Source of the DNA: Bemisia tabaci
Lineage: Eukaryota > Arthropoda > Insecta > Hemiptera > Aleyrodidae
Length of the DNA: 64,000 bases
Assembly (NCBI RefSeq): GCF_918797505.1
Contig: NC_092793.1
Location: 71,419,660 to 71,483,659, forward strand
Direction: 5' to 3'
Shown here: positions 1 through 64,000 of the stretch, piece after piece
Layout of the letters: each line of letters begins with the position of its first letter
Numbering within the stretch: position 1 is the first letter of the stretch
Translations under genes and position numbers: made by a program
Notes under the pieces: model-generated
The model's input: only the letters and a program-made list of their open reading frames with translations
What the model was told of the DNA's origin: nothing
The model's database searches: none

Positions 1-21
1 ACGTCTTGCGGACAGACTTAC

Positions 22-226
22 CTCTCTCAGGAACTGGTTGATACGGATTGTTTGACAATCGAATTTCTACTGTTTTTTGGTATAAAGGTGTGACTACAGC
101 ACTGCACTTCAGCGTAAACGTCCCTTTGTAAAAGTGACTAGGATCTAGTTGCATCGAAAGATTAATTATATTTTCGACTAGCTCGTCTCCTTCATCGGAA
201 ATAGGCTCGCTTTCCTCTTGAAGAAT
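22..226 (-). CDS. beat: Beat family exon: second half of Ig domain 2
   Basis: Last Beat exon in the window, joined in phase 0 to the exon ending at 3,570. The acceptor is TTTTTTTCCAG before 226 and the donor GTAAGT follows 22. It encodes an acidic stretch (ILQEESEPISDEGDELVE), then IINLSMQLDPSHFYKG and TFTLKCSAVVTPLYQ with the second Ig2 cysteine. It ends NNPYQPVPER in phase 1. The pattern S..L.PSHF..G...LKC.A....LYQ fits the end of Ig2 in the family. The protein continues into at least one further exon below position 16, so the C-terminal anchor or secreted tail is not visible. Confidence 0.9.
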
Positions 227-777
227 CTGGAAAAAAATACCGAATGCAAGGACTTAACGACCAAAATTCAGCTGAAACTAACTGTAAGCGGTCAATACTA
301 ATTTGCGGATAAAGCTCCTTCAAAACGGACGGACGCAACAAAGACGTCAGCGTTTTGATTTCATCAGCATTGATCCATAGCACCCATCGAATCTCAAAAT
401 GAGCCTGCGGGTTGATTGTGGAATCGTTATCGAACGACCTTGATCGATAAGCTCCTTTCTCTGCGATACTATTTATCGATTAAATTCATTTGCTTTAACA
501 ATCGGCCCGCTGAAGAAGTCCAAAGATAAGTTGTTCGCTGTCGTGTGCTACCAAAAAAGGTTCATGAGATAATTTTAACAATATCAATATATTTTTCAAT
601 CAAACACCCTTTTTTCCTACGAATGTCGAATGCTACGTTTGGCCTATAAAATAGCTGCTGCATTTTACGGCTCACACTCTCGAGGTAAAATTACCGTTCC
701 TTCCCTCATTGCACCTTCCGTTCTTTTAAGAAAATGGTATCCCCGAAAAGTCCGACTCCTTAAATGTAGTACCATTG

Positions 778-929
778 ACGGATCCAGCAAATTGGCAACG
801 CTGTTTTTCTCAATTCAAACCTATGAAAATGTATCGATTCTTGGAGGGGCCATATACTCTGACAAGAATCGATTATTCAACATAGGTTTAAACGGAGCGA
901 ATCCGGTGTTGCAAATTTGCTGGATCCGC
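778..929. mobile_element. Palindromic MITE, GGATCCAGCAAATT ends
   Basis: The left end GGATCCAGCAAATTGGCAAC is mirrored by TTGCAAATTTGCTGGATCC at the right end. An inner pair (AACCTATGAAAATGTATCGA and its mirror near 885) is related to the ATCGAT-containing family at 21,156 and 49,466. No transposase. Confidence 0.65.
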
Positions 930-3569
930 CTCTAAAATGCACCCCTACTTATTCCATTCAAATATGCCTTTACTCATCGAGGTCTAAATTCTTATTTTGT
1001 TTTTTATTTCTAAGCACGCGTGTTTTTGTTTTGAGCACGTGAACTGCCTCAAAGTTCCCGAGACCCGGTCGTTGGAAGATAAATTTCATATCTTGGCTCC
1101 GCTTCTCGAGGGTTCGAGCTTACAAAACGCATATACTGTTTTGATCGACATATTTGTTCTCTTACATGTAAATTGAGTGAAAGATGACTGGCTGCCATCG
1201 AAACAATTTGCACAGCGGAGTGAGAGCGGAAAGAAGGTGCACGGAGAGATCCCACATGCATCAACCTATCTCGAGAGATAGTTTGTTATTTCCGATGTTC
1301 GATCATTGTTGCCACCCTTGCAGGATCAAAACTCTTTTTTTGTGGTAAGAATAAATATGCTTATGAGATCTGGCAACGTAAACAACATGTTAAGATAGTA
1401 TGTTTGTCTTCATGATTTTGTAATAACTAAGTGCACTTAAACCTAAACTTAAAACAAATAAGCTCTCTCCCTACATGTTTTGTACTGATTGCCTGCGCCT
1501 GCGTGTTATAATGATGCAATACAAATGCGAGAACATTTTACATTTCACTTTTACTAAATTTTATTGCAAATGCGCTTAGCGCTTTCATCATCTCTGCAAA
1601 ATTGAGTTGAGATACCTAGTAACTTCAAAAACTGTTAAAATGTTTGTTTTAGGAGATCATTCAGGGCTTTGATAATGGTAAAATTTAAGAGACGTAATAT
1701 TCAAGAAAGTTTTGAAGAACTTTTAAAAGATTCACTGTAATTATTACGTTTTGAACGTTTTTGAAGAATATGTTCAAAGCTCATACAGGAGTTAACCAGC
1801 CAAAGGCTTCGTTTCTAAGTCAAGGAGGACTCAGTCTCAATTTATTACCAATTTCTCTTGGTCTAAGTATTCATTAAAAAAATAACAAATTGACTTGTTG
1901 CTTGTTGTAAGGATGTTTCATTTAGTGTAAAAAATAAGAAAACAGTTTTTAATTCTATGACAGAAAATTATCATAAACGTAATGTAGCAAAGCTCTTGGT
2001 AAAACTTGGTAAATTTATGAAGGAAAATTTTCACGTACATATATATTTCACCAGACTTAAATTTTCCTGAAAACAACCCCCCCCCCTCCAAAAAAAGTAC
2101 CCTGAAAATAATTTTAAACTTTTAAGAGTATGAAAATCGATTTTGAAGGCTCATTGTCACTAAGGTTCATTCCTTCAACAAAAACTTGAGTTTTGAAATG
2201 GCATCGCTTATTTTTATGCGACTGAACTGAACTGAATTACATTTAATTACGGTTGTTATCTCTCTTTTTCTCTCTTTTTTTCTTGCAAAAATGGGAAAGG
2301 AAGTGTTTTGGATGAAATTTATCATGAGTATTATTCTTCATGAATTTTTTAAAATCATTTAATTAAGGAACCAATTTTTGTTCAAAACGCTTAGGATCAT
2401 TATCAGATGAGCTTTAAAAGACATTGGAATATTAACGCGGGGTTACGTGACTAGCTTGAATTAGTTCCCTTTTTACACATGTTGAGTTGAGCCGTGATTG
2501 AAACAATCAATAATCCTGAAAACCCAATTCTTCATATCCCCAATTTCTATTCGGACGTGATGTTATTTTGAAAGCTCCCCATCGACAATTCTGGCAACGT
2601 CGCCTGCGTCTAAAGCTTTTCCATCGACAAACTCCTCATCCCCCTCTGAGATCAATTCAAATTTGCGCCAAGGAAACCTCAGGATTTGTTGGATCCGCTC
2701 AGACACTAGTCATCGCCAAGTGATTGATGACGTATTGAAACGCAGAGCCATTGCTGAGCCGTCCGCAGCTCAAATTGCTCGGTGCTCAAGAACTAGGTTT
2801 CGCTCTTTCCGTGGCAGGCCAAAGGCCGAGCAGACATGTATGAGCAATTTGGATGGATGAGCTTACTTACGAAGCACTCGTGCGGTTTATTTTAAAAATT
2901 CAAGCTCAATGAAAGAGAATATGACAAAACTCAAAAGCTTGCAAGAGAGAAAATTCCTCATTCAAACTATAGTGAAGAGAGAAAAAGAATCGAGAGAAAT
3001 TCAAGCGATATCTACTATCGTGATCAACCATTTGTTACAACAATTCCGATATGCAATATTCTTGAAGTTCTGATCACAATATGTGTTCTTTCGATACAAC
3101 CGGCGGCACACGGTAATTAAAACAAGCTTATCACCATTAACCACCATTGAACTATATTAAAAATCTCGAATTAAAGAGATTTTCACCATGTATGAATCAT
3201 CAGTCTTCAACCTTCAGAGGCCCAAGTATTTTAGTTTTAAAGGATCGCTCGTTCCTTGAGCTACCGAGTGCCTATATTTCATAGTGTCTCCTATTTATTT
3301 GATGTTTTTTATTAAAAAGTTTTGGTATTGCATTTTTTGGAAAAATCGGGATTTCTCAACGTGAGAGAGAATTCCTAACTAAGTTCAGTGCAGTGCAAGT
3401 TTTTTATCTTACTTTTCTTAATGCATTGAGCCTATTTACTTCTTCTTTTTTAGTCTTCAATTCTTTTTATTCTTCTAATTTTTGATTAGAATAAAATATT
3501 AAAATACGCTTACTTTAAACCTCAAATACACGACTTTCGGATATAGCTTAGCTGATTGTATTATCTTAC
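930..3569. other. AT-rich intronic sequence, no gene seen
   Basis: No open frame here looks like protein, and I see no tRNA or repeat array. There is a short C-run at about 2,078-2,088. A GTTGGATCCGC motif near 2,688-2,698 resembles an end of the 778-929 MITE and may be a decayed fragment of it. Confidence 0.5.
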
Positions 3570-3703
3570 CGATCTATTGTTCAAATAAAATGCCATTGAG
3601 GCACCTGGTTTTGACGGTGGACAGGTACAATTTGCTATCAGGTAATCTCCTGGAAAATATCTATTATGCTCCGTCCGTATGACTGGATCTTCTTCAGGTA
3701 ATT
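3570..3703 (-). CDS. beat: Beat family exon: first half of Ig domain 2
   Basis: Coding exon too short to show as a long open frame. I found it by looking for the missing start of Ig2. The acceptor is TTGTTTCAG before 3,703 and the donor GTAAGA follows 3,570. It starts with two bases that complete a Glu codon with the G ending the previous exon. It then encodes LPEEDPVIRTEHNRYFPGD, followed by YLIANCTCPPSKPGAS and MAFYLNNRS. The Y.PGD..IANCT..PSKP pattern is the conserved Ig2 start of Beat proteins, and the cysteine in NCT is the first Ig2 cysteine. A second cysteine two residues later is unusual. The exon is 134 bases, ends in phase 0, and so matches both neighbours. Confidence 0.9.
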
Positions 3704-5918
3704 CTGAAACAAATCAATTGACATATTACAAAACTGCCGTGGCGCATCTATTATTTACTGAGAATGGAGAACAATTTCGACGTTGGCCTTCTGTATGTCC
3801 CTGTGGAGATATAACCTCACCCCCCCCCCCCCCAAAAAAAAATAAGAATAAATTCTTGCATGAGAGATTACTAAGTATGGTACATAGTAATTACACTTAT
3901 GGTAAACGCACGTTAAAAAAGTATACTCTCAAAGTTACTCGAAAAGTTATGCGCTAAGTAAAGCTTTGAAGAGGGGGAATGGTAAAAAGGTATGCTGGTT
4001 GTTGGGTGAAACCAACAGAAGTGTAAGTTCCGTACAAAAAAATGGCGATGGTTAAAAATTACCAGTTGGAAGGAAATCTTAACTTCGAGGGTTTATTAGC
4101 GTCATTGATGTACGAGTAAGAGAGTTCTAGGGCATACTTGCACTTTATTGCGTGTAGGATTAGTACAGTTTTTATGATCTGCAACTTAGATCCCAATGTC
4201 TGGGGCAGTTTTCACTTCTGCTGGTACGCGCGCCAAGTTCAAATGATACTCAATGAAACAACTTTGATGAAGTCACGAAGTGTGCACTTACTGTGTAAGC
4301 AACAGCTTTAAGTTCGGTGCAAGTTTCGGGTTATTTTATGGCCGGATGATGCAATAACAGGTACCAACTATTTCTCTGAGCCCCCACCCTCTAGTGTTAT
4401 CCAGCTTTTAATCTCGACCCAAAGCTAACAAAAACTTTCACGCAAAGAGATTTAGTCTTTGACACGTCCTTCGCGCAGATGCGTCAGCGAGAATTTCTCC
4501 CACGCCAAAAAACACACCACACATGTGCGGCGTCGCGTTGCGTTGCGCCGTTAAGACGATCTCTGTGTTGTAAGAAGTCATTTAGACTAATTAATTAATC
4601 TGCCATTATAGTCACCGATAGAAAAACACACCTAGTAATTAAAGGTTATTAGTGAGTGAAGGTGTTGAATGATCTTTTTTTGATCTCCATAGAGACTGGT
4701 CCATACACTCATGTGTATTATACCATTACTATCAACTCTCTCACCCCCTGAATTTCCGGTTTCTTTCACAGTTTGTTTTACCATTCTAAGGGGGCGATTT
4801 TCATGATTTTTGCGGCTAGGGGCCTTAGAGGGCGCAAAGCGGTCTGCGTCCTCCCAATCATGTAGACCAATATAGGAATTTTCCGTAAAGAAATAAATAA
4901 AAATTGTCCGTACTTTCTGATCTTGAATAATAATTTGAAAATTACGAAAGTAGACCCGATTTTCAAAGAGAGAGCCCCCCTTTTTAAGCTCCCATGGGGG
5001 TCTGGGGTGAGGACCTCAGGATGGTCAAATTCAGATTCCTTGCGGTTGATTCCCTATTCGTCCCAAAGGCTCCTTACTTCATCCAACCCGGGAGAACCGA
5101 GGAAACAGTCTGGTTACGGGTGGCCTGGGACACCCTGTATGAAAAATCATAGACTAAAAGGTTAAAATTTTTTATGTAAAATATCCTAATCATTTAACAA
5201 AAATTGTCTGAAATTGTCGACGTGAAACAATGCCCGTCTAAAATTAAAACAATTAGTTACCAAATTGAACTTTGAAAAGTTGCGATGTAGTAAAACCCCT
5301 TTAACTTTCACCTTTTGCGATGGGAAGGTCGCTTCAGTAAAATCACTCAACTGGGGTTTTTTGCCCGCTTGAGACGTAGTACGTATAGAGAGTCTCACTG
5401 AGCTCTGGGTCGGTGAAATGCGAGTCAATGCCTTTTAACTTATTATTTTTTTAACGCTTTTAACTGACAAAAGTTAGCGATCGAAAAAGAGGAACGAGGG
5501 GGCGCAGAGATTATGATTTCATACATAAATTAAATTGGGACTAATAAAAGAGAATCACAAAGCGGAAAAACTAATTGAATAGGTGTGCAGCAGGCTGTCG
5601 CGCACGAATGCACGCACGGATGAGACGGCAAATATTCTCATCGGAGCTTTTGGAGTGATAAAAAGGTGCATGAATTATGAAAGCGGGATCAAAAAGCGAT
5701 CTCTAGGGTTTTCAGCAATAAAAGTATAATGCTCGGCGTACACATGTAAACGATTCGCAGTTCCCCATCGCAGTTCATATCTGAAATAACGAAAGTCATA
5801 TCGTAAAAAAAAACCCAGGCTAAGTAAGTTTTTTCTCCCGTTCAAAGTAATGCCCTCCGCACCATCCCAAGAAACGTAGGATAGGGATGCCACGCCTGTA
5901 TTGCGTCTCTGGCTATTA
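3704..5918. other. Intronic sequence, no gene seen
   Basis: Contains a C15/A9 run near 3,820-3,843 and a GC-richer stretch at 4,500-4,560 (GCGGCGTCGCGTTGCG). At about 5,123-5,140 a GGGACACCCTGTAT motif looks like the terminal part of an old DNA transposon of the CAGGGTGTC type. Nothing coding was recognised. Confidence 0.45.
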
Positions 5919-5920
5919 TA

Positions 5921-6913
5921 CATAGGCTGTCCAAAAAGTACCGAGACTGGTTCCATAACTCAAAAACCAAGATAGCTAGAGGCTTGATCTTGGTCTCATT
6001 TGAAAGATCAACTCAATATCTATCGATTGAGACCAAGATCAAAACTTTCGGTCAAGTATTTCAAAAGTTACGACACTGTTTGTAAAAAAAATATCTGGAC
6101 CCCCTACCGTTTTTAATGACTATTTTCTCTTGTCGAGAACACTCTCTAAATTATTAATGATCAGTGTACGGTTCTGTTGCAACTAATCATGGCAAAACCT
6201 AATTGATTTGGAAACACAGTCAAGCCGTCGTCGTCCGACTACGAGTATAAGGGTTCAAAGTCCACGGGGAAAGAATCAACCGTCGGTCAGCCACCCCTAA
6301 AAAACCCGGGAAATTTTCGGCAGTTGTTGACAGTTCACAGTGCGTGCGTGGTCTACGCTGCAGATAGTGAGTGATTTTGTTTCTGTGTTCGAAATTGTTG
6401 ATACCATCATGGAAAGAGATAAAGCAGTGGTATCAAAAATTTCGACCACAGAAACAAAATCACTCACTATCTGCAGCGTAGACCACGCACGCACTGTGAA
6501 CTGTCAACAACTGCCGAAAATTTCCCGGGTTTTTTAGGGGTGGCTGACCGACGGTTGATTCTTTCCCCGTGGACTTTGAACCCTTATACTCGTAGTCGGA
6601 CGACGACGGCTTGACAGTGTTTCCAAATCAATTAGGTTTTGCCATGATTAGGTGCAAAAGAACCGTGCACTGATCATTAATAATTTAGAGAGTGTTCTCG
6701 GCAAGAGAAAATAGTCATTAAAAACGGTAGGGGGTCCAGATATTTTTTTTACAAACAGTGTCGTAACTTTTGAAATACTTGACCGAAAGTTTTGATCTTG
6801 GTCTCAATCGATAGATATTGAGTTGATCTTTCAAATGAGACCAAGATCAAGCCTCTAGCTATCTTGGTTTTTGAGTTATGGAACCAGTCTCGGTACTTTT
6901 TGGACAGCCTATG
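5921..6913. mobile_element. Snap-back palindrome made of two inverted mariner-type 5' ends
   Basis: Two arms of about 490 bp (5,919-6,406 and 6,428-6,915) are near-perfect reverse complements separated by a 21-base loop. The outer end reads ACATAGGCTGTCCAAAAAGT and is flanked by TA on both sides, as Tc1/mariner insertions are. The loop starts with an ATG followed by MERDKAVVSKIS-like codons. The unit therefore looks like the 5' half of an element (terminal repeat plus transposase start) duplicated head to head. No transposase catalytic region is present. Confidence 0.75.
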
Positions 6914-7155
6914 TAATATGACACTTGTCTCTTGTGAATGATTCTCGCTTTTTTTCAAAATCTAGCTCTGATATGAATGTTATCATTTTCGTATGCCGAC
7001 GGTTGAGAACGTGTTTGGTTTCGTCCTCACATTATAAATTGTGATTGGTTCTTGAGAATGAAGACGAATCGTTTTGATTTACCTTGTGGATAGGCGATCT
7101 AGACGAAAAAAAAGTCTCTCTTTTTACGAGCCGAACCTAGGTTCTTCTGGTCCAT

Positions 7156-7300
7156 CGTAATTTTCGGTCAGAGAAACCAAACTTTGAGTCAGGTTGCCAA
7201 AGTTGTCAGTCGCTGCGCTATAATTCGCCAAAGATTCCTGATTTCCATCTCAGAATAAGGTAATTGAACCAAAATTTGGTTTCTCCAGCCGAAAAGTCCT
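7156..7300. repeat. Small inverted repeat (MITE-like)
   Basis: TCGGTCAGAGAAACCAAA at the left is mirrored by TTTGGTTTCTCCAGCCGA at the right, about 145 bp in all. It is probably a short MITE; no target duplication was confirmed. Confidence 0.45.
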
Positions 7301-7556
7301 ACTGCCTGTTAAGTTATGCGGTCCATATGAGTCCCAGCGTACTTTTTTTAATCGGAGTTCCTTAATTTCTCCCTTCAGAGGACAGAGGATGTATTTCCGT
7401 AATAAAAAAAAAATCGAGAAAAGGAAGAAGACGGAGAGGAAGTATTATCAAAATGAAAAAAGAATAAAAATGGAGGTAAACAACTTTCACTGTGTTGTAA
7501 CATAATGCACAATTTTTCTGAGACTTTTATCGGCACTATGACCACTTTTTTTTTTA

Positions 7557-7694
7557 TATACAAATTGAAATTTTTTCAAAACCCGATTAAACTGACTTAC
7601 TTTGACTTACTTATACCACGATGGCCATTTCGGGCGGGTCGCCCATCTTTAGGTGACTCAGTTTAATCGGTTTTTGAAAAATATCAATTTGTAT
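7557..7694. mobile_element. Palindromic MITE, CAAATTGA ends
   Basis: Left TACAAATTGAAATTTTTTCA plus CCGATTAAACTGA is mirrored by TCAGTTTAATCGG and TGAAAAATATCAATTTGTA. Poly-T and poly-A runs flank it. Confidence 0.6.
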
Positions 7695-8444
7695 TAAAAA
7701 AAAAAAAAAAAAAAAAAGTAAACAACTTTGCCTGTTAAGTACCGCATACGCGGCTTGTATTAGTTTTCTCAGCCCATATGAAAGAAGTGAAAGTATGAAA
7801 AGGTCATCTTGTGTATAGGTATCTTTTGTTTTTTAGTGAATTTTTCGAAAGAAATACGCTATTTTTTTCCTGCAATTAATTCGTCAATCAGAAGCAGGCA
7901 AACGGAAAAACGATACATAAAATGGTCGAGTAAATGAATGTGAAAACGAATAATATCAAAGACGGAGAGGACGACTAGAGTGGGATATAAATAGCGCAAA
8001 CTTCATAAATTCCTCCTCTGCAACCCTTTATTTATTTTGAGCCGTCCCTGCTTTTCCTAGAAGTACCAGTCACAGTTTATACACAAGAAATTTTTCTCTG
8101 GCTTCTAGCAGACACACAGACTTTTTCCGTTCCGCCTGTCCTCAAAGTCTCAGTCAAGTATGATGAAAGCTCAGCTTTTGCCGTCCGAGTTAAGTTCTTC
8201 AGAGGCCGGATTAAAAACGTCGAGCCTTTGATGCAGGTTATGGTCGGAAAAACCGCGAGAGCAGCGTTTCAAATGTTAACACGGCTTACTGATTCTTGCG
8301 TTTTGGAAGTCGATCTTGGATTTACTATTCTACTCCGACTTAATTGGTGCGTCTCTGCCAGAACCTATGGCCGATTTAAGTAGAATCAATCGATAGGAAA
8401 ATTACGAATACGCGTATCTCTGTTAGTGACATTCCAGGTTCTTT

Positions 8445-8830
8445 TGGAGAGTGTTTATGCAAACAAGCACTCCTCCAATATTTTCTCTTCGGAACGAAAA
8501 GTTATTGCTAGGAGGGAATTATTTTGTCTCCAGAGAAGTTAGTGTTCCGGAGAAAAATATTTCTCTTCCCACCAATAACTTATCGTTCCGAAGAGAAAAT
8601 ACTTTTGTCCGGAACACTAATTAATTAAAAAAAATTCTCTCCCAGCTAAATTCTCGTTCCGAAGAGGAAATATTTTCGCTAGAGAGAAAATCATTCTCTC
8701 CCTAGCATAAACTTCTCGTTTCGAAGAGAAAATTTTTCTCCGGACACTAACTACTTTCTCCGAAGAGAAAATAATTCTCTCCGTAGCATAAACTTTTCAT
8801 TCTGAGAGAAATATTTTCTCGGAACACAAT
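8445..8830. repeat. Palindromic minisatellite of CTTCGGAACGAAA / GAGAGAAAAT motifs
   Basis: Repeated short palindromic units such as TTCTCTTCGGAACG and CGTTCCGAAGAGAAAAT alternate in both directions, spaced roughly 50-100 bp. Related GAGAGAAA palindromes occur at 45,885-46,365. Confidence 0.55.
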
Positions 8831-9224
8831 AAACCGGAGTTTTTTCGCATGGAGAAGACAGATCAAGTAAGTTAGTCCGACATACTTGGTATATTGGTTT
8901 CACCGTCGGAGTATCATCATCGCATATTTCAAAATTTCTGCTCCTATTCAATAATTCCGGGGAGCAATAAGCCAACTCTGTATCGCTTGAAATCTATACA
9001 GAACTAGAGGCCATACCCCATGGCCGCTACGCGGCCCAACTCCTAGAGGGGGAGGGCGCTTCGCTTTCTCTTAGACCCGCTTCGACAAAAGAACGACCAA
9101 AGAAAAAAAAGAAAAGATTTTCATACTCAACCCTCATTCGTACTATCTCTCTATGACCGGGAGCGATTGGACCAATAAGAATCGTACGAAAAATATCGTC
9201 ATTTACTTCAAACTTAAACAGCTT

Positions 9225-9338
9225 GCCAGCGAAAAACGCGCACTGACGCCTACAAACCTAAAGGGCTACTTCAAGCATTGCGCAATGCTTGAAGTATCCC
9301 GTTGGGTTTGTAGGCGTCAGTGCGCGTTCCGAGCTGGC
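9225..9338. mobile_element. Hairpin MITE, GACGCCTACAAACCTAA arm
   Basis: A 114-bp near-perfect palindrome. GCCAGC..CGCGCACTGACGCC and TACAAACCTAA are mirrored after the centre GCATTGCGCAATGC. A sister copy lies at 50,591-50,676 and a degraded one at 35,590-35,770. Confidence 0.7.
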
Positions 9339-10063
9339 AGTACGTCGCGCCGCGTCGCCGCGTGCCATAAACTTGCCCACATGAATAGGTTAGATTGTTA
9401 AAATCTTGGAAATTTGACATCAAATTTGAAGTTAGCGACTCAAAAAACAAAAGAAACGAAACTTACGTGATCACTTCACGTGACACTTCACTTTCACGTT
9501 ACGTGAAACTTTCGTAAGTCATTATCTGACTTACTTCTTCCTATTCTTGAGTTTTGAACCATAGTGCACCGCGGGCGGCGGCTCATGAAATTTTCCCCTG
9601 TGCTCAATCGAACGAAGCGGAAAATGTTCGCTTCGCAAGACTGGCATCAAGCAGCTAAGTAGTGCAAATCAGTATTATGTCGGCCAGTCCAGCATCGTTT
9701 TGGCATCAAACCGATGTCTCTCTGACCAGTATGCAGTCAGAAACTATCGATTCGATGTTCGACCGCTTTATGAGACAGAGGAGGCCAAATGTCAGGCTGA
9801 CTTATAGTTACTAGGATTATTTCCTTCTTATAAAACCGTAGGCGAATTTCCGCGAGTGGATTTAATCGAATTTTTCACCTAGAGCGGCAGGGTTGCAAAT
9901 TAAAGGAGAAAAACGCTCTGCTGAAGTCAAGCACTAAAAGTTCATTGATGAATGTTGGCCAACGTTTGCATCCGTCCACTTTTCGACCAGCCTTTCGACG
10001 TGGGTTGAGAACTTTGGATGTGGTCGTCATTGTTGCCAGGATGAAAACCAAATGTAGCAGGCC
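9339..10063. other. Intronic sequence, no gene seen
   Basis: Contains a small palindrome at about 9,461-9,520 (ACTTACGTGATCACTTCACG and its mirror). Otherwise nothing was recognised. Confidence 0.4.
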
Positions 10064-10364
10064 AAGGTGTCTACGAAAACAGACTGACCAGAAATCAATA
10101 CTTCTTCAGTACTTTTTCAGTACATTCCCAAGAAATGCAGGATCTCCTCAACAGAAAAATGCAGTACTTTCTCAGTACCTCCAATTGACGAAATTCGAAA
10201 AACGTCAATTTTTCACTCAAATTGCGACAAAAATGACAAAAAATGAAAAAAATTCCGGAATTTCTGTGGAATTTCCGCACTTTTTCAGTACTTATCCGGA
10301 CCGCCCTTAAAAAATCAGTACTATTTCCGGACTTTCCGGAAATTCCGGACTTGTATACACCCTG
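10064..10364. mobile_element. DNA-transposon remnant, GGTGTCTACGAAAACAGACT copy 1
   Basis: About 300 bp beginning GGTGTCTACGAAAACAGACT and ending TATACACCCTG. It contains repeated CAGTACTTTTTCAGTAC and TTCCGGAATTT motifs. A close copy lies at 11,149-11,431, and its right end recurs at 51,131-51,177. The CAGGGTGT/ACACCCTG ends suggest a hAT-like origin. The open frames across it are by-products. Confidence 0.65.
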
Positions 10365-11148
10365 CAGGCTCACCGTCGCCCGGAGAGAATTTAGTTTTGT
10401 TGTAACAGAAGTTGGCAGTAAGTTAGAAAGTTTGACCAAATCCACTCGCGAAAATTGTCTCGTGTTATTGTATCAATAACAGGTCCATCCAGCACAATCA
10501 ACTCAAATTAGATTTAACTGCGCGAGAGTCGATGTTCTCTACTGAGGGCTGATTCACGGCGCAGTTAAGAAGTGTTTGGTCCAGTCCGGCGAGAATCTCG
10601 AGCGATAAACATTAAACGTAAAATATACTGGCGCGACATTTTTGTTGCATGTCAAGTGCCGTTCTTTTCCCGCTCTCCGCTCCGCGATCGGAGGCAAAAT
10701 ACGATGGAGGCGAAGTCGGGGAAATATTGCTTCGATTCTATCGCTCGGGTGCATTAACGTTTATTGAACAACGCGCGTCGGGACAAACTAAACAGAAGCG
10801 CGAAAACAGGACGGCACTAAAACAAAGGGGATCAAATGCGAATCTGAAAAAAGACAGTGGAGCAACATATTTATGCGTCGTGTCATAACGGTAAATTTGA
10901 ATCGAGCGGAGGGAGTAAAGGCCGTCCCTGGGCACGCCCCCGCCCCCCTTGATCCCCCCCGAGACGAGTTACTTTGTTTAGTGTCGAGATCTGAGCACTA
11001 TTAATATTCACCTTGCCGAAGCGACGGTGGTGGAGCGGTGCTGCAAGGAGACGCACATGAAAATATCACTCCGAACATTGCCAGGTTTTTTTATTTTTTA
11101 TTTTTTATAGAAGAACAAGGATGAACACAAAAATGAACATACTTGTTC
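10365..11148. other. GC-richer intronic stretch, unrecognised
   Basis: Between 10,550 and 10,930 the sequence is less AT-rich and open in several frames on both strands, none recognisable. C-runs occur at 10,936-10,960. It may be a decayed element or conserved non-coding DNA. Confidence 0.35.
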
Positions 11149-11431
11149 AGGGTGTCTACGAAAACAGACTGACCAGAAATCAGCACTTCATCAGTTATTT
11201 TTCAGTACATTCCCAAGAAATTCAGTACCTCCTCAACAGAAAAATTTAGTACTTTCTCAGTACCTCCAATTGACAAAATTGGAAAAATTTCAATTTCTCG
11301 CTCAAATTGCAACAAAAATGACAAAAAATGAAAAAAATTCCGGGTCTTTTTGCGGAATTCCCGCACTTTTACAGTACTTCCAGACCGCCCTTAAAAAATC
11401 AGTACCATTTCCGGAATTTTGGGACACCCTG
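11149..11431. mobile_element. DNA-transposon remnant, CAGGGTGTCTACG copy 2
   Basis: Intact-looking ends CAGGGTGTCTACGAAAACAG and GGGACACCCTG. It matches the copy at 10,064 across its length, with the same CAGTACTTTCTCAGTACC block. Confidence 0.7.
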
Positions 11432-12996
11432 TTGTTATAGTATTGAGCTTACTGATTGTATAGGGTAGGGAGGGGGGAGGGGCTCTTGACATGTGTCATA
11501 GTCTCATTTATGGGTTTCTCTTGTACAAATGTTCGCAAATATAAATTGAAATATTTCAGAGTTTCTCTCTCCCTCTCACTCCTCTTGATCTGCCTCCCTC
11601 CTCCCTTTCAATCGATCAATGGTTAAATATACACTCATCTGTCTTTCAAATGTTCAATTCACTCTGGTATGTTTAAGATATACTTACGCTGAAAGTAAGT
11701 AGATCGAAATCGGAATTTTCAAAATTTTTCATCGCGGATTTTGATAGGCCACACTGATGGGTGGAATCGAGAAGTACTTACATACTTACAGTTACGACAT
11801 CGCGTGCATGCCTACGTTCGTATTTCATTTATTTAAACAGATACTTCTTGATATTTTGTGTTAAAACTTCCTCAGAATTTTGTTGCATGTCAGGAGATAA
11901 TTTCCAAAAATTTCGGGTTTAAATAAAAAAAATGTTATTGTCTATATGAAAAATAAAGAAGTAATTTTGGAAACAGGACGGTGATGTTGCACTTTTGTTG
12001 CTTTTAACCACCAATATCAATTAAATATTCAAATTCATAAACTGACTCCGTCTGATGTAGCAATCTTCAGTGTTTATCTTGCAATTTTGTGATTATCAGG
12101 GTCCAGGGACTATGAATACTCAAATAATTTGCAAGGAAAACACTTTAGTTCCAATTCACACAGCCTGTAACGACGAGACAAAGGAAAAAAGAAAGAATTC
12201 AGTCTTTTAAGTTTTGAATTATATCTATAGGAGAATTTTAAAACGAGCAGATTCAAAGGTTCCATAGAATTGTATCATTTTGTCGCACACGATCACATCA
12301 ACTTCGATGAAATTAGAACGCATACTTTAGAGTCGCATACAGTAACGTCATTTGGTGTTGAAATCTTGGAGAGAAAGTAAGAAGAAGAGTGGCGAACTTG
12401 AATTTTACCGGTTCAATGCTTAGAAATGAACTACGGAGACTCAAAATATGCGAAATTCAATTGTTTTAAAACTATTTGTGAGCGATTATATGATACTATG
12501 ATCCGAGTCCAATTTCACTCTCGTAAAATTTGAATTGTTGAGAACGAACAAGGTGAACATCTTTCGGCGGAACGATATTGATATTTAGTGCATGTGATAA
12601 CCGCGAGGTCTCTGAAATTTAGCAGAAATTTGACAGCAGCGATACTCATCGCAATGAAACTTTTTCTCCTCCCACCGAGTGGATTTATGCGTTTTTTCAT
12701 CCAGATTGATACCGCAATGATTCATGTTGATAGGTTTTTGGGTTGTGCACATGCTCGAATTTCCTCGGTTTTGGTATTCGAGTGGGTTTAAGGAGAGAGC
12801 GGGCGGAGAACAAGCGAGTAAAGGGGTCCAACAGAAAAGAAAGCGCTTCCCCAGAAAAGTTTCACATAACTTTTTCCCGGTATGACTGGTGCTATTAGAT
12901 TGACTGAAGAGCCAGACATTGCAACTATCTTTTATAATGCATCATTTTTGGTTGTGTAATTATTTTGATTTTCTTCAGTTTCGGTATGAAAAATAT
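11432..12996. other. AT-rich intronic sequence, no gene seen
   Basis: No coding signature, structural RNA or clear repeat was recognised in these 1.5 kb. Confidence 0.45.
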
Positions 12997-14547
12997 CAGG
13001 GTTCCCAGCTAATTTTGGAAAAAAAATCCCTGACTTTTCCAGGTTTTCCAGGCCAAAATGAAAATATATCCAGGCCTTTTTCCGTGGAAAAAACTCAAAT
13101 AATTTGCCCTAAAAGAGACAGCGCGCGCATTTTTCGGTTTTTGTAAAAACTCCTCTATTTTCATCAATTTTTGATCTGGTTCAGCTTTTTTTTTTATAAG
13201 AACCAGGCTAGGATAGTATCATAACACGAATGAAATCACAAAAAAACTTAAAATGTGTTGGAAAAAAAAATTGGCGAAATATAAACGCCTTCTTAAACGA
13301 TACATGCATTGGTGAAAGCAAATGATTTTTCAATTTGTTTCATTTACTCATAGTAGTATTGGATTTGAAAAATAAATCCCATCATGGTATTGCTGCTATG
13401 CTAAGGAAAAGAGCACTGAACAGATTCTTTTAAAAAATAATCCAACCTGCAGTCTTCGTTCTGCAGACTATTAAGAACTATTCTTAAAAAAACTGAGAAA
13501 TGCATATATATTTTTTTAAATGAGCGTATTGTCCACGGAAAAAAGGCAGAGTTACAAAAAAAATAACCTCTACCTTAGCATGCAGACATAGTTCTCAGCT
13601 AAGCGCAAGATATCCTAGTGAGTGTACTTGAAACTTTTACATTGAAGATTGAGGGTTACCCGATCGAAGAGCATAGGCGTAGCTAGGTCATTTTGCTAGG
13701 GGGGCCTGGCCTCCCACCACCAGGGGGTCTGGAGGGTATGGAATACCCCCCAGCTCAGGGGGGACTTCGGGGGGCCTCCCCTGGACAATTTTTGAAATTT
13801 TAACTCTACTTGAGCGCATCTCGAGGCACTTGTGGCGCTAATCTTCCTTCAATTTCTGCCTAAAAATCACCCAGTTTTATGCATTTTAAGGTTCCGGAAA
13901 ATTTTTGAAATTTTAACTCTACTTGAGCGCATCTCGAGGCACTTGTGGCGCTAATCTTCCTTCAATTTCTGCCTAAAAATCACCCAGTTTTTTACATTTT
14001 AAGGTTAAAATACTTTGAAATTGTTGCATTCAACAGGTTTTTCTATTTTTAGGCATCCTCTCACGGGCCACGGCGACAGAGACTTACCGTTGAAGAAGGT
14101 CTTTTTGCAACATCCAGAATTTCTGAGGGGGGCAGATGATACTATTTCAAATTCTAGGGGGGGCCAGGCCCCCCCCTTCCTACGCCTCTGTCGAAGAGGA
14201 GTAGCTAGCTCCTGCGATCTCTTATTTCATTAGACGCAACCAGTCGCACAAGATGCCCCCATCATTATGGCTGACCTGCACGGGGAGCCACCGAACACTC
14301 CCGAGTAGTTCCGATTCGTTCCGAATGCCGATAAAGAGGATGAGTTGGCGGAAAATTCAAAATACAACGAAGGAATTGCAATTTCAATTTTAATTCTTTT
14401 ATTTTTATTTGTTTACTTATTAAATTTTTTTTCTCAGTACTTGAAAAAATTCCAGACTTTTGGAGCAAATTCCCTGACTTTTCCATGTTTTCCAGGCCAT
14501 TTTTTTCCCCTGACTTTTCCAGGTTTTCCAGATAGCTGGGAACCCTG
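12997..14547. mobile_element. hAT-like non-autonomous element, CAGGGTTCCCAGCTA ends
   Basis: Terminal inverted repeats CAGGGTTCCCAGCTA and TAGCTGGGAACCCTG bound 1.55 kb. Both ends carry several CCCTGACTTTTCCAGG and TTTTCCAGGCC motifs. CAGGGTTCCC termini are typical of hAT elements. The interior holds a second, nested element at 13,672-14,190. No transposase remains. The 8-bp target duplication is not clear (AAAAATAT against AATTTATG). Confidence 0.75.
13672..14190. mobile_element. Nested hAT-like MITE with perfect 8-bp TSD
   Basis: A 519-bp element with ends CATAGGCGTAG and CTACGCCTCTG, flanked on both sides by the direct repeat TCGAAGAG (13,664-13,671 and 14,191-14,198). Inner subterminal blocks CTAGGGGGGCCTGGCC and GGCCAGGCCCCCCC are inverted. 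The interior contains a 113-bp tandem duplication starting at about 13,788 and 13,901. An 8-bp duplication places it with hAT-type insertions. Confidence 0.85.
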
Positions 14548-14559
14548 AATTTATGCCGT

Positions 14560-14640
14560 GAGCCCTGTAATGCGCATACACTTATGGGTCTCAGGACTCA
14601 TGTCTTAATGCACATAGTTCCGTTTGGTAGAAATACGTTC
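14560..14640 (+). repeat. Partial MITE end, ACATAGTTCCGTTTGG
   Basis: Right half of the family seen complete at 17,067-17,190: GTGAGCCCTGTAATG, then CTTAATGCACATAGTTCCG and TAGAAATACGTTCA. Confidence 0.55.
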
Positions 14641-14721
14641 ATTTTGTCATTCCCTGGCGAATCCTACTTTTTCCCTGTCTTAGACAGCGGACCGCAGTCT
14701 TCAATAATCGGCCGTTTCAAT

Positions 14722-14795
14722 CAATAGGATCGCTATATTTTTTCTTAGTCTTCTTTATCTTTAACTTTGTCGATCAATTGCAATGATCAGGCCAT
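14722..14795 (+). repeat. Dispersed repeat end (ATCGCT..TCTTCTTT..CAATT)
   Basis: Resembles the block at 54,508-54,577 and the right arm of 63,598-63,874: a pattern of ATCGCTCCAT, TCTTCTTTGTCT, then ATCAATTTCAA. Confidence 0.5.
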
Positions 14796-14908
14796 TGCCG
14801 GTCATATTTCTATAAAAAATCGAATTCCTTGATCAATTTTCCAACCTTGAAACGAGCTTACGTCCCTCCATCAAAGGATCGACGAATCAAGACATTATCA
14901 CGCATCAA

Positions 14909-15033
14909 ATCGTCGCTCCTCCGACGAAAAGACACATCTCAATTTCCACGTGAGCTTTATTTTCCATACAAATCCATGCTTCCAAGACTCATGCGGAAAT
15001 TGTTATACGCCCATACGTCAAAGGAGCGACGAA
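14909..15033. mobile_element. Palindromic MITE, CGTCGCTCCTCCGACG copy 1
   Basis: CGTCGCTCCTCCGACGAAAA is mirrored by TCAAAGGAGCGACG. Further copies occur at 20,393-20,510 and 20,929-21,049, with the shared interior CACGTGAGC..ATCCATGCTT. Confidence 0.65.
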
Positions 15034-15395
15034 ATGACGGTCGACGTCTATGACGATCTGGCAAGGCGGGAGCCCAGGATGCTGCGTACGAGATGAGGAT
15101 GAGATGAATGGCTATAGGTGAAAGCATCTCTTCATCGAGGCGGTCATGGCATCGTGCATTCGAGGATTCGTGTCGGCGCAATTGCCCTTTCGGGGAAATG
15201 CATCCTGATCATCTTGATTGAGACGCATCGGATGCTCGGGTCCGAGAGGATTTCACAAAGCACAATCCAGGCAACATGACAATAGGACATTGAATCCAAG
15301 TCCTAGTGTCTAATTCTGTCGTGCTAAGGGAGAACGTCGTAAGAGCCTTCAGACGCTGCCAAGTTTCTTCTGATAAAAACCGGATTGGGTCAGTT

Positions 15396-15650
15396 CTGCC
15401 GTAATAAGGAAAAACGCCGTATGAACATTCGAGAGTTGTCAAATTTCCTCTCAGAAAATAGTTATTTTTGAAGAAAGGTATGAATCTATCTCCTTGAAAT
15501 TTTCAGGAACCGCAGGTGGAGTTGAGAACAAAATTATCGGAAAAATCGGAAGGAAAATCTTTACAAATTTTCCAGAAAACTGGTGATTTGCCGTAAGAAA
15601 TTTGGCAACGCCTGAATGTTCATACGGCGTTCTTCCTAAGCACGGCAGAG
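15396..15650. mobile_element. MITE, TGCCGTAATAAGGAAAAACG ends
   Basis: The left end CTGCCGTAATAAGGAAAAAC, then GCCGTATGAACATTCGAG, is mirrored by GAATGTTCATACGGCG and TTCTTCCTAAGCACGGCAG. The same family occurs at 16,490-16,682, 54,602-54,847 and 57,513-57,770, with a decayed end at 15,317-15,370. This is one of the repeats I associate with whitefly. Confidence 0.75.
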
Positions 15651-15707
15651 TTGCGATGGTCACAGAATCGTGTTTCGATGCTTGATTCTTGTAGATCAGC
15701 TAAAAAT

Positions 15708-16143
15708 TAGAGTCCCTTTATACCCAGAGTTAAGACAACTCGATTATCAGCTGACTGGCAGCCGGCCTTGGCTGGCCATGGAGGCCGAAACGAGTGCACC
15801 CAAACGAACGATATTAAGGGATGAGGATCAGGAATCCTGGGATGTCTGTCACACAAAAACAACAACATCAACAAATTGATCAATTAAAAAGAAAATGAGA
15901 TTGGTTTGTGAATAATTTCTTAATCTATTTTCATTTTGGACCGATGGAAATAAAAATTTACTCTTGATAAACCCAATTAGGTAATATTTTCATTATTCTT
16001 TTTCACATTCGAGGTACCGCCATCTTGGTGCACTCGTTTCGGCCTCCATGAGCGAGAACCAATCTGAATTGGATTTTTTTTTAGGCCACTTTCAGCCCAA
16101 CCAAAAGTGAGTTGTCTTAACTCTGGGTATAAAGGGACTCTAC
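15708..16143. mobile_element. MITE, TAGAGTCCCTTTATACCCAG ends
   Basis: TAGAGTCCCTTTATACCCAG and AGTTAAGACAACTC are mirrored at the right end (GAGTTGTCTTAACTC, TATAAAGGGACTCTA). An inner pair around GGAGGCCGAAACGAGTGCAC is also inverted. A relative lies at 30,109-30,576. Confidence 0.75.
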
Positions 16144-16212
16144 TAAAAATAATACCATCCAAACTCTCTACGTTCAATATTAGCCGAGATATCGCCTTTT
16201 AAAAAGCCGGAT

Positions 16213-16360
16213 TTTGACGTCATCCACCACGGTGGTGACACCCTTGGTTTCTTCCACCTCGCTTTTATCAGTCAGTGATGCACTGGTTACTCAGCGTGAT
16301 ACTTGGATGAAAGCAAGGTGAAAAAACCAAGGGTGTCACCACCGCGATGGATGACATCAA
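16213..16360. mobile_element. Palindromic MITE, CACCACGGTGGTGACACCC
   Basis: ATCCACCACGGTGGTGACAC and CCTTGGTTT are mirrored by AAACCAAGG and GTGTCACCACCGCGATGGAT. About 148 bp. Confidence 0.6.
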
Positions 16361-16489
16361 AAACCTGTCTTCAAAGGGCGATATCTCTGTTAATATTGAA
16401 CGTAGAAAGTTGCTGTTTGGACGGATCTTATTATTTTTAGCTGACCCACAAGAATTCAAGCATAAAACCACGATTTTGTGACCAACGCA

Positions 16490-16682
16490 ACTGAACCATT
16501 TACCGGGAAAATTGTGAATATTTTCCCCCGAAATTTTCAGACGATTTTGCACGCAATTTAATGTAAATATCTGAAATTTTAAAGGAAAAATAAGCATAAA
16601 TGTCGTAAAAAATACATGCTTTATCAAGGGAAACTTGGCAACTCTCGAATTTTCGTGCAGCGTTCTTCCTTAGCACGGCAGA
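16490..16682. mobile_element. Truncated MITE of the CACGGCAG family
   Basis: The right end, TTGGCAACTCTCGAATTTTC and GTTCTTCCTTAGCACGGCAG, is intact. The left end is missing or replaced. Same family as 15,396-15,650. Confidence 0.6.
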
Positions 16683-17066
16683 ATTCAAGCCGAGCCGATT
16701 ACAATCAAGAAATGCCTTGAAGGAGTGGATTCTAGATTTTTCCTATGTGATTTATGTTGTTTTTGAGTCATTTAAACACTTGAATTCATATGTGATGCAC
16801 CCGTGGCAAGGGTTCGTGACGACCCACACCTACGCAAAAGAGGGAGGCACGCTTGTAATGAAAAAATTTTTCGGGGGGGGGGGGGGGTGTGAAGGTAAGT
16901 GACATCTAGGACAAAGGGAGAAGGAGAGGTCAAAGGTCGGGAAAAATGGGTTCTGTAATTCATGGACGAACCCGCACTACTTTTCAGCAAAAAAAGGAAA
17001 GTTGTGAAAAGTGAGAGATGAATTAATCCGGGAAATCCAGGTACCCTCATTAATTCTTGTAATAAT

Positions 17067-17190
17067 TGGACGTATTTCTATCAAACGGAACTACGTGCAT
17101 TATGACGTGAGCCCTGTTATGGACATATTCGTATGGGTCTAAGGGCTAATGTCTTAACGCACATAGTTCCGTTTGATAGAAATACATCCA
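17067..17190. mobile_element. Palindromic MITE, GGACGTATTTCTATCAAACG
   Basis: GGACGTATTTCTATCAAACG with GAACTACGTGCATTA is mirrored by TAACGCACATAGTTCCG and TTTGATAGAAATAC. 124 bp. Partial copies at 14,560 and 52,129-52,506 share the tip. Confidence 0.7.
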
Positions 17191-17473
17191 ATTAGTTTTC
17201 AGTTCAATGAAGACATTTTCTTTTGTGAGCTTGCACTGACCTTTCACCTGGGAAACCCGAAAAGTAGGGATATTTTGGAAATCGAAGCCACTCTTTTGTT
17301 TTCGAGAACAACAAGGAAAACTTTGGAGACCTCGAGGGCTCGGAACTTCTGGAACTTTGGTCAGTCGAAGTCGCGCAGCCGTAGGGGTTGAGCTTGAGCG
17401 TAGAGGATAATCAAATCGGAAGTATATTTTATCGGAAATATATTCATCTCGGGACCGCGTGTGATAGTCGTGT

Positions 17474-17497
17474 TATTTAAGTGCATTACCATCAGTG
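17474..17497 (+). promoter_or_regulatory. Possible core promoter (TATTTAA and TCAGTG initiator)
   Basis: TATTTAA at 17,474 and an arthropod-type initiator TCAGTG at 17,492 precede the candidate first exon. The spacing (about 18 bp) is shorter than a normal TATA-initiator distance, so this is weak support. Confidence 0.2.
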
Positions 17498-17855
17498 TAG
17501 TTTCGTGTTCGGTATAGTTCGTGTTCGTATAGTTTCGTGTTCGGTACTTTATTATTAAAATTTTTCTCTGTGAATTATTTCGTGAATATAGAAGGTGCAG
17601 TGAATAGTTGAACAACCTTACTTTTCGCAACTTTTCTATCCGCCGAAAGTTTTAGTCTGCAAGCCTCTACTTTTTCCGTCCAGTGCGATAGTTTGCCGTG
17701 TTTTACAATAAGTGGAAGTAGTATTTGTCACTCGTGTCGGTTGTCATCGTGCGAATTTTCGGTAGTGTCTTTTCAGTGATATTTCTGTGAAATTTGATTT
17801 GAGGATATCGTTTCGGAAGTCAATTTGCTCACGTGTATTCCTCAGCGTTGATTCG
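17492..17855 (+). other. Candidate 5' UTR exon of a nested plus-strand gene
   Basis: About 360 bp with the texture of an insect 5' UTR: short GTTTCGTGTTCGGT repeats, no transposon ends and no long frame. It ends in a good donor (ATTCG|GTAAGT at 17,856). It would splice to the candidate exon at 19,458. The transcription start is a guess. It lies antisense inside the Beat intron. It could instead be ordinary intron with a chance donor. Confidence 0.3.
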
Positions 17856-18038
17856 GTAAGTCGCTTGATGTCATCAACAAAATGTTTTTTTTTTCTTCTT
17901 TTTTTTACGAGAGAAGTGTGGTTGCATTTAATATCGGTGACTTAAGTGTGAAACCACGTATTTCCAGTAAACTTTATGCTATCATTTTATTTTTCGAGGA
18001 AAATTAAGTCGACTGTTTGGCTTGATATCTTTACAGAA

Positions 18039-18266
18039 CACTGAAAAAAAACACACTGGATCTAGAGTCCAGACTCTTGAAAACATTGACAAGAAAAAAT
18101 ACTCTTGATTCAATCGGATTTTTGCTTGAATCAAAACGAAATCCGCTTAAATTAAGGAGCTTGGTTTTTAATTTAAGTTAGATTCTGATTGAATCAAGAG
18201 TACTTTTTCTTGTTGATGTTTTTTTAAGAGTCTGGACTCTAGATCCAATGTGTTTTTTTTCCCGTG
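18039..18266. mobile_element. Foldback MITE, CACTGGAAAA..CACATTGGATC copy 1
   Basis: 228 bp with long inverted arms: CACTGAAAAAAAACACACTG, GGATCTAGAGTCCAGACTCT and AAATACTCTTGATTCAATC are mirrored on the right. Copies lie at 59,215, 61,496 and 62,419, and a relative at 47,506. No transposase. Confidence 0.8.
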
Positions 18267-18285
18267 AATATTTTGCTAAAAGAGA

Positions 18286-18420
18286 GGAAAAATCGAGGTA
18301 GTTTTCAAGAATGAGTTGACTAGTTTTACTAAGAAAGAATAAAGTGCAACAGGAGGTCCGGGACGTCGCAGACGGAGATAGGTGGTTTCGCACTTCGGCC
18401 ATCGATATATAATTTGAGAA
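18286..18420. repeat. Partial copy of the GACGTCGCAGAC repeat
   Basis: AAAATCGAGGTAGTTTTC, GACGTCGCAGACGGAG and TTCGGCCATCGATAT match blocks at 46,490-46,625 and, loosely, the complete element at 56,163-56,424. A second fragment sits at 18,690-18,775. Confidence 0.45.
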
Positions 18421-18792
18421 TCCCTGTGGGCGATAATCTTTTGATTTTCTCGAGATTTTTTTCACAAACAGTGGAGTTATCGAGGTATTCAGCGTATTGA
18501 AATGTGTTGCAATTTTTTGCATTTGCGAAGTACCTAACTTCTTCATAAATCGATGGCCAAAGTGGAAAATCATGCATTTCTATTGTGGTGTCATAAAATT
18601 TCCACCTTTATTTTATTTTTTCGAAGAGAAACAAGCAAACTTCATAGCTTGAAATTTATACAAAGTATTCTGCAAACATTGAAAAAAAATCACGGAAGTT
18701 TTAAAGAAATTAGGTAGACCAGTTCCCCCGAGAAAAAATGAAGTATGACAGAAAATCTGTTGAGTAGCAGACGGAAACGCGTGTTTCTACAC

Positions 18793-19240
18793 TTAAGGTG
18801 ATTCGATGGACGCGATACTTTGTGTCAGAACGGCATGCGATATATCGCATCAATTGGTTCCATTTTTTCAGCTACTCGTCATTTTTCTCCAATTTTGAGA
18901 TCGCGATTCTGTTGTCAGGAGACTAAAGCACTCGCTTACCAATTTTAACAAAGAAATTCAACGTAATAAAGGCGTGGTTTTTTTAGAGCGAAAACATCGC
19001 ATTCGATACTGATATCGAAACTGCACTTGAATGCGATATTTTCTCTCTAAAAAAACCACGCCTTTATTACGTTGAATTTCTTTGTTAAAATTGGTAAGCG
19101 AGTGCTTTAGTCTCCTGACAACAGAATTGCGATCTCAAAATTGGAGAGGGATGACGAGTAGCTGAAAAAATGGAACCAATGGATGCGATATATCGCATGC
19201 CTTTCTGACATTAAATATGGCATCCATCAAATCTCCTTAA
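18793..19240. mobile_element. Palindromic MITE bounded by TTAA, copy 1
   Basis: TTAAGGTGATTCGATGGACG is mirrored by CATCAAATCTCCTTAA. The whole 448 bp folds into a near-perfect hairpin (for example GAGACTAAAGCACTCGCTTA and its mirror). TTAA lies at both edges, as in piggyBac-type insertions. Copy 2 is at 19,583-20,009. Confidence 0.75.
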
Positions 19241-19457
19241 GTCGTCGATATGAAAATGTTTAATCGTTGAAAATTGATTATTATTGAATACATTATGTGA
19301 GAATATTGTAATTTCGTGGTAAAAAAAAACAGTTTTATTCCATTATTTTTCAACATTATTTCAATTTATTTGTTAAGCTGTTCCATATACTAGACAATGT
19401 GCAACAATGCGTTACGTTGAATTTATCTCTAAAAGGGTTTAATTTTTTTCTTTGCAG

Positions 19458-19548
19458 CCAACATTCGAGAAGGGGATGAACGAGGATGGAAATCCTCACC
19501 CTCCGCATCAGAGCTGTTCCTGACCTTGCAGATCATCGCTCCTTCACG
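19458..19548 (+). CDS. Candidate exon 2 of a nested plus-strand gene
   Basis: A strong acceptor (poly-T, CTTTGCAG at 19,450-19,457) and a donor (ACG|GTAAGA at 19,549) bound 91 bp. Two readings are possible. (a) An ATG at 19,486 with a good start context (A at -3, G at +4) opens MEILTLRIRAV, then PDLADHRSFT, ending in phase 0. An overlapping 15-codon upstream frame begins at 19,476. (b) A fully open third frame reads NIREGDERGWKSSPSASE, then LFLTLQIIAPSR, as an internal exon. I recognise neither peptide. It sits between two MITE copies. No following plus-strand exon was found in the window. Confidence 0.35.
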
Positions 19549-19582
19549 GTAAGATCTCTCAAGCCTCCTCCTATTTCGAAAA

Positions 19583-20009
19583 TTAAGGTGATTCGATGAA
19601 CGCCATATTTTGTGACAGAACGGCAAGCGATATATAGCATCGATTAGTTCCATTTTTCCGGCGACTCGTCATTTTTCTCGAATTTTGAGATCGCAATTCT
19701 ATTGTCAGGAGACTAAATAATTCACTTACCAATTTTGATGAACAAATTCAAAGTATTAAAGGCGTGAGGAAAATAGAGGAAAAATACTGCATTCGAATGG
19801 GATATTTTGTCTCATAAAAAAAACCCACGACTTCATTACGATGAAATTGTTTGTCAAAATTTGGTAGGTGAATTCTTTAGTCTCCTGACAACAGAATTGA
19901 GATCTCAAAATTCGAAAAAATGACGAGTAGCTGAAAAAATGAAACTAATCGACGCGATATTTCGCATGTCGTTCTGGCACAAAATATGGCGTTCATCGAA
20001 TCACCTCAA
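19583..20009. mobile_element. Palindromic MITE bounded by TTAA/TCAA, copy 2
   Basis: TTAAGGTGATTCGATGAACG is mirrored by GTTCATCGAATCACCTCAA. It has the same internal hairpin as 18,793-19,240 with more mismatches. Confidence 0.75.
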
Positions 20010-20392
20010 CTTCTGATGAATCGGTTACTGTCAATAATTTCAGTTTTTGAAATGGGCTGCTAAAATATTTGAGGGGCTTGGAGGACAAGGTGCATAAGTG
20101 CAGTTTTGGAAAAAGTTAAGATTTTAATGATTTCAAGTAAAACTAGTCTTAGTGCATAATTTGTGAAAAATTCCCTCTCAAATTCCAATTTTTAAGCTTC
20201 AAAAAGTCAGTTTGAACTTTCTTTCCGCCATAAGGATCCATGTAAATCTCAAAACTTCAAACACATATTTCTCGAGGTAGCAAAAACTGCACTTAAGCGC
20301 TTAGTTCTACAAGCCCCTCATTCTTCCTCAACGCTGATCATCACCGCTGTCATCATTCGGGCGATTTTAGATAGAATCAACTTAATTACATT

Positions 20393-20510
20393 TCGTCGCT
20401 CCTCTGACGTAAGGGCGTAACTTGATTTCTACGTGACCCCTGTGCTCCGTATAACTCTATGCTTTCTAAGGCTCATGCAAAAATTTAGATACGCCCTTAC
20501 GTCAGAGGAC
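20393..20510. mobile_element. Palindromic MITE, CGTCGCTCCTCTGACG copy 2
   Basis: CGTCGCTCCTCTGACGTAAG with GGCGTA is mirrored by TACGCCCTTACGTCAGAGGA. The right tip is shortened. Confidence 0.65.
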
Positions 20511-20561
20511 ATTTTCCTTTACAAATTCAAATTTACGAGGCGAAATCTGGCAACAATGAGA

Positions 20562-20699
20562 TGGACCACATTTTGCAAAAAGGAACCACTATTTCTGGCT
20601 CATTTTAGAAACAACGTATATGCCATTGGTTTCCCTGTGCAGAACGGTGGTTTTATGGAAGAGTCAGAAATAGTGGTTCCTTATTGCAAAATGTAATCC
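20562..20699. mobile_element. Palindromic MITE, TGGACTGCATTTTGCAA family copy 1
   Basis: ATGGACCACATTTTGCAAAA, then GGAACCACTATTTCTGGCTC, is mirrored by AGTCAGAAATAGTGGTTCC and TTGCAAAATGTAATCCA. Sisters lie at 20,738, 23,721, 24,154, 27,431 and 50,166, with an enlarged one at 32,391. Confidence 0.75.
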
Positions 20700-20737
20700 A
20701 AATGTAGTTATGTTCTTTCGTGGGAGGTAACGACGAA

Positions 20738-20879
20738 TTGGACTGCATTTTGCAATTTGGAACTATAAATTCTGGCTCATCTGAAAAAAACACTTATGTG
20801 CATAGGAATACTAATGGCACATGCGTTTTTTTTAAACCGGGCCAGAATTTATGGTTCCAAATTGCAAAATGCAGTCCAA
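20738..20879. mobile_element. Palindromic MITE, TGGACTGCATTTTGCAA family copy 2
   Basis: TTGGACTGCATTTTGCAATT..GGAACTATAAATTCTGGC is mirrored by GCCAGAATTTATGGTTCC and TTGCAAAATGCAGTCCAA. Confidence 0.8.
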
Positions 20880-20928
20880 TTGAGGGAGGAAAATAGATTA
20901 AAAAGCCTCCCAATGAGTGGCCCCGTTT

Positions 20929-21049
20929 CGTCGCTCCTCTGACGAAAGGGCGAATCTCAATTTCCTCGTGAGCCCTGGGTCACATTCAAATCCATGCTTT
21001 CTGCGGTTCATGTGAAAAGTGGGATACGTCCTAATGTCACAGGAGCGAC
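20929..21049. mobile_element. Palindromic MITE, CGTCGCTCCTCTGACG copy 3
   Basis: CGTCGCTCCTCTGACGAAAG is mirrored by GTCACAGGAGCGAC. The interior CCTCGTGAGCCC..ATCCATGCTTTC is shared with the other copies. Confidence 0.65.
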
Positions 21050-21113
21050 CTTTTTTGAAACCCGGGGAATTCATTCGTACGTGACCGAAATGAAACCTTA
21101 TGATGAGACAAGC

Positions 21114-23479
21114 CTCCGGTAAAAATTTTAGCTTGAGGATACGTTTGGTTTTGGACAGTGGCGTGGCGTGGATTGCGATGTATCGATTCTCATGCCATTT
21201 AAAGCTTTGGTAAAGAATCGATTATTAAGGTGTTCGCTGCGAACACCCTGTCTATCGATCCTTTTTCATAGGTTTAAATGGCATGACAATCGATACATCG
21301 CAATTCACGCCACGCCATTGGTTTTGGAGCTACAGCGTTGCAAAGTTTGCATGTTTGAGTCTTAAAAATCTTCATATTTTTGAAGAATTTCTTCCAAAAG
21401 CCAATTTCAAAGTAATGTCAGTAACAAGTAATGTAAGTTTTAAACATGACGCGTAACTGAAAAATTATAAGAAAATCCGTAGTAAAAGTTTCAAATTGTG
21501 GATGAGCCGTTAATAGCAGTACAACGTTGCAAAAATTACATTCTTGTCCTTTAAAAATACCCATTTTTTATAGTTTTGTATATTGTAGCAGTATTTGAGA
21601 CATAAAATATACAATTAGAGATACTCGCAGACTCATAGTAAAATTTATATCAGTATACGATAATTTTAGGCAATGCAGCGTTGCAAAGTTTAGACGTATA
21701 GCATAGATTTAATCAGTATACGATAATTTTGGGCAATACAGCGTTGCAAAGTTTACATCTTTCATCTATGAAAATGTCTACTTTTTCTTGTTATTGTATT
21801 GGAGACAAGATACAATATGTGTCAATGGTTAATAGTGTGAAGCGAAATGTGGAGGCTTTATGTTGATCCTGGGTGACAATTGCATTAAAATAACATCGTT
21901 GCAAATTTTATCTGCTTTTCTTTTAACATTCGATTGTATAAAATTAGTTAAAAATAAGGATACTTCCAATAGTTATTTTACTTTAAAATGTAATTCCAGA
22001 GGATTTTTGGAATACAATGGATGATTCAGCATCAGCGTTGCTTTCAAGATCTGAAATATTCTGCCTAGACTTAGTTGCAAATTCAACCTTTTTTAGGTGT
22101 AATGAAGAAACTAACATAGAATATGGAGGCGTTTGGGTTTTTTTAAGTAGAAATAAATCTTGATACAGACGATACATTCATTATGCCTTAAAAAACTGAG
22201 TATGTTGAACGTAAGAATGGAAGATTTTGAAAATATTAAAGAAAAAAAAAAGAAAAAAAAATGCAAAGTAAATTAAATGAACGAAAAATAATAAATACAC
22301 CAACAAAACAATAAAATATAATTTAAAACCTAAATAGAATATTTAAATCACTGTTGCGTTAATGTATAAAAAACCCAGACGCCTCCTTAAGAGAGAATTT
22401 TAAAATTATTTAAATATGACTTTTGGAGGGTGAAAGTTTAAAATTGGCATCATGTTGAGGCGTTTTCTATAGATTTGAAGGCAAGACAGGACTGATACTG
22501 AAGCATCACATGAATAAAATATTTTGAAGGAAGAAGATAAAAAACTATAAAAAATACAAAAATAAAAAAAAATGAAAAATAATGTACGGTAGAAAGTCAT
22601 ATAAAAATGAAAGAAAAAAATGTCAATGTAAATAAAAAAATAAGCAAAATCAAATAACTACCTACTGGAAGCATCTTTATTTTAAAATCTTCTATTATTT
22701 ATTGCTTGGAGAGAATTGTGAATAAACTTGGCGAAAGTATTATTGCAAAAACCAATTGTCACTTGGAACAGACATCAGACCTTGATATTTTGGATTGATA
22801 TGAGGGATGATACCCATTGATTTTATCTTAAACTGGAAAAAAAAATTTTAAAAAAAAATCATATTTCGTTGAGTTCAAAATTGTAAGCTTGGCAACGCTG
22901 TATCACTACAAATCAATCTTACATCTGCAGATAACGTTAATGGTTTATTTCATAAAAAAAAAAACCAAAAAAAAACCAAAAAAAACAAAAAACAAACAAA
23001 CACTGAACTTAAAATTAAAAACATTTTTAAAGCTTATATACATAAATTTGGCAACGCTGTATCGTTAAATCTATACTTACACTCGCGGTAAAACTTTTAC
23101 ACAAGACTAATCTTATCATAGAATTTCAGCTAAACCACATTATCATACCTTTAGGTGGTCAATAAGTTCGTTTTTTAATTCAAAAACGGAACAAAATGAG
23201 CATTTTTATGGGTCTGTGATGTCAAGTTTGCAACGTTGTATCAACAGAATTAACAGCATTAACGTAGAAAAATTATTTATTATTAACGTATTTTTTTAGA
23301 AAAATGTACACTGACTGTTGATAAAATGTCTCAAAATATCATGAAACATCCAATGACAGTTGTTTACAGAAAGTAAGATACTTGATAATACGATAATCTT
23401 TAAAGCTTAAATATGGAAACTTGTCAACGCTGTATTTCTAAAACCAGACGTATCCTCAAGCTAAGATTTTTACTGGAGA
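21114..23479. mobile_element. Non-autonomous DNA element with arrayed subterminal repeats
   Basis: The ends CTCCGGTAAAAATTTTAGC and TTGAGGATACGT are mirrored by ACGTATCCTCAAGCTAAG and TTTTTACTGGAG. Inside, the motif ACAGCGTTGCAAAGTTT recurs at about 21,332, 21,522, 21,666, 21,736 and 21,895. It returns inverted (GGCAACGCTGTA and variants) at about 22,893, 23,047, 23,226 and 23,425. The core is very A-rich and codes for nothing. Such mirrored subterminal arrays are usually transposase-binding sites. An inner inverted pair (GGAGGCGTTTGGGTTTTTT at 22,126 and its mirror ending at 22,386) may be another insertion. Confidence 0.7.
21156..21320. mobile_element. hAT-like MITE, CAGTGGCGTGGCGTG, with 8-bp TSD
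   Basis: 165 bp with ends CAGTGGCGTGGCGTG and CACGCCACGCCATTG, flanked by the perfect direct repeat GTTTTGGA (21,148-21,155 and 21,321-21,328). Most of its length is palindromic. It interrupts the left end of the 21,114-23,479 element, so it is the younger insertion. Confidence 0.85.
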
Positions 23480-23720
23480 CATGGGTCATCATAGAGCAAA
23501 GTAACAATATGTAACAATTTTGGATGATTATTCATGAATTTCCAGAGTGCCTCGTGTCTTTGGAAGAATTTTTGACGAGCCGGGGTCTAAAAGTGCGTCG
23601 TGGTGGAAATTAACTGTTAAACCTTGTTAGGTTATCGACTGCTTTACTTCCTTCTTGCCTTCAATCTGGTGAAGATTGAGCAGAGAGCGCCGAGAGCGGT
23701 CTGAGTCAACGTTACTTAAT

Positions 23721-23861
23721 TTGAACTAAATTTTGCAATTCGGAGCTACAATTTCTGGCTCATCTATAAAAACACTTATGTGCATATGATACTATGAGTA
23801 CTTACGTTGTTTCTAAACTTGAGACACAAATTTTAGTGCTCAATTGCAAAATGCAGTCCAT
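23721..23861. mobile_element. Palindromic MITE, TGGACTGCATTTTGCAA family copy 3
   Basis: TTTTGCAATTCGGAGCTACA and TTTCTGGCTC are mirrored with more decay by TTTTAGTGCTCAATTGC and AAAATGCAGTCCA. Confidence 0.65.
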
Positions 23862-24153
23862 TTGTGTGTGGATCTGTGTAAAAAGAGCCTCTCCTCCGGG
23901 AGAAAATTGTTCTTAACTTTTTGCGAACACATGAACAACATTTTTCTACAACCTAGGAATTTTTGTCTTCAAGCTTCACGACAGTTTTTGAGATTTAGGA
24001 TCAAATTTCCTGAGTAAAGGAATTTTGTCCTCAGAAAGATAGGTCTCTTCTTACAGATCTGGTCACTGGTAAAAGGGGCCCGGCATATTGTTATGAAAGG
24101 TAGCTTCCACATGAATAATAAGTTTTCCTCCGCTCCAATAGCCTCCAGACTCA

Positions 24154-24297
24154 TTTGGACCACATTTTGCAATTGGGAACTATAATTTCTGACTCAGTTT
24201 AGAAATAACTTATGAGCCATTAGTTTCCCGATGCACGAAAGTGTTTTTAAGGATGAGCCAGAAATTTTAGTTCCTAATTGCAAAATGTAGTCCATTT
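24154..24297. mobile_element. Palindromic MITE, TGGACTGCATTTTGCAA family copy 4
   Basis: TTTGGACCACATTTTGCAAT is mirrored by ATTGCAAAATGTAGTCCA. Interior as in the other copies. Confidence 0.75.
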
Positions 24298-24408
24298 AAC
24301 CCTCGTCTGTCACATATAAGTAGAACTGACCAGACGTTTAAATGTAAAACTTGTCTCCCGTACGAAGGAATGTAACTCCATTCCAAGGTCACCAAATTGA
24401 CTCAAACA

Positions 24409-24473
24409 ATTAATTTATTTTACAAAGTTATGCCTGTGCAATTTTCAGGCACAACTTTGTAAAACAAATTAAT
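24409..24473. repeat. Compact 65-nt hairpin (pre-miRNA-like or tiny MITE)
   Basis: A 28-base arm beginning ATTAATTTATTTTACAAAG pairs with the arm ending CTTTGTAAAACAAATTAAT around a 9-base loop, with only two mismatched positions. Part of the motif (GTGCCTGTGTAATTTT) is repeated just downstream. Confidence 0.45.
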
Positions 24474-25144
24474 GAAAATGTGCCTGTGTAATTTTTATTT
24501 TAATTTTGCATGAAATCTCGGGGAAAATTATCAATGAAATTTCCAGTTAGGAAAGTTCAAGATCCTCCTACTTAATATGCAATTTGCGAGGGGACATTTG
24601 GCAACATTGAAATGAAGTTACGTTCTTTCACGCGGGAAAACGATGAGCTCTCTTAAGTTTAGTTTTACTGTGCCGAGGCAAGTGAACCACCAAAACTTTC
24701 ATTATTGCTATACTAGAGGTTGTTTTGCAAAACGAAAAAAATTCCGCCTGAGGTTACTGTTTTACGACTAATATTTAGAATCTGTCTTGGTCAATTTTGC
24801 TCTTTCAATGATAATTTGTATTGAAAGTGTTAATTTACAACATTATAGTAGTAGTTTTTGTGTAATTTTTGGTTTGTTGGGTAGCCAGTGCTATGGGTTA
24901 AAATAAACTGTTAGCTCACGTTAACTTGAAATTCAGGAACTTAATAGTCGAAGCTTTTCGGCCTCAGCCGTCGTCAGGACTTAGCAAAAAGCACAGTTTG
25001 AGACAATAAATGATTAATTTTGATTAATATCAGTTCATACATATGATGAACGAGTGTGTTTCGGTGTAGATGTGTTTCATTGAGTTTTTTATTGATTCAA
25101 CGATATTTCTACCGGAATAAATGATGAAAAATGGACGGCTCGTG

Positions 25145-25309
25145 CAGTGGCGTGGCGTGCTTTGCGATATATCGGTTTATCGGCCATTTAAACCTATGGA
25201 AAAGGATCGATAAACAGGGTGTTCGTAGCGAACACCTTAATAATCGATTTTTTACCATGGATTTAAATGGCATAACAATCGATACATCGCAATTCACGCC
25301 ACGCCACTG
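25145..25309. mobile_element. hAT-like MITE, CAGTGGCGTGGCGTG family copy 2
   Basis: Ends CAGTGGCGTGGCGTG and CACGCCACGCCACTG, in the opposite orientation to 21,156. The flanks GGCTCGTG and GGATCGCG match at 6 of 8 positions, consistent with an aged 8-bp duplication. Confidence 0.8.
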
Positions 25310-25616
25310 GGATCGCGAGTTCTTCTGTCCTCAGGACTTTTGTCTAGGAATGAGATTCTTGATTATAAATAAGATGTTCAACATTTTTCTACTGCTCACC
25401 ATTTTGAGACTTTTCCTAACTTCGAATGAAGTGACCGAATCACTTCCTTCGTCAATTCTCTGTCTCGGTGACGGAGTATGCGTTTGTCTTCTGAAGCACT
25501 GTCAGAAGTCTATTACTGGCTACTAGATTCCCTGGGGATCAAATAGACTATATTCTACGATAAAAAAAACTACCATTTACGGCTCATTCGTGAAAGTACC
25601 TCTTCGTATAGGGTAA

Positions 25617-26056
25617 AATCAAAGTTTGAGGAGAGGGAGAAGAATAGAAATAGGAGGAAGAAGATAAGAGAAAGAACAGGAAGAAAAGAGAGAAGAGAGG
25701 AGAGAAAAGGAGAGACATGGGAGAAGAAGAAGAGAAGAATAGAGAGAACATAAAAGAGAATAAAATAGTGAAAGCACACAGTAAAACAGTGAGAGGGAAA
25801 GCGAGAAGGAAATTGAGAAGGAAAGCGAAAAGGAAATTGAGAAGGAAAGCGAGAAGGAAAGCGAGAAGGAAAGCGAGAAGGAAAGCGAGGAAAAGCGAGA
25901 AGAAACGTGAGAAGAAAATCGAGGGGAAAAGCGAGAAGGAAAGCGAGAAGGAAAGCAAGAGGAAAAGCGAGAAGAAAAGTGAGAAGAAATTCGAGAGGAA
26001 AAGCGAGAAGAAAAGTGAGAAGAAATTCGAGAGGAAACGTGAGAAGAGAGAGAAAA
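25617..26056 (+). repeat. Polypurine microsatellite (GAGAAGGAAAGC)n
   Basis: About 440 bp, nearly all purine on the plus strand, with a 10-12 bp unit such as GAGAAGGAAAGC. The long lysine/arginine or serine/phenylalanine frames across it are artefacts of the repeat. It stops exactly where the P1 strand of the first ribozyme begins. Confidence 0.85.
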
Positions 26057-26123
26057 GGGTCTGGTGCCGGAGCCTCCTCGTGGTGGACCTGGGGCGGGTC
26101 TCTGACCCGTGCCAAACGCCGGC
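26057..26123 (+). ncRNA. HDV-like self-cleaving ribozyme, copy 1
   Basis: Folds as the nested double pseudoknot of HDV-like ribozymes. P1 is GGGTCTG (26,057-26,063) with TGGACCT (26,084-26,090), seven pairs of which three are G-U wobbles. P2 is GCCGG (26,066-26,070) with CCGGC (26,119-26,123). P3/L3 is CCTCCTCGTGG (26,073-26,083). P4 is CGGGT/ACCCG (26,095-26,109). J4/2 is GCCAAAC, carrying the expected catalytic cytosine. Copy 2 at 27,268 keeps the L3 core and spacing but has different, still paired, P1, P2 and P4. Known relatives sit at the 5' end of insect non-LTR retrotransposons such as R2 and RTE and cleave just before P1, here before G26,057. Activity is inferred. Confidence 0.8.
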
Positions 26124-26161
26124 AAACTGTTGTGATTCTGCACCCTCCCTCGCCTCTGGTT

Positions 26162-26210
26162 GTTAGCCCATATCTCTTCACACATCGTAACGAGCAATTT
26201 AGGATCAAGC
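26162..26210 (+). ncRNA. Stem-loop motif GTTAGCCCATATC, unit 1 of 5
   Basis: GTTAGCCCATATC is followed by a variable loop and GGATCAAGC. The ATC/GAT closing pairs are kept and the loop is the longest of the five. No family recognised. Confidence 0.5.
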
Positions 26211-26238
26211 GCATCCTTGGTACGTTATTACCTTGGTT

Positions 26239-26278
26239 GTTAGCCCATATCCCTAATACGCTCGGGCATGGATCAACC
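26239..26278 (+). ncRNA. Stem-loop motif GTTAGCCCATATC, unit 2 of 5
   Basis: GTTAGCCCATATCC ... GGATCAACC, with an outer GGTTG/CAACC stem. A strong hairpin CCCTGCT/AGCAGGG follows at 26,291-26,312. The 40 bases CCTTGGTACGTTATTACC to CCATATCCCT around its start recur at unit 4, 153 bp downstream. Confidence 0.55.
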
Positions 26279-26329
26279 ACTTCCTCGGTGCCCTGCTTCG
26301 CGCGCAGCAGGGCTGTTTACACCTTGGAT

Positions 26330-26363
26330 GTTAGGCCATATCCATTGCAGCCTTGGATCAAGC
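26330..26363 (+). ncRNA. Stem-loop motif GTTAGGCCATATC, unit 3 of 5
   Basis: GTTAGGCCATATCCA ... TGGATCAAGC; the ATCCA/TGGAT stem closes a 9-base loop. Confidence 0.55.
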
Positions 26364-26391
26364 GGAACCTTGGTACGTTATTACCTTGGTT

Positions 26392-26428
26392 GTTAGCCCA
26401 TATCCCTGGTTTACGGAAGAGATCAAGC
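26392..26428 (+). ncRNA. Stem-loop motif GTTAGCCCATATC, unit 4 of 5
   Basis: GTTAGCCCATATCC ... GATCAAGCGG, with an outer GGTT/AACC pairing. The upstream 40 bases duplicate those before unit 2. Confidence 0.55.
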
Positions 26429-26467
26429 GGAACCTTAGGAACATGAGGGGAACGATGATCTTCAGAG

Positions 26468-26536
26468 GACCACTGATAGTAGTTAGGCCATATCCTTGAA
26501 CCGCGAGGTGCAAGGATCAACCGGTACACAGTGGTC
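26468..26536 (+). ncRNA. Stem-loop motif GTTAGGCCATATC, unit 5 of 5, inside an outer stem
   Basis: The motif at 26,482-26,522 (GTTAGGCCATATCCTTG ... CAAGGATCAACC) folds into a 7-bp ATCCTTG/CAAGGAT helix. A three-pair ACC/GGT helix capped by a GCGA tetraloop tops it. The whole is enclosed by an 8-bp GACCACTG/CAGTGGTC stem. It is the clearest fold of the five. Confidence 0.6.
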
Positions 26537-27109
26537 TGAAAATCCCGATCTGTGACCGACTTTGCGCGATTCGCCAGTGACCAATTGCAGGGGTGACCGA
26601 TCGAAGCCTGGCGATCCTGTTCTGGTCAACCTCCGGTATCTGCCGATGCTTGCGCATTAAGTCTAAAGCCGTCATCCCCCCCGGGACACTTTAGACCAGG
26701 CAAAGTCGGAACCGGAGGGTCGGACGCCTCTCAAACGGGCTGGTGGTTGGGGCGATGTTGCAGATTGAAGTAGGTTTTGATGCAGGACGAGCCGAATACT
26801 TCACGAGAGTCCCGGGGTCTCGTGGCTCAGGGTATTCTGTTTGACCTGGGCCGAACAAGCCGGACAAAGTTTCAGCAATCTCTATCTCTGTAGAGAGTAT
26901 CCAGCTACGAGTTTGTTGTCTCACTGCTGGATCGCACGGTGGTAGAGGAGTTCCCTGCATTCGGTCATTGGCGAATTGTTCACTGTTGTGAGTGAGGGTG
27001 CGCCCAGAACGCCAACCCAACTCTTCATGGCATGAGATCTTTAATAATTATTAAATTTTAAAAAAAAAAAAATTAAAAATAAGGTTATCCTTATTAAATC
27101 TCACTAACA

Positions 27110-27136
27110 ACAAAGGCATGAGCCCCATGCCTTTGT
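27110..27136 (+). terminator. Perfect 11-bp hairpin followed by T-rich DNA
   Basis: ACAAAGGCATG / CATGCCTTTGT around the loop AGCCC, then TCTTTT. It lies just after the A-rich tail of the ribozyme-headed unit, so it may be a 3' structure or a Pol III-type stop. Function is inferred. Confidence 0.35.
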
Positions 27137-27267
27137 CTTTTAAATTTCTTCTCCATTTTTCAAAATTTCTTCTCCATTTTTTCAAAATTTCTTCAAAATT
27201 TCTTCAAAATTTTGAATTTCAAATTAACGTATGCCATGGGAGTTGTAAGTTGGACGGTGGAAGCGTG

Positions 27268-27337
27268 CCGTCTGATGTCGGTTCCTCCTCGTGGTGGACG
27301 GTGGAAACGAGGGTTTCACCCTCGGCTAAACGCCGAC
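27268..27337 (+). ncRNA. HDV-like self-cleaving ribozyme, copy 2
   Basis: P1 is CCGTCTG (27,268-27,274) with TGGACGG (27,295-27,301). P2 is GTCGG (27,277-27,281) with CCGAC (27,333-27,337). P3/L3 is CCTCCTCGTGG (27,284-27,294), identical to copy 1. P4 is CGAGGG/CCCTCG (27,308-27,324). J4/2 is GCTAAAC with the expected cytosine at 27,326. The P1-to-P1' offset (27 bases) equals that of copy 1. An upstream TGGACGGTGG at 27,251-27,260 could compete for P1, a possible off-state. Cleavage is predicted before C27,268. Confidence 0.82.
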
Positions 27338-27420
27338 AAAATTGGTGCTAGTTTTGGTAGTAATACACAGGGGTCGATACTTCAGTCTATTTGATGTTTC
27401 ATGACCCCTGGTAGCACCTT
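27338..27420 (+). mobile_element. Short remnant downstream of ribozyme 2
   Basis: GGTGCTAG ... TAGCACC and CAGGGGTC ... GACCCCTG inverted pairs close a hairpin over the 70-odd bases after the ribozyme. It is probably a 5'-truncated-in-body copy of a ribozyme-headed element. A MITE starts right after it. Confidence 0.35.
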
Positions 27421-27430
27421 CTTCAGATGA

Positions 27431-27572
27431 ATAGGACTGCATTTTGCAATTTGGAGCTATAAATTCTGGATCATCTGAAAAAACACTTATGTGCATAGGG
27501 AAACTAATGTCACATATGTCATTTTTAAACCAGGCTAGAATTTATAGTTCCAAATTGAAAAATGTAGTCCAA
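27431..27572. mobile_element. Palindromic MITE, TGGACTGCATTTTGCAA family copy 5
   Basis: ATAGGACTGCATTTTGCAAT..GGAGCTATAAATTCTGG is mirrored by CTAGAATTTATAGTTCC and AAAAATGTAGTCCAAT. Confidence 0.75.
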
Positions 27573-27883
27573 TACATCTTTGACTTATAGTTTTTGACCA
27601 TTCTCACGATTTCTATAACTTATTCATTCATCTTATTGATTTCTATAATATATTTCGGGAGACAAATAATTATATGCCTAGAAAAAACACAGATGATTAA
27701 CAAATAAAATATCAGAACACATGAATTAGAGCATCTTAGCTTTTTCATCAATACGATTTTGATTTTGGGGCTAAAATGCTCCTTTCTCAGATATAATTTT
27801 AGAAGTTTTGCAGTGACGAGCGTCCAAAGATTTGCCATTGATTTTGCGTAGAAATAATTTATCAATTGATCGAGATTTAATCT

Positions 27884-28010
27884 GTTGGAGAAGAGGAGGA
27901 AGAGAAAGATAAAGTAGTAGAGAGAGAGGAGCAGAAAAAAAGAGAGAAGAAAAGAAGGTAAGGAAAATGAAGGAGGAGAGAGAGGAGAAAAATGAGGAGA
28001 AAGGTGTAAT
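27884..28010 (+). repeat. Polypurine (GA-rich) tract
   Basis: About 125 bp of AGAGGAGGAAGAGAAAG-like sequence, almost free of pyrimidines. It is a minus-strand Ser/Leu frame artefact, not a gene. Confidence 0.7.
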
Positions 28011-28410
28011 ATTGTGTTAAAGCTATCAAACAATCATGAATATAAAACATTTTATCGGGAAGTTATCCTGCCATCCATGAAACACTACTGGAACATGTGT
28101 CGTTGAATATAGACCCTTCTTTCGTGACGATTATTGGTGCACTTCAATCATGTTTTTTTTGTTTATTTTTTTTTTACGGTACAAAACCCAGATTGATAGA
28201 ACCAACCAAGTTTACACAGCCGCACTAACATAAGATTTTGACGTTGCCAAATTTCTCCGATAAAATATTCATTTTTGAGGGAAGCTATGGGAGAGTGTCA
28301 CGCATTGTGAAGTCACTGAAATCCATACAGAACAGAAACATCTTGAATCGGTCCAATGTCCATTTTTCAGAGCGCATGGAGAGCACCCAATGGGAGGGTG
28401 GATGGATGTA

Positions 28411-28672
28411 ATTAGACTGCGTTAAGCAGAGTGGAACCAAGCCACATTAACTATTACCAAACTGAATTAGGCAATTTCATTTTTTACATGTAAATGGTCG
28501 TATGGATTATTGTGCAAATAGTGAATTTCCTGCATAATACGAAACAAAATACTCAAAATTTTCATAGGAATCCGCACAAACATTTTCTTCAAAAAATTGA
28601 ATTACCCAGTTTTTATAAATAGCTGATGTGGCTTGTTTTCTTTCTGCTTAACGTGGTCCATTTCACATTGTC
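28411..28672. mobile_element. MITE, GACTGCGTTAAGCAG ends
   Basis: AGACTGCGTTAAGCAGAGTG and GAACCAAGCCACATTAAC are mirrored by GCTGATGTGGCTTG and TTCTGCTTAACGTGGTCC. The same family sits inside the nest at 51,813-52,061. Confidence 0.7.
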
Positions 28673-28723
28673 CCGAAACTGCAAGAGAGAAACCCCCGCC
28701 CACAGTTAGGCAGGTAGGTGTAA

Positions 28724-28836
28724 CAATAACGAGCGCCTTCAAATACAGATGCATACAACTATTCATACTCCGAATACAACTATTCGTACTCAATGGACGT
28801 CCGTGTTGCATACGACTAAATTGAAGGCGCTCAAAT
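28724..28836. mobile_element. Small palindromic repeat, GAGCGCCTTCAA ends
   Basis: GAGCGCCTTCAA is mirrored by TTGAAGGCGCTC. The interior repeats ACAACTATTC. Fragments of the family occur at 45,725-45,765, 48,588-48,650 and 56,088-56,145. Confidence 0.6.
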
Positions 28837-29168
28837 TATCCTAGCCCTCCGTTCTCGTCGTCGTGGTAGTCTTAAGAAGTACACACTATGCAGTTACTAT
28901 CGTATATTATTACATGTAAACAGTTGTCCGGGTTTGGATTTGATTTGGACCGTAAGTGCCTTTTTTGTGGATAAAACAAAACCTGATACTCAGTGGACAG
29001 CATTATTGCAAGTCTCTGGCGATCCTATAAATGAGGGACTTCGTTCCGGAAATGGGTTAATTTTCAGCATTATGCTATTCTAATAAAATTTCAGTCGAAT
29101 TTTTATCTTTGAAATCGGCGTGAAAGTACATATTTGTATCTTCTTTTAATTCAATAATTTTTCTTTCA

Positions 29169-29742
29169 ATGGACCACTAGACAAGGTACGAATTTAAGCG
29201 ATCTGATACATGCTTCTTAACCAGAATTTCACGTGGAAAACGATTCACACAACGAAAATTACGGAAACCAACTCCTAACGAAGATATTAACGTTTTTATT
29301 TCACATTGGTTACGAGGAATTTGAGCTGCCCGCTCTCAAGAAACTCAAAGCTCTACCAAAGCTCAAAGCTCAAGGCTCTGTCAAATCGCGCACTACAACG
29401 GTTTCAGCAATCTTCTCAATCGAGCAATGTTCATTTCCCACCATATGTTTTTCAAACTATAAGTAATTTGCTACTGCTGAGCCAAAGCAGTGTCAAGTTT
29501 GAGGTTGCCAGATGTTTTCATCGCAGAGATGTTCATGATAACGTTTGCGAGCGGTGTGAATCATGTAGAGCATTGAGTTTTCATGAGCGGGTGGTTTGAA
29601 TTCACGCATCAAGAATCATTAAATATCTTCGTCAAAAGTTGATTTTGGTCATTTTCGTTGTGCGCATCGTGTTCTACGTGAAATTTTGGTTGAGTAGCAT
29701 GTATCAGAACGCTGAAATTCGTACCTTGTCTAGTGGTCCATT
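29169..29742. mobile_element. MITE, AATGGACCACTAGACAAGG ends
   Basis: AATGGACCACTAGACAAGGT with ACGAATTT is mirrored by AATTCGTACC and TTGTCTAGTGGTCCATT. The inverted arms extend about 100 bp inward (CTGATACATGCT, TTTCACGTGGAAAACG and mirrors). It lies immediately beyond Beat exon 29,789. I recall this end from whitefly sequence. Confidence 0.75.
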
Positions 29743-29788
29743 GTAGTAATTATACTTTCAAAAGTATAAGAAGACTCGCAAAACTTAC

Positions 29789-29924
29789 CAACGACTAGAA
29801 TTTGCCTAGAAACAACTGCTGTAGCAAAAGAAGGAGCATCAGCGGTCACTTCGCAGGACAGATTCCCGGAAAGGCTGAATCCTACGTATTGCAAGACTAC
29901 AACGCTGGCATTTGATGATTCTTT
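29789..29924 (-). CDS. beat: Beat family exon: second half of Ig domain 1
   Basis: Next coding exon of the Beat gene, joined in phase 0 to the exon ending at 63,144. The acceptor is CTGTTGCAG before 29,924 and the donor is GTAAGT after 29,789. It encodes KESSNASVVVLQYVGFSLSG, then NLSCEVTADAPSF with the second Ig1 cysteine, then SRQILVV. The SG.LSCEV.ADAPSF string is the family hallmark. The exon is 136 bases and ends in phase 1 with a single G. The intron before it is about 33.2 kb. A 574-bp MITE (29,169-29,742) ends only 46 bases from the donor side. Confidence 0.93.
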
Positions 29925-30108
29925 CTGCAACAGAGAAATGACAACATTGATACTTTAACCAGCATTTTATGATGGTAAAATCTTTCTAACACAGCATTTT
30001 TTCTTATTGTTCATCAGCGTTATAAAATCGACCAATTTCTTCTGCAACATCGGAAATTTCTAGAATCAAAATTATCGATCTCATTTAGTGTGACCCACTC
30101 CTTTCTAC

Positions 30109-30576
30109 TAGAGCCCCTTTATACTGAGAGTTATGATAACACCCCCTCATGGAGTCACAAACGGGAATAAAGATTACAGAAATTGAACGTTTTTCGTAAT
30201 CTTTGATCGGCTCATTCTCAAATCCCTTTCTCCGTTCCTCCTCTCATTTCGTTTGTTCCTGGTTGAACCCGTAATTCCTCGGTCCATTCCAATCTTTACA
30301 ACTGATGAAAATGTAATCTTTATTCCCGTCTGTGACACTATGGAGGCCTGAAATACGGGAACCAATCAGAAATGGATTCACATTGTCTTAACTCTCAATC
30401 AGTGGCTTTGCGATATATCGATTGATCTACCATTTAAATCTATGAAAAAGGATCGATTATGAAAGTGCTTGCAACGAACATATTGATAATCGATTCTTTA
30501 CTACAGCTTCAAATGGAGAAATATCGATAATCGATCCTTCACGCCACGCCACTCCTCTGAATATAAAGGGACTCTA
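30109..30576. mobile_element. MITE, TAGAGYCCCTTTATAC family copy 2, with nested insertion
   Basis: TAGAGCCCCTTTATACTGAG is mirrored by TATAAAGGGACTCTA. An inner pair (AACGGGAATAAAGATTAC and its mirror near 30,320) is also inverted. A 150-bp CAGTGGC..GCCACT element (30,400-30,552) has inserted close to the right end. Confidence 0.7.
30400..30552. mobile_element. hAT-like MITE, CAGTGGCGTGGCGTG family copy 3
   Basis: CAGTGGCTTTGCGATATATC..GATTGATC is mirrored by ATCGATAATCGATCC and TTCACGCCACGCCACT. The left tip has lost one GCGTG repeat. Nested in 30,109-30,576. Confidence 0.7.
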
Positions 30577-32390
30577 CTTTCTACCAGAGATCACATCGAT
30601 GATGATGCAGTAATAATAGTAGAATGCATTTATTTTATATAGAAGTGCCTTAGCAACTTTGGTCATTCACACCGCTGCAATTGAATTCGCATTAAGACAA
30701 TAAAAAAAGATTAATAGGTACAATGATTGGAATTTTGTCGTTGAAGTTATTCTGTGGATATGCAATGATTACACAATTTTCTAATCCTTCCTAACGATTT
30801 ACTTTAGAATTGAATGTCGCACTCCGAATGAAAACGAGTTTTCTCCTCTTAGAATTAAAGCGCATTTCCACGACAGCGTTTAAAACGTCAGAGACAAAAG
30901 TAGGAGAGAAAGAGAACGTGTCTCAAATTAAAAGAAAGCCGTTGATAGCATTAAGTAGAAAAGGGACGAATTTGAGAAAAACCGGAAATCAAACGGGATG
31001 AAACAAGTAAAGGAGAGGGAGGGGCCCTGACAGACGACTCGCTTCTAATGGATTTAACTAACGCGAAACCCGAAGACAGAAATTGCAATTAAATAAATCA
31101 ATTCCGAATTCACTTCCTCTTCACAAGGCTTTCAAGACCGAGATTTTACTTCTTGAGCTGGCGTATTTGCGACGACTGAAGTCCAAGCCTTTACCTATCA
31201 ATGCCTCCTTTTTGGCGTCGTCGCCCGCGCTCTCAGCCGAGCTTTCAGTACAAAAATGAGTGACGCTTGGATTGCGACCTCCATGCCGGACTTTTCCGTT
31301 CACATTCTTCTCAAGTTGGAACTAAATTGTTGGGAGGCAATGAAATCAGCATTGAACAGTACAACCTCCCAAGTTTGATACATTCCGTCGTGTTTCGATG
31401 GAAAAGAAAAGAAAAAGTACTATGCTTTATTGAAAGAGTGGCCTTATTTCAACGAAACGACGAAATGTTGGACTTACTGGACACTTAATGACAGATAACA
31501 GTGATAAAAGAAAATACGACATCAATTTGAACACCTCAAATTTTAACACTCTCCTTAAAAATACTCAAAATCTGTAGCGATTCTGCCTGAACAGTTGACT
31601 ATAGAGCAAAAATAAATAGATATTGTTGAATATTGTTTACTTAAACTGCGCCTTTTTTAATGGGTTTGATGTCGCCACAGTAAAAGAAATACTTTTCGAG
31701 GGGAAAAAAGTATCTGATCATTTTTAATCATAAATGTGAATCTGGAAACTCTTCTTCTCAAGGCGGGAAAAATCAGTTTAAAAGAAAAAGAAAAAAAAGT
31801 TGACTTCGCCGTTGTCGCCGAAAATTTTCATCAAACGAAGAGTGGACATAAAAATAAATCTTCTTTGCTCCGTGAGAGCGCACTGAAGTTAAAACTTTTA
31901 GGGGAAGGGTGTGAATAAAAGGAGGCCGAGGAGAAGACGAGAGATGTGCTAAATCAAATACCCAACTCAGCGAGCTAAATGATCTGCTACGAAACGCAAA
32001 TAAAAAGGTAGAAAATCAATGTCTAATCTGTCGCCGTCTCACTTGTTGCACACGATTCCAGTGTCGAGGATCCGTATATACAGTAATCCTCTTCATTGTG
32101 CTACCCCAACCCACACTTATTTTACATACTAATCGCACAAAACGAGGGTAAAGACTTTCTAGAATTTCAGAGGATACGAAATAATTATATTCCCCTCACG
32201 CAGACGGCTGAGAGTATTTTGGCGCTTGTGAGTATTCCCTCATCAGCCGAGGGAAAGAATTTAAAGTAATAATTTGTTTTAAGTTCGTCAACGTGCAGAC
32301 ACTTCTAAGAAATTTCATTGATAAAATATTCCTGGCTTCTATAGAGTTGAAGACAATTTATTAGGATAGGTACTCAGTCAAAATTGGGCT
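30577..32390. other. AT-rich intronic sequence, no gene seen
   Basis: Contains A/G-rich stretches (30,880-31,020 and 31,740-31,940). No recognisable protein, RNA or complete transposon was seen. Confidence 0.4.
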
Positions 32391-33007
32391 ACATTTTGCA
32401 ACTGGGAACTAATACTGGAGGCTATTTTTTTCATTTAGGGTAGTGTGCACTATTAATGTTGGTACGCAAACCAATCGACGGTGAAACTTCCAAACCACGT
32501 ATCTCGTTTGCGGTGTTTTAAAATCTCCGCGCCCATTTTAATTTTTTGAAAGTGAACAAATCAACACCTTTCCGTGAAGTTTTCACAGGATTTTCTTCGC
32601 ACAAAGAAGAAATATCAAAAAGTTTGAAAGCATAAGTATGATATGAAACCGGCAACGTTGCAAATCGAAATACACGGTCGTGGAGTTTCACCATCTCAAT
32701 ACTTTTTCTTCGTTTTCTTCTTCCGTATTTTTTCCTCATTCCTTCAGTCTTTATTGCTCTTCTTCCCCTCTTTCATCTTCATTTTCATATTTTTCTTCCT
32801 CTTTTTTCTTTCCATTTTTATTCTCTTCTGCCTTTATTCTTTCTCTCCCTTTCCCTTTCATCGTCTTTTCTGTTCTCTTTCTCTTCTTTTCCTTCTTTCT
32901 ACTTCTTTTTCCTCCTCCTCTCCCACTCCGAGGTGTCCCTCATGCAAATCAGAGGCTTTCATAGATGAACCAAAAAAAATAGATTCTTACTACAAAATGT
33001 AATTCAT
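32391..33007. mobile_element. Enlarged MITE of the TGGACTGCATTTTGCAA family
   Basis: The left tip ATTGGGCTACATTTTGCAAC and right tip TACAAAATGTAATTCATT are 600 bp apart instead of about 140. The extra DNA includes a fragment of the 56,163-type repeat (32,465-32,690, GTTTGCGGTGTTTTAAAAT) and a polypyrimidine tract. Confidence 0.5.
32695..32935 (+). repeat. Polypyrimidine (CT-rich) tract
   Basis: About 240 bp of TTCTTCTTCC/TTTTCCTTC-like sequence. It gives spurious Phe/Ser-rich frames. Confidence 0.75.
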
Positions 33008-36000
33008 TTAGAACCCTGACCCTTTGATGAGAATTTTGAGGGTTATAAACAAGGAAGAAGATGTAGGAGCGAGGGGTTTGAACAGAAAAGTTATATTTCG
33101 TGAGAGATCCAGTTGGCTACTAAGTTCCCGTCACGGATGGACCTCGCCGGTGGCTATTGTATTTTATTGTAAGAAGTCAACAGTTTAATGCCGGTCAATA
33201 TTTGTTCTGTTTAGTCATAAAAAACAGAGGGCAGTTTTCGAGGTTCGGAAAAGAGCAGTTTTGAGTGAGTTTTTCCCTTTCCGTGAAATATCCTTCAATG
33301 TGATGGCGCTCCTGAAGGCGAACTCGCTGATAAGCGGGCGGCCTTGGGGAAAGTACTAACGACGATGATTGGATGGGAGCCTAAGTTCCAAAGTTTAGTT
33401 CCGTTGAAGTTCTGTTCTTCAAGCTTCAGAATTCTTTCATTGGCCAGTCTTTTATTTTAGTGTAGCTGCTATATATATAGTCACATATTTTGCTCGTCTA
33501 ATTTCAGCCGTCAAAACTCCTTAAAAATTGCCGATTAAGAGCTCTAGCTCTCCGTAATGAGATGTCCGTTAAGGAAAGAATTTGGATGTACAATAGGCAT
33601 CTTCGAATGATTCTGCGTGTTTTCAGTTTAAGTTTCCGGGACAAACTTTTTCTCTGCAGAGCATGCATTCGTTTATTCATTATAATGGGTGTAGAAAGTA
33701 GACAACGAGCGTCCACTTAGATTCTATACGTTGACAAACCATTTCGGATATAGGCCGTATTAATCGACTATTCTGCCCCGATTCGGTAGTGACTAAAAGG
33801 CATTCGGGCGGAGTAAGGATACAGATAATTGGTGAGCAAGAATCGTTCTGAGGGTGGTTTCACGATAAAAAGAGTGGGCCGTGCATTTGTGCAACACTTC
33901 GAAAACAAAAGCGCCAGCATGCCGAAACCAAATTTTACTTTGTTTCAATTGCACTTCTTTCATCCAGCTATGGCACGAAACAACGTGATTTGGTACCAAG
34001 CTACGACCGTGAAAAAATGACATATCGTCAGATCTCAATTCTCTTTGCCAACCAGGTCATCTCGTCAAACATGGTAGCAGACTACACCTGTTTAGAGAAA
34101 CCTTGCACCAAATATCACTGCCAAATCGTGTCAATCATTGAACGATTATTCGAAAAAGGCGTATTTGAAAAAAGGCATTTTTTTTACCAACTAAAAGTGA
34201 TTCTTAAGTAAAATATGAAAACATCTTCCTTCAACAAAATTCGACTCGATTCTGATGACCAAATACAGAAGAGAACGGTAGAGTAAACCTTCTCAACTGC
34301 AACGGAATAATACTCATTTTAATTTTCTCCGGGAGAAAAATTCAACTTTATTGCGAATCAATTTGAAGCTCACATACCTCCATATGTTGCCATAGAATTA
34401 ACGGAAGGAGAGATCTTCAAGGCATTAAATAACAACACATGTAAGTCTCAACTCGCGATGTAAAAAACTAGGCAAAGAAAAAAATAAAAGTAGGATGGCT
34501 GAACAGGAGAGAGGAGCAGCAAAATAGAGTAAGAGGTAGAGGACCAAAACAAGGTATATGGTGCTACGTCAAGACAGGAAATTCATGGACGTTAGGAAAC
34601 ACAAAGACATTTAATAACAAAATAAAAAGGTTCCTCGCGGAGCTCCAGTTGGGGAGGGAATAAAAGGGACAAGTTATAAATCAGCCGAGAGGAATTAAAA
34701 CCACCCTTTTCTGGATTCTGCATCCCTTTTGAAGGACCAGCGGCTAGGGATATTGATCTGAAGTTCCGGCATGAATGAATTATCTTTACGTGCACTAAGC
34801 GTGCTTTTGCTGGATTCATTACACGAAATTAGAGTCAGGATATCCTTTTGTTAGGGGTCTTGACAGCCTTGGGAAGTGCATTGAGGTTTAGAACAACCCT
34901 TTTTGGTGCTTGTCCGATTCAGACTTGTAGGGAAGGGAACTCTGGTTTCCTTTCGAGGAACTTCTATAAAAACTTCTCTTTCGGGGACACTTTAGAGTGA
35001 GGATCCGTTTGTAGCACCATAAATATCCCCAAAGTTGCATTCATTAATCTTCTTGGCTTTTCTCAAAGACCGAGAGTAAATTATAACAATTGGATAGCCA
35101 TTTGAAAAAGTGCACAAAAATACAAAAAAACTGCGCAATTTTTATTATAATGATCATCAAATACATTGTTGAGTGTAAATCGATCGATGAAGTGAAATCG
35201 ACCTCAAAATTCATACTGACCGCCTGAGTTTTATTTTTTTTTAAAATAATGAGTTATGCAATTTTTACCTCCTTAAATCACTTTTTAAAGAATCAATGGT
35301 GGTTTTCAAAAAACATAATTTCTTTCCTCGCAACATTCATTGCTCAATACCGTAGATCAGTTAATCGAAAGCGGTTAAACGTTAGAGAACACCATTTACG
35401 ATTTCCGACACCACTTTCTGATATCTTATGACGTTTATAATCCTCATTTACGGACGATTAGTATAAAATATTTAAGTAGCACAAGTTCTTGCCTCTGGAG
35501 AGCGAAAATGAGTCAATAAGTCAATGTAGAAAAAGAGGTGGACTTGTGCCTCATTTCAAAACGGCCATTCAAATACAATTCGAGAACGCGCAATGCATGA
35601 AGTATTCAGCCAGTCTTGTAGGCGCTAACATCCGCTCAGCGCGCACCGTGGTTTACGCGTAATGCGTGAGGTATTCCTACAGTCTAGTAGGCGCTAATAT
35701 GCGTTGCTCGCCGACCGCACTGTGTTCGGCGCGATCAGTTGAACTCGCGGAGTCAGCGTTTTTCAACTTGTTACATACACTGAGTTTTACACATTCTTAA
35801 GTGTTTACTGTAATTTGAAAGGATGGAAAATAGTTTTTTTCAGTTTATTTACAAGCTGTGAACACCCTGCCCGCACTTCTTGTGAAACTGTACTGATTTT
35901 TCAGCCGCTGTAAACTCTTATACAACGGCAGCAGTCATTGTTTACGCTCTCAGAAGGCAGCTTTCTAGGTATGAACCTGCTTTGTGATCCATAAATCAGG

Positions 36001-37099
36001 GCGACTACCGCTCGCTAAAGGGATAGTAGCTCCGTTGCCACGCTCATCACGTTGGGGGAAAATGCATATATTTAATTTATAACAATAGTTGTTATAGTGA
36101 GAGACTACTGTTATTAGATTAGCCGACGGACTTCCAAATTTTGCAATAATTTTAGGAGCTGCTGGCGTTCGACACCATTGGCAGGGGAAATTAAGGAAAT
36201 TAAATGAGTTGTCGAGGGCCAAAGACTAAATTTGAAAAACCTCTCCATTAATATGGAACTACCGCACTGACAGATCCTTGTTGGATCTAAATAGTATTTT
36301 TGAAAAATGTTCCATGTCGAGATGAGCCTGCAATTGAAAGTAAAGACCATACTTTTCGCACTTTGACGGAATGTGAACTGATTGAATATCATGACAAAGT
36401 ATTTCGTGTTTTAAAATTTTTTCACTATTAGTAAATATAAAGAGGGACATTTGATCCTAGCTGTGACACATCTCTGTCACAGCGCATAATAACCTTGGGC
36501 TGAAACTGAAACTACGAATAATTGCATGCAAGAGAGGATATTTTAAATTCCTCTCAATAACATGAATCCTTCAGGAGGTAACTTTGCGTCTTGAGGTTTA
36601 ATTCTCTTTTTCGCATTCTTCGAGTGTTTGAGGCGGTTACTATCATTTAAATGAGGGAGGATGGAAGAAAAAATCAGTGACGCAGTGAAAAAGATCAAAA
36701 GAGAACGTCGTTCCAGCACCTGAAAGGATTGCGCGGCTCTTTTGGCAGATTTTTCTTTTTAATATAATTTTTCTCCCTCCAGAAAGAGCCAAGCCGGTGC
36801 GATGAGATGAGAGCTGTCGCCACTCCGAATCGCTGCTAGAATACGAATTCGATGCAGTGAGATTAATTGATTTAAGACCTCTGACTCCTTGTTTAAGCCA
36901 TTCGATTTTCTCAGTTTCCATCCTTTCATTTTTGCATTATTATTCTTTACTTATTTCCTAGACATTGAGGTAAAAGTCAGTTTGCAACGCTTTTGAAAGA
37001 TTCAGAAGATAAAATTTAACCCAAGGGAAGTCGTTCGGGTTTCCATATTGCTCCCGTCAATTCAAGCCTTTTTCTTTCTCTTTAAAGTAACACTGCCTT
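33008..37099. other. Intronic sequence, little recognised
   Basis: A degraded GGCGCTAACA/GTAGGCGCTAAT hairpin-family copy lies at 35,590-35,770, with the shared flank GCGGAGTCAGCGTT. Otherwise no gene, structural RNA or complete transposon was seen in these 4 kb. Confidence 0.4.
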
Positions 37100-40000
37100 T
37101 AAGCTTATTCAAACTTCTAAGTCCATGCGAACATGAGAATACGCAATTGGTCATAACGTTGAATACGATGTCATTCGCGAGCCTCTTACAGTCGGAGGTT
37201 ATATGTGCGAGTATGTGCCTATTGGGACTCGTCACATTACAAGATCGGAATAGACTACGCACAGACTGATCACTCTCCAACTCACAAAGACACAGAATTC
37301 ACAGCTCTACTTAATTTATCTACGCGAGACTATGCGCTGCGAGTGGGATACGCTACTGTATCTACGATGTAGTGAGTGGATCAGCACTCAGTACGCAATC
37401 ATCTTGCGGGGACGAATTGAGTACTTTTTTCCCGAGCTACTACATACAACAGGGATCATATGGTAGACACAATATTCTAGTTCATTATAGCGACTATGTA
37501 CTATGTTGATGTACAACATCTACGATATCGAGAGGCGCACTATATCTCATATATAGATCTTAGATCATAAGGAGAATTTGATTCAAACCGTTATCTGGAT
37601 AGAGAGGGGTAGCTTCTTTATCTTAATGAAGAAGAGTATCATGACACACAAGGAGCTCTCAATTCGTGTGAGACTTTATGTAGAGGTGATAGACAAGCGT
37701 AGCACTTGTAGCGTGTAGAGTATATATCATTGGATAGGATGGTAGAGGGCGTCTCTATTCTTTTATGTAATTTCAGTTATATAGGGATCTGTTCGGATGA
37801 TGAGATAGCTCTGAATGAGCAGATCGGACTAGGATGTATAATCTATGTGGGTCAGCTTCTCTTTATGAGATGACTTATCACAAACAATTATATGAGGTAT
37901 CTATCAGTCATGGGAGTCATCTTAAACTAGCGATCAGAGAGATAACTCGGGATAGACTCTACAGGAGCTATACATATATCTGATCTATGGTAGATGACGA
38001 ACAATACTTCAATTGAGAGAGACTTCTTCTGAGTGGGGGGGGTGCAACAATTTATCTATTTAGAGGTCACATGGAGAATGAGAGTCGTGCGACATTATGC
38101 TGATTCCTCAAGAGCGCCATCAAGATATATTGCTTTTATATGACTATCAGACTAATCAAAGTGTATGGTTGACTTCGGATCAGAGGGAGGCGTGAGACTC
38201 TAGTAAAGCGTGTGTGCGACACTAGATCACTTGACACGAGGACCAGCCACTGGGATGCAAACATAGTCACTATCTTGTGTGTGGACGATACAATCACAGG
38301 GTGGTAGACTGGAGCGCAGGCACAGCTATAATCTCACCTATCGACAAGTCACGAAGCGCACATGTCACTACTATCGAGAGAGCAAGGGGACGGATGGAAT
38401 GCGTGAGAGGAGGCATCTACTTTTCAGATGGGCACACAACTATTGACAACAAGTTCTATCACACACTGAATCTTAATATCTCTCAGGAGGTATAGAGTAC
38501 TCTAAGGGTTTAGCACACTTCTATCAGATGGGGGCATAGAGTCAATACGACTACTGAAGAGGGTAGCTTGGCGGAAGACTACTATGATCACTTTACTACG
38601 TTAGGTAGCAGGAAACTGTTTATAGCGCAGGCATGGAGAATCACTTGCGGGAGCTTCACTACATGTAGAACATGCACACTCTGTATATTATATCTTTATA
38701 GAGGGAATATTATATATATGCGACACAAACGTCACTTTCCGAAAATAGGACAAGGATTAGGACACAGGGGCTATTACAGTTGGGGGTGTGCAAGAGATCA
38801 ATACAAAAAATACAACAGAAGGAGAGGCGAAGGAGTTGAGATGTAGCATGATAGGTGAGCGAAAGGTTGCCTAGGCTGAGTGATGCTATATAGGGTGTAG
38901 CGGGGGCACACGGCGACAAAAGGTTTGATGCGCGGTGATGCCAGTGTGCATAGAGAGTGTGAGAGCTTATCGATTGTGTGGACTAGTGTAAAATACATGA
39001 TTTAGGGGTTTAGGTAATAATCACTCATATATGATTGACTTGGAGGGTTATAATAGGAGTGAAACTACAACAGACTCAATATAATTATTATATGATATAG
39101 GCCACAGTCAGTCGGAAACAAGAATAGTGGAGAGGTAAACACTGGGTATAGTACTGGGAGACACAGCACTACAAGCTGTGATGTGTTTGCAGCTATCGAT
39201 AGTGGTAGTTAGGACACATTATCAGCTTATAGACAATATCTGTGGATACTGATTGGTGTCTTCACGGTGGAGTGGGTGAGCGCGGTCATATATGAGAGTA
39301 TGGGAGTGAGTTGAGTGCTGAGATAGAGAGGAATGTGGTCACAAGGAGAGTGATGAGGTCGTTATGGGAGTTCGTTAACGTCAGATTTTTATAGATACGG
39401 TTGTCACAGAAGGAGATGGACTCAATTAGTATTGGAGAGATAAGATTGACAGTCTAGAGTACTAGAAATTGGGGCGCGCTACATTATTTCTGTGCAGAAC
39501 AGAGGGGGGAGAAAGGAGTGCTGCAGCGTTAGTATGTTATGGGCTATATTGTTACTAGTTTAGGAATTACTCGAGTTGTTACTACGTATCAGTGACACAG
39601 TTTGGAGCTTAGTGAGATTCACTTCATTCGCGTTGCGTGGATATGAATATGTGTGACAATGTGGGAGACACAGCCGGGATCTAGATATGTAGTAGGGCGT
39701 CAAACATACAGGAGACGGTTATGGGAGAGATCAGAGTCATCATTTTGGAGCGTGTCTTAGGAACTTTTCTCTATATTTGAGCGATTTATCACAACACACT
39801 TTATTGTCACACACAACAGTGGGTATACATTATATATCCTCTATTTAGGACTATATCTGAGGTATACTTCTATTCACACTCGAGAATTGAGACTTTTGCT
39901 TACTTCAACATATCTCTGAGTACATTACGTGCTATACTATCAGGGGCCTATCGTATACTTACAGTCATAAAGATATGTTTAACAGAACATGTTGGCGGAT

Positions 40001-43000
40001 CTCGAGAGTATGGTAGAGCATGCGAGACACAGTGTCTAAAACTACGATCATGATGAGATAGAGGCGGATGATAAGACCGACCTCTACTAGTGTCAAGATA
40101 CAACCGATGCATTATAGAGTTACTAATGTAGATGCAATACACCTAGAGAATGTAACATTAAGAGGCTTGTGGTCACACATACAAGAGGTGTAAGACTGGG
40201 AGATACAACATTGCTATGAGGTGTGTATATCTCAAACAAGACAGAAGGATGTAATACTTTGGTATCTGAGCATGGGAGTATCTGTTTAAGAGAGCACACA
40301 GCTATATTCAATGAGTTTTTATTGGTATTATCTGAATATGGGTTGAGGTGTAGGGTAGGACTACATTTCATATTTTAATGATTCAATTAGATTCACGTCG
40401 TTAGGTACGCGACAGATTCTGGGAGTTCAGATACTAAGGGACAGGGAGATTCGTCGCGAGTAATTACAGGTGAGAGGTCTGTATGGTGAGAGAAGATCGA
40501 TCAGAACAGGATGCGTGACTTGATATTAGGGGAAGGATAATATACAGTTATATGATAATGTTGTATGTGTTGAGGAGTGTAGCACTATGAAGGTTAGAAG
40601 ATTTTATCGTTCACTAGTGAGGGCATGGGTGGTTCTTAGTTCACTTATGAAGGGACATTTGATTTTAGTTACAGAGTGGTGTGAGAGGTGTAGCACTATG
40701 GGTATAACACAAAGCAGACAACACCTTCAATATCTACTGTGCGTGAACGTAAGCTTTGGAAAACGATTGCACTTAGCTAGTCTGAGTTGTGTGAAAAACA
40801 GTGTATGTTTCTAGAACTGGAGTGTGAGTGATTTTCTTACTAGATCGTGGGTGCAGAGAACGTAATTCAAGCAAGTTATGAGTGATCATGGGAGTAGAAT
40901 TTTATACTCTCATCTTTTTCGAGGGTGATGTGGTTAAAGTCATAGCAGGTGGACGGTAGTCATTCTTAAAGAGAGTGGCAGGGTGAGTCTAACTTGAGGT
41001 TTTTATGAGAGGCATGGGTTTTCGCATAAGTGGGTGGATCGGAACAGTAATGTGTGATGGGGAGATGGAAGTGAGCTAGATGGCGAATGATTTGCACGTA
41101 GTAGGCACTGTTAGTGTTGGTCTATCAGGAGAGGGTGTTCAACACATAGACTCTGGGCACTTGATCAGACAAAGCCATTTCGAGATATTGGTCGTGTGGG
41201 TTATGTGAAGGGGGGTGCGGAAGGTAGTGGAACACTGATAGTATATTCTCTCTCTAAGATCATGCGGTGTTCGTATGACATAGTGATCATGGGTTTAGAT
41301 TTCTGTTTTTGTTCATTCTCATTTGGAATAATTTATGTATTCACGTGTGGCACGGCGCGCGATGGTGACTGTAGATATGGAGAGTATGTGGTGGTTATGG
41401 CGAGGGAATGGGACTGGTCGGGTACATTATCATCAGAGAGACAACATTTTTAGAAGTGGTGGAGAAATGGTTCTTATACAGGTGAGAGGGAGGATAATAG
41501 TTGCAGCGGGGTCACAATCGGTTTGATATGACTCTACGAGAGTCAGAGTTTGACAGCATACATTGTAGTGCGGGGGGGAGAGGTGGGGGGAGAAACAACG
41601 GTATTATAGTAGTGAGAGAGTGATTACATAACGTGTAATACAGTATTGGTATTCAGTAAGAGGGGGGCTGTTGGGGTTGTATGTATATCCATAGTTGTGG
41701 GGAGAAGGACACTAGTGTCACATAGAGGACTGGCACATTAGTCACAGAATCTATGAGGAACAGTTCACACACAGGGGTGGTTGAACAATCTATCGTATAT
41801 ATGGGGATCAGAATAGTGAAGATACAAGTCACGGGGTATGAGGTCTAGTGTGGATATGGACAATGCGAGAGATGCGATGAGTTGTGGTCAATACGGACAT
41901 GGACATGCGGGATGGTTGTCGGAAAATACATGAACACACGAGTACTTGGTTTCTGACATTAGAGTGTTCTTGGCTATCAATCGGTATCATGAGGACCACA
42001 AAGTTGGTTTTGGGACGGAGGGCAAGTGGAGAGGATGGTGGTTAAAAGAGGGATACATGTGTATTTCACTGTGGTGTATCTGTAGTATTGCAGGTCACTA
42101 GATGAGTCGCAGAGGACGAGTGGTAATGACAGAGGGAGAGATTCTCTTATGATAGGTACAGACATATGTGTTATTTAGTGAACTTGGAGTGGGCACTACA
42201 GTTGCGGTGTTTGTTTATTTAGAGTCTCTCATATTTATATGTTATATTTATGAGGGTGAAAAGTGTTTGTAGATGCGACATTTCACTACTCAGTAGAGGG
42301 GAACAGGGATGTCTGGGCGCAGAGTGGAATATGTGCGTTGTAGGAAAAATAGTATTAGAGACAGGGGGCAAGACGAGAACGAGGCGGGAGGTGTGTAGAT
42401 GGTCGAGTTAATCAGGAGTATGAATGAAGGTAGACACTGACATTAGATGACTTGAGTCAATGGTGTGGAGTCTGAGCGGCATTTGTGAGTGGCGCTCTTC
42501 ATCTGCATCTATTACAATAAGGAAAGATAGTGGATTTATATTGAGACATATGATATATGATATGTGAGGATGTCTAGGGAGTTCTTATATCTACGCTGGT
42601 GAAACGGGGTTCTCTGAGAATAGGAAATAGTGAGGGCGGGGAGTGTATCAGGGAAGGCTCGAGGAGATCGTCAGTCAGACGCGACTCTGGTACACGTTTA
42701 ATACGCCATGCCAGATAACTGTGGTATATATTAATTGTAGTCTCTCCAAGACTGGACTGCTCGTTGTATATGATATTGGATATGATCGTCTTACTTTCTT
42801 ATATAAAAGAGCGGAAGCAGGACGAGGAGTGAAACATAGGGGTCAGAAGAAAGTGTGCTATAATATATATCGCTCCACACATATAGAGCAAATCAGCGTC
42901 TGAATCCTCACGAGCGATTGATACCGGAGAGTCACATTTTGGAGTGGATACACAGTAAAGAGCATGACAACTCAATCATCGCAACAATATAGGTTGGACA

Positions 43001-44250
43001 ACGAGAGTGAAGAGCGTAGATTGTAGAAGTTTTAGACAGTGTGGCTGCTACATAAGACTAACAATGTAATAGTGTGAGAGACAAACAGTCTAATTACTGT
43101 TTATATAGGGATAAACTCTATGTTTTCTCTCGATAATTAATTTACTTGATTTTCATTATATGTCAGTGACTTCAAGCCGTAATGGCAAAATAGTTAGACA
43201 CTACAAAGAGGACAGATGCACACGCATAAAGGTGACTCAAACAAAGAGGCGAGATTACAGCAGATATGCAAGTTGTATACACGCAATATAGATTGGACGC
43301 GTGGTTGCGAATGTGCTGAGATGTCTCTACAAGCAGAGTTATCACTCATTGATATATCACTATTACATGTCGTAGCGTGATAGTGGGGGAAAAGACAGAA
43401 ACAGGAACTCACAAGCATAATCGCGTCGTGGGAAGACGTGCAACAGAGAAAAGTAGAGAGTGTCGTGTCTTTACAGGAGTATTGGTGCTATCCGATGACG
43501 TTTAGATCATATATATGACAAAAAGAGATAAAGTTTTTCACAGTTAAATTTTCGGCAAAACATTATGAGTGGCATACGCGGGTAAGCAAAGAAGCACATT
43601 TGACAAGTATTGTTAGATAGAGAGAGGAGGAGTACGTATACTAGGAGAGCGCGGATGTGTGAGGTTGCGAAGACAGCGCAATTCGATCTCTTATCAATAT
43701 TGATTTCCACACAAAATGGTGGTTTAGGTTAACATACAGTATCTTACTCGTCATGTGTAATCTCAGGGTCAACTCTGTATATTACGCTTCCTAAGAGAGC
43801 AGTGACACAGAAACTCAGTATGAGACGAGTAGTATTAGAGATTGCGGAGGATTAGCTCAAGAACAGAGAGAAGAAAAGGCGAGTGAAGGCAAGAAGGATG
43901 ATCACAGCGCTCCTCTAGATGGCATTGGGGGAGCGCAGTTACTACGACATGAGATCACTTCTTAGATACGTTATTGTGAGTGAAAGTCGTGTACGCATCT
44001 TTACATGCACGGACAACAAGAAATCACTAACATTGATCGTGACAAAGGGCTGAGGATTTATTCTTCAAGTAGAGAACTCGAACGGCGCTTCTCATAGCGC
44101 GCTGAAGGCCAGTGGGCGTGTATACGAGTGCCTTTCGGTATATGAGAGTTTTTGGTATAAACGCGAGAGCTTGTTTTAAGCAAACATGCGTCTGAAGACA
44201 ATTGTGACACACCTTCGTGTAGATATGGCAGCTCTTGTGGTGCGATCATA
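37100..44250. other. Block of abnormal base composition, probably assembly artefact
   Basis: The texture changes near 37,100 and returns to normal by about 44,250. Within it AAAA/TTTT runs and CC dinucleotides are very scarce, while GG, GAG, GTG and TAT are common. For example 41,461-41,640 contains no CC, AAAA or TTTT, and 39,361-39,480 contains no CC. No frame is recognisable, no MITE end from the rest of the window occurs, and no repeat unit is visible. It looks like uncorrected low-quality long-read sequence. Unknown foreign or decayed DNA is the alternative. Confidence 0.6.
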
Positions 44251-45884
44251 TAGAGAGTTATTTCATTTGGCTCATGTAAAACCAGTTAAGAAAATATCCC
44301 GCCGGCCGGATATTGATGAGCGGGCACTGTTGCGACCAATTAAGATTTGCCTCACTTCACCTACGTATTCCCCGAGAATATAATTATTTCCTGGCTCGTG
44401 CGCCGTCGCCATGGCAACGTTGGGGCGCCTATCCGCTCGGCCAACGCTGAACTATCGCCGTCGCCGAAATATTTCCATGAATATTTATACATCGTTTATG
44501 AGAATCTCTTATGATACGAGAGTGAGCACCAATAGCAGTGGATATACGTGGGTTGCTTTGCGGGTGTGCTTCACTTGATGTCGGTCCAAACGGGAATACG
44601 GAGTTCTCTCTTTATTGCCAACCCAAAATAGACGTAATTCCTGGGAAGATCGCTGTTTCTTTCAACGCTTAATTTTCTATAGAATATGGGTCAAGTGTGA
44701 GATGAAAGACAATTTATATTTAACCAGCCACGGAATGGAATACACAGTCATTGTCTTTGAAAAACAATACTTATCGTAACCTAAAAATGTAAGAAGCTGA
44801 TCTATATCGTGTCGCGGTATGAGTCCTGAGTAATATGCTGTCAAATGTTTGAATATTTCCTCAAAAGTTCAATGAAATTTTGGAAAACGTATGTCCATTC
44901 ATGAGCACATAGAAAAAGTGCTATGATATCTCTCTCTCATACACTGAGCCAATGAGCGATATCCGTTATCCCAATTTTCAGTTAAATCCTGATGTCAGAT
45001 GTCATATTTCTCATCATTGGTGCTGCTGTAATTTTAGGAGCAGTTTCTTTCATAAATTCATAGAATACGATGATCATCGCTTCTTGAAGATACAGACCTT
45101 GAAGCAGCGTGACAGAATGGCCGAACTGTAACAGTTCCTATATGACTTACTTAGATTTATCTTATGGAGAAAATGCTCAACTCATGCATACTGCAGTATC
45201 CTTTATTAATTACTGCCATTTAGATATTTACAAAGCTTTGCCACTAAAATCAGGAGTTTTCCAAAAATGACTCAAGGTTTTTTTTATCAATGGTCTAGAA
45301 CACAGCCCAATACCGACTCTCTCTCTCTCTAAGAAGATCCTCAATTTTATTACTCTAAACAAGTGTAAACATTCCTCTTTAATGATGCGTTATTTTATGA
45401 AATGACATTTGAATGGGTCTGTATCAAACATTTGCGTGAGCGAAAAAATTAATCACTTTATAAACATAGAAAGTGGCTCAAAATTACGATAAGCTCATCG
45501 GTAAAGTCTAAAATTCACTGCTAACCTCACAATCTGAGTCAGAAATTTGCGCATTTTAAGCTTCTAGCTTCAAAAAGTATACCACGGCAAAGACATAAAT
45601 TAAAGCAGATGAGCACCCCAGTTTCACAACTCCACGCGAAACTGAGTTTATAATTAGGATACCCGTCAGTGGTGTGAGATGGTGGACGGTGCACATCGTC
45701 CTTATGCGAGCGTAAGGCATACTCGCGCGCCTTCAATTAATTGCATATGCAACATAGGCGGTCGTAGAGCAGGTTTAGTTGCATCCAGGCGCCGTTTCAT
45801 CGTTACACCGCATATGTGACGGCAGCGGGAGGATCTGCTGCAGGTTTTTGCCAAAGTAAAAAGAAGACTTTGTAATATATCGTT
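44250..45884. other. Intronic sequence with repeat fragments
   Basis: A fragment of the 51,776-type element at about 45,475-45,600 (AAGCTCATCGGTAAAGTCT, AAATTTGCGCATTTT). A fragment of the GCGCCTTCAA repeat at 45,725-45,765. A (CT)n run at 45,320-45,331. No gene seen. Confidence 0.4.
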
Positions 45885-46365
45885 CTGTGAGAAAAGGGTT
45901 TCTTCTCCACAGAGTAAAGTTTCGTCTCCGGAGAGGAAACGTTCATCTTTGGAAAGGAAACTTTCATCTCCGAAAGGAAACTTTCATCTCCGGAAAGGCT
46001 ACTTTCGTCTCCGGGGAGAAAAAAAATTCTCTCGAAAACAGCTACTCAATGCAGAGGAGAGAAATGTTTTCTCTCCCGAGAAATTAGTTTAAGCTAAGGA
46101 AAGGATACATTCCTCTCCCAAGTACCAACTAGTTGCTCGGGAGAGAAAACATTTCTCTCCCCTGCATTAAGTAGATGTTTTCGAGAGAAATGTTTTCTCT
46201 CCCGAGCAGCTAGTTGATGCTTAGGAGAGGAATTTATCCTTTCCTGAGCACAAACTAGTTTCTCAGGAGAGACAACATTTCTCTGCTTCGTACTGAGTAG
46301 AGGTTTAGGGGAGATATGTATCTCTTCTAATAATGGACTGGTTGCTTCTCCTGGTACCAAGGTTT
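45885..46365. repeat. Palindromic minisatellite, GGGAGAGAAATGTTTTCTCTCCC units
   Basis: Near-palindromic units (GAGAGAAATGTTTTCTCTCC) alternate with GAGCAACTAGTT-like spacers at roughly 33 and 66 bp periods. The first part uses TTTCATCTCCGGAAAGGAAA. The minus-strand frame shows the period as repeated ERNVFSPEQL-like segments. It is not a gene. Confidence 0.65.
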
Positions 46366-47505
46366 TTACCAGGGTACCGATGTTTCAAACCACACGACGA
46401 AAGTTTCTACTCCAGATACAGAAATAGCTGTTAGTTAACACAGGATTGTGTGTTTAATTCCGTTTAATTCCTTTCATTTAATTCCTGGATAGGAGAAAAA
46501 TCGAGGAAGTTTCCAAAAAATTACGTTGACTAGTTTGCCAGTAAAAAATAAACATAAAGCATGACAAGAAGTCTGTAACGCGGACATTGATTGGTTCCGC
46601 ACTTTGGCCATCGATATGTCTTAGCCGTTGAAGCGAGTCGCTCCAAACTAAACAAGTTTCCAACGCAAACTAATCATGTTTCTAATGAAAATATTGCTTC
46701 TATTTACTCCAGTAAAAGTTTTCAACAGACTCATCCGCATTTTTGCAAAAATATAGTGATTAAAATTTGAGGGCTTTTCGATCCAAACTCTCAGCCTCAG
46801 GGTTAAAGTTTCGATTCGGCAACGATCGCCTTAATTTAGACACATCATCCTGTGTTTGCTTTCTTATTTTTTCATCGGTGAGAGATTGAAAAAAATCTGA
46901 AAATCAATTGAACTTTTGCAAAGTTGTGAATTACGTCGAGCCTTTCCTTCTGCCGGTAAATTTGATCGCATTTCCGAGCCCGAAGCCCAAGGGCCAGAGT
47001 ATTGACAACGGATGGCTTGCTTCAACCAACAAATTAATCCGAGTTTGACGCAGACTCAAAAACAGCGGACGCTACATTTTCCAGACTTGATTTGTGAAGC
47101 AAATCAACTGGTGAGAACACTCGAGGTTATTAATCCCGTCAGCTTCCGCTCAAAGCCAATCTGCCAAAGCGTGCCATCAATATGGAGATTTTATTGTATA
47201 CACTCTAAAGATAAACCGACACAACAAGGAAAATGTTCTACGTCGCAAATAGAACGCACGATGAGATCAAACGATTCCATCACGACCAGGGATGTTTCAC
47301 CACGGGAAGAATACATTCTGAGTTACATCTAAAATTTTGCTTGGTGTAACAAGTTTTTAAATGTAAAAAATGGGTGACTTTAAGCAAACGGTCTTATCTA
47401 CGATGAGATCTTTTAAAAAATATCCATGTGTCAAAGGCCGTGCAGTAAGAAAGAGGAACTAAAATTTAGTGTAGATACGGGAGGCAGAGCACAAATTGAC
47501 ACCAT
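46366..47505. other. Intronic sequence, no gene recognised
   Basis: A fragment of the GACGTCGCAGAC-type repeat at 46,490-46,625. A 106-codon plus-strand frame at 47,012-47,332 has no recognisable motif or splice context. Confidence 0.35.
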
Positions 47506-47737
47506 CACTGGTAAAAAAAAACCTCTTGGACCAATGCCGCGGTGCATTGACTTAAGAGTGCAGTTTCTTGTCGCCGGATTTAAGAGTCTTGAACTCTTGT
47601 TTCTATCGGATTTTGCATTGATTCAATTCAAACGTGAATTGAATCAATGCAAAATCCGCTTGAAACAAGAGTTCAAGACTCTTAAATCCGGCGACAAGAA
47701 ACTGCACTCTTGAACCAAGAGGTTTTTTTTACCAGTG
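47506..47737. mobile_element. Near-perfect palindromic MITE, CACTGGTAAAAAAAA ends
   Basis: CACTGGTAAAAAAAAACCTC is mirrored by GGTTTTTTTTACCAGTG. The arms GAGTGCAGTTTCTTGTCGCC, GGATTTAAGAGTCTTGAACT and TTGCATTGATTCAATTCA are almost perfectly inverted to the centre. It is related in layout, and by its GAGTCTTGAACTC/TTGATTCAA words, to the CACTGGAAAA family. Confidence 0.8.
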
Positions 47738-50165
47738 CAACTCTCTGTGAATTATGTTGGTCAGTTTTTCTTCCGGTTGAATTGATTCACTATTTCGCTA
47801 AAATCGACTGAATATTTTGGTTTAAATATTCTAAACACGTAAAAACTAGGTATGGGCATCTCCGATGAAACCCGGATTTTATGGTTGACAATTTAATTAG
47901 CTATGGTCACTCACAAGTCGTAATCGATGCATGCTACAGAAGAAACCGATAGTATATCAGGGCAGCAGGGCACTCTCTAAATCCTTAGGTGTCTGAGAGA
48001 AACCAAAAATTTCGGTTGATTTAACAAGAAAATTAACTGATGATTGCTTTGGTGGAATTAACCGAGAATATATCCGAGGTAACCAAAATCCTAGGGAGAA
48101 AGCTTATTGACATTCCCATCAGGACATAAAAGGACAAACAGTGATTGATGGCAGGAAATAAATTCATCGTGGGCGTGAAGTGGAATGATATCTGACACCC
48201 CTTCGATAGTGCTGAATAATTTTAAATGTTTACAAGTTTGGAATTCTTTCCTCTCTCTTCCTTCGAAGCGTTTAAGGATTAAATTTCATATTTGACTCAG
48301 ATTCGATGCTGAGAGGCTAAATTGGACGGCGTTTGACATTAGGGAAACAAATAAAAATTTTACAAAAATAATTAAGTTGAGAATACAGCTTTGAGTTCGT
48401 CTAGAGGCTTATTTTTTTCTACCGAAAATTCAATGTCCGAAGGAAAATATTTCACACGGAAAGAGTTGACCTCATACTTCGTCAAAGTCTCAGAGTGTAC
48501 AAGTTGAAAGTAGGGGCGAAAAAATTGTCCCAAATCTGAGCTACACCTCATTGGCAGCATAACTGGCAGAGCACTACAGATTCACGCCTCGCACCTAGCT
48601 CCTTCAATTTTGCAGATGCAACACGGACATCCACAAAATACGAATAATTGTATCTCTACGCCGCCGTCATCAACACGTCTCATACTTTTGATATTTGAGA
48701 GATAGAGTAAAAAGATATTAAAGGTGAGTCAAAAGCCCTGAAATGCACACGTCAAAAACTTGGGATTTTCGTGAGAGATGTGTCGCGTGGGGGTATTTTT
48801 TAGACGACTACTCTTGTAAACCTCAAACCGGATCAAATTGACCCGACAACCTCTTCCGGAGAAGTTACATGTGGCGAAGCTAATGAGGGGGGGGGGGGGG
48901 TCAGGAAGCGTCAGTATGTAACCAGAAAGGTGAAAATTTTAGAAGAAAAAGTATTTTTTGAACCGTAACTAACTTCTTTCAAAATAAATAAGAAGGGAAT
49001 TAAAACATGGGTAAATAAGGCTAAAATATTAAAAACACTTAGAGACAGGACGTTTCGAGCTGTTACTAGCTCAATTTTAGCTGCAAAATACACAAAAAAG
49101 TAAATAAAAAATTGAGTGGCGATCTGACTCTAGCTATTATCACGTAACAACGTATATTCGGGCTGTTTTTGTGCTTTATCGCTTCTTTCAAAACTAAAAT
49201 TATAACTTAGATAACACTTCAAAAACTGTAGCTAGGGATTTTCGTCTGGGAGACGATTAAAAGTTGGGGGGGGGGGGGCGGTCTTGTGATTTGAGCCCGG
49301 ACGACTTTTGACGTGGCAACGGCGATGCCGTGGAACTCACTGAATGGAGGTGAATACTTGAGGCCACAAGGAACGACGAGAGGGCTCCGACAAGGAACAG
49401 GGGCTATAGTCAAAAGCGGTCGTCGTCGTGTCAACTTGAATTTGGCCCGTTTCCTCGGGTGCACTCTCCGATTAATCGATTGATATGCCGTTTAAACCTA
49501 TGAAAAGGATCGATTATGAGGGTGCACCTTAATGATCGATTCTTCACTACCGTTTTAAATGGGGAAATATCGATAGTCGATGATTCGATAATGTAAGGTA
49601 GTAGCTATCGGTGTGGCCGCGACGCGACACCTGTTCTTTGTGGCTTCCAAGCAAACGTTTGCCCCCGGCGAATACCCTGAAATCCTCTCGTTGTTCCCTT
49701 CCCAGAATCTCGGAGATTTGACAGGCCCTTCAAAGACCGCGACTCCTGCGAGTGGGCTTAGCGGAGGCAAGACGTTTGATTAAAAACCACTCGATCAGAC
49801 GCTCGTCGAGCTCCTTTTGCATTAAAGCGTGAGTAGCGCAAGAGGTGACTCCAACGGAGGCCTCAACCTCGTGTCGAGCCCGTTTATTGTAGGTTATTTT
49901 TGCTATCCGTTCCGAAATCATTTCGAAGAAATTGAGAAAGCTTTTAACCCAACTCCAGGATTACTTGCTATAAATTTTCATCTCCGTGCCGGTGGACCGG
50001 CTGTTGCCTTGTGTAGCTTACTGCGCGGAATCTTTAAGAGATGGAAAGTAGGTACCAATTCTCTTTAAAACAACAGACTTAGTCTACTCAAGATTTAAAA
50101 AGAAAAAAGAAAAAAAAAGAAAGAGAAATAGGCCAATGAAACTCCAAATACATTGAACGCTCTTT
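47738..50165. other. Intronic sequence with scattered repeats
   Basis: A MITE fragment at 48,588-48,650, G-runs at about 48,887-48,900 and 49,266-49,278, and a diverged ATCGATTGATATGCCGTTTA element at 49,466-49,588. No gene recognised. Confidence 0.4.
49466..49588. mobile_element. Diverged MITE, ATCGATTGATATGCCG
   Basis: TTTAAACCTATGAAAAGGATCGATTATGAGGG and its inverted partner match the interior of the CAGTGGCGTGGCG family copies at 21,156, 25,145 and 30,400. The outer tips are lost. Confidence 0.5.
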
Positions 50166-50310
50166 GGCCTACACCTTGCAATTGGGAGCTTCTATTTCTG
50201 GCTCAGTCTAGAAGCAACCTATGTATCATTAGTTTCCCTCCACAAATAAGCGTTATTACAGATGAGCCAATAATTGTAGTTCTAATAAATTGCGAAATGT
50301 AGTCCATTTA
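50166..50310. mobile_element. Palindromic MITE, TGGACTGCATTTTGCAA family copy 6
   Basis: GGCCTACACCTTGCAATTGG..GAGCTTCTATTTCTGGCTC is mirrored by GATGAGCCAATAATTGTAG and TTGCGAAATGTAGTCCAT. More decayed than the others. Confidence 0.7.
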
Positions 50311-50590
50311 TAAACACAGCCGAACTTTTAGCAGGGCCACAAAGCCTTGTGCGACAAATGGGAAAAGGCCGGCAAAATCGCGTTCATTTGCAAAACCGCT
50401 GTAAAAATAATCACGAGCTCTCCGCAAAATCGAGGCAATTTATACGAAAAGAGCCATAGAGTATTAGAGTGCCTTCAGTTTCGTATGATACTGTGCAATA
50501 CCTCTGATGTGAAATAGTTGCTTCAAGCGCCGTGGCCCGGTGGCACGCTGCAGGCTGCGGCGCGGCAGGCGGGTAGCCAGCGCGAAACGA

Positions 50591-50676
50591 GCACTGGCGC
50601 CTACAAACCTAACTGGGATACTTCACGCGTTGCGCACTGCGTGAAGTATCCCTGTTAGGTTTGTAGGCGCCAGTGT
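50591..50676. mobile_element. Hairpin MITE, GGCGCCTACAAACCTAAC
   Basis: GCACTGGCGCCTACAAACCT is mirrored by AGGTTTGTAGGCGCCAGTG around GCGTTGCGCACTGCG. Sister of 9,225-9,338; the flank GCGGAGTCAGCGTT is shared with 35,742. Confidence 0.7.
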
Positions 50677-51775
50677 GTCGCCGCTCCGCTTTGTGTTAGG
50701 CTCCAATATTTAATCTGGCGGAGTCAGCGTTATTCAACTCATGACTGTTTGCACATCCTGTATGGACTATTCTCATTTTAATTGATGAAAAAAATATGTA
50801 TTAAAGGAAAATATAATGTGGGTTTTGTAAATATTAAGGTGGTTCCGTATCAAACTTAATGATTTCCAAAGCACACGAATTTCTATACAATTTTTTATAG
50901 CCTTTTATAATCGATGGCGAAAAAGCAACAGCCAGGCGATAAAATGTAAAGCCCGGCGATAGGAACTATAGCCCGGCTGTATAATTTTTTATCGCTTCGT
51001 ATAGCCCGGCCGTACGATTTTCTCCGCATTCTACAGCAAGCTATATGATTTTCTGTAGCCTTCTTTAGCCGGCTATAAGAATTCCTATGGTATTTTGAAA
51101 TGCAGCTCTTATCGTCAATTTTCACCGGGGACCACTTACGGATTTTCCGGAAATTCCGGACTAGTAGACACCCCGCAAACAAACGTCCACCGTTCACCGT
51201 CTCATATCGTCTCTGGGCATTCCAATTATGACGTCACTATCATAACTGCGTGCACATCGTACGGGACCTAAGCACCTAAGATGCATCTGGGCGAAAATCA
51301 CGGCGAGATGAGGAGCGGCCGGAGAAATTGAGATACTCCGGTGCCGCGATCTTTTATACATGAAACTCAACCAGGGTGAAGCTTAACTGTAAATGCACAG
51401 CTCTCCCGCTGACAGGACTTTTAAGGGAGGTGGGATGAGGTTGTGTAACTTTTTAATGTAGTACACCGAGTTACGATGATAGTACTCGTCGACCTGGCTC
51501 CTCCTCTCCTTCTCGGCTTTATTCTCCCGCACTGGAGCCGGAGCCGGCGCGGATTCTCTTCCTTGGCAGCTCGTCTCGGAAGCGTCTTGTTCTCTCTTTT
51601 TTGCGAGCTCCCTCCTAACTGCTATACTTTTATTGCTCCGCCGGATGCGGATTTTTACGAGAACTTGTCTTTCACACCGTTAATTCGCACGCGAGGAGGG
51701 CCAATAAATCATTCGCCATTTTCGCGCCCGCCAGATTGCGAGGAATTCCTAACTTTTCCAAGGGAGGATCTTGGA
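50677..51775. other. Intronic sequence, repeat fragments only
   Basis: Right end of the CAGGGTGTC-type element at 51,131-51,177 (TTTCCGGAAATTCCGGAC, TAGACACCC). A run of ATAGCCCGGC-like repeats at 50,930-51,080. A 160-codon frame from 51,476 runs into the nest and is not recognised. Confidence 0.4.
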
Positions 51776-51812
51776 ATGGGCCTGTTGCAAACTTTTGCTA
51801 CGGAGCAAAAAT

Positions 51813-52061
51813 GGACGGAGTTAAACAGAAAGGAACCAAGCCACATCGGGATCGAACCGAGAAAAAGAGGTTTAAAGATTGGCTCCTGCATAAGACTCAA
51901 TGTAAAAGATAAGCTTCAAGTTCAATTTCTGCAAAATTTGCTCCAACGAAAACTTTGAATTTTCGGCGATAGATAGTAGAGCAGTGGTTGAGTTCTAAAC
52001 CACTCATAACTCAATTTTTTCCAAAATGTGGGCTGGTTCCTTTCTGCTTAACTCAGTCCAA
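51813..52061. mobile_element. Inserted MITE, GGACGGAGTTAAACAGAAAGG
   Basis: GGACGGAGTTAAACAGAAAG and GAACCAAGCCACATC are mirrored by GGCTGGTTCCTTTCTGC and TTAACTCAGTCC. Same family as 28,411-28,672. It interrupts the left arm of the 51,776 element. Confidence 0.7.
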
Positions 52062-52128
52062 ATAAGAGTTGTTATTCATAGAAAATGTCTCAAAAATCAC
52101 AATGAGCGCATCGGCAAAGTCTGAAATG

Positions 52129-52507
52129 AACGTATTTCTACCAAACAGACCTATGTGGAGGTGAGAAATATGGGGTGTGCTAGTTAGTTCTCTGGCCGAA
52201 ATAGTGAATGAGAATAATAAAGCGCCAGTGACGTCAGCGGCGACGATGGAGACTCCGAGCCGCGGATCCGCGTCTTTAACTCATGAGCCCTGTCCACAAG
52301 GCTCTCTTGCCATGCCCGTGGCTCATGAGTTCCGCATTCAGTTGGCACATAGGTCTGTTTGATAGAATGTCCCCTGTTTGATAAAATCCTGCTTTTCCAA
52401 TTCTTCAAAAGGAATCACGCCCACTTTTACATTGCTTCTTATGCAGCTTTCTAGAGCACACCCCATATTTCTCACCTCCACATAGGTCTGTTTGGTAGAA
52501 ATACGTC
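52129..52507. mobile_element. Inserted MITE, ACGTATTTCTACCAAACAG, with AAATG TSD
   Basis: ACGTATTTCTACCAAACAGA with CCTATGTGGAGG is mirrored by CCTCCACATAGG and TCTGTTTGGTAGAAATACGT. AAATG lies on both sides. Removing the insert gives GAAATGCACTCC, which matches the uninterrupted right arm of the host element. Its centre holds an ACTCATGAGCC/GGCTCATGAGT pair, related to 58,920-59,060. Confidence 0.8.
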
Positions 52508-53052
52508 CAAATGCACTCCTTACTTCACAGTTTAAGTAAGAAATTTGCGTTTTTTCGAGCTTCCCGCGGCTTCAAAAACGACACCACGGCATAGGTGAAC
52601 ATTTCATTAGAGGAGTCATTCCATCCAACCCCTGCTCACAAGGATATCACGCAATATTCAACATACCCGACGCCAATTCGCCTATTTACATATGACGGGA
52701 CGATAATTCTAACCACATGATAACAATCGGCGTGTTTCACATTCACATTTTTCTCGCGTCGATAGATATCCGCCTTGATTTACCTCGTGCTCTCCTCAAC
52801 TTGCGCGCGAAAACGTCGGCCATGTTCAGCAGGGATTGAATGGAACGACTCCTCTAACGAAATGTTCACCTGTGCTGTAGTATCTTTTTTGAAGCGGGAG
52901 GCTTAAAAAAACGCAAATTTCTTACGCAGATTGTGAAGTTAGGAGTGCATTTCAAAGTTTGCCGATGCGCTCATCGTGATTTTTGAGACATTATTTATGA
53001 GTAACAACTCTTATTTTTGCTCTACCAAAAGTTTGCAATAGGCCCATTACCC

Positions 53053-54601
53053 AGGCGATATATAGCTTCGTCGATTTTATTGTGGGCCTAATGCCGGGAT
53101 CACACGCTGAATATGAGTGGCTGAATGTGAAAGTCATCGGTCTTCGTTGTTCAGTATGGTGCCTTGAATGTTGCGCGTCACGCGCAGATTCAGGGTGTCG
53201 ATTAGGATCGCGGAGCTCAGCCAATTATCAGTTTGTCTGAACTAACTGAATAAAAATGTACATGGAAAAGACTCAACATTACAAAATTTCGACTGTTTCA
53301 CAAGGGGCATCTGGACAAGATATGAATTTCAGCACTGATCATCTTGCTTTCTCTTTAAAATTTCACGGGAAAACCAATCACACCGTGGGATAAGTGTTCA
53401 CAGTTAACATTGTTAAAATTGGAAAAATATAAATGTTGTTACTTGTGTAATCTGACTTCCATGTGATAACTGCTACAATTACTCACTAATAACTCGTTCA
53501 GGAGTCGATTTCCAGATTTCCCGTCGTTTGAATCGTTTTTTGCGTAAAATTTTGAAGAGAAAACTTGAACCTACTTATTTTTCTAGTTCAGACCTTGTCT
53601 GGTATTCCATTCCCATTATGCTCTCAGAGAACAGAAATATACCATCATTGACGATTTCTGAATGCATATGAGAGACATTTCTACTAAAATCTACTGTGCA
53701 GCCGAGAGTTCAGCTCGATGAATATTAATGTTTTGAGTTTTCTTGTGAAGTTCTATCAAATACTTTCTATTTTTTTCGCTTGAGATTCTTCAGTTGCTAT
53801 TTAAAAATAAGTGGCTTGATTAAAATCGTTTAGAGATTATATTTCGGTATAAATATCCACTATGAAACATATCAGTGAAAACTAAGTCTCCTCGTCTGAA
53901 GATTCAATGTAATTTGAACGGCAGTATTCGTACTCCGGGTTCATGATTTCCCATTTATACAGGCCACCTATTTTTAGCTACGATAGTTCTGGTTGTGTCA
54001 TTTTTACCATAGACTCGATAAATATGACAGACACGTCCAACCCTGTTATTCAAGAGGGTTTCAAGAGGGAGTCCTGCCCATTTAGCTTTTTTCCGAACAA
54101 TACGGTTGAGCAAACTCACAGCCAGCTCAGCCTTTGTGTCCCGTGGAAGCCGGGTACAGTGGCACTGCTGTTGCGGCGGCTGAAACGAGATCGGGAGCTC
54201 AGACGATGTCGCGTCTTTCAGCCAAGATATCGTAGTGGAATGCCAAATCTGATATTTCAGATCGTTGCGGTAACACAGTTGCCACATTTTACAAGCACTT
54301 CCGACAACATCCACACTAAAACTTGACCGCAGCAAGTCAGGGAGGACAAGTAGGGAATGGAGCGATTTAACTGGTGGAGGCGATCGGTTGCAATGGAATA
54401 TGGAGGTACGTAATGAACTATAACTAATGACAACCTCCGATATACCATATATTGTTAGTTCACCGTTTTTCCACCTCAGTTTATCACAACCACCTGTCTT
54501 TACTAATAGGGTCGCTTCATTTTCCCTAAGTCTACTTTGTTTATAGCTTTGTCTATCAATTTCAACAATCAGTCTGCGTTCAAAGCAAAATGCGAACTGT
54601 A
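53053..54601. other. Intronic sequence with an unassigned open segment
   Basis: From 53,943 to 54,335 both strands are open (127 codons on plus, 126 on minus). Neither product is recognised and no convincing splice pair bounds them. At 54,508-54,577 there is a dispersed repeat shared with 14,722 and 63,806. The rest is plain AT-rich. Confidence 0.35.
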
Positions 54602-54847
54602 CTGCCGTGGTAAGGAGGAACGCCCTAAGAACATTTGAGAGTTGCCAAATTTACCCGGATAAACATGTAATTTATAGGAAAAAATGCATACATCTTCATA
54701 CAATTTTCAAATATTTTAGAAAGAATTGTGTACAAAATTGTCTGAAAATTTTGAAGAAAAGTATCCCCCCCAGTAAATTATTTTTCTATTTAAAGAAATA
54801 TGGCAACGTCTCAGGGCTCATACGACGTTTTTCCTCAGCGCGGCAGT
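54602..54847. mobile_element. MITE, CTGCCGTGGTAAGGAGGAACG
   Basis: ACTGCCGTGGTAAGGAGGAA and GAGAGTTGCCAAATTT are mirrored by ATATGGCAACGTCTCAG, TCATACGACG and TTTTTCCTCAGCGCGGCAGT. Family of 15,396-15,650. Confidence 0.75.
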
Positions 54848-56162
54848 GCAGTCCCGCTGTGGATTTCTTTTATTGCCTAAAGCTAGAGCTGGTACTATAG
54901 GGACATTGAGAAATCCTATTGTAGTTATGTTCCAAATGCCTTGTTATGCCTGAGAGTAGGCCTTTATTCAAAATACTATTGTAGAGCCAATTTTTAACAG
55001 GATAAATTCGTCATCTCTGCGACGTAAATAACGTAATAAACTAAAACAAATTATAAAATTAAAGCTCTTTGCTGGTTACCATTTAATCAAAGACTAAATG
55101 AATAACTACAAAACACAACAAAAGAAATACTCTGAATCGTTGTAAACGCATGAAAAAATACCGTTCTGATGAATGATTATTTATTTAGAGCCTTTAGGCA
55201 CGAGGATGTTACTTCGTTCTCGAGAATGCCGTACAAAACGAGTGAGGTGGTTTTGAAAAAAACATAATTGACTCGAACGTGCTCAACACGGTGGAGAGAA
55301 TGGCATTAACGGGCCAGCGTTTTTAACGCCGACTAACAAAGGTCCCGGAGCCTTCCGCTCGCCCTGACAAATTAACAAGAATACAGGCACGGAAAAGTCT
55401 TCGAGTAAATGATAAATAAATAAAATAAATAAATAAGGACAGCTCCGGCAAGACAATGGTCGTTTGTTTTTCGTGACGCAATAGTAGCTGCGTCAGATTT
55501 GAGCAGCAGTTGATTGTCTCGCGACGGAGGACTGCGCGACTTCGCTGCCGTGATAAGGGGACGAATCGTAAGTGCAGTCTGGGATGAACCTCGAAACACG
55601 TAAGAGCATGTGCTAACCATGGCTCGTACGGAAATGCACTTACGGCTTTCTTCGCTATCACGGCAATACGTTCGGGTCGACGGGACGACGGGTCGTGTCT
55701 CAACTGCCAAGCAATTACAAAGAGAAATTGCTCTCTGCTCTGCGTCTGCACCCGGGCTCGAACGTCGAACCGCCGATGCAACAGCGTCGCGGAAAGCTCG
55801 GCCTTTCGGTGTGAAATTTTGGGAAAATTCGAGGGTTTTCCTCAGAACTGACAACTTCGCGCCGAACGTCGGCCTTAGCCCGCACTCGGATGGTGCGATT
55901 GAAAAATTGTAGTTTTGCCGCCGTGGTTGCCTCATTGCGATGTCTCTCTCGATACGTAACAGCACTTGGAAAGGAGTTCGGATGACCTGCAGCTTTTATC
56001 TCTATCCTTCGGGCCGTATTCATAGCCGCTCCTAAGGAAGCTTAGAAATTCCCTTGTGGTTCAAATTGTGACTGAAGGAGGTAGATACAACTATTCGTGC
56101 TTGGTGGATGTCCATGTTGCATCTGCAAAATTGAAGGCGCGATGAAGCGAGGCGTGAACTCT
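54848..56162. other. Intronic sequence including a GC-richer open stretch
   Basis: From 55,323 to 56,023 several overlapping frames are open on both strands, up to 197 codons on minus, in a locally GC-rich stretch. A 118-bp inverted pair (GCCGTGATAAGGGGAC and GCTATCACGGC at 55,548-55,665) sits inside it. No family is recognised; repeat-derived is more likely than a gene. A fragment of the ATTGAAGGCGC repeat lies at 56,088-56,145. Confidence 0.3.
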
Positions 56163-56424
56163 ATATCGACGGTGTAAGTCGGCAATCACATAACTCGTTT
56201 GCGTTGTCTGAAAATCTCCGCCTCCGTGTTATTTTTTTAAAGGAGAACAAATTGACATCATTCCTTGAAGTTTTCGTAGAATTTTCTTGGCACCGGAAGA
56301 AAAATCACGGCAGCTTTAAAGAATGGCCGTTGAGTAGTTTTCCGTTGAAAAAATAAAGTATGACACGAAGTCTGCGACGTCGCAAACCGAGTTATGTGAT
56401 ATTGCCGACTTACACCGTCGATAT
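56163..56424. mobile_element. MITE, ATATCGACGGTGTAAGTCGG
   Basis: ATATCGACGGTGTAAGTCGG with CAATCACATAACTCG is mirrored by GCAAACCGAGTTATGTG and GCCGACTTACACCGTCGATAT. 262 bp. Fragments occur at 18,286, 18,690, 32,465 and 46,490. Confidence 0.75.
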
Positions 56425-57512
56425 GCTCCGCTCCATGCTGGCAATGCAGGTGTCGCTCAGATTCGGGAGAAAAGTTATAAAACGAGGCCCGAATACGTCT
56501 TTCCCATCTTTGGTTGTGTTGACATTCGATATTTTTACTTATTCTTTTTTAATTTGATGCCTGAATCTTTTTTAGGATGTATTTGTAGACCTATATTCAA
56601 AGCGGGTATGCGCACTGACACACGCGTTGTAAGCAAGCCTAGAGTCAATTTGACCCAGCTTGGTCATCCCAGGGTTAACAATTTTAAAAATTGAAAATCA
56701 ATGGCAGTTCGACGACGGAGAGGATTAAACAAACCGATACAAGAATCAAAATTCGTTGAGCACCCTTGCAATAACAATAAAAATGAGGCAGTAGGATGTA
56801 AATTGATACGGGATCGACTATAGCCGAGTTCCAGGCTGGCTCAAATTGAAATTGAACGCCGTGAACAAATGTTCAATTAAATTAAATTTACGGAGAGGGG
56901 GGAGGGCTAAAAATGACATTTAAAAAAAGTGCTAATGAAGAATATTCATGATCGAGAAACAACGTACTACAGAGCGGAACGGGACCGGGGTTCAAGCGTT
57001 GTGGAACGAAATAACTTTTCAGCAACGACAACAACTCGGCGACCACGATGCCGGACTTTTTGAAACGAGAACCGAATTCTGGCCCTCGCCGAGGGAGAAA
57101 CGTCGATTTTTCGAGAATTCGGGCAGCTCCCTTCACAGATTTCTGGTGTTCTCCCACGGGAGGTCGCCATGCGAGATGGCCTCAATTTAAATAATGTGTA
57201 AACTTTTTTTACACCCCCCCCCCCTCCCCCCGGCGACAGGATCGCCAATCATATCAGTTCGTTGGCCAAAGGCGCGTCGTCTGTCCGCAACTTCATTATT
57301 TTGTTGTTCCCCCGACGGATACGCGGTGTACGAATGTATGCAAAATTCCAAATGGGTCTTAGTAGGGGTCATGCATGATCATGTTACGATGACAGAATGT
57401 TACTCGTGTTTTAGTTCATATCAAATTGTTGGACCCTTTTGGGCCAAGGTATATCGACAGAGGGGACGATGACTCAGAGGTCAACGATCGGTTAAAATAT
57501 CAACGGAATTAT
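56425..57512. other. Intronic sequence, no gene recognised
   Basis: Overlapping frames at 56,888-57,248 have no recognisable domain. A C-run lies at about 57,215-57,235. Confidence 0.35.
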
Positions 57513-57770
57513 ATGCTGCCGTGCTAAAGAAAAACGCCGTATGAACCTTCAGGCGTTTCTAAATTTCTTTTGATAAAACACGGATTCCTGGGAAAACGTA
57601 GGAATATATTTCTTCCGATAATTATTCAGTAATTTTTTTTCGCAATTTCATCTAAAGTTCCTGAAAATTTCATAAAAAAATATACGTAAACTTCCATTTG
57701 AAAAAAACATTTTGTTGGAGGAAATTCGGCAACTGTCAAACGTTCATACGACGTTTTTTCTTAACGGTAG
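57513..57770. mobile_element. MITE, TGCCGTGCTAAAGAAAAACG
   Basis: TGCCGTGCTAAAGAAAAACG with CCGTATGAACCTTCAGG is mirrored by GTTCATACGACGTTTTTTCTTAACGGTA. Family of 15,396-15,650. Confidence 0.75.
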
Positions 57771-57943
57771 TATGGTCTCGATAATTTTAGCATACGGTGT
57801 GCGGAATTATGATTATTTTGATCGATGTGGATCAATTGGTTAAAAGGAAAACTGATCAGAAGCTCCATTTAAAAAATATTTTCTTGTCCAATTTAATTTC
57901 TTTTAACTAGAAACACATTTTAAGGTTTCAAATGGTTTTAAAC

Positions 57944-57978
<35 letters not shown>

Positions 57979-59214
57979 AATTTGCAGGTACTTCGGTTGC
58001 GACATTTTAAAATCTCTGTTTGTGAAGGATGTTGTCTTGGTGAATAAAGTTCAAAAAATATTCTGTGTAATATAAAGAGATTGGTGAAAATTTCATCATG
58101 AATAATAAACAATTTTCATCTGTTTTACATTTGAGTAAACATTAACAAATTTACAACTTTAATGAGAATATACGGGTTATCCGACTCTCTGAGTCTGTCC
58201 TTTGTAGAGAAAACAGTTCTCACTGTGCGATGGCGTGCGGCGAGTCGCATAGCGCCATTTAGTGAGCCTGGTACAAGATTTCCTCGGGCAGTAATTAGCA
58301 TTATTTAAACGTTTTCGCACTTGTAAAACTTCGAGCTGGGCCAATGCCAACATTTTTGACCCGTTTTTTCCGTCAATCTCATTTGCACCCCGCACTGCAC
58401 ATAATTGCCCCGGTTCATAGCAGTTGTTCGCTGTAAAGTTGTTCAACTTATGTCCGGGTCTACACTCCAATCTAGGAAGTGTGTATCATTATGTCGCTGT
58501 TAAATGATTTTTAGTGACACTATACTCGGAAACGGGGAAATAATTTTGTCTCGCTTTTTCCCTCCATCCCGGGAACAGTTAACTCCCATTTTAGAGGACT
58601 CTAGTTACTGTGAGCTGTTTTATTTCCACATTGTTGGACACTGTCCACTCAGACTCGGCGCACAATTTCCAGTAAAATAAGGACCTGTGCAAAGCTCTAA
58701 GCACAAAATGTGGTATCCTATTCTATCTTAATTTTCTTCGTTTATCGAGATTATTTAATTAATTTCTATTTTCTTTAAATACACTTATTTACGTAAATTA
58801 ATTTATGCTTGTATTTTTTGCACCTTTTGAAAATTAGTAAACTTACTTATATCTTTCACATACTTAGACGTTAATTACGTCTCAATCACGTTCATTAGAA
58901 TAGCGTAATAGGGATATGCGGCACTCATGAGCCGTGGGTATGTAGGAGTGCTGTGGACATAGAGCTCATGAGTTGATGCGACATCGTTGAGCTCGTCGAG
59001 TGCAGTCGTCGCCGCTGACGTCACTGGCGCTTTATAGTTCCCATTCATTTGCCACGTCCCTCAACTAACGAACATAATCCCTCTCTCCAACCCGTCTCTG
59101 GTTTTTTTTAGCAAAAATACGTCCATTTTGTAGCAGAGGCGCGCTTCTGGCTTGTGGCAGTCTATGGAGTGCGTCTCCGCTACAATTTTTTACGAAGTAA
59201 ATTCTAATCGCCAA
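57771..59214. other. Intronic sequence with poly-A and a MITE fragment
   Basis: Poly-A at about 57,949-57,976. A fragment at 58,920-59,120 (GCACTCATGAGCCGTGG, GACGTCACTGGCGCTTTA, ATACGTCCA) matches the centre and one tip of the 52,129 insertion. No gene seen. Confidence 0.4.
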
Positions 59215-59446
59215 CACTGGAAAAAAAAAAAAACACAATGGATCTAGAGTATAGACTCTTAAAAACATCGACAAGAAAAAATACCCTTGATTCAATCGGA
59301 TTTTTGCTTAAATCAAGAACCAAGCCTCTAAATTTGAGCGGATTTCCTTTTGATTTAAGCTTAAATCTGATTGAATCAAGAGTATTTTTTCTTGTCTATG
59401 TTTTCAAGAGTCTGGACTCTAAATCCAATGTGTTTTTTTTCCAATG
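59215..59446. mobile_element. Foldback MITE, CACTGGAAAA family copy 2
   Basis: CACTGGAAAAAAAAAAAAAC..CAATGGATCTAGAG is mirrored by CTCTAAATCCAATG and GTTTTTTTTCCAATG. The arms ACTCTTAAAAACATCGACAA and CCCTTGATTCAATC are inverted. The deleted mariner begins 8 bp later. Confidence 0.8.
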
Positions 59447-59454
59447 CTAATATA

Positions 59455-60446
59455 CGAGGGTCATCCAAAAAGTAAGTTCACCCCTTTCATATCTCCGAAA
59501 GTAAGAGAGATAAATCAAATCGGTAAATAAGTACTTCTTACTTATATCCTCAGCTCTCCATAGGTACCAAGATTTTTAAATTTGGACCTCTGGTTGCCGA
59601 GATATTCGATTTTTACGTGAACAACTCCCGACCAGTTCCGTCCACCAAACGACGCGCTGCGATTCCCGTCACGCCACCTGAAATGACTGTGTTCCCCACA
59701 CATCTACATAGGAATAACCAACTCAAATATTTTAAGATTAGCTTTAAAACGATCTTACCTAATATTTCGACTTAATTTCCGTTCTTATTGATGCATTTTT
59801 TATAGCGTTTCTGAAGCTTCTTAATGCCGTTCTCAAAGAACACTTTTGGTTGGCTCTTGAACCAGCCTGCTTCCATCACCTGCTGATCGTTCTCGAAGTG
59901 CTGGACACCTAGGTGCTTCTTGAATTGCGGAAAAAGATGATAGTCACTCGGGGCAAGATCTGGAGAGTATGGAGGATGAGGTGACACCTCCCATGCAAAT
60001 TTGTCCAAAAAATTTTGGGTCTATTTCGCCGTGAGAGGTCTGGCATTATCGTGAAGGAATAGGGGACCACGAGACAAGAGACCCGGTCGCTTGTTTTTTA
60101 TTGCCAATCGCAACGAATTCAATATTCCACAATACCGTGGTACATTGATTGTACACCCTTTCTCCAAATAATGGACGAGAAGTACCCCTTGAGAGTCCCA
60201 GAAGACAAAAGCGACGCGACAGCGCGCGGTGCATCTCATATCAGCGCGTCGTTTGGTGGACGGAACTGGCCGGGAGTTGTTCACGTAAAAATCGAATATC
60301 TCGGCAACCAGTGGTCTAAATTTAAAAATCTTGAAACCTATGGAGAGCTGAGGATATAAGTAAGAAGTTCTTATTTACCGATTTGATTTATCCCTTTTAG
60401 TTTCGGAAATATGAAAGGGGTGAACTTACTTTTTGGATGACCCTCG
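59455..60446 (-). mobile_element. Internally deleted mariner with 205-bp inverted repeats
   Basis: A TA target duplication (59,453-59,454 and 60,447-60,448) flanks the ends CGAGGGTCATCCAAAAAGTA and its mirror. The arms 59,455-59,659 and 60,242-60,446 are nearly identical inverted copies, much longer than usual mariner termini. Between them is part of a transposase on the minus strand. The element has lost the N-terminal DNA-binding half and cannot move by itself. Confidence 0.88.
59772..60284 (-). pseudogene. Mariner transposase C-terminal half, broken
   Basis: Read on the minus strand it holds VFWDSQGVLLVHYLEKGCTI, then the second catalytic Asp in LFLHDNARPLTAK. An in-frame TAG follows at 60,021-60,023. 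The same frame then resumes into HPPYSPDLAPSDYHLFP with the third catalytic Asp, and ends KKCINKNGN. The first catalytic Asp and both helix-turn-helix motifs are missing. The frame begins inside the inverted repeat, so the deletion joined the terminal repeat to mid-transposase. A catalytically dead remnant. Confidence 0.9.
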
Positions 60447-61495
60447 TATCAATGCTGAAGATTCATCAGGTACACTCGTCATATGGTGAATTTTTGATAG
60501 TTCGAGCCTCAGTTAATCCAAATACTCGTCATTAGGAACTGACATTCATTTAACCGCTTAAGCAGGAACATAACGAAGAGATATCAAAAGGGTTATTTCA
60601 GAGAGACCTCAAATTGCAAATGACCGGAAATAATTCTCTGAAATTAAAAATACCCGTTGAAAAAATACGAACTATTTGGAGGACAAAGGAATGAGATAAA
60701 AGTGAAACCGGGCATTTCCGAGATCCAAGGAAGGTGGAGTCCAAAAAAACGGAGAAAGAAAGCGATAAACTGTTCCTCAGTTTATATTTATATTCTAGGG
60801 GAAATAAACTGGGAGGATGTGCGGGACGTGAAGGGAGAGGTCCGAGCTCAAACGCCATAAATCACCTCTCTGATAAATTCCTAAAGTTTTCGTTTTTCAA
60901 AATTACAAAACGTTCAATATTACAGCCGCCGTGAAGAAAAGCTTAGATTATCAAGATTACGAAAAGTGTCTGAAGTAGAAATGAAATTCACGGCTAATTT
61001 AAATGTGTCAATGATTTATTTAGCTTTAAAGCGGCGTGTCGCGCTGCTCTGAATCCATCAAAATTTTGCACCTGGAGTCTACGAAACTGAACACGAAGAA
61101 AGTACGATTTTTTCCGCACATTACCATTGATTATTCAAGTTTTCTACGCAAAATCACGCAATATAAGGAACAATGTTCGTTTCGGATTGGTTCGTTATCA
61201 CATTCATTACTATTTTAGATTCCAATAAGCGCGTCATAGCATAGTGCGGTTAATAACGTTATTGAGGAGGGAGGATTGGAACTGCATCCCGTGGCAGGAG
61301 ATTGAAAAGAATAGTAAGCAGTGTCACTTAAAATTCCAGCAATCCTCATTAAACATGTTGAAAATTCTGTGCGGAAAAAAATTAATTTTAGCAAAATATT
61401 GTCGAAAAAGTATGAAAATAATGAATAAAGTTCTAGCCAGTTCTACTAAAGTAGTGTTTACCACGTAGCCTGGGGATGCTCGGCTGATCGAAATA
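60447..61495. other. AT-rich intronic sequence, no gene seen
   Basis: Short frames only. No repeat ends from the rest of the window were recognised. Confidence 0.4.
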
Positions 61496-61734
61496 CACAG
61501 GAAAAAAAAACAAAAAAAACATTGGATCTACAGTCCAGACTCTTGAAAGCATTGACAAGAAAAAATACTCTTGATTCAATCAGATTCTTGCTTAAATCAT
61601 AAGGAAATCCGCGCACATTAAAAGGCTTGGTTCTTGATTAAAGCAAAAATCCGATTGAATCAAGAGTATTTTTTCTTGTCGATGTTTTCATGAGTCTGGA
61701 CTCTTGATCCGATGTGTTTTTTTTTCTTCCAGTG
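61496..61734. mobile_element. Foldback MITE, CACTGGAAAA family copy 3
   Basis: CACAGGAAAAAAAAACAAAA..ACATTGGATC is mirrored by GATCCGATGTG and TTTTTTTTCTTCCAGTG. The inner arms GTCCAGACTCTTGAAAGC and TACTCTTGATTCAATC are inverted. Confidence 0.8.
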
Positions 61735-62418
61735 TAGCTATCGCTAACTAAAATCTACAACCAAGTGACCGGGAAAAACAAAGGTAAAATCTAAAATCAA
61801 AAATCCAAAATGCATCCCGATAAAAAGAGCTTTAACTTCAGATAAAGTTTTATTTAGATATGAATAAACTCCTGAAGGGAGAGATAAGCACGGGTTAATG
61901 CTATTGGTGCGTTAGGAAGACTAATCGGGAAACGTGCAAGGCGTAATTTTTAGTGCAGTCTCTTTGTGACAACGCCTGAAGCTGACACCATTTGGAGCTC
62001 ACAGTGAGCGAAAAACCGCAGTGTCGCGATAAGGGATGGTGCGGGGCGCGAAGTGCAAAAGTGGAAAGCTTTCAGCGCGTCACGTATCGGTCAAGAAGGA
62101 CGGGAAAAAAGAAGGCCGTCCATTACCAAAATGACCACGGGCCCATAATCAAATCATCGTGGCAACAACCAGCACCCACCCCGCGTGCCCCCTCCTCCAC
62201 GGTGACGATCGTGTAGAATAAAAGCTCCTCGATGAGTTTCACACGCACAGCTTTTGATCGCAAAAGCTTCCTAAAAAGAATTAGGGCACCCCGGACTTTT
62301 AACGTTGCGGCCGAAGCTCAGATTTTTGACCAATTGAAATCTCTTTCATGGCAGTTATTTGATTCTCACGCTAATTGTGACCTTTCAACAGAATCAGGAA
62401 AGCTTGATTTTTTACTTT

Positions 62419-62646
62419 CACTGGAAAAAAAACACATTGGATCAAGAGTCCAGACTCTTGAAAACATTGACAAGAAAAAAGACTCTTGATTCAATCAGAT
62501 CTAAGCTTAAATCAGAGGGAAATCCGCTCAAATTAAGAGGCTTGGTTCTTGATTTAAGCTTAAATCTGATTGAATCAAGAGTATTTTTTCTTGTCGATAT
62601 TTTTAAGAGTCTGGACTCTAGATCCAATGTGTTTTTCTTTCCAGTG
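62419..62646. mobile_element. Foldback MITE, CACTGGAAAA family copy 4
   Basis: The cleanest copy: CACTGGAAAAAAAACACATT with GGATCAAGAGTCCAGACTC is mirrored by GAGTCTGGACTCTAGATCC and AATGTGTTTTTCTTTCCAGTG. Confidence 0.85.
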
Positions 62647-62817
62647 TTGTATTTTTTGCTCTTTGAAAAATGCATCGATTTTAATTTTAAGTACAAAATA
62701 TTCAAAATCCATCATCGCTCAGGTATTCTTTCATGTTTTTCCTAAACGTTAGTGTGTTCAACACCGTCTGTGTAACACTAAAATTAAATTCAATCAAACA
62801 TAAAAGTTCCTTATTTA

Positions 62818-62819
62818 AG

Positions 62820-62846
<27 letters not shown>
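62818..62846 (+). repeat. Poly-T run
   Basis: An uninterrupted T-run of about 27 bases 300 bp downstream (on minus) of the first Beat exon's donor. Confidence 0.8.
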
Positions 62847-62850
<4 letters not shown>

Positions 62851-63143
62851 TGGGCAAACATTCTGTTTCATACGGACAAGAAACTTGTCTAATACATGTC
62901 TACAAATAGTGAGCGTAAATTTTTTCTGTATTTTCATTGATATCTTATGTATATCCCAATATGTACAATTTTTACTCAGGAATGTGTATTTCACTATCCA
63001 TAAATTCGAATGCCTATTCGAGTTCCAGGTCGTTCTCAGAGAGAAAACAGCTACAAACGACACTAACGTGTTCCTTTTTCCCACTTCATTTTTTGTATAA
63101 GATAGTTTTCTGAAATTTTCATGCAAAAAATATCGGTACTTAC

Positions 63144-63355
63144 ATCTACATTAATACCCTCGTAAGGGAATATCTTGGTGGACGGCTTCTCAGTTGGGGA
63201 GTACCTATAGAACTCGTGCCTCCCACGGTACCATTTGACCGAATAGAGGGGCGCCCCATCCTCTAACTCGTACTGGCAGAAGAGAGTCGCCTCGTGGCCT
63301 CTTTGTACGATGGAGGGGTTTATTTGCAGATTCACATCACGAAGACACCCACAAC
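63144..63355 (-). CDS. beat: Beat family exon: first half of Ig domain 1
   Basis: Coding exon of a Beat (beaten path) family protein, a group of arthropod secreted or membrane Ig proteins that bind Side-family receptors in axon guidance. On the minus strand a TTTCAG acceptor precedes 63,355 and a GTAAGT donor follows 63,144. The exon opens with the last two bases of a codon and ends in phase 0. It encodes a CLRDVNLQI start, the first Ig cysteine in LFCQYELEDG, the core tryptophan in YSVKWYRGRHEFYRYSP, and ends FPYEGINVD. The YSVKWY..HEFYRY signature is characteristic of Beat proteins. An extra cysteine lies just before CLRD. The upstream signal-peptide exon is not in the window. The subtype is uncertain; it feels closest to the Beat-VII group. 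Confidence 0.93.
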
Positions 63356-63597
63356 CTGAAACAAAAACCGAATTCCATCTCGTCAAATTTCGATACATAT
63401 AAGTACTTAAAGTAAATTATTTGTTGGTAAAACGAAAATTTAAATTCACCAACAAGCAAACTGCATTTTTTCGTTTTAAAAAAAAATAAATTATATCTTC
63501 TTACTGAAATTTAAACCCATAAAGCTGGTCCATCGTTGACTACGAAACCGACGAAATTTCAGCTTGAGTGCGACGAAGATAATTGAAATTTAAAAAT

Positions 63598-63874
63598 TGT
63601 GGCTGATAATTGAAATTGATAGACAAAGCGATCGACAAAGAAGGCAAAGCTAAAATAAAGCAATTCAATTGGTTGAAAAGGGTGGCAGACGACCGAGGGG
63701 AAAAATTATAGACTGACTTAAATGTTTTTCGTGGATTGTCGTCAGTTAGTCAATTAATTGCCTCCTTTGTCCACTATGACCGCCCGTCGCCCGTTTCCAT
63801 CAACAGGATCGCTCCATCTTCCCTTTTGTCTTCTTTGTCTGTCACTTTGCCTATCAATTTCAATAATTAGCCCG
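63598..63874. mobile_element. MITE, GGCTGATAATTGAAATTGATAG ends
   Basis: GGCTGATAATTGAAATTGAT with AGACAAAGCGATCGACAAAGAAG is mirrored by CTTCTTTGTCTGTCACTTTG and CTATCAATTTCAATAATTAGCC. Single arms of the same family are at 14,722 and 54,508. It lies just upstream (on minus) of the first Beat exon. Confidence 0.65.
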
Positions 63875-64000
63875 CAGTCAATGTCTACTCACGACGAAGA
63901 GTCCATCTCCTAAGTGGTCGCCTCTACCCTATCATTGGTCCGAGCAGTGTCATGATAGAATAATAAGATAAGCACTTGAGAGAGTATGCGAACATCATTA

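Follow-up and report, generated by a model that had tools for sequence, protein, structure and literature searches.

Genomic self-cleaving ribozymes are mainly known, as outlined in PMC7761336 and PMC3774820, as trimmers of retrotransposon 5' ends or as the hammerhead pairs of retrozymes. In the description given by PMC7761336, retrozymes carry their hammerheads in direct repeats of ~350 bp in plants or in tandem repeats in animals. The 1.2-kb unit analyzed here resembles LTR and non-LTR retrozymes in having a non-coding RNA between two same-strand self-cleaving motifs within a mobile repeat, from which a defined RNA could be excised; it differs from retrozymes as portrayed in that source by its HDV fold, its two diverged ribozymes, the lack of direct repeats, and its position within a ~15-kb element. 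The unit is not a member of the retrozymes; their layout is its nearest analogue, and it is retrozyme-like in its two same-strand cuts if the ribozymes are active. R2 and other non-LTR retrotransposons use the same ribozyme fold, whereas R2, according to PMC3774820, has one ribozyme at the 5' end of the element, and the two of the present element lie 13-14 kb in from its 5' end. Unlike an R2-type element, the element described here has no frame long enough for a reverse transcriptase. Deltavirus-like circular RNAs likewise combine HDV-type ribozymes with a compact self-paired RNA; as PMC7761336 presents them, theirs is one ribozyme per polarity of an infectious circle, whereas here both lie on one strand of a genomic repeat.

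The window, which is the whole 64-kb stretch of Bemisia tabaci DNA that we analyzed, carries two HDV-like ribozymes on its + strand, ribozyme 1 (rz1) at 26057-26128 and ribozyme 2 (rz2) at 27267-27338. Neither was reported by an Rfam scan at the gathering score. When 1,801 bases were scanned at a relaxed threshold, rz2 (27267-27337) matched HDV-F-prausnitzii (RF02682) with 29.7 bits, below the cut-off of 44 (E 0.0043), and rz1 was absent at E up to 5; hammerheads were found at neither threshold. A covariance model built from both ribozyme types, which are thus in its training set, returned two matches only in the 64-kb window, at 26057-26126 (82.8 bits) and 27267-27340 (100.8 bits).

Aligned with each other, rz1 and rz2 have in common the HDV topology, a nested double pseudoknot of 23 pairs comprising P1, P2, P3, and P4, pseudoknot included. 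The paired cells of this alignment reached 95.5%, compared with 37-52% in slid controls; P2 and P4 were paired at 100%, and P3 was weak (77.8%), the first P3 pair of rz2 being U.U. The HDV fold is supported by six base pairs (one in P1, one in P2, and four in P4) in which both partners differ from one ribozyme to the other; these represent one divergence between two types and not many events. By eye, both ribozymes show GG for P1.1, UCCUCGU as loop 3, a cytosine in J4/2, and, closing the base of P1, a G.U pair. The latter sets the predicted cleavage sites between 26056 and 26057 and between 27266 and 27267 and hence a predicted product of 1,210 nt. The first-pass annotation had proposed two same-strand ribozymes around this segment, and by predicted structure we consider both confirmed in the window.

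We searched 610 Mb of genome with a pattern for this ribozyme type and obtained 224 matches, compared with 2 for the reversed pattern, which shows that the occurrence is not a matter of chance. Typing and pairing covered the first 100 of the 224 matches as listed, of which 46 were rz1, 49 were rz2, and 5 were others. Every one of the 46 rz1 among the matches listed is followed by a same-strand rz2 within 3.5 kb, at a distance of 974-1,315 nt in 42 of them and of 1,609-3,478 nt in the other four. Conversely, the pattern finds no rz1 for 3 of the 49 rz2 among the matches listed; one of the three (C2:7811730, L070) does possess an rz1 with one change in loop 3. The pair thus recurs genome-wide, and the contrary outcome named beforehand, two ribozymes that never co-occur elsewhere, was not seen. 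The release of a defined RNA, also part of the first-pass annotation, is made plausible by this recurrence in 46/46 rz1 among the matches listed, with a predicted length of 1,210 nt instead of the 1,211 nt given there.

The 20 fetched copies were drawn from the 22 perfect rz1 matches found besides the window, so that rz1 identity among them is biased. The covariance model, applied to 27 sources, counted exactly one rz1 and one rz2 in the window and in 19 of the 20 fetched copies, rz1 only in L009, which already stops matching the window at 26346, rz2 only in L059, a 762-bp derivative, and none in five upstream pieces. No further ribozymes were found in the 27 sources at E up to 1, giving at most two per copy and no tandem units. 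A first look yielded 114 candidates genome-wide, and the genome would hold about a hundred similar copies of the unit if the unlisted matches behave like those listed. Same-orientation units were also seen 24-65 kb apart (C1:6188746/6213063, C1:74522603/74582348, C2:9555005/9589375, and C3:3327112/3392562), which may reflect local duplication or a larger structure.

Between the two ribozymes, the + strand carries a GC-richer structured RNA body (26129-27030) and an AT-rich spacer preceding rz2 (27031-27266). The GC content per 100 nt over 26000-26999 was 0.46-0.57 compared with 0.397 for the window, and 26057-27027 folded with an MFE of -377 kcal/mol (z -3.3 versus 20 shuffles). In the consensus fold, the ends of the unit are predicted to pair with each other. 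At 27110-27136 (+) lies an 11-bp hairpin, CAAAGGCATG...CATGCCTTTG, with a fold z of -5.7, and ~27011-27262 is missing in L013, L014, L026, and L060, leaving a ~979-nt unit. Copies of the unit differ by 1-nt indels. These break its frames, so the unit was rejected as a coding sequence, and the segment between the ribozymes is unlikely to be coding. The earlier description of a protein-free, GC-rich, and structured segment agrees with these measurements.

The region 26157-26497 (+) contains a 21-nt motif, TGGTTGTTAGSCCATATCCCT, in five dispersed copies (starting at 26157, 26234, 26325, 26387, and 26477), mostly followed by GGATCAASCGG. The motif had no match in the relaxed Rfam scan. Its candidacy as a covarying hairpin was rejected, as four of the five repeats fold no better than shuffles and the variable bases, by eye, do not covary; the last repeat does fold beyond shuffles (z -4.9). 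Across the body, 15 of 25 substitutions were pair-compatible versus 12.7 expected, with two double changes, and variable columns were not depleted in stems (24/577 versus 17/302, p 0.32); covariation within the body thus did not exceed expectation, and the body fold does not rely on it.

The unit is not itself the mobile element: it is embedded close to the 3' terminus of a ~15-kb multicopy repeat that lacks long ORFs. The whole mobile element in the window, a copy of type B, spans 12997-28006 on the + strand, starts with CAGGGTTCCCAGC, and ends with ...GAGGAGAAAGGTG. Purine-repeat frames excepted, no stop-to-stop frame in 12997-28006 exceeds 133 aa; a full reverse-transcriptase element, which the first-pass annotation had named as an outcome speaking against it, was accordingly not seen, since no frame there is long enough. 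Pfam gave no match for four other frames of the window, a tRNA scan found none, and in IMG/VR two DNA patterns had no relatives and the frame from 53955-54650 no confirmed one. Directly 5' of rz1 lie purine-rich GAGAAGGAAAGC-type repeats (25633-26056, +), in place of which L009, L014, and L017 have other purine repeats. The type-B 3' tail (27339-28006, +) ends in a purine-rich microsatellite, and type A has a different 3' end instead.

Upstream of the unit, the match to the window reaches 24603 or beyond in 16 of the 20 copies, in most of them to the end of the fetched sequence, and stops at 25655 in L009, 25844 in L014, 26040 in L017, and 25575 in L020. Among the copies followed further, L022 stops matching at 16620, and L016 and L025 reach 12992/12997. 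Because copy homology extends upstream past rz1, the ends of the unit are not insertion ends. The 5' start of the element is CAGGGTTCCCAGC at 12997, with flanks that are unrelated between copies. Eleven further 5' ends were fetched, ten of which start with CAGGGTTCCCAGC (four with one change), and L049 is without the first 28 nt. A covariance-model search found no ribozyme of this type at the element 5' end (12997).

At the 3' side, the copies fall into two types. Type A comprises 9 of the 20 copies (L011, L015, L016, L018, L019, and L023-L026), which leave the window sequence at ~27359-27369, end with ...GGGAACCCTG, and have 13-bp terminal inverted repeats (TIRs), CAGGGTTCCCAGC/GCTGGGAACCCTG. 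For 11 type-A elements with both flanks, we found exact 5-bp target duplications in 6, duplications of 4-6 bp in 8, and none in 3; mismatched flank pairings gave exact duplications in 0/110 and 4 or more bp in 1/110. Because of these target duplications (6/11 exact versus 0/110 in the control), the type-A copies look like a TIR DNA transposon. Type B (the window, L010, L012, L013, L020, L021, L022, L027, and L028) has the tail present after 27433 and ends with ...GAGAAAGGT in 7/9, L022 and L027 stopping earlier. Terminal inverted repeats are absent from the window type-B copy, the 3' end of which is GAGAAAGGTG and not GGGAACCCTG. Five-bp duplications occur at an offset of 1-2 nt, with extra 3'-end bases, in 2/3 type-B copies (control 0/6). 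By flank comparison, the candidate duplication in the window is AATAT (left copy at 12992-12996; right copy at 28008-28012, a single base past ...GGTG), L021 has ATATC, and the third copy (L065/L066) has none. The target duplications lie at the ends of the larger element and not around the unit, past which copy homology runs on.

The tail of the window copy contains a MITE-like small inverted-repeat insertion at 27434-27570 (69-nt arms, 77% complementary) that is absent from the eight other fetched type-B copies. It has relatives in the window at ~20732-20880, 23721-23872, 24155-24297, and 50164-50310, and it gave weak microRNA-family matches below the cut-off in the relaxed Rfam scan. At four loci (L060-L063), another element 5' start (CAGGGTTCCC, once GAGGGTTCCC) comes immediately after the type-B 3' end (AAAGGTGA, once AAAGGTAA); these may be insertions in head-to-tail tandem or derived from circles. 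In L060/L069, the sequence resembles the window from 12997 up to ~14495. At 14393-14547, the element contains an internal copy of the type-A 3' end, and 12997-14547 taken by itself resembles a complete ~1.55-kb TIR element, so that the large element may be composite.

The family resembles large non-autonomous TIR DNA transposons in the 13-bp TIRs (CAGGGTTCCCAGC) and ~5-bp target duplications of type A and in having a short derivative (L059), and is unlike them in the different 3' end of type B. We take the element termini to be hAT-like. To our knowledge, no large non-autonomous TIR DNA transposon carries a ribozyme-bracketed RNA unit, and no description of an HDV-ribozyme pair in a DNA transposon was found by title or abstract start in the open-access PMC literature.

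Conservation was assessed over a 24-row alignment (20 rows not chosen on rz2 and 4 from an rz2 search; gaps uncounted and L020 misaligned at rz1). Pi was 0.0045 in rz2; body segments gave 0-0.026, the spacer gave 0.030-0.038, and 27339-27369 gave 0.10, a value that mixes 3'-end types. Within types A and B, substitutions relative to the window amounted to 0.4-1.7% in the body, 0-3.6% over 20.5-25.7 kb, and 2.0-11.1% over 16-20 kb, the last range and part of the second coming from 2-4 copies. The unit therefore evolves only modestly more slowly than 20.5-25.7 kb within these types. Altered ribozymes were seen in L070 (the loop-3 change in rz1) and L059 (a P2 change in rz2), and stem changes in two rz2 among the matches listed (C3:6749397 and C1:10618529).

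The unit is also found behind a second kind of upstream segment. Upstream of rz1, L009, L014, and L017 share with the window element purine repeats and pieces of the type-B tail only. Type-B-tail-like pieces (~27721-28002) lie 5' of rz1 at ~1187-1453 in L009, ~428-524 in L014, and ~795-879 in L017 (rz1 on +), so that the order of segments differs between the backbones. A first look placed the L017 upstream segment at 35 sites in the genome, each of which was scored. Of the 18 sites on C1-C4, for which the list of ribozymes is complete, 17 precede a same-strand rz1 by ~0.6-2.2 kb (by eye), and the remaining one, C2:13629020, has no rz1 listed. In L009 and L014, the segment is present in diverged form (77-79%).

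Compared with the window, L017 is 97-98% identical in the body, 97.2% in rz2, and 95.5% over the aligned part of the spacer (198/236 positions), and its 100% identity in rz1 reflects how the copies were selected; past rz2, identity is 82.2% and then 89.8% in the next two stretches. L014 is 98-99% identical in the body and 98.6% in rz2, then 85.4% and 86.0%; its rz1 is 100% by selection, and 23/236 spacer positions align. The sharp edges of the unit rest on these two copies, both picked for a perfect rz1. CTAATCGCC is found in rz2 of many second-backbone copies (16/49 rz2 among the matches listed, by eye), and L014 rz2 has CTAAACGCC. The sharing of the unit between backbones could stem from recent exchange and not from a function.

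A predicted hairpin (27249-27276, +, -12.7 kcal/mol) spans the rz2 cleavage site and competes with P1; its upstream part is a near-repeat of GGACGGTGGAARCG. The 15 nt directly 5' of the cut are a near-repeat of rz2's own GGACGGTGGAAACG and pair with the P1 5' strand in an 11-bp hairpin. The sequence of this hairpin is identical in 22 of 29 distinct loci (23 of 30 rows, L037 and L063 being the same locus; -12.7 kcal/mol). L017 has another loop (-10.7 kcal/mol), and the hairpin is weaker in L020 (-7.6 kcal/mol) and in five loci without the spacer (-4.3 to -7.5 kcal/mol). HDV ribozyme folding can be helped or hindered by flanking sequence, as discussed in PMC3774820. The predicted hairpin may block or regulate the second cut, so that RNA release may be conditional or rz2 may be poor, and it counts against a simple two-cut picture.

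Our preferred reading, to which we give an even chance, is that the 1.2-kb unit is an RNA cassette whose ends the ribozymes define and which is borne by a large family of non-coding transposons. We favor it because the ribozymes are paired in 46/46 listed rz1, occur behind two upstream kinds, and bound the block in L017 and L014. Supporting observations are the presence of both ribozymes, their co-occurrence across the genome, and a similar block in the second backbone that coincides with the two. Possible, if somewhat unlikely, is that ribozyme-headed non-LTR relics were captured once inside the transposon and spread by hitchhiking, with ribozymes that are idle for the element. Such relics could explain the purine microsatellites that lie 5' of rz1 and end the rz2 tail, as retroelement 3' tails might; the element has spread in its entirety, rz2 may be silenced by the hairpin at its cleavage site, and ribozymes are altered in a few copies. 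Since these insertions are young, their low divergence requires no selection and is compatible with hitchhiking. Captured relics are, however, harder to reconcile with the similar block in L017 and L014 that stops at the ribozymes, with the unit's presence behind a second kind of upstream segment, with the 46/46 rz1 among the matches listed that have kept their partner, and with the rz2 differences in fetched copies, which lie mostly in the P4 loop, J4/2, or flank.

We consider it very improbable that the unit replicates via a circular RNA that is reverse-transcribed and inserted and in this way reached two backbones. In its favor are the same-strand ribozyme pair with structured RNA between and a unit that is 95.5-100% identical in copies with unrelated upstream sequence. 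Yet the ribozymes are without surrounding direct repeats (30 nt at 87% in common only), the purine repeats always lie 5' of rz1 in the 20 fetched copies, 16 of which match the window to 24603 or beyond, and tandem units were absent from the sources searched. With no hammerhead either, and unit ends that are not insertion ends, the retrozyme reading was not supported. Slighter still is the chance that two independent non-autonomous retroelements lie head to tail here, each of them opened by a ribozyme at its 5' end and closed by a microsatellite, the simpler alternative offered by the first-pass annotation. Rz2 plus its tail (27267-28006) resembles such an element, and purine repeats precede rz1, but type-A copies carry rz2 with a different 3' end, and lone rz2 make up 3/49 among the matches listed, one of them with the loop-3-changed rz1 (L070). 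This alternative is further weakened by the fact that no rz1 without rz2 occurs among the matches listed; L009 lacks rz2, with a match that ends at 26346.

According to the cassette reading, the element would be transcribed, and rz1 would free a 5' end with a 5'-OH and rz2 a 3' end with a 2',3'-cyclic phosphate. The product would be a compact RNA of ~1-1.2 kb, the ends of which are predicted to pair together. Ends of the 5'-OH and 2',3'-cyclic phosphate kind suit RtcB-type ligation, by which the excised RNA may be circularized. The hairpin at the rz2 cleavage site would slow the second cut or make it conditional. Once released, the RNA would most likely serve the element in trans, our guess being protein binding, or else protecting and exporting the element's RNA. 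The fullest version of this proposal is doubtful and, as a whole, quite unlikely: a DNA transposon family that encodes an excisable, probably circular ~1-kb RNA acting in trans, with a conserved HDV-like pair and a delay switch on the second ribozyme, the cassette moving or being homogenized between backbones as a unit.

If true, an HDV pair inside DNA-transposon-like elements would be a third use of genomic self-cleaving ribozymes and would naturally supply RNAs that are defined and possibly circular. The cleavage-site hairpin is a concrete candidate for a switch, and given roughly a hundred similar copies in a single genome, cleavage, circularity, and expression would be directly testable.
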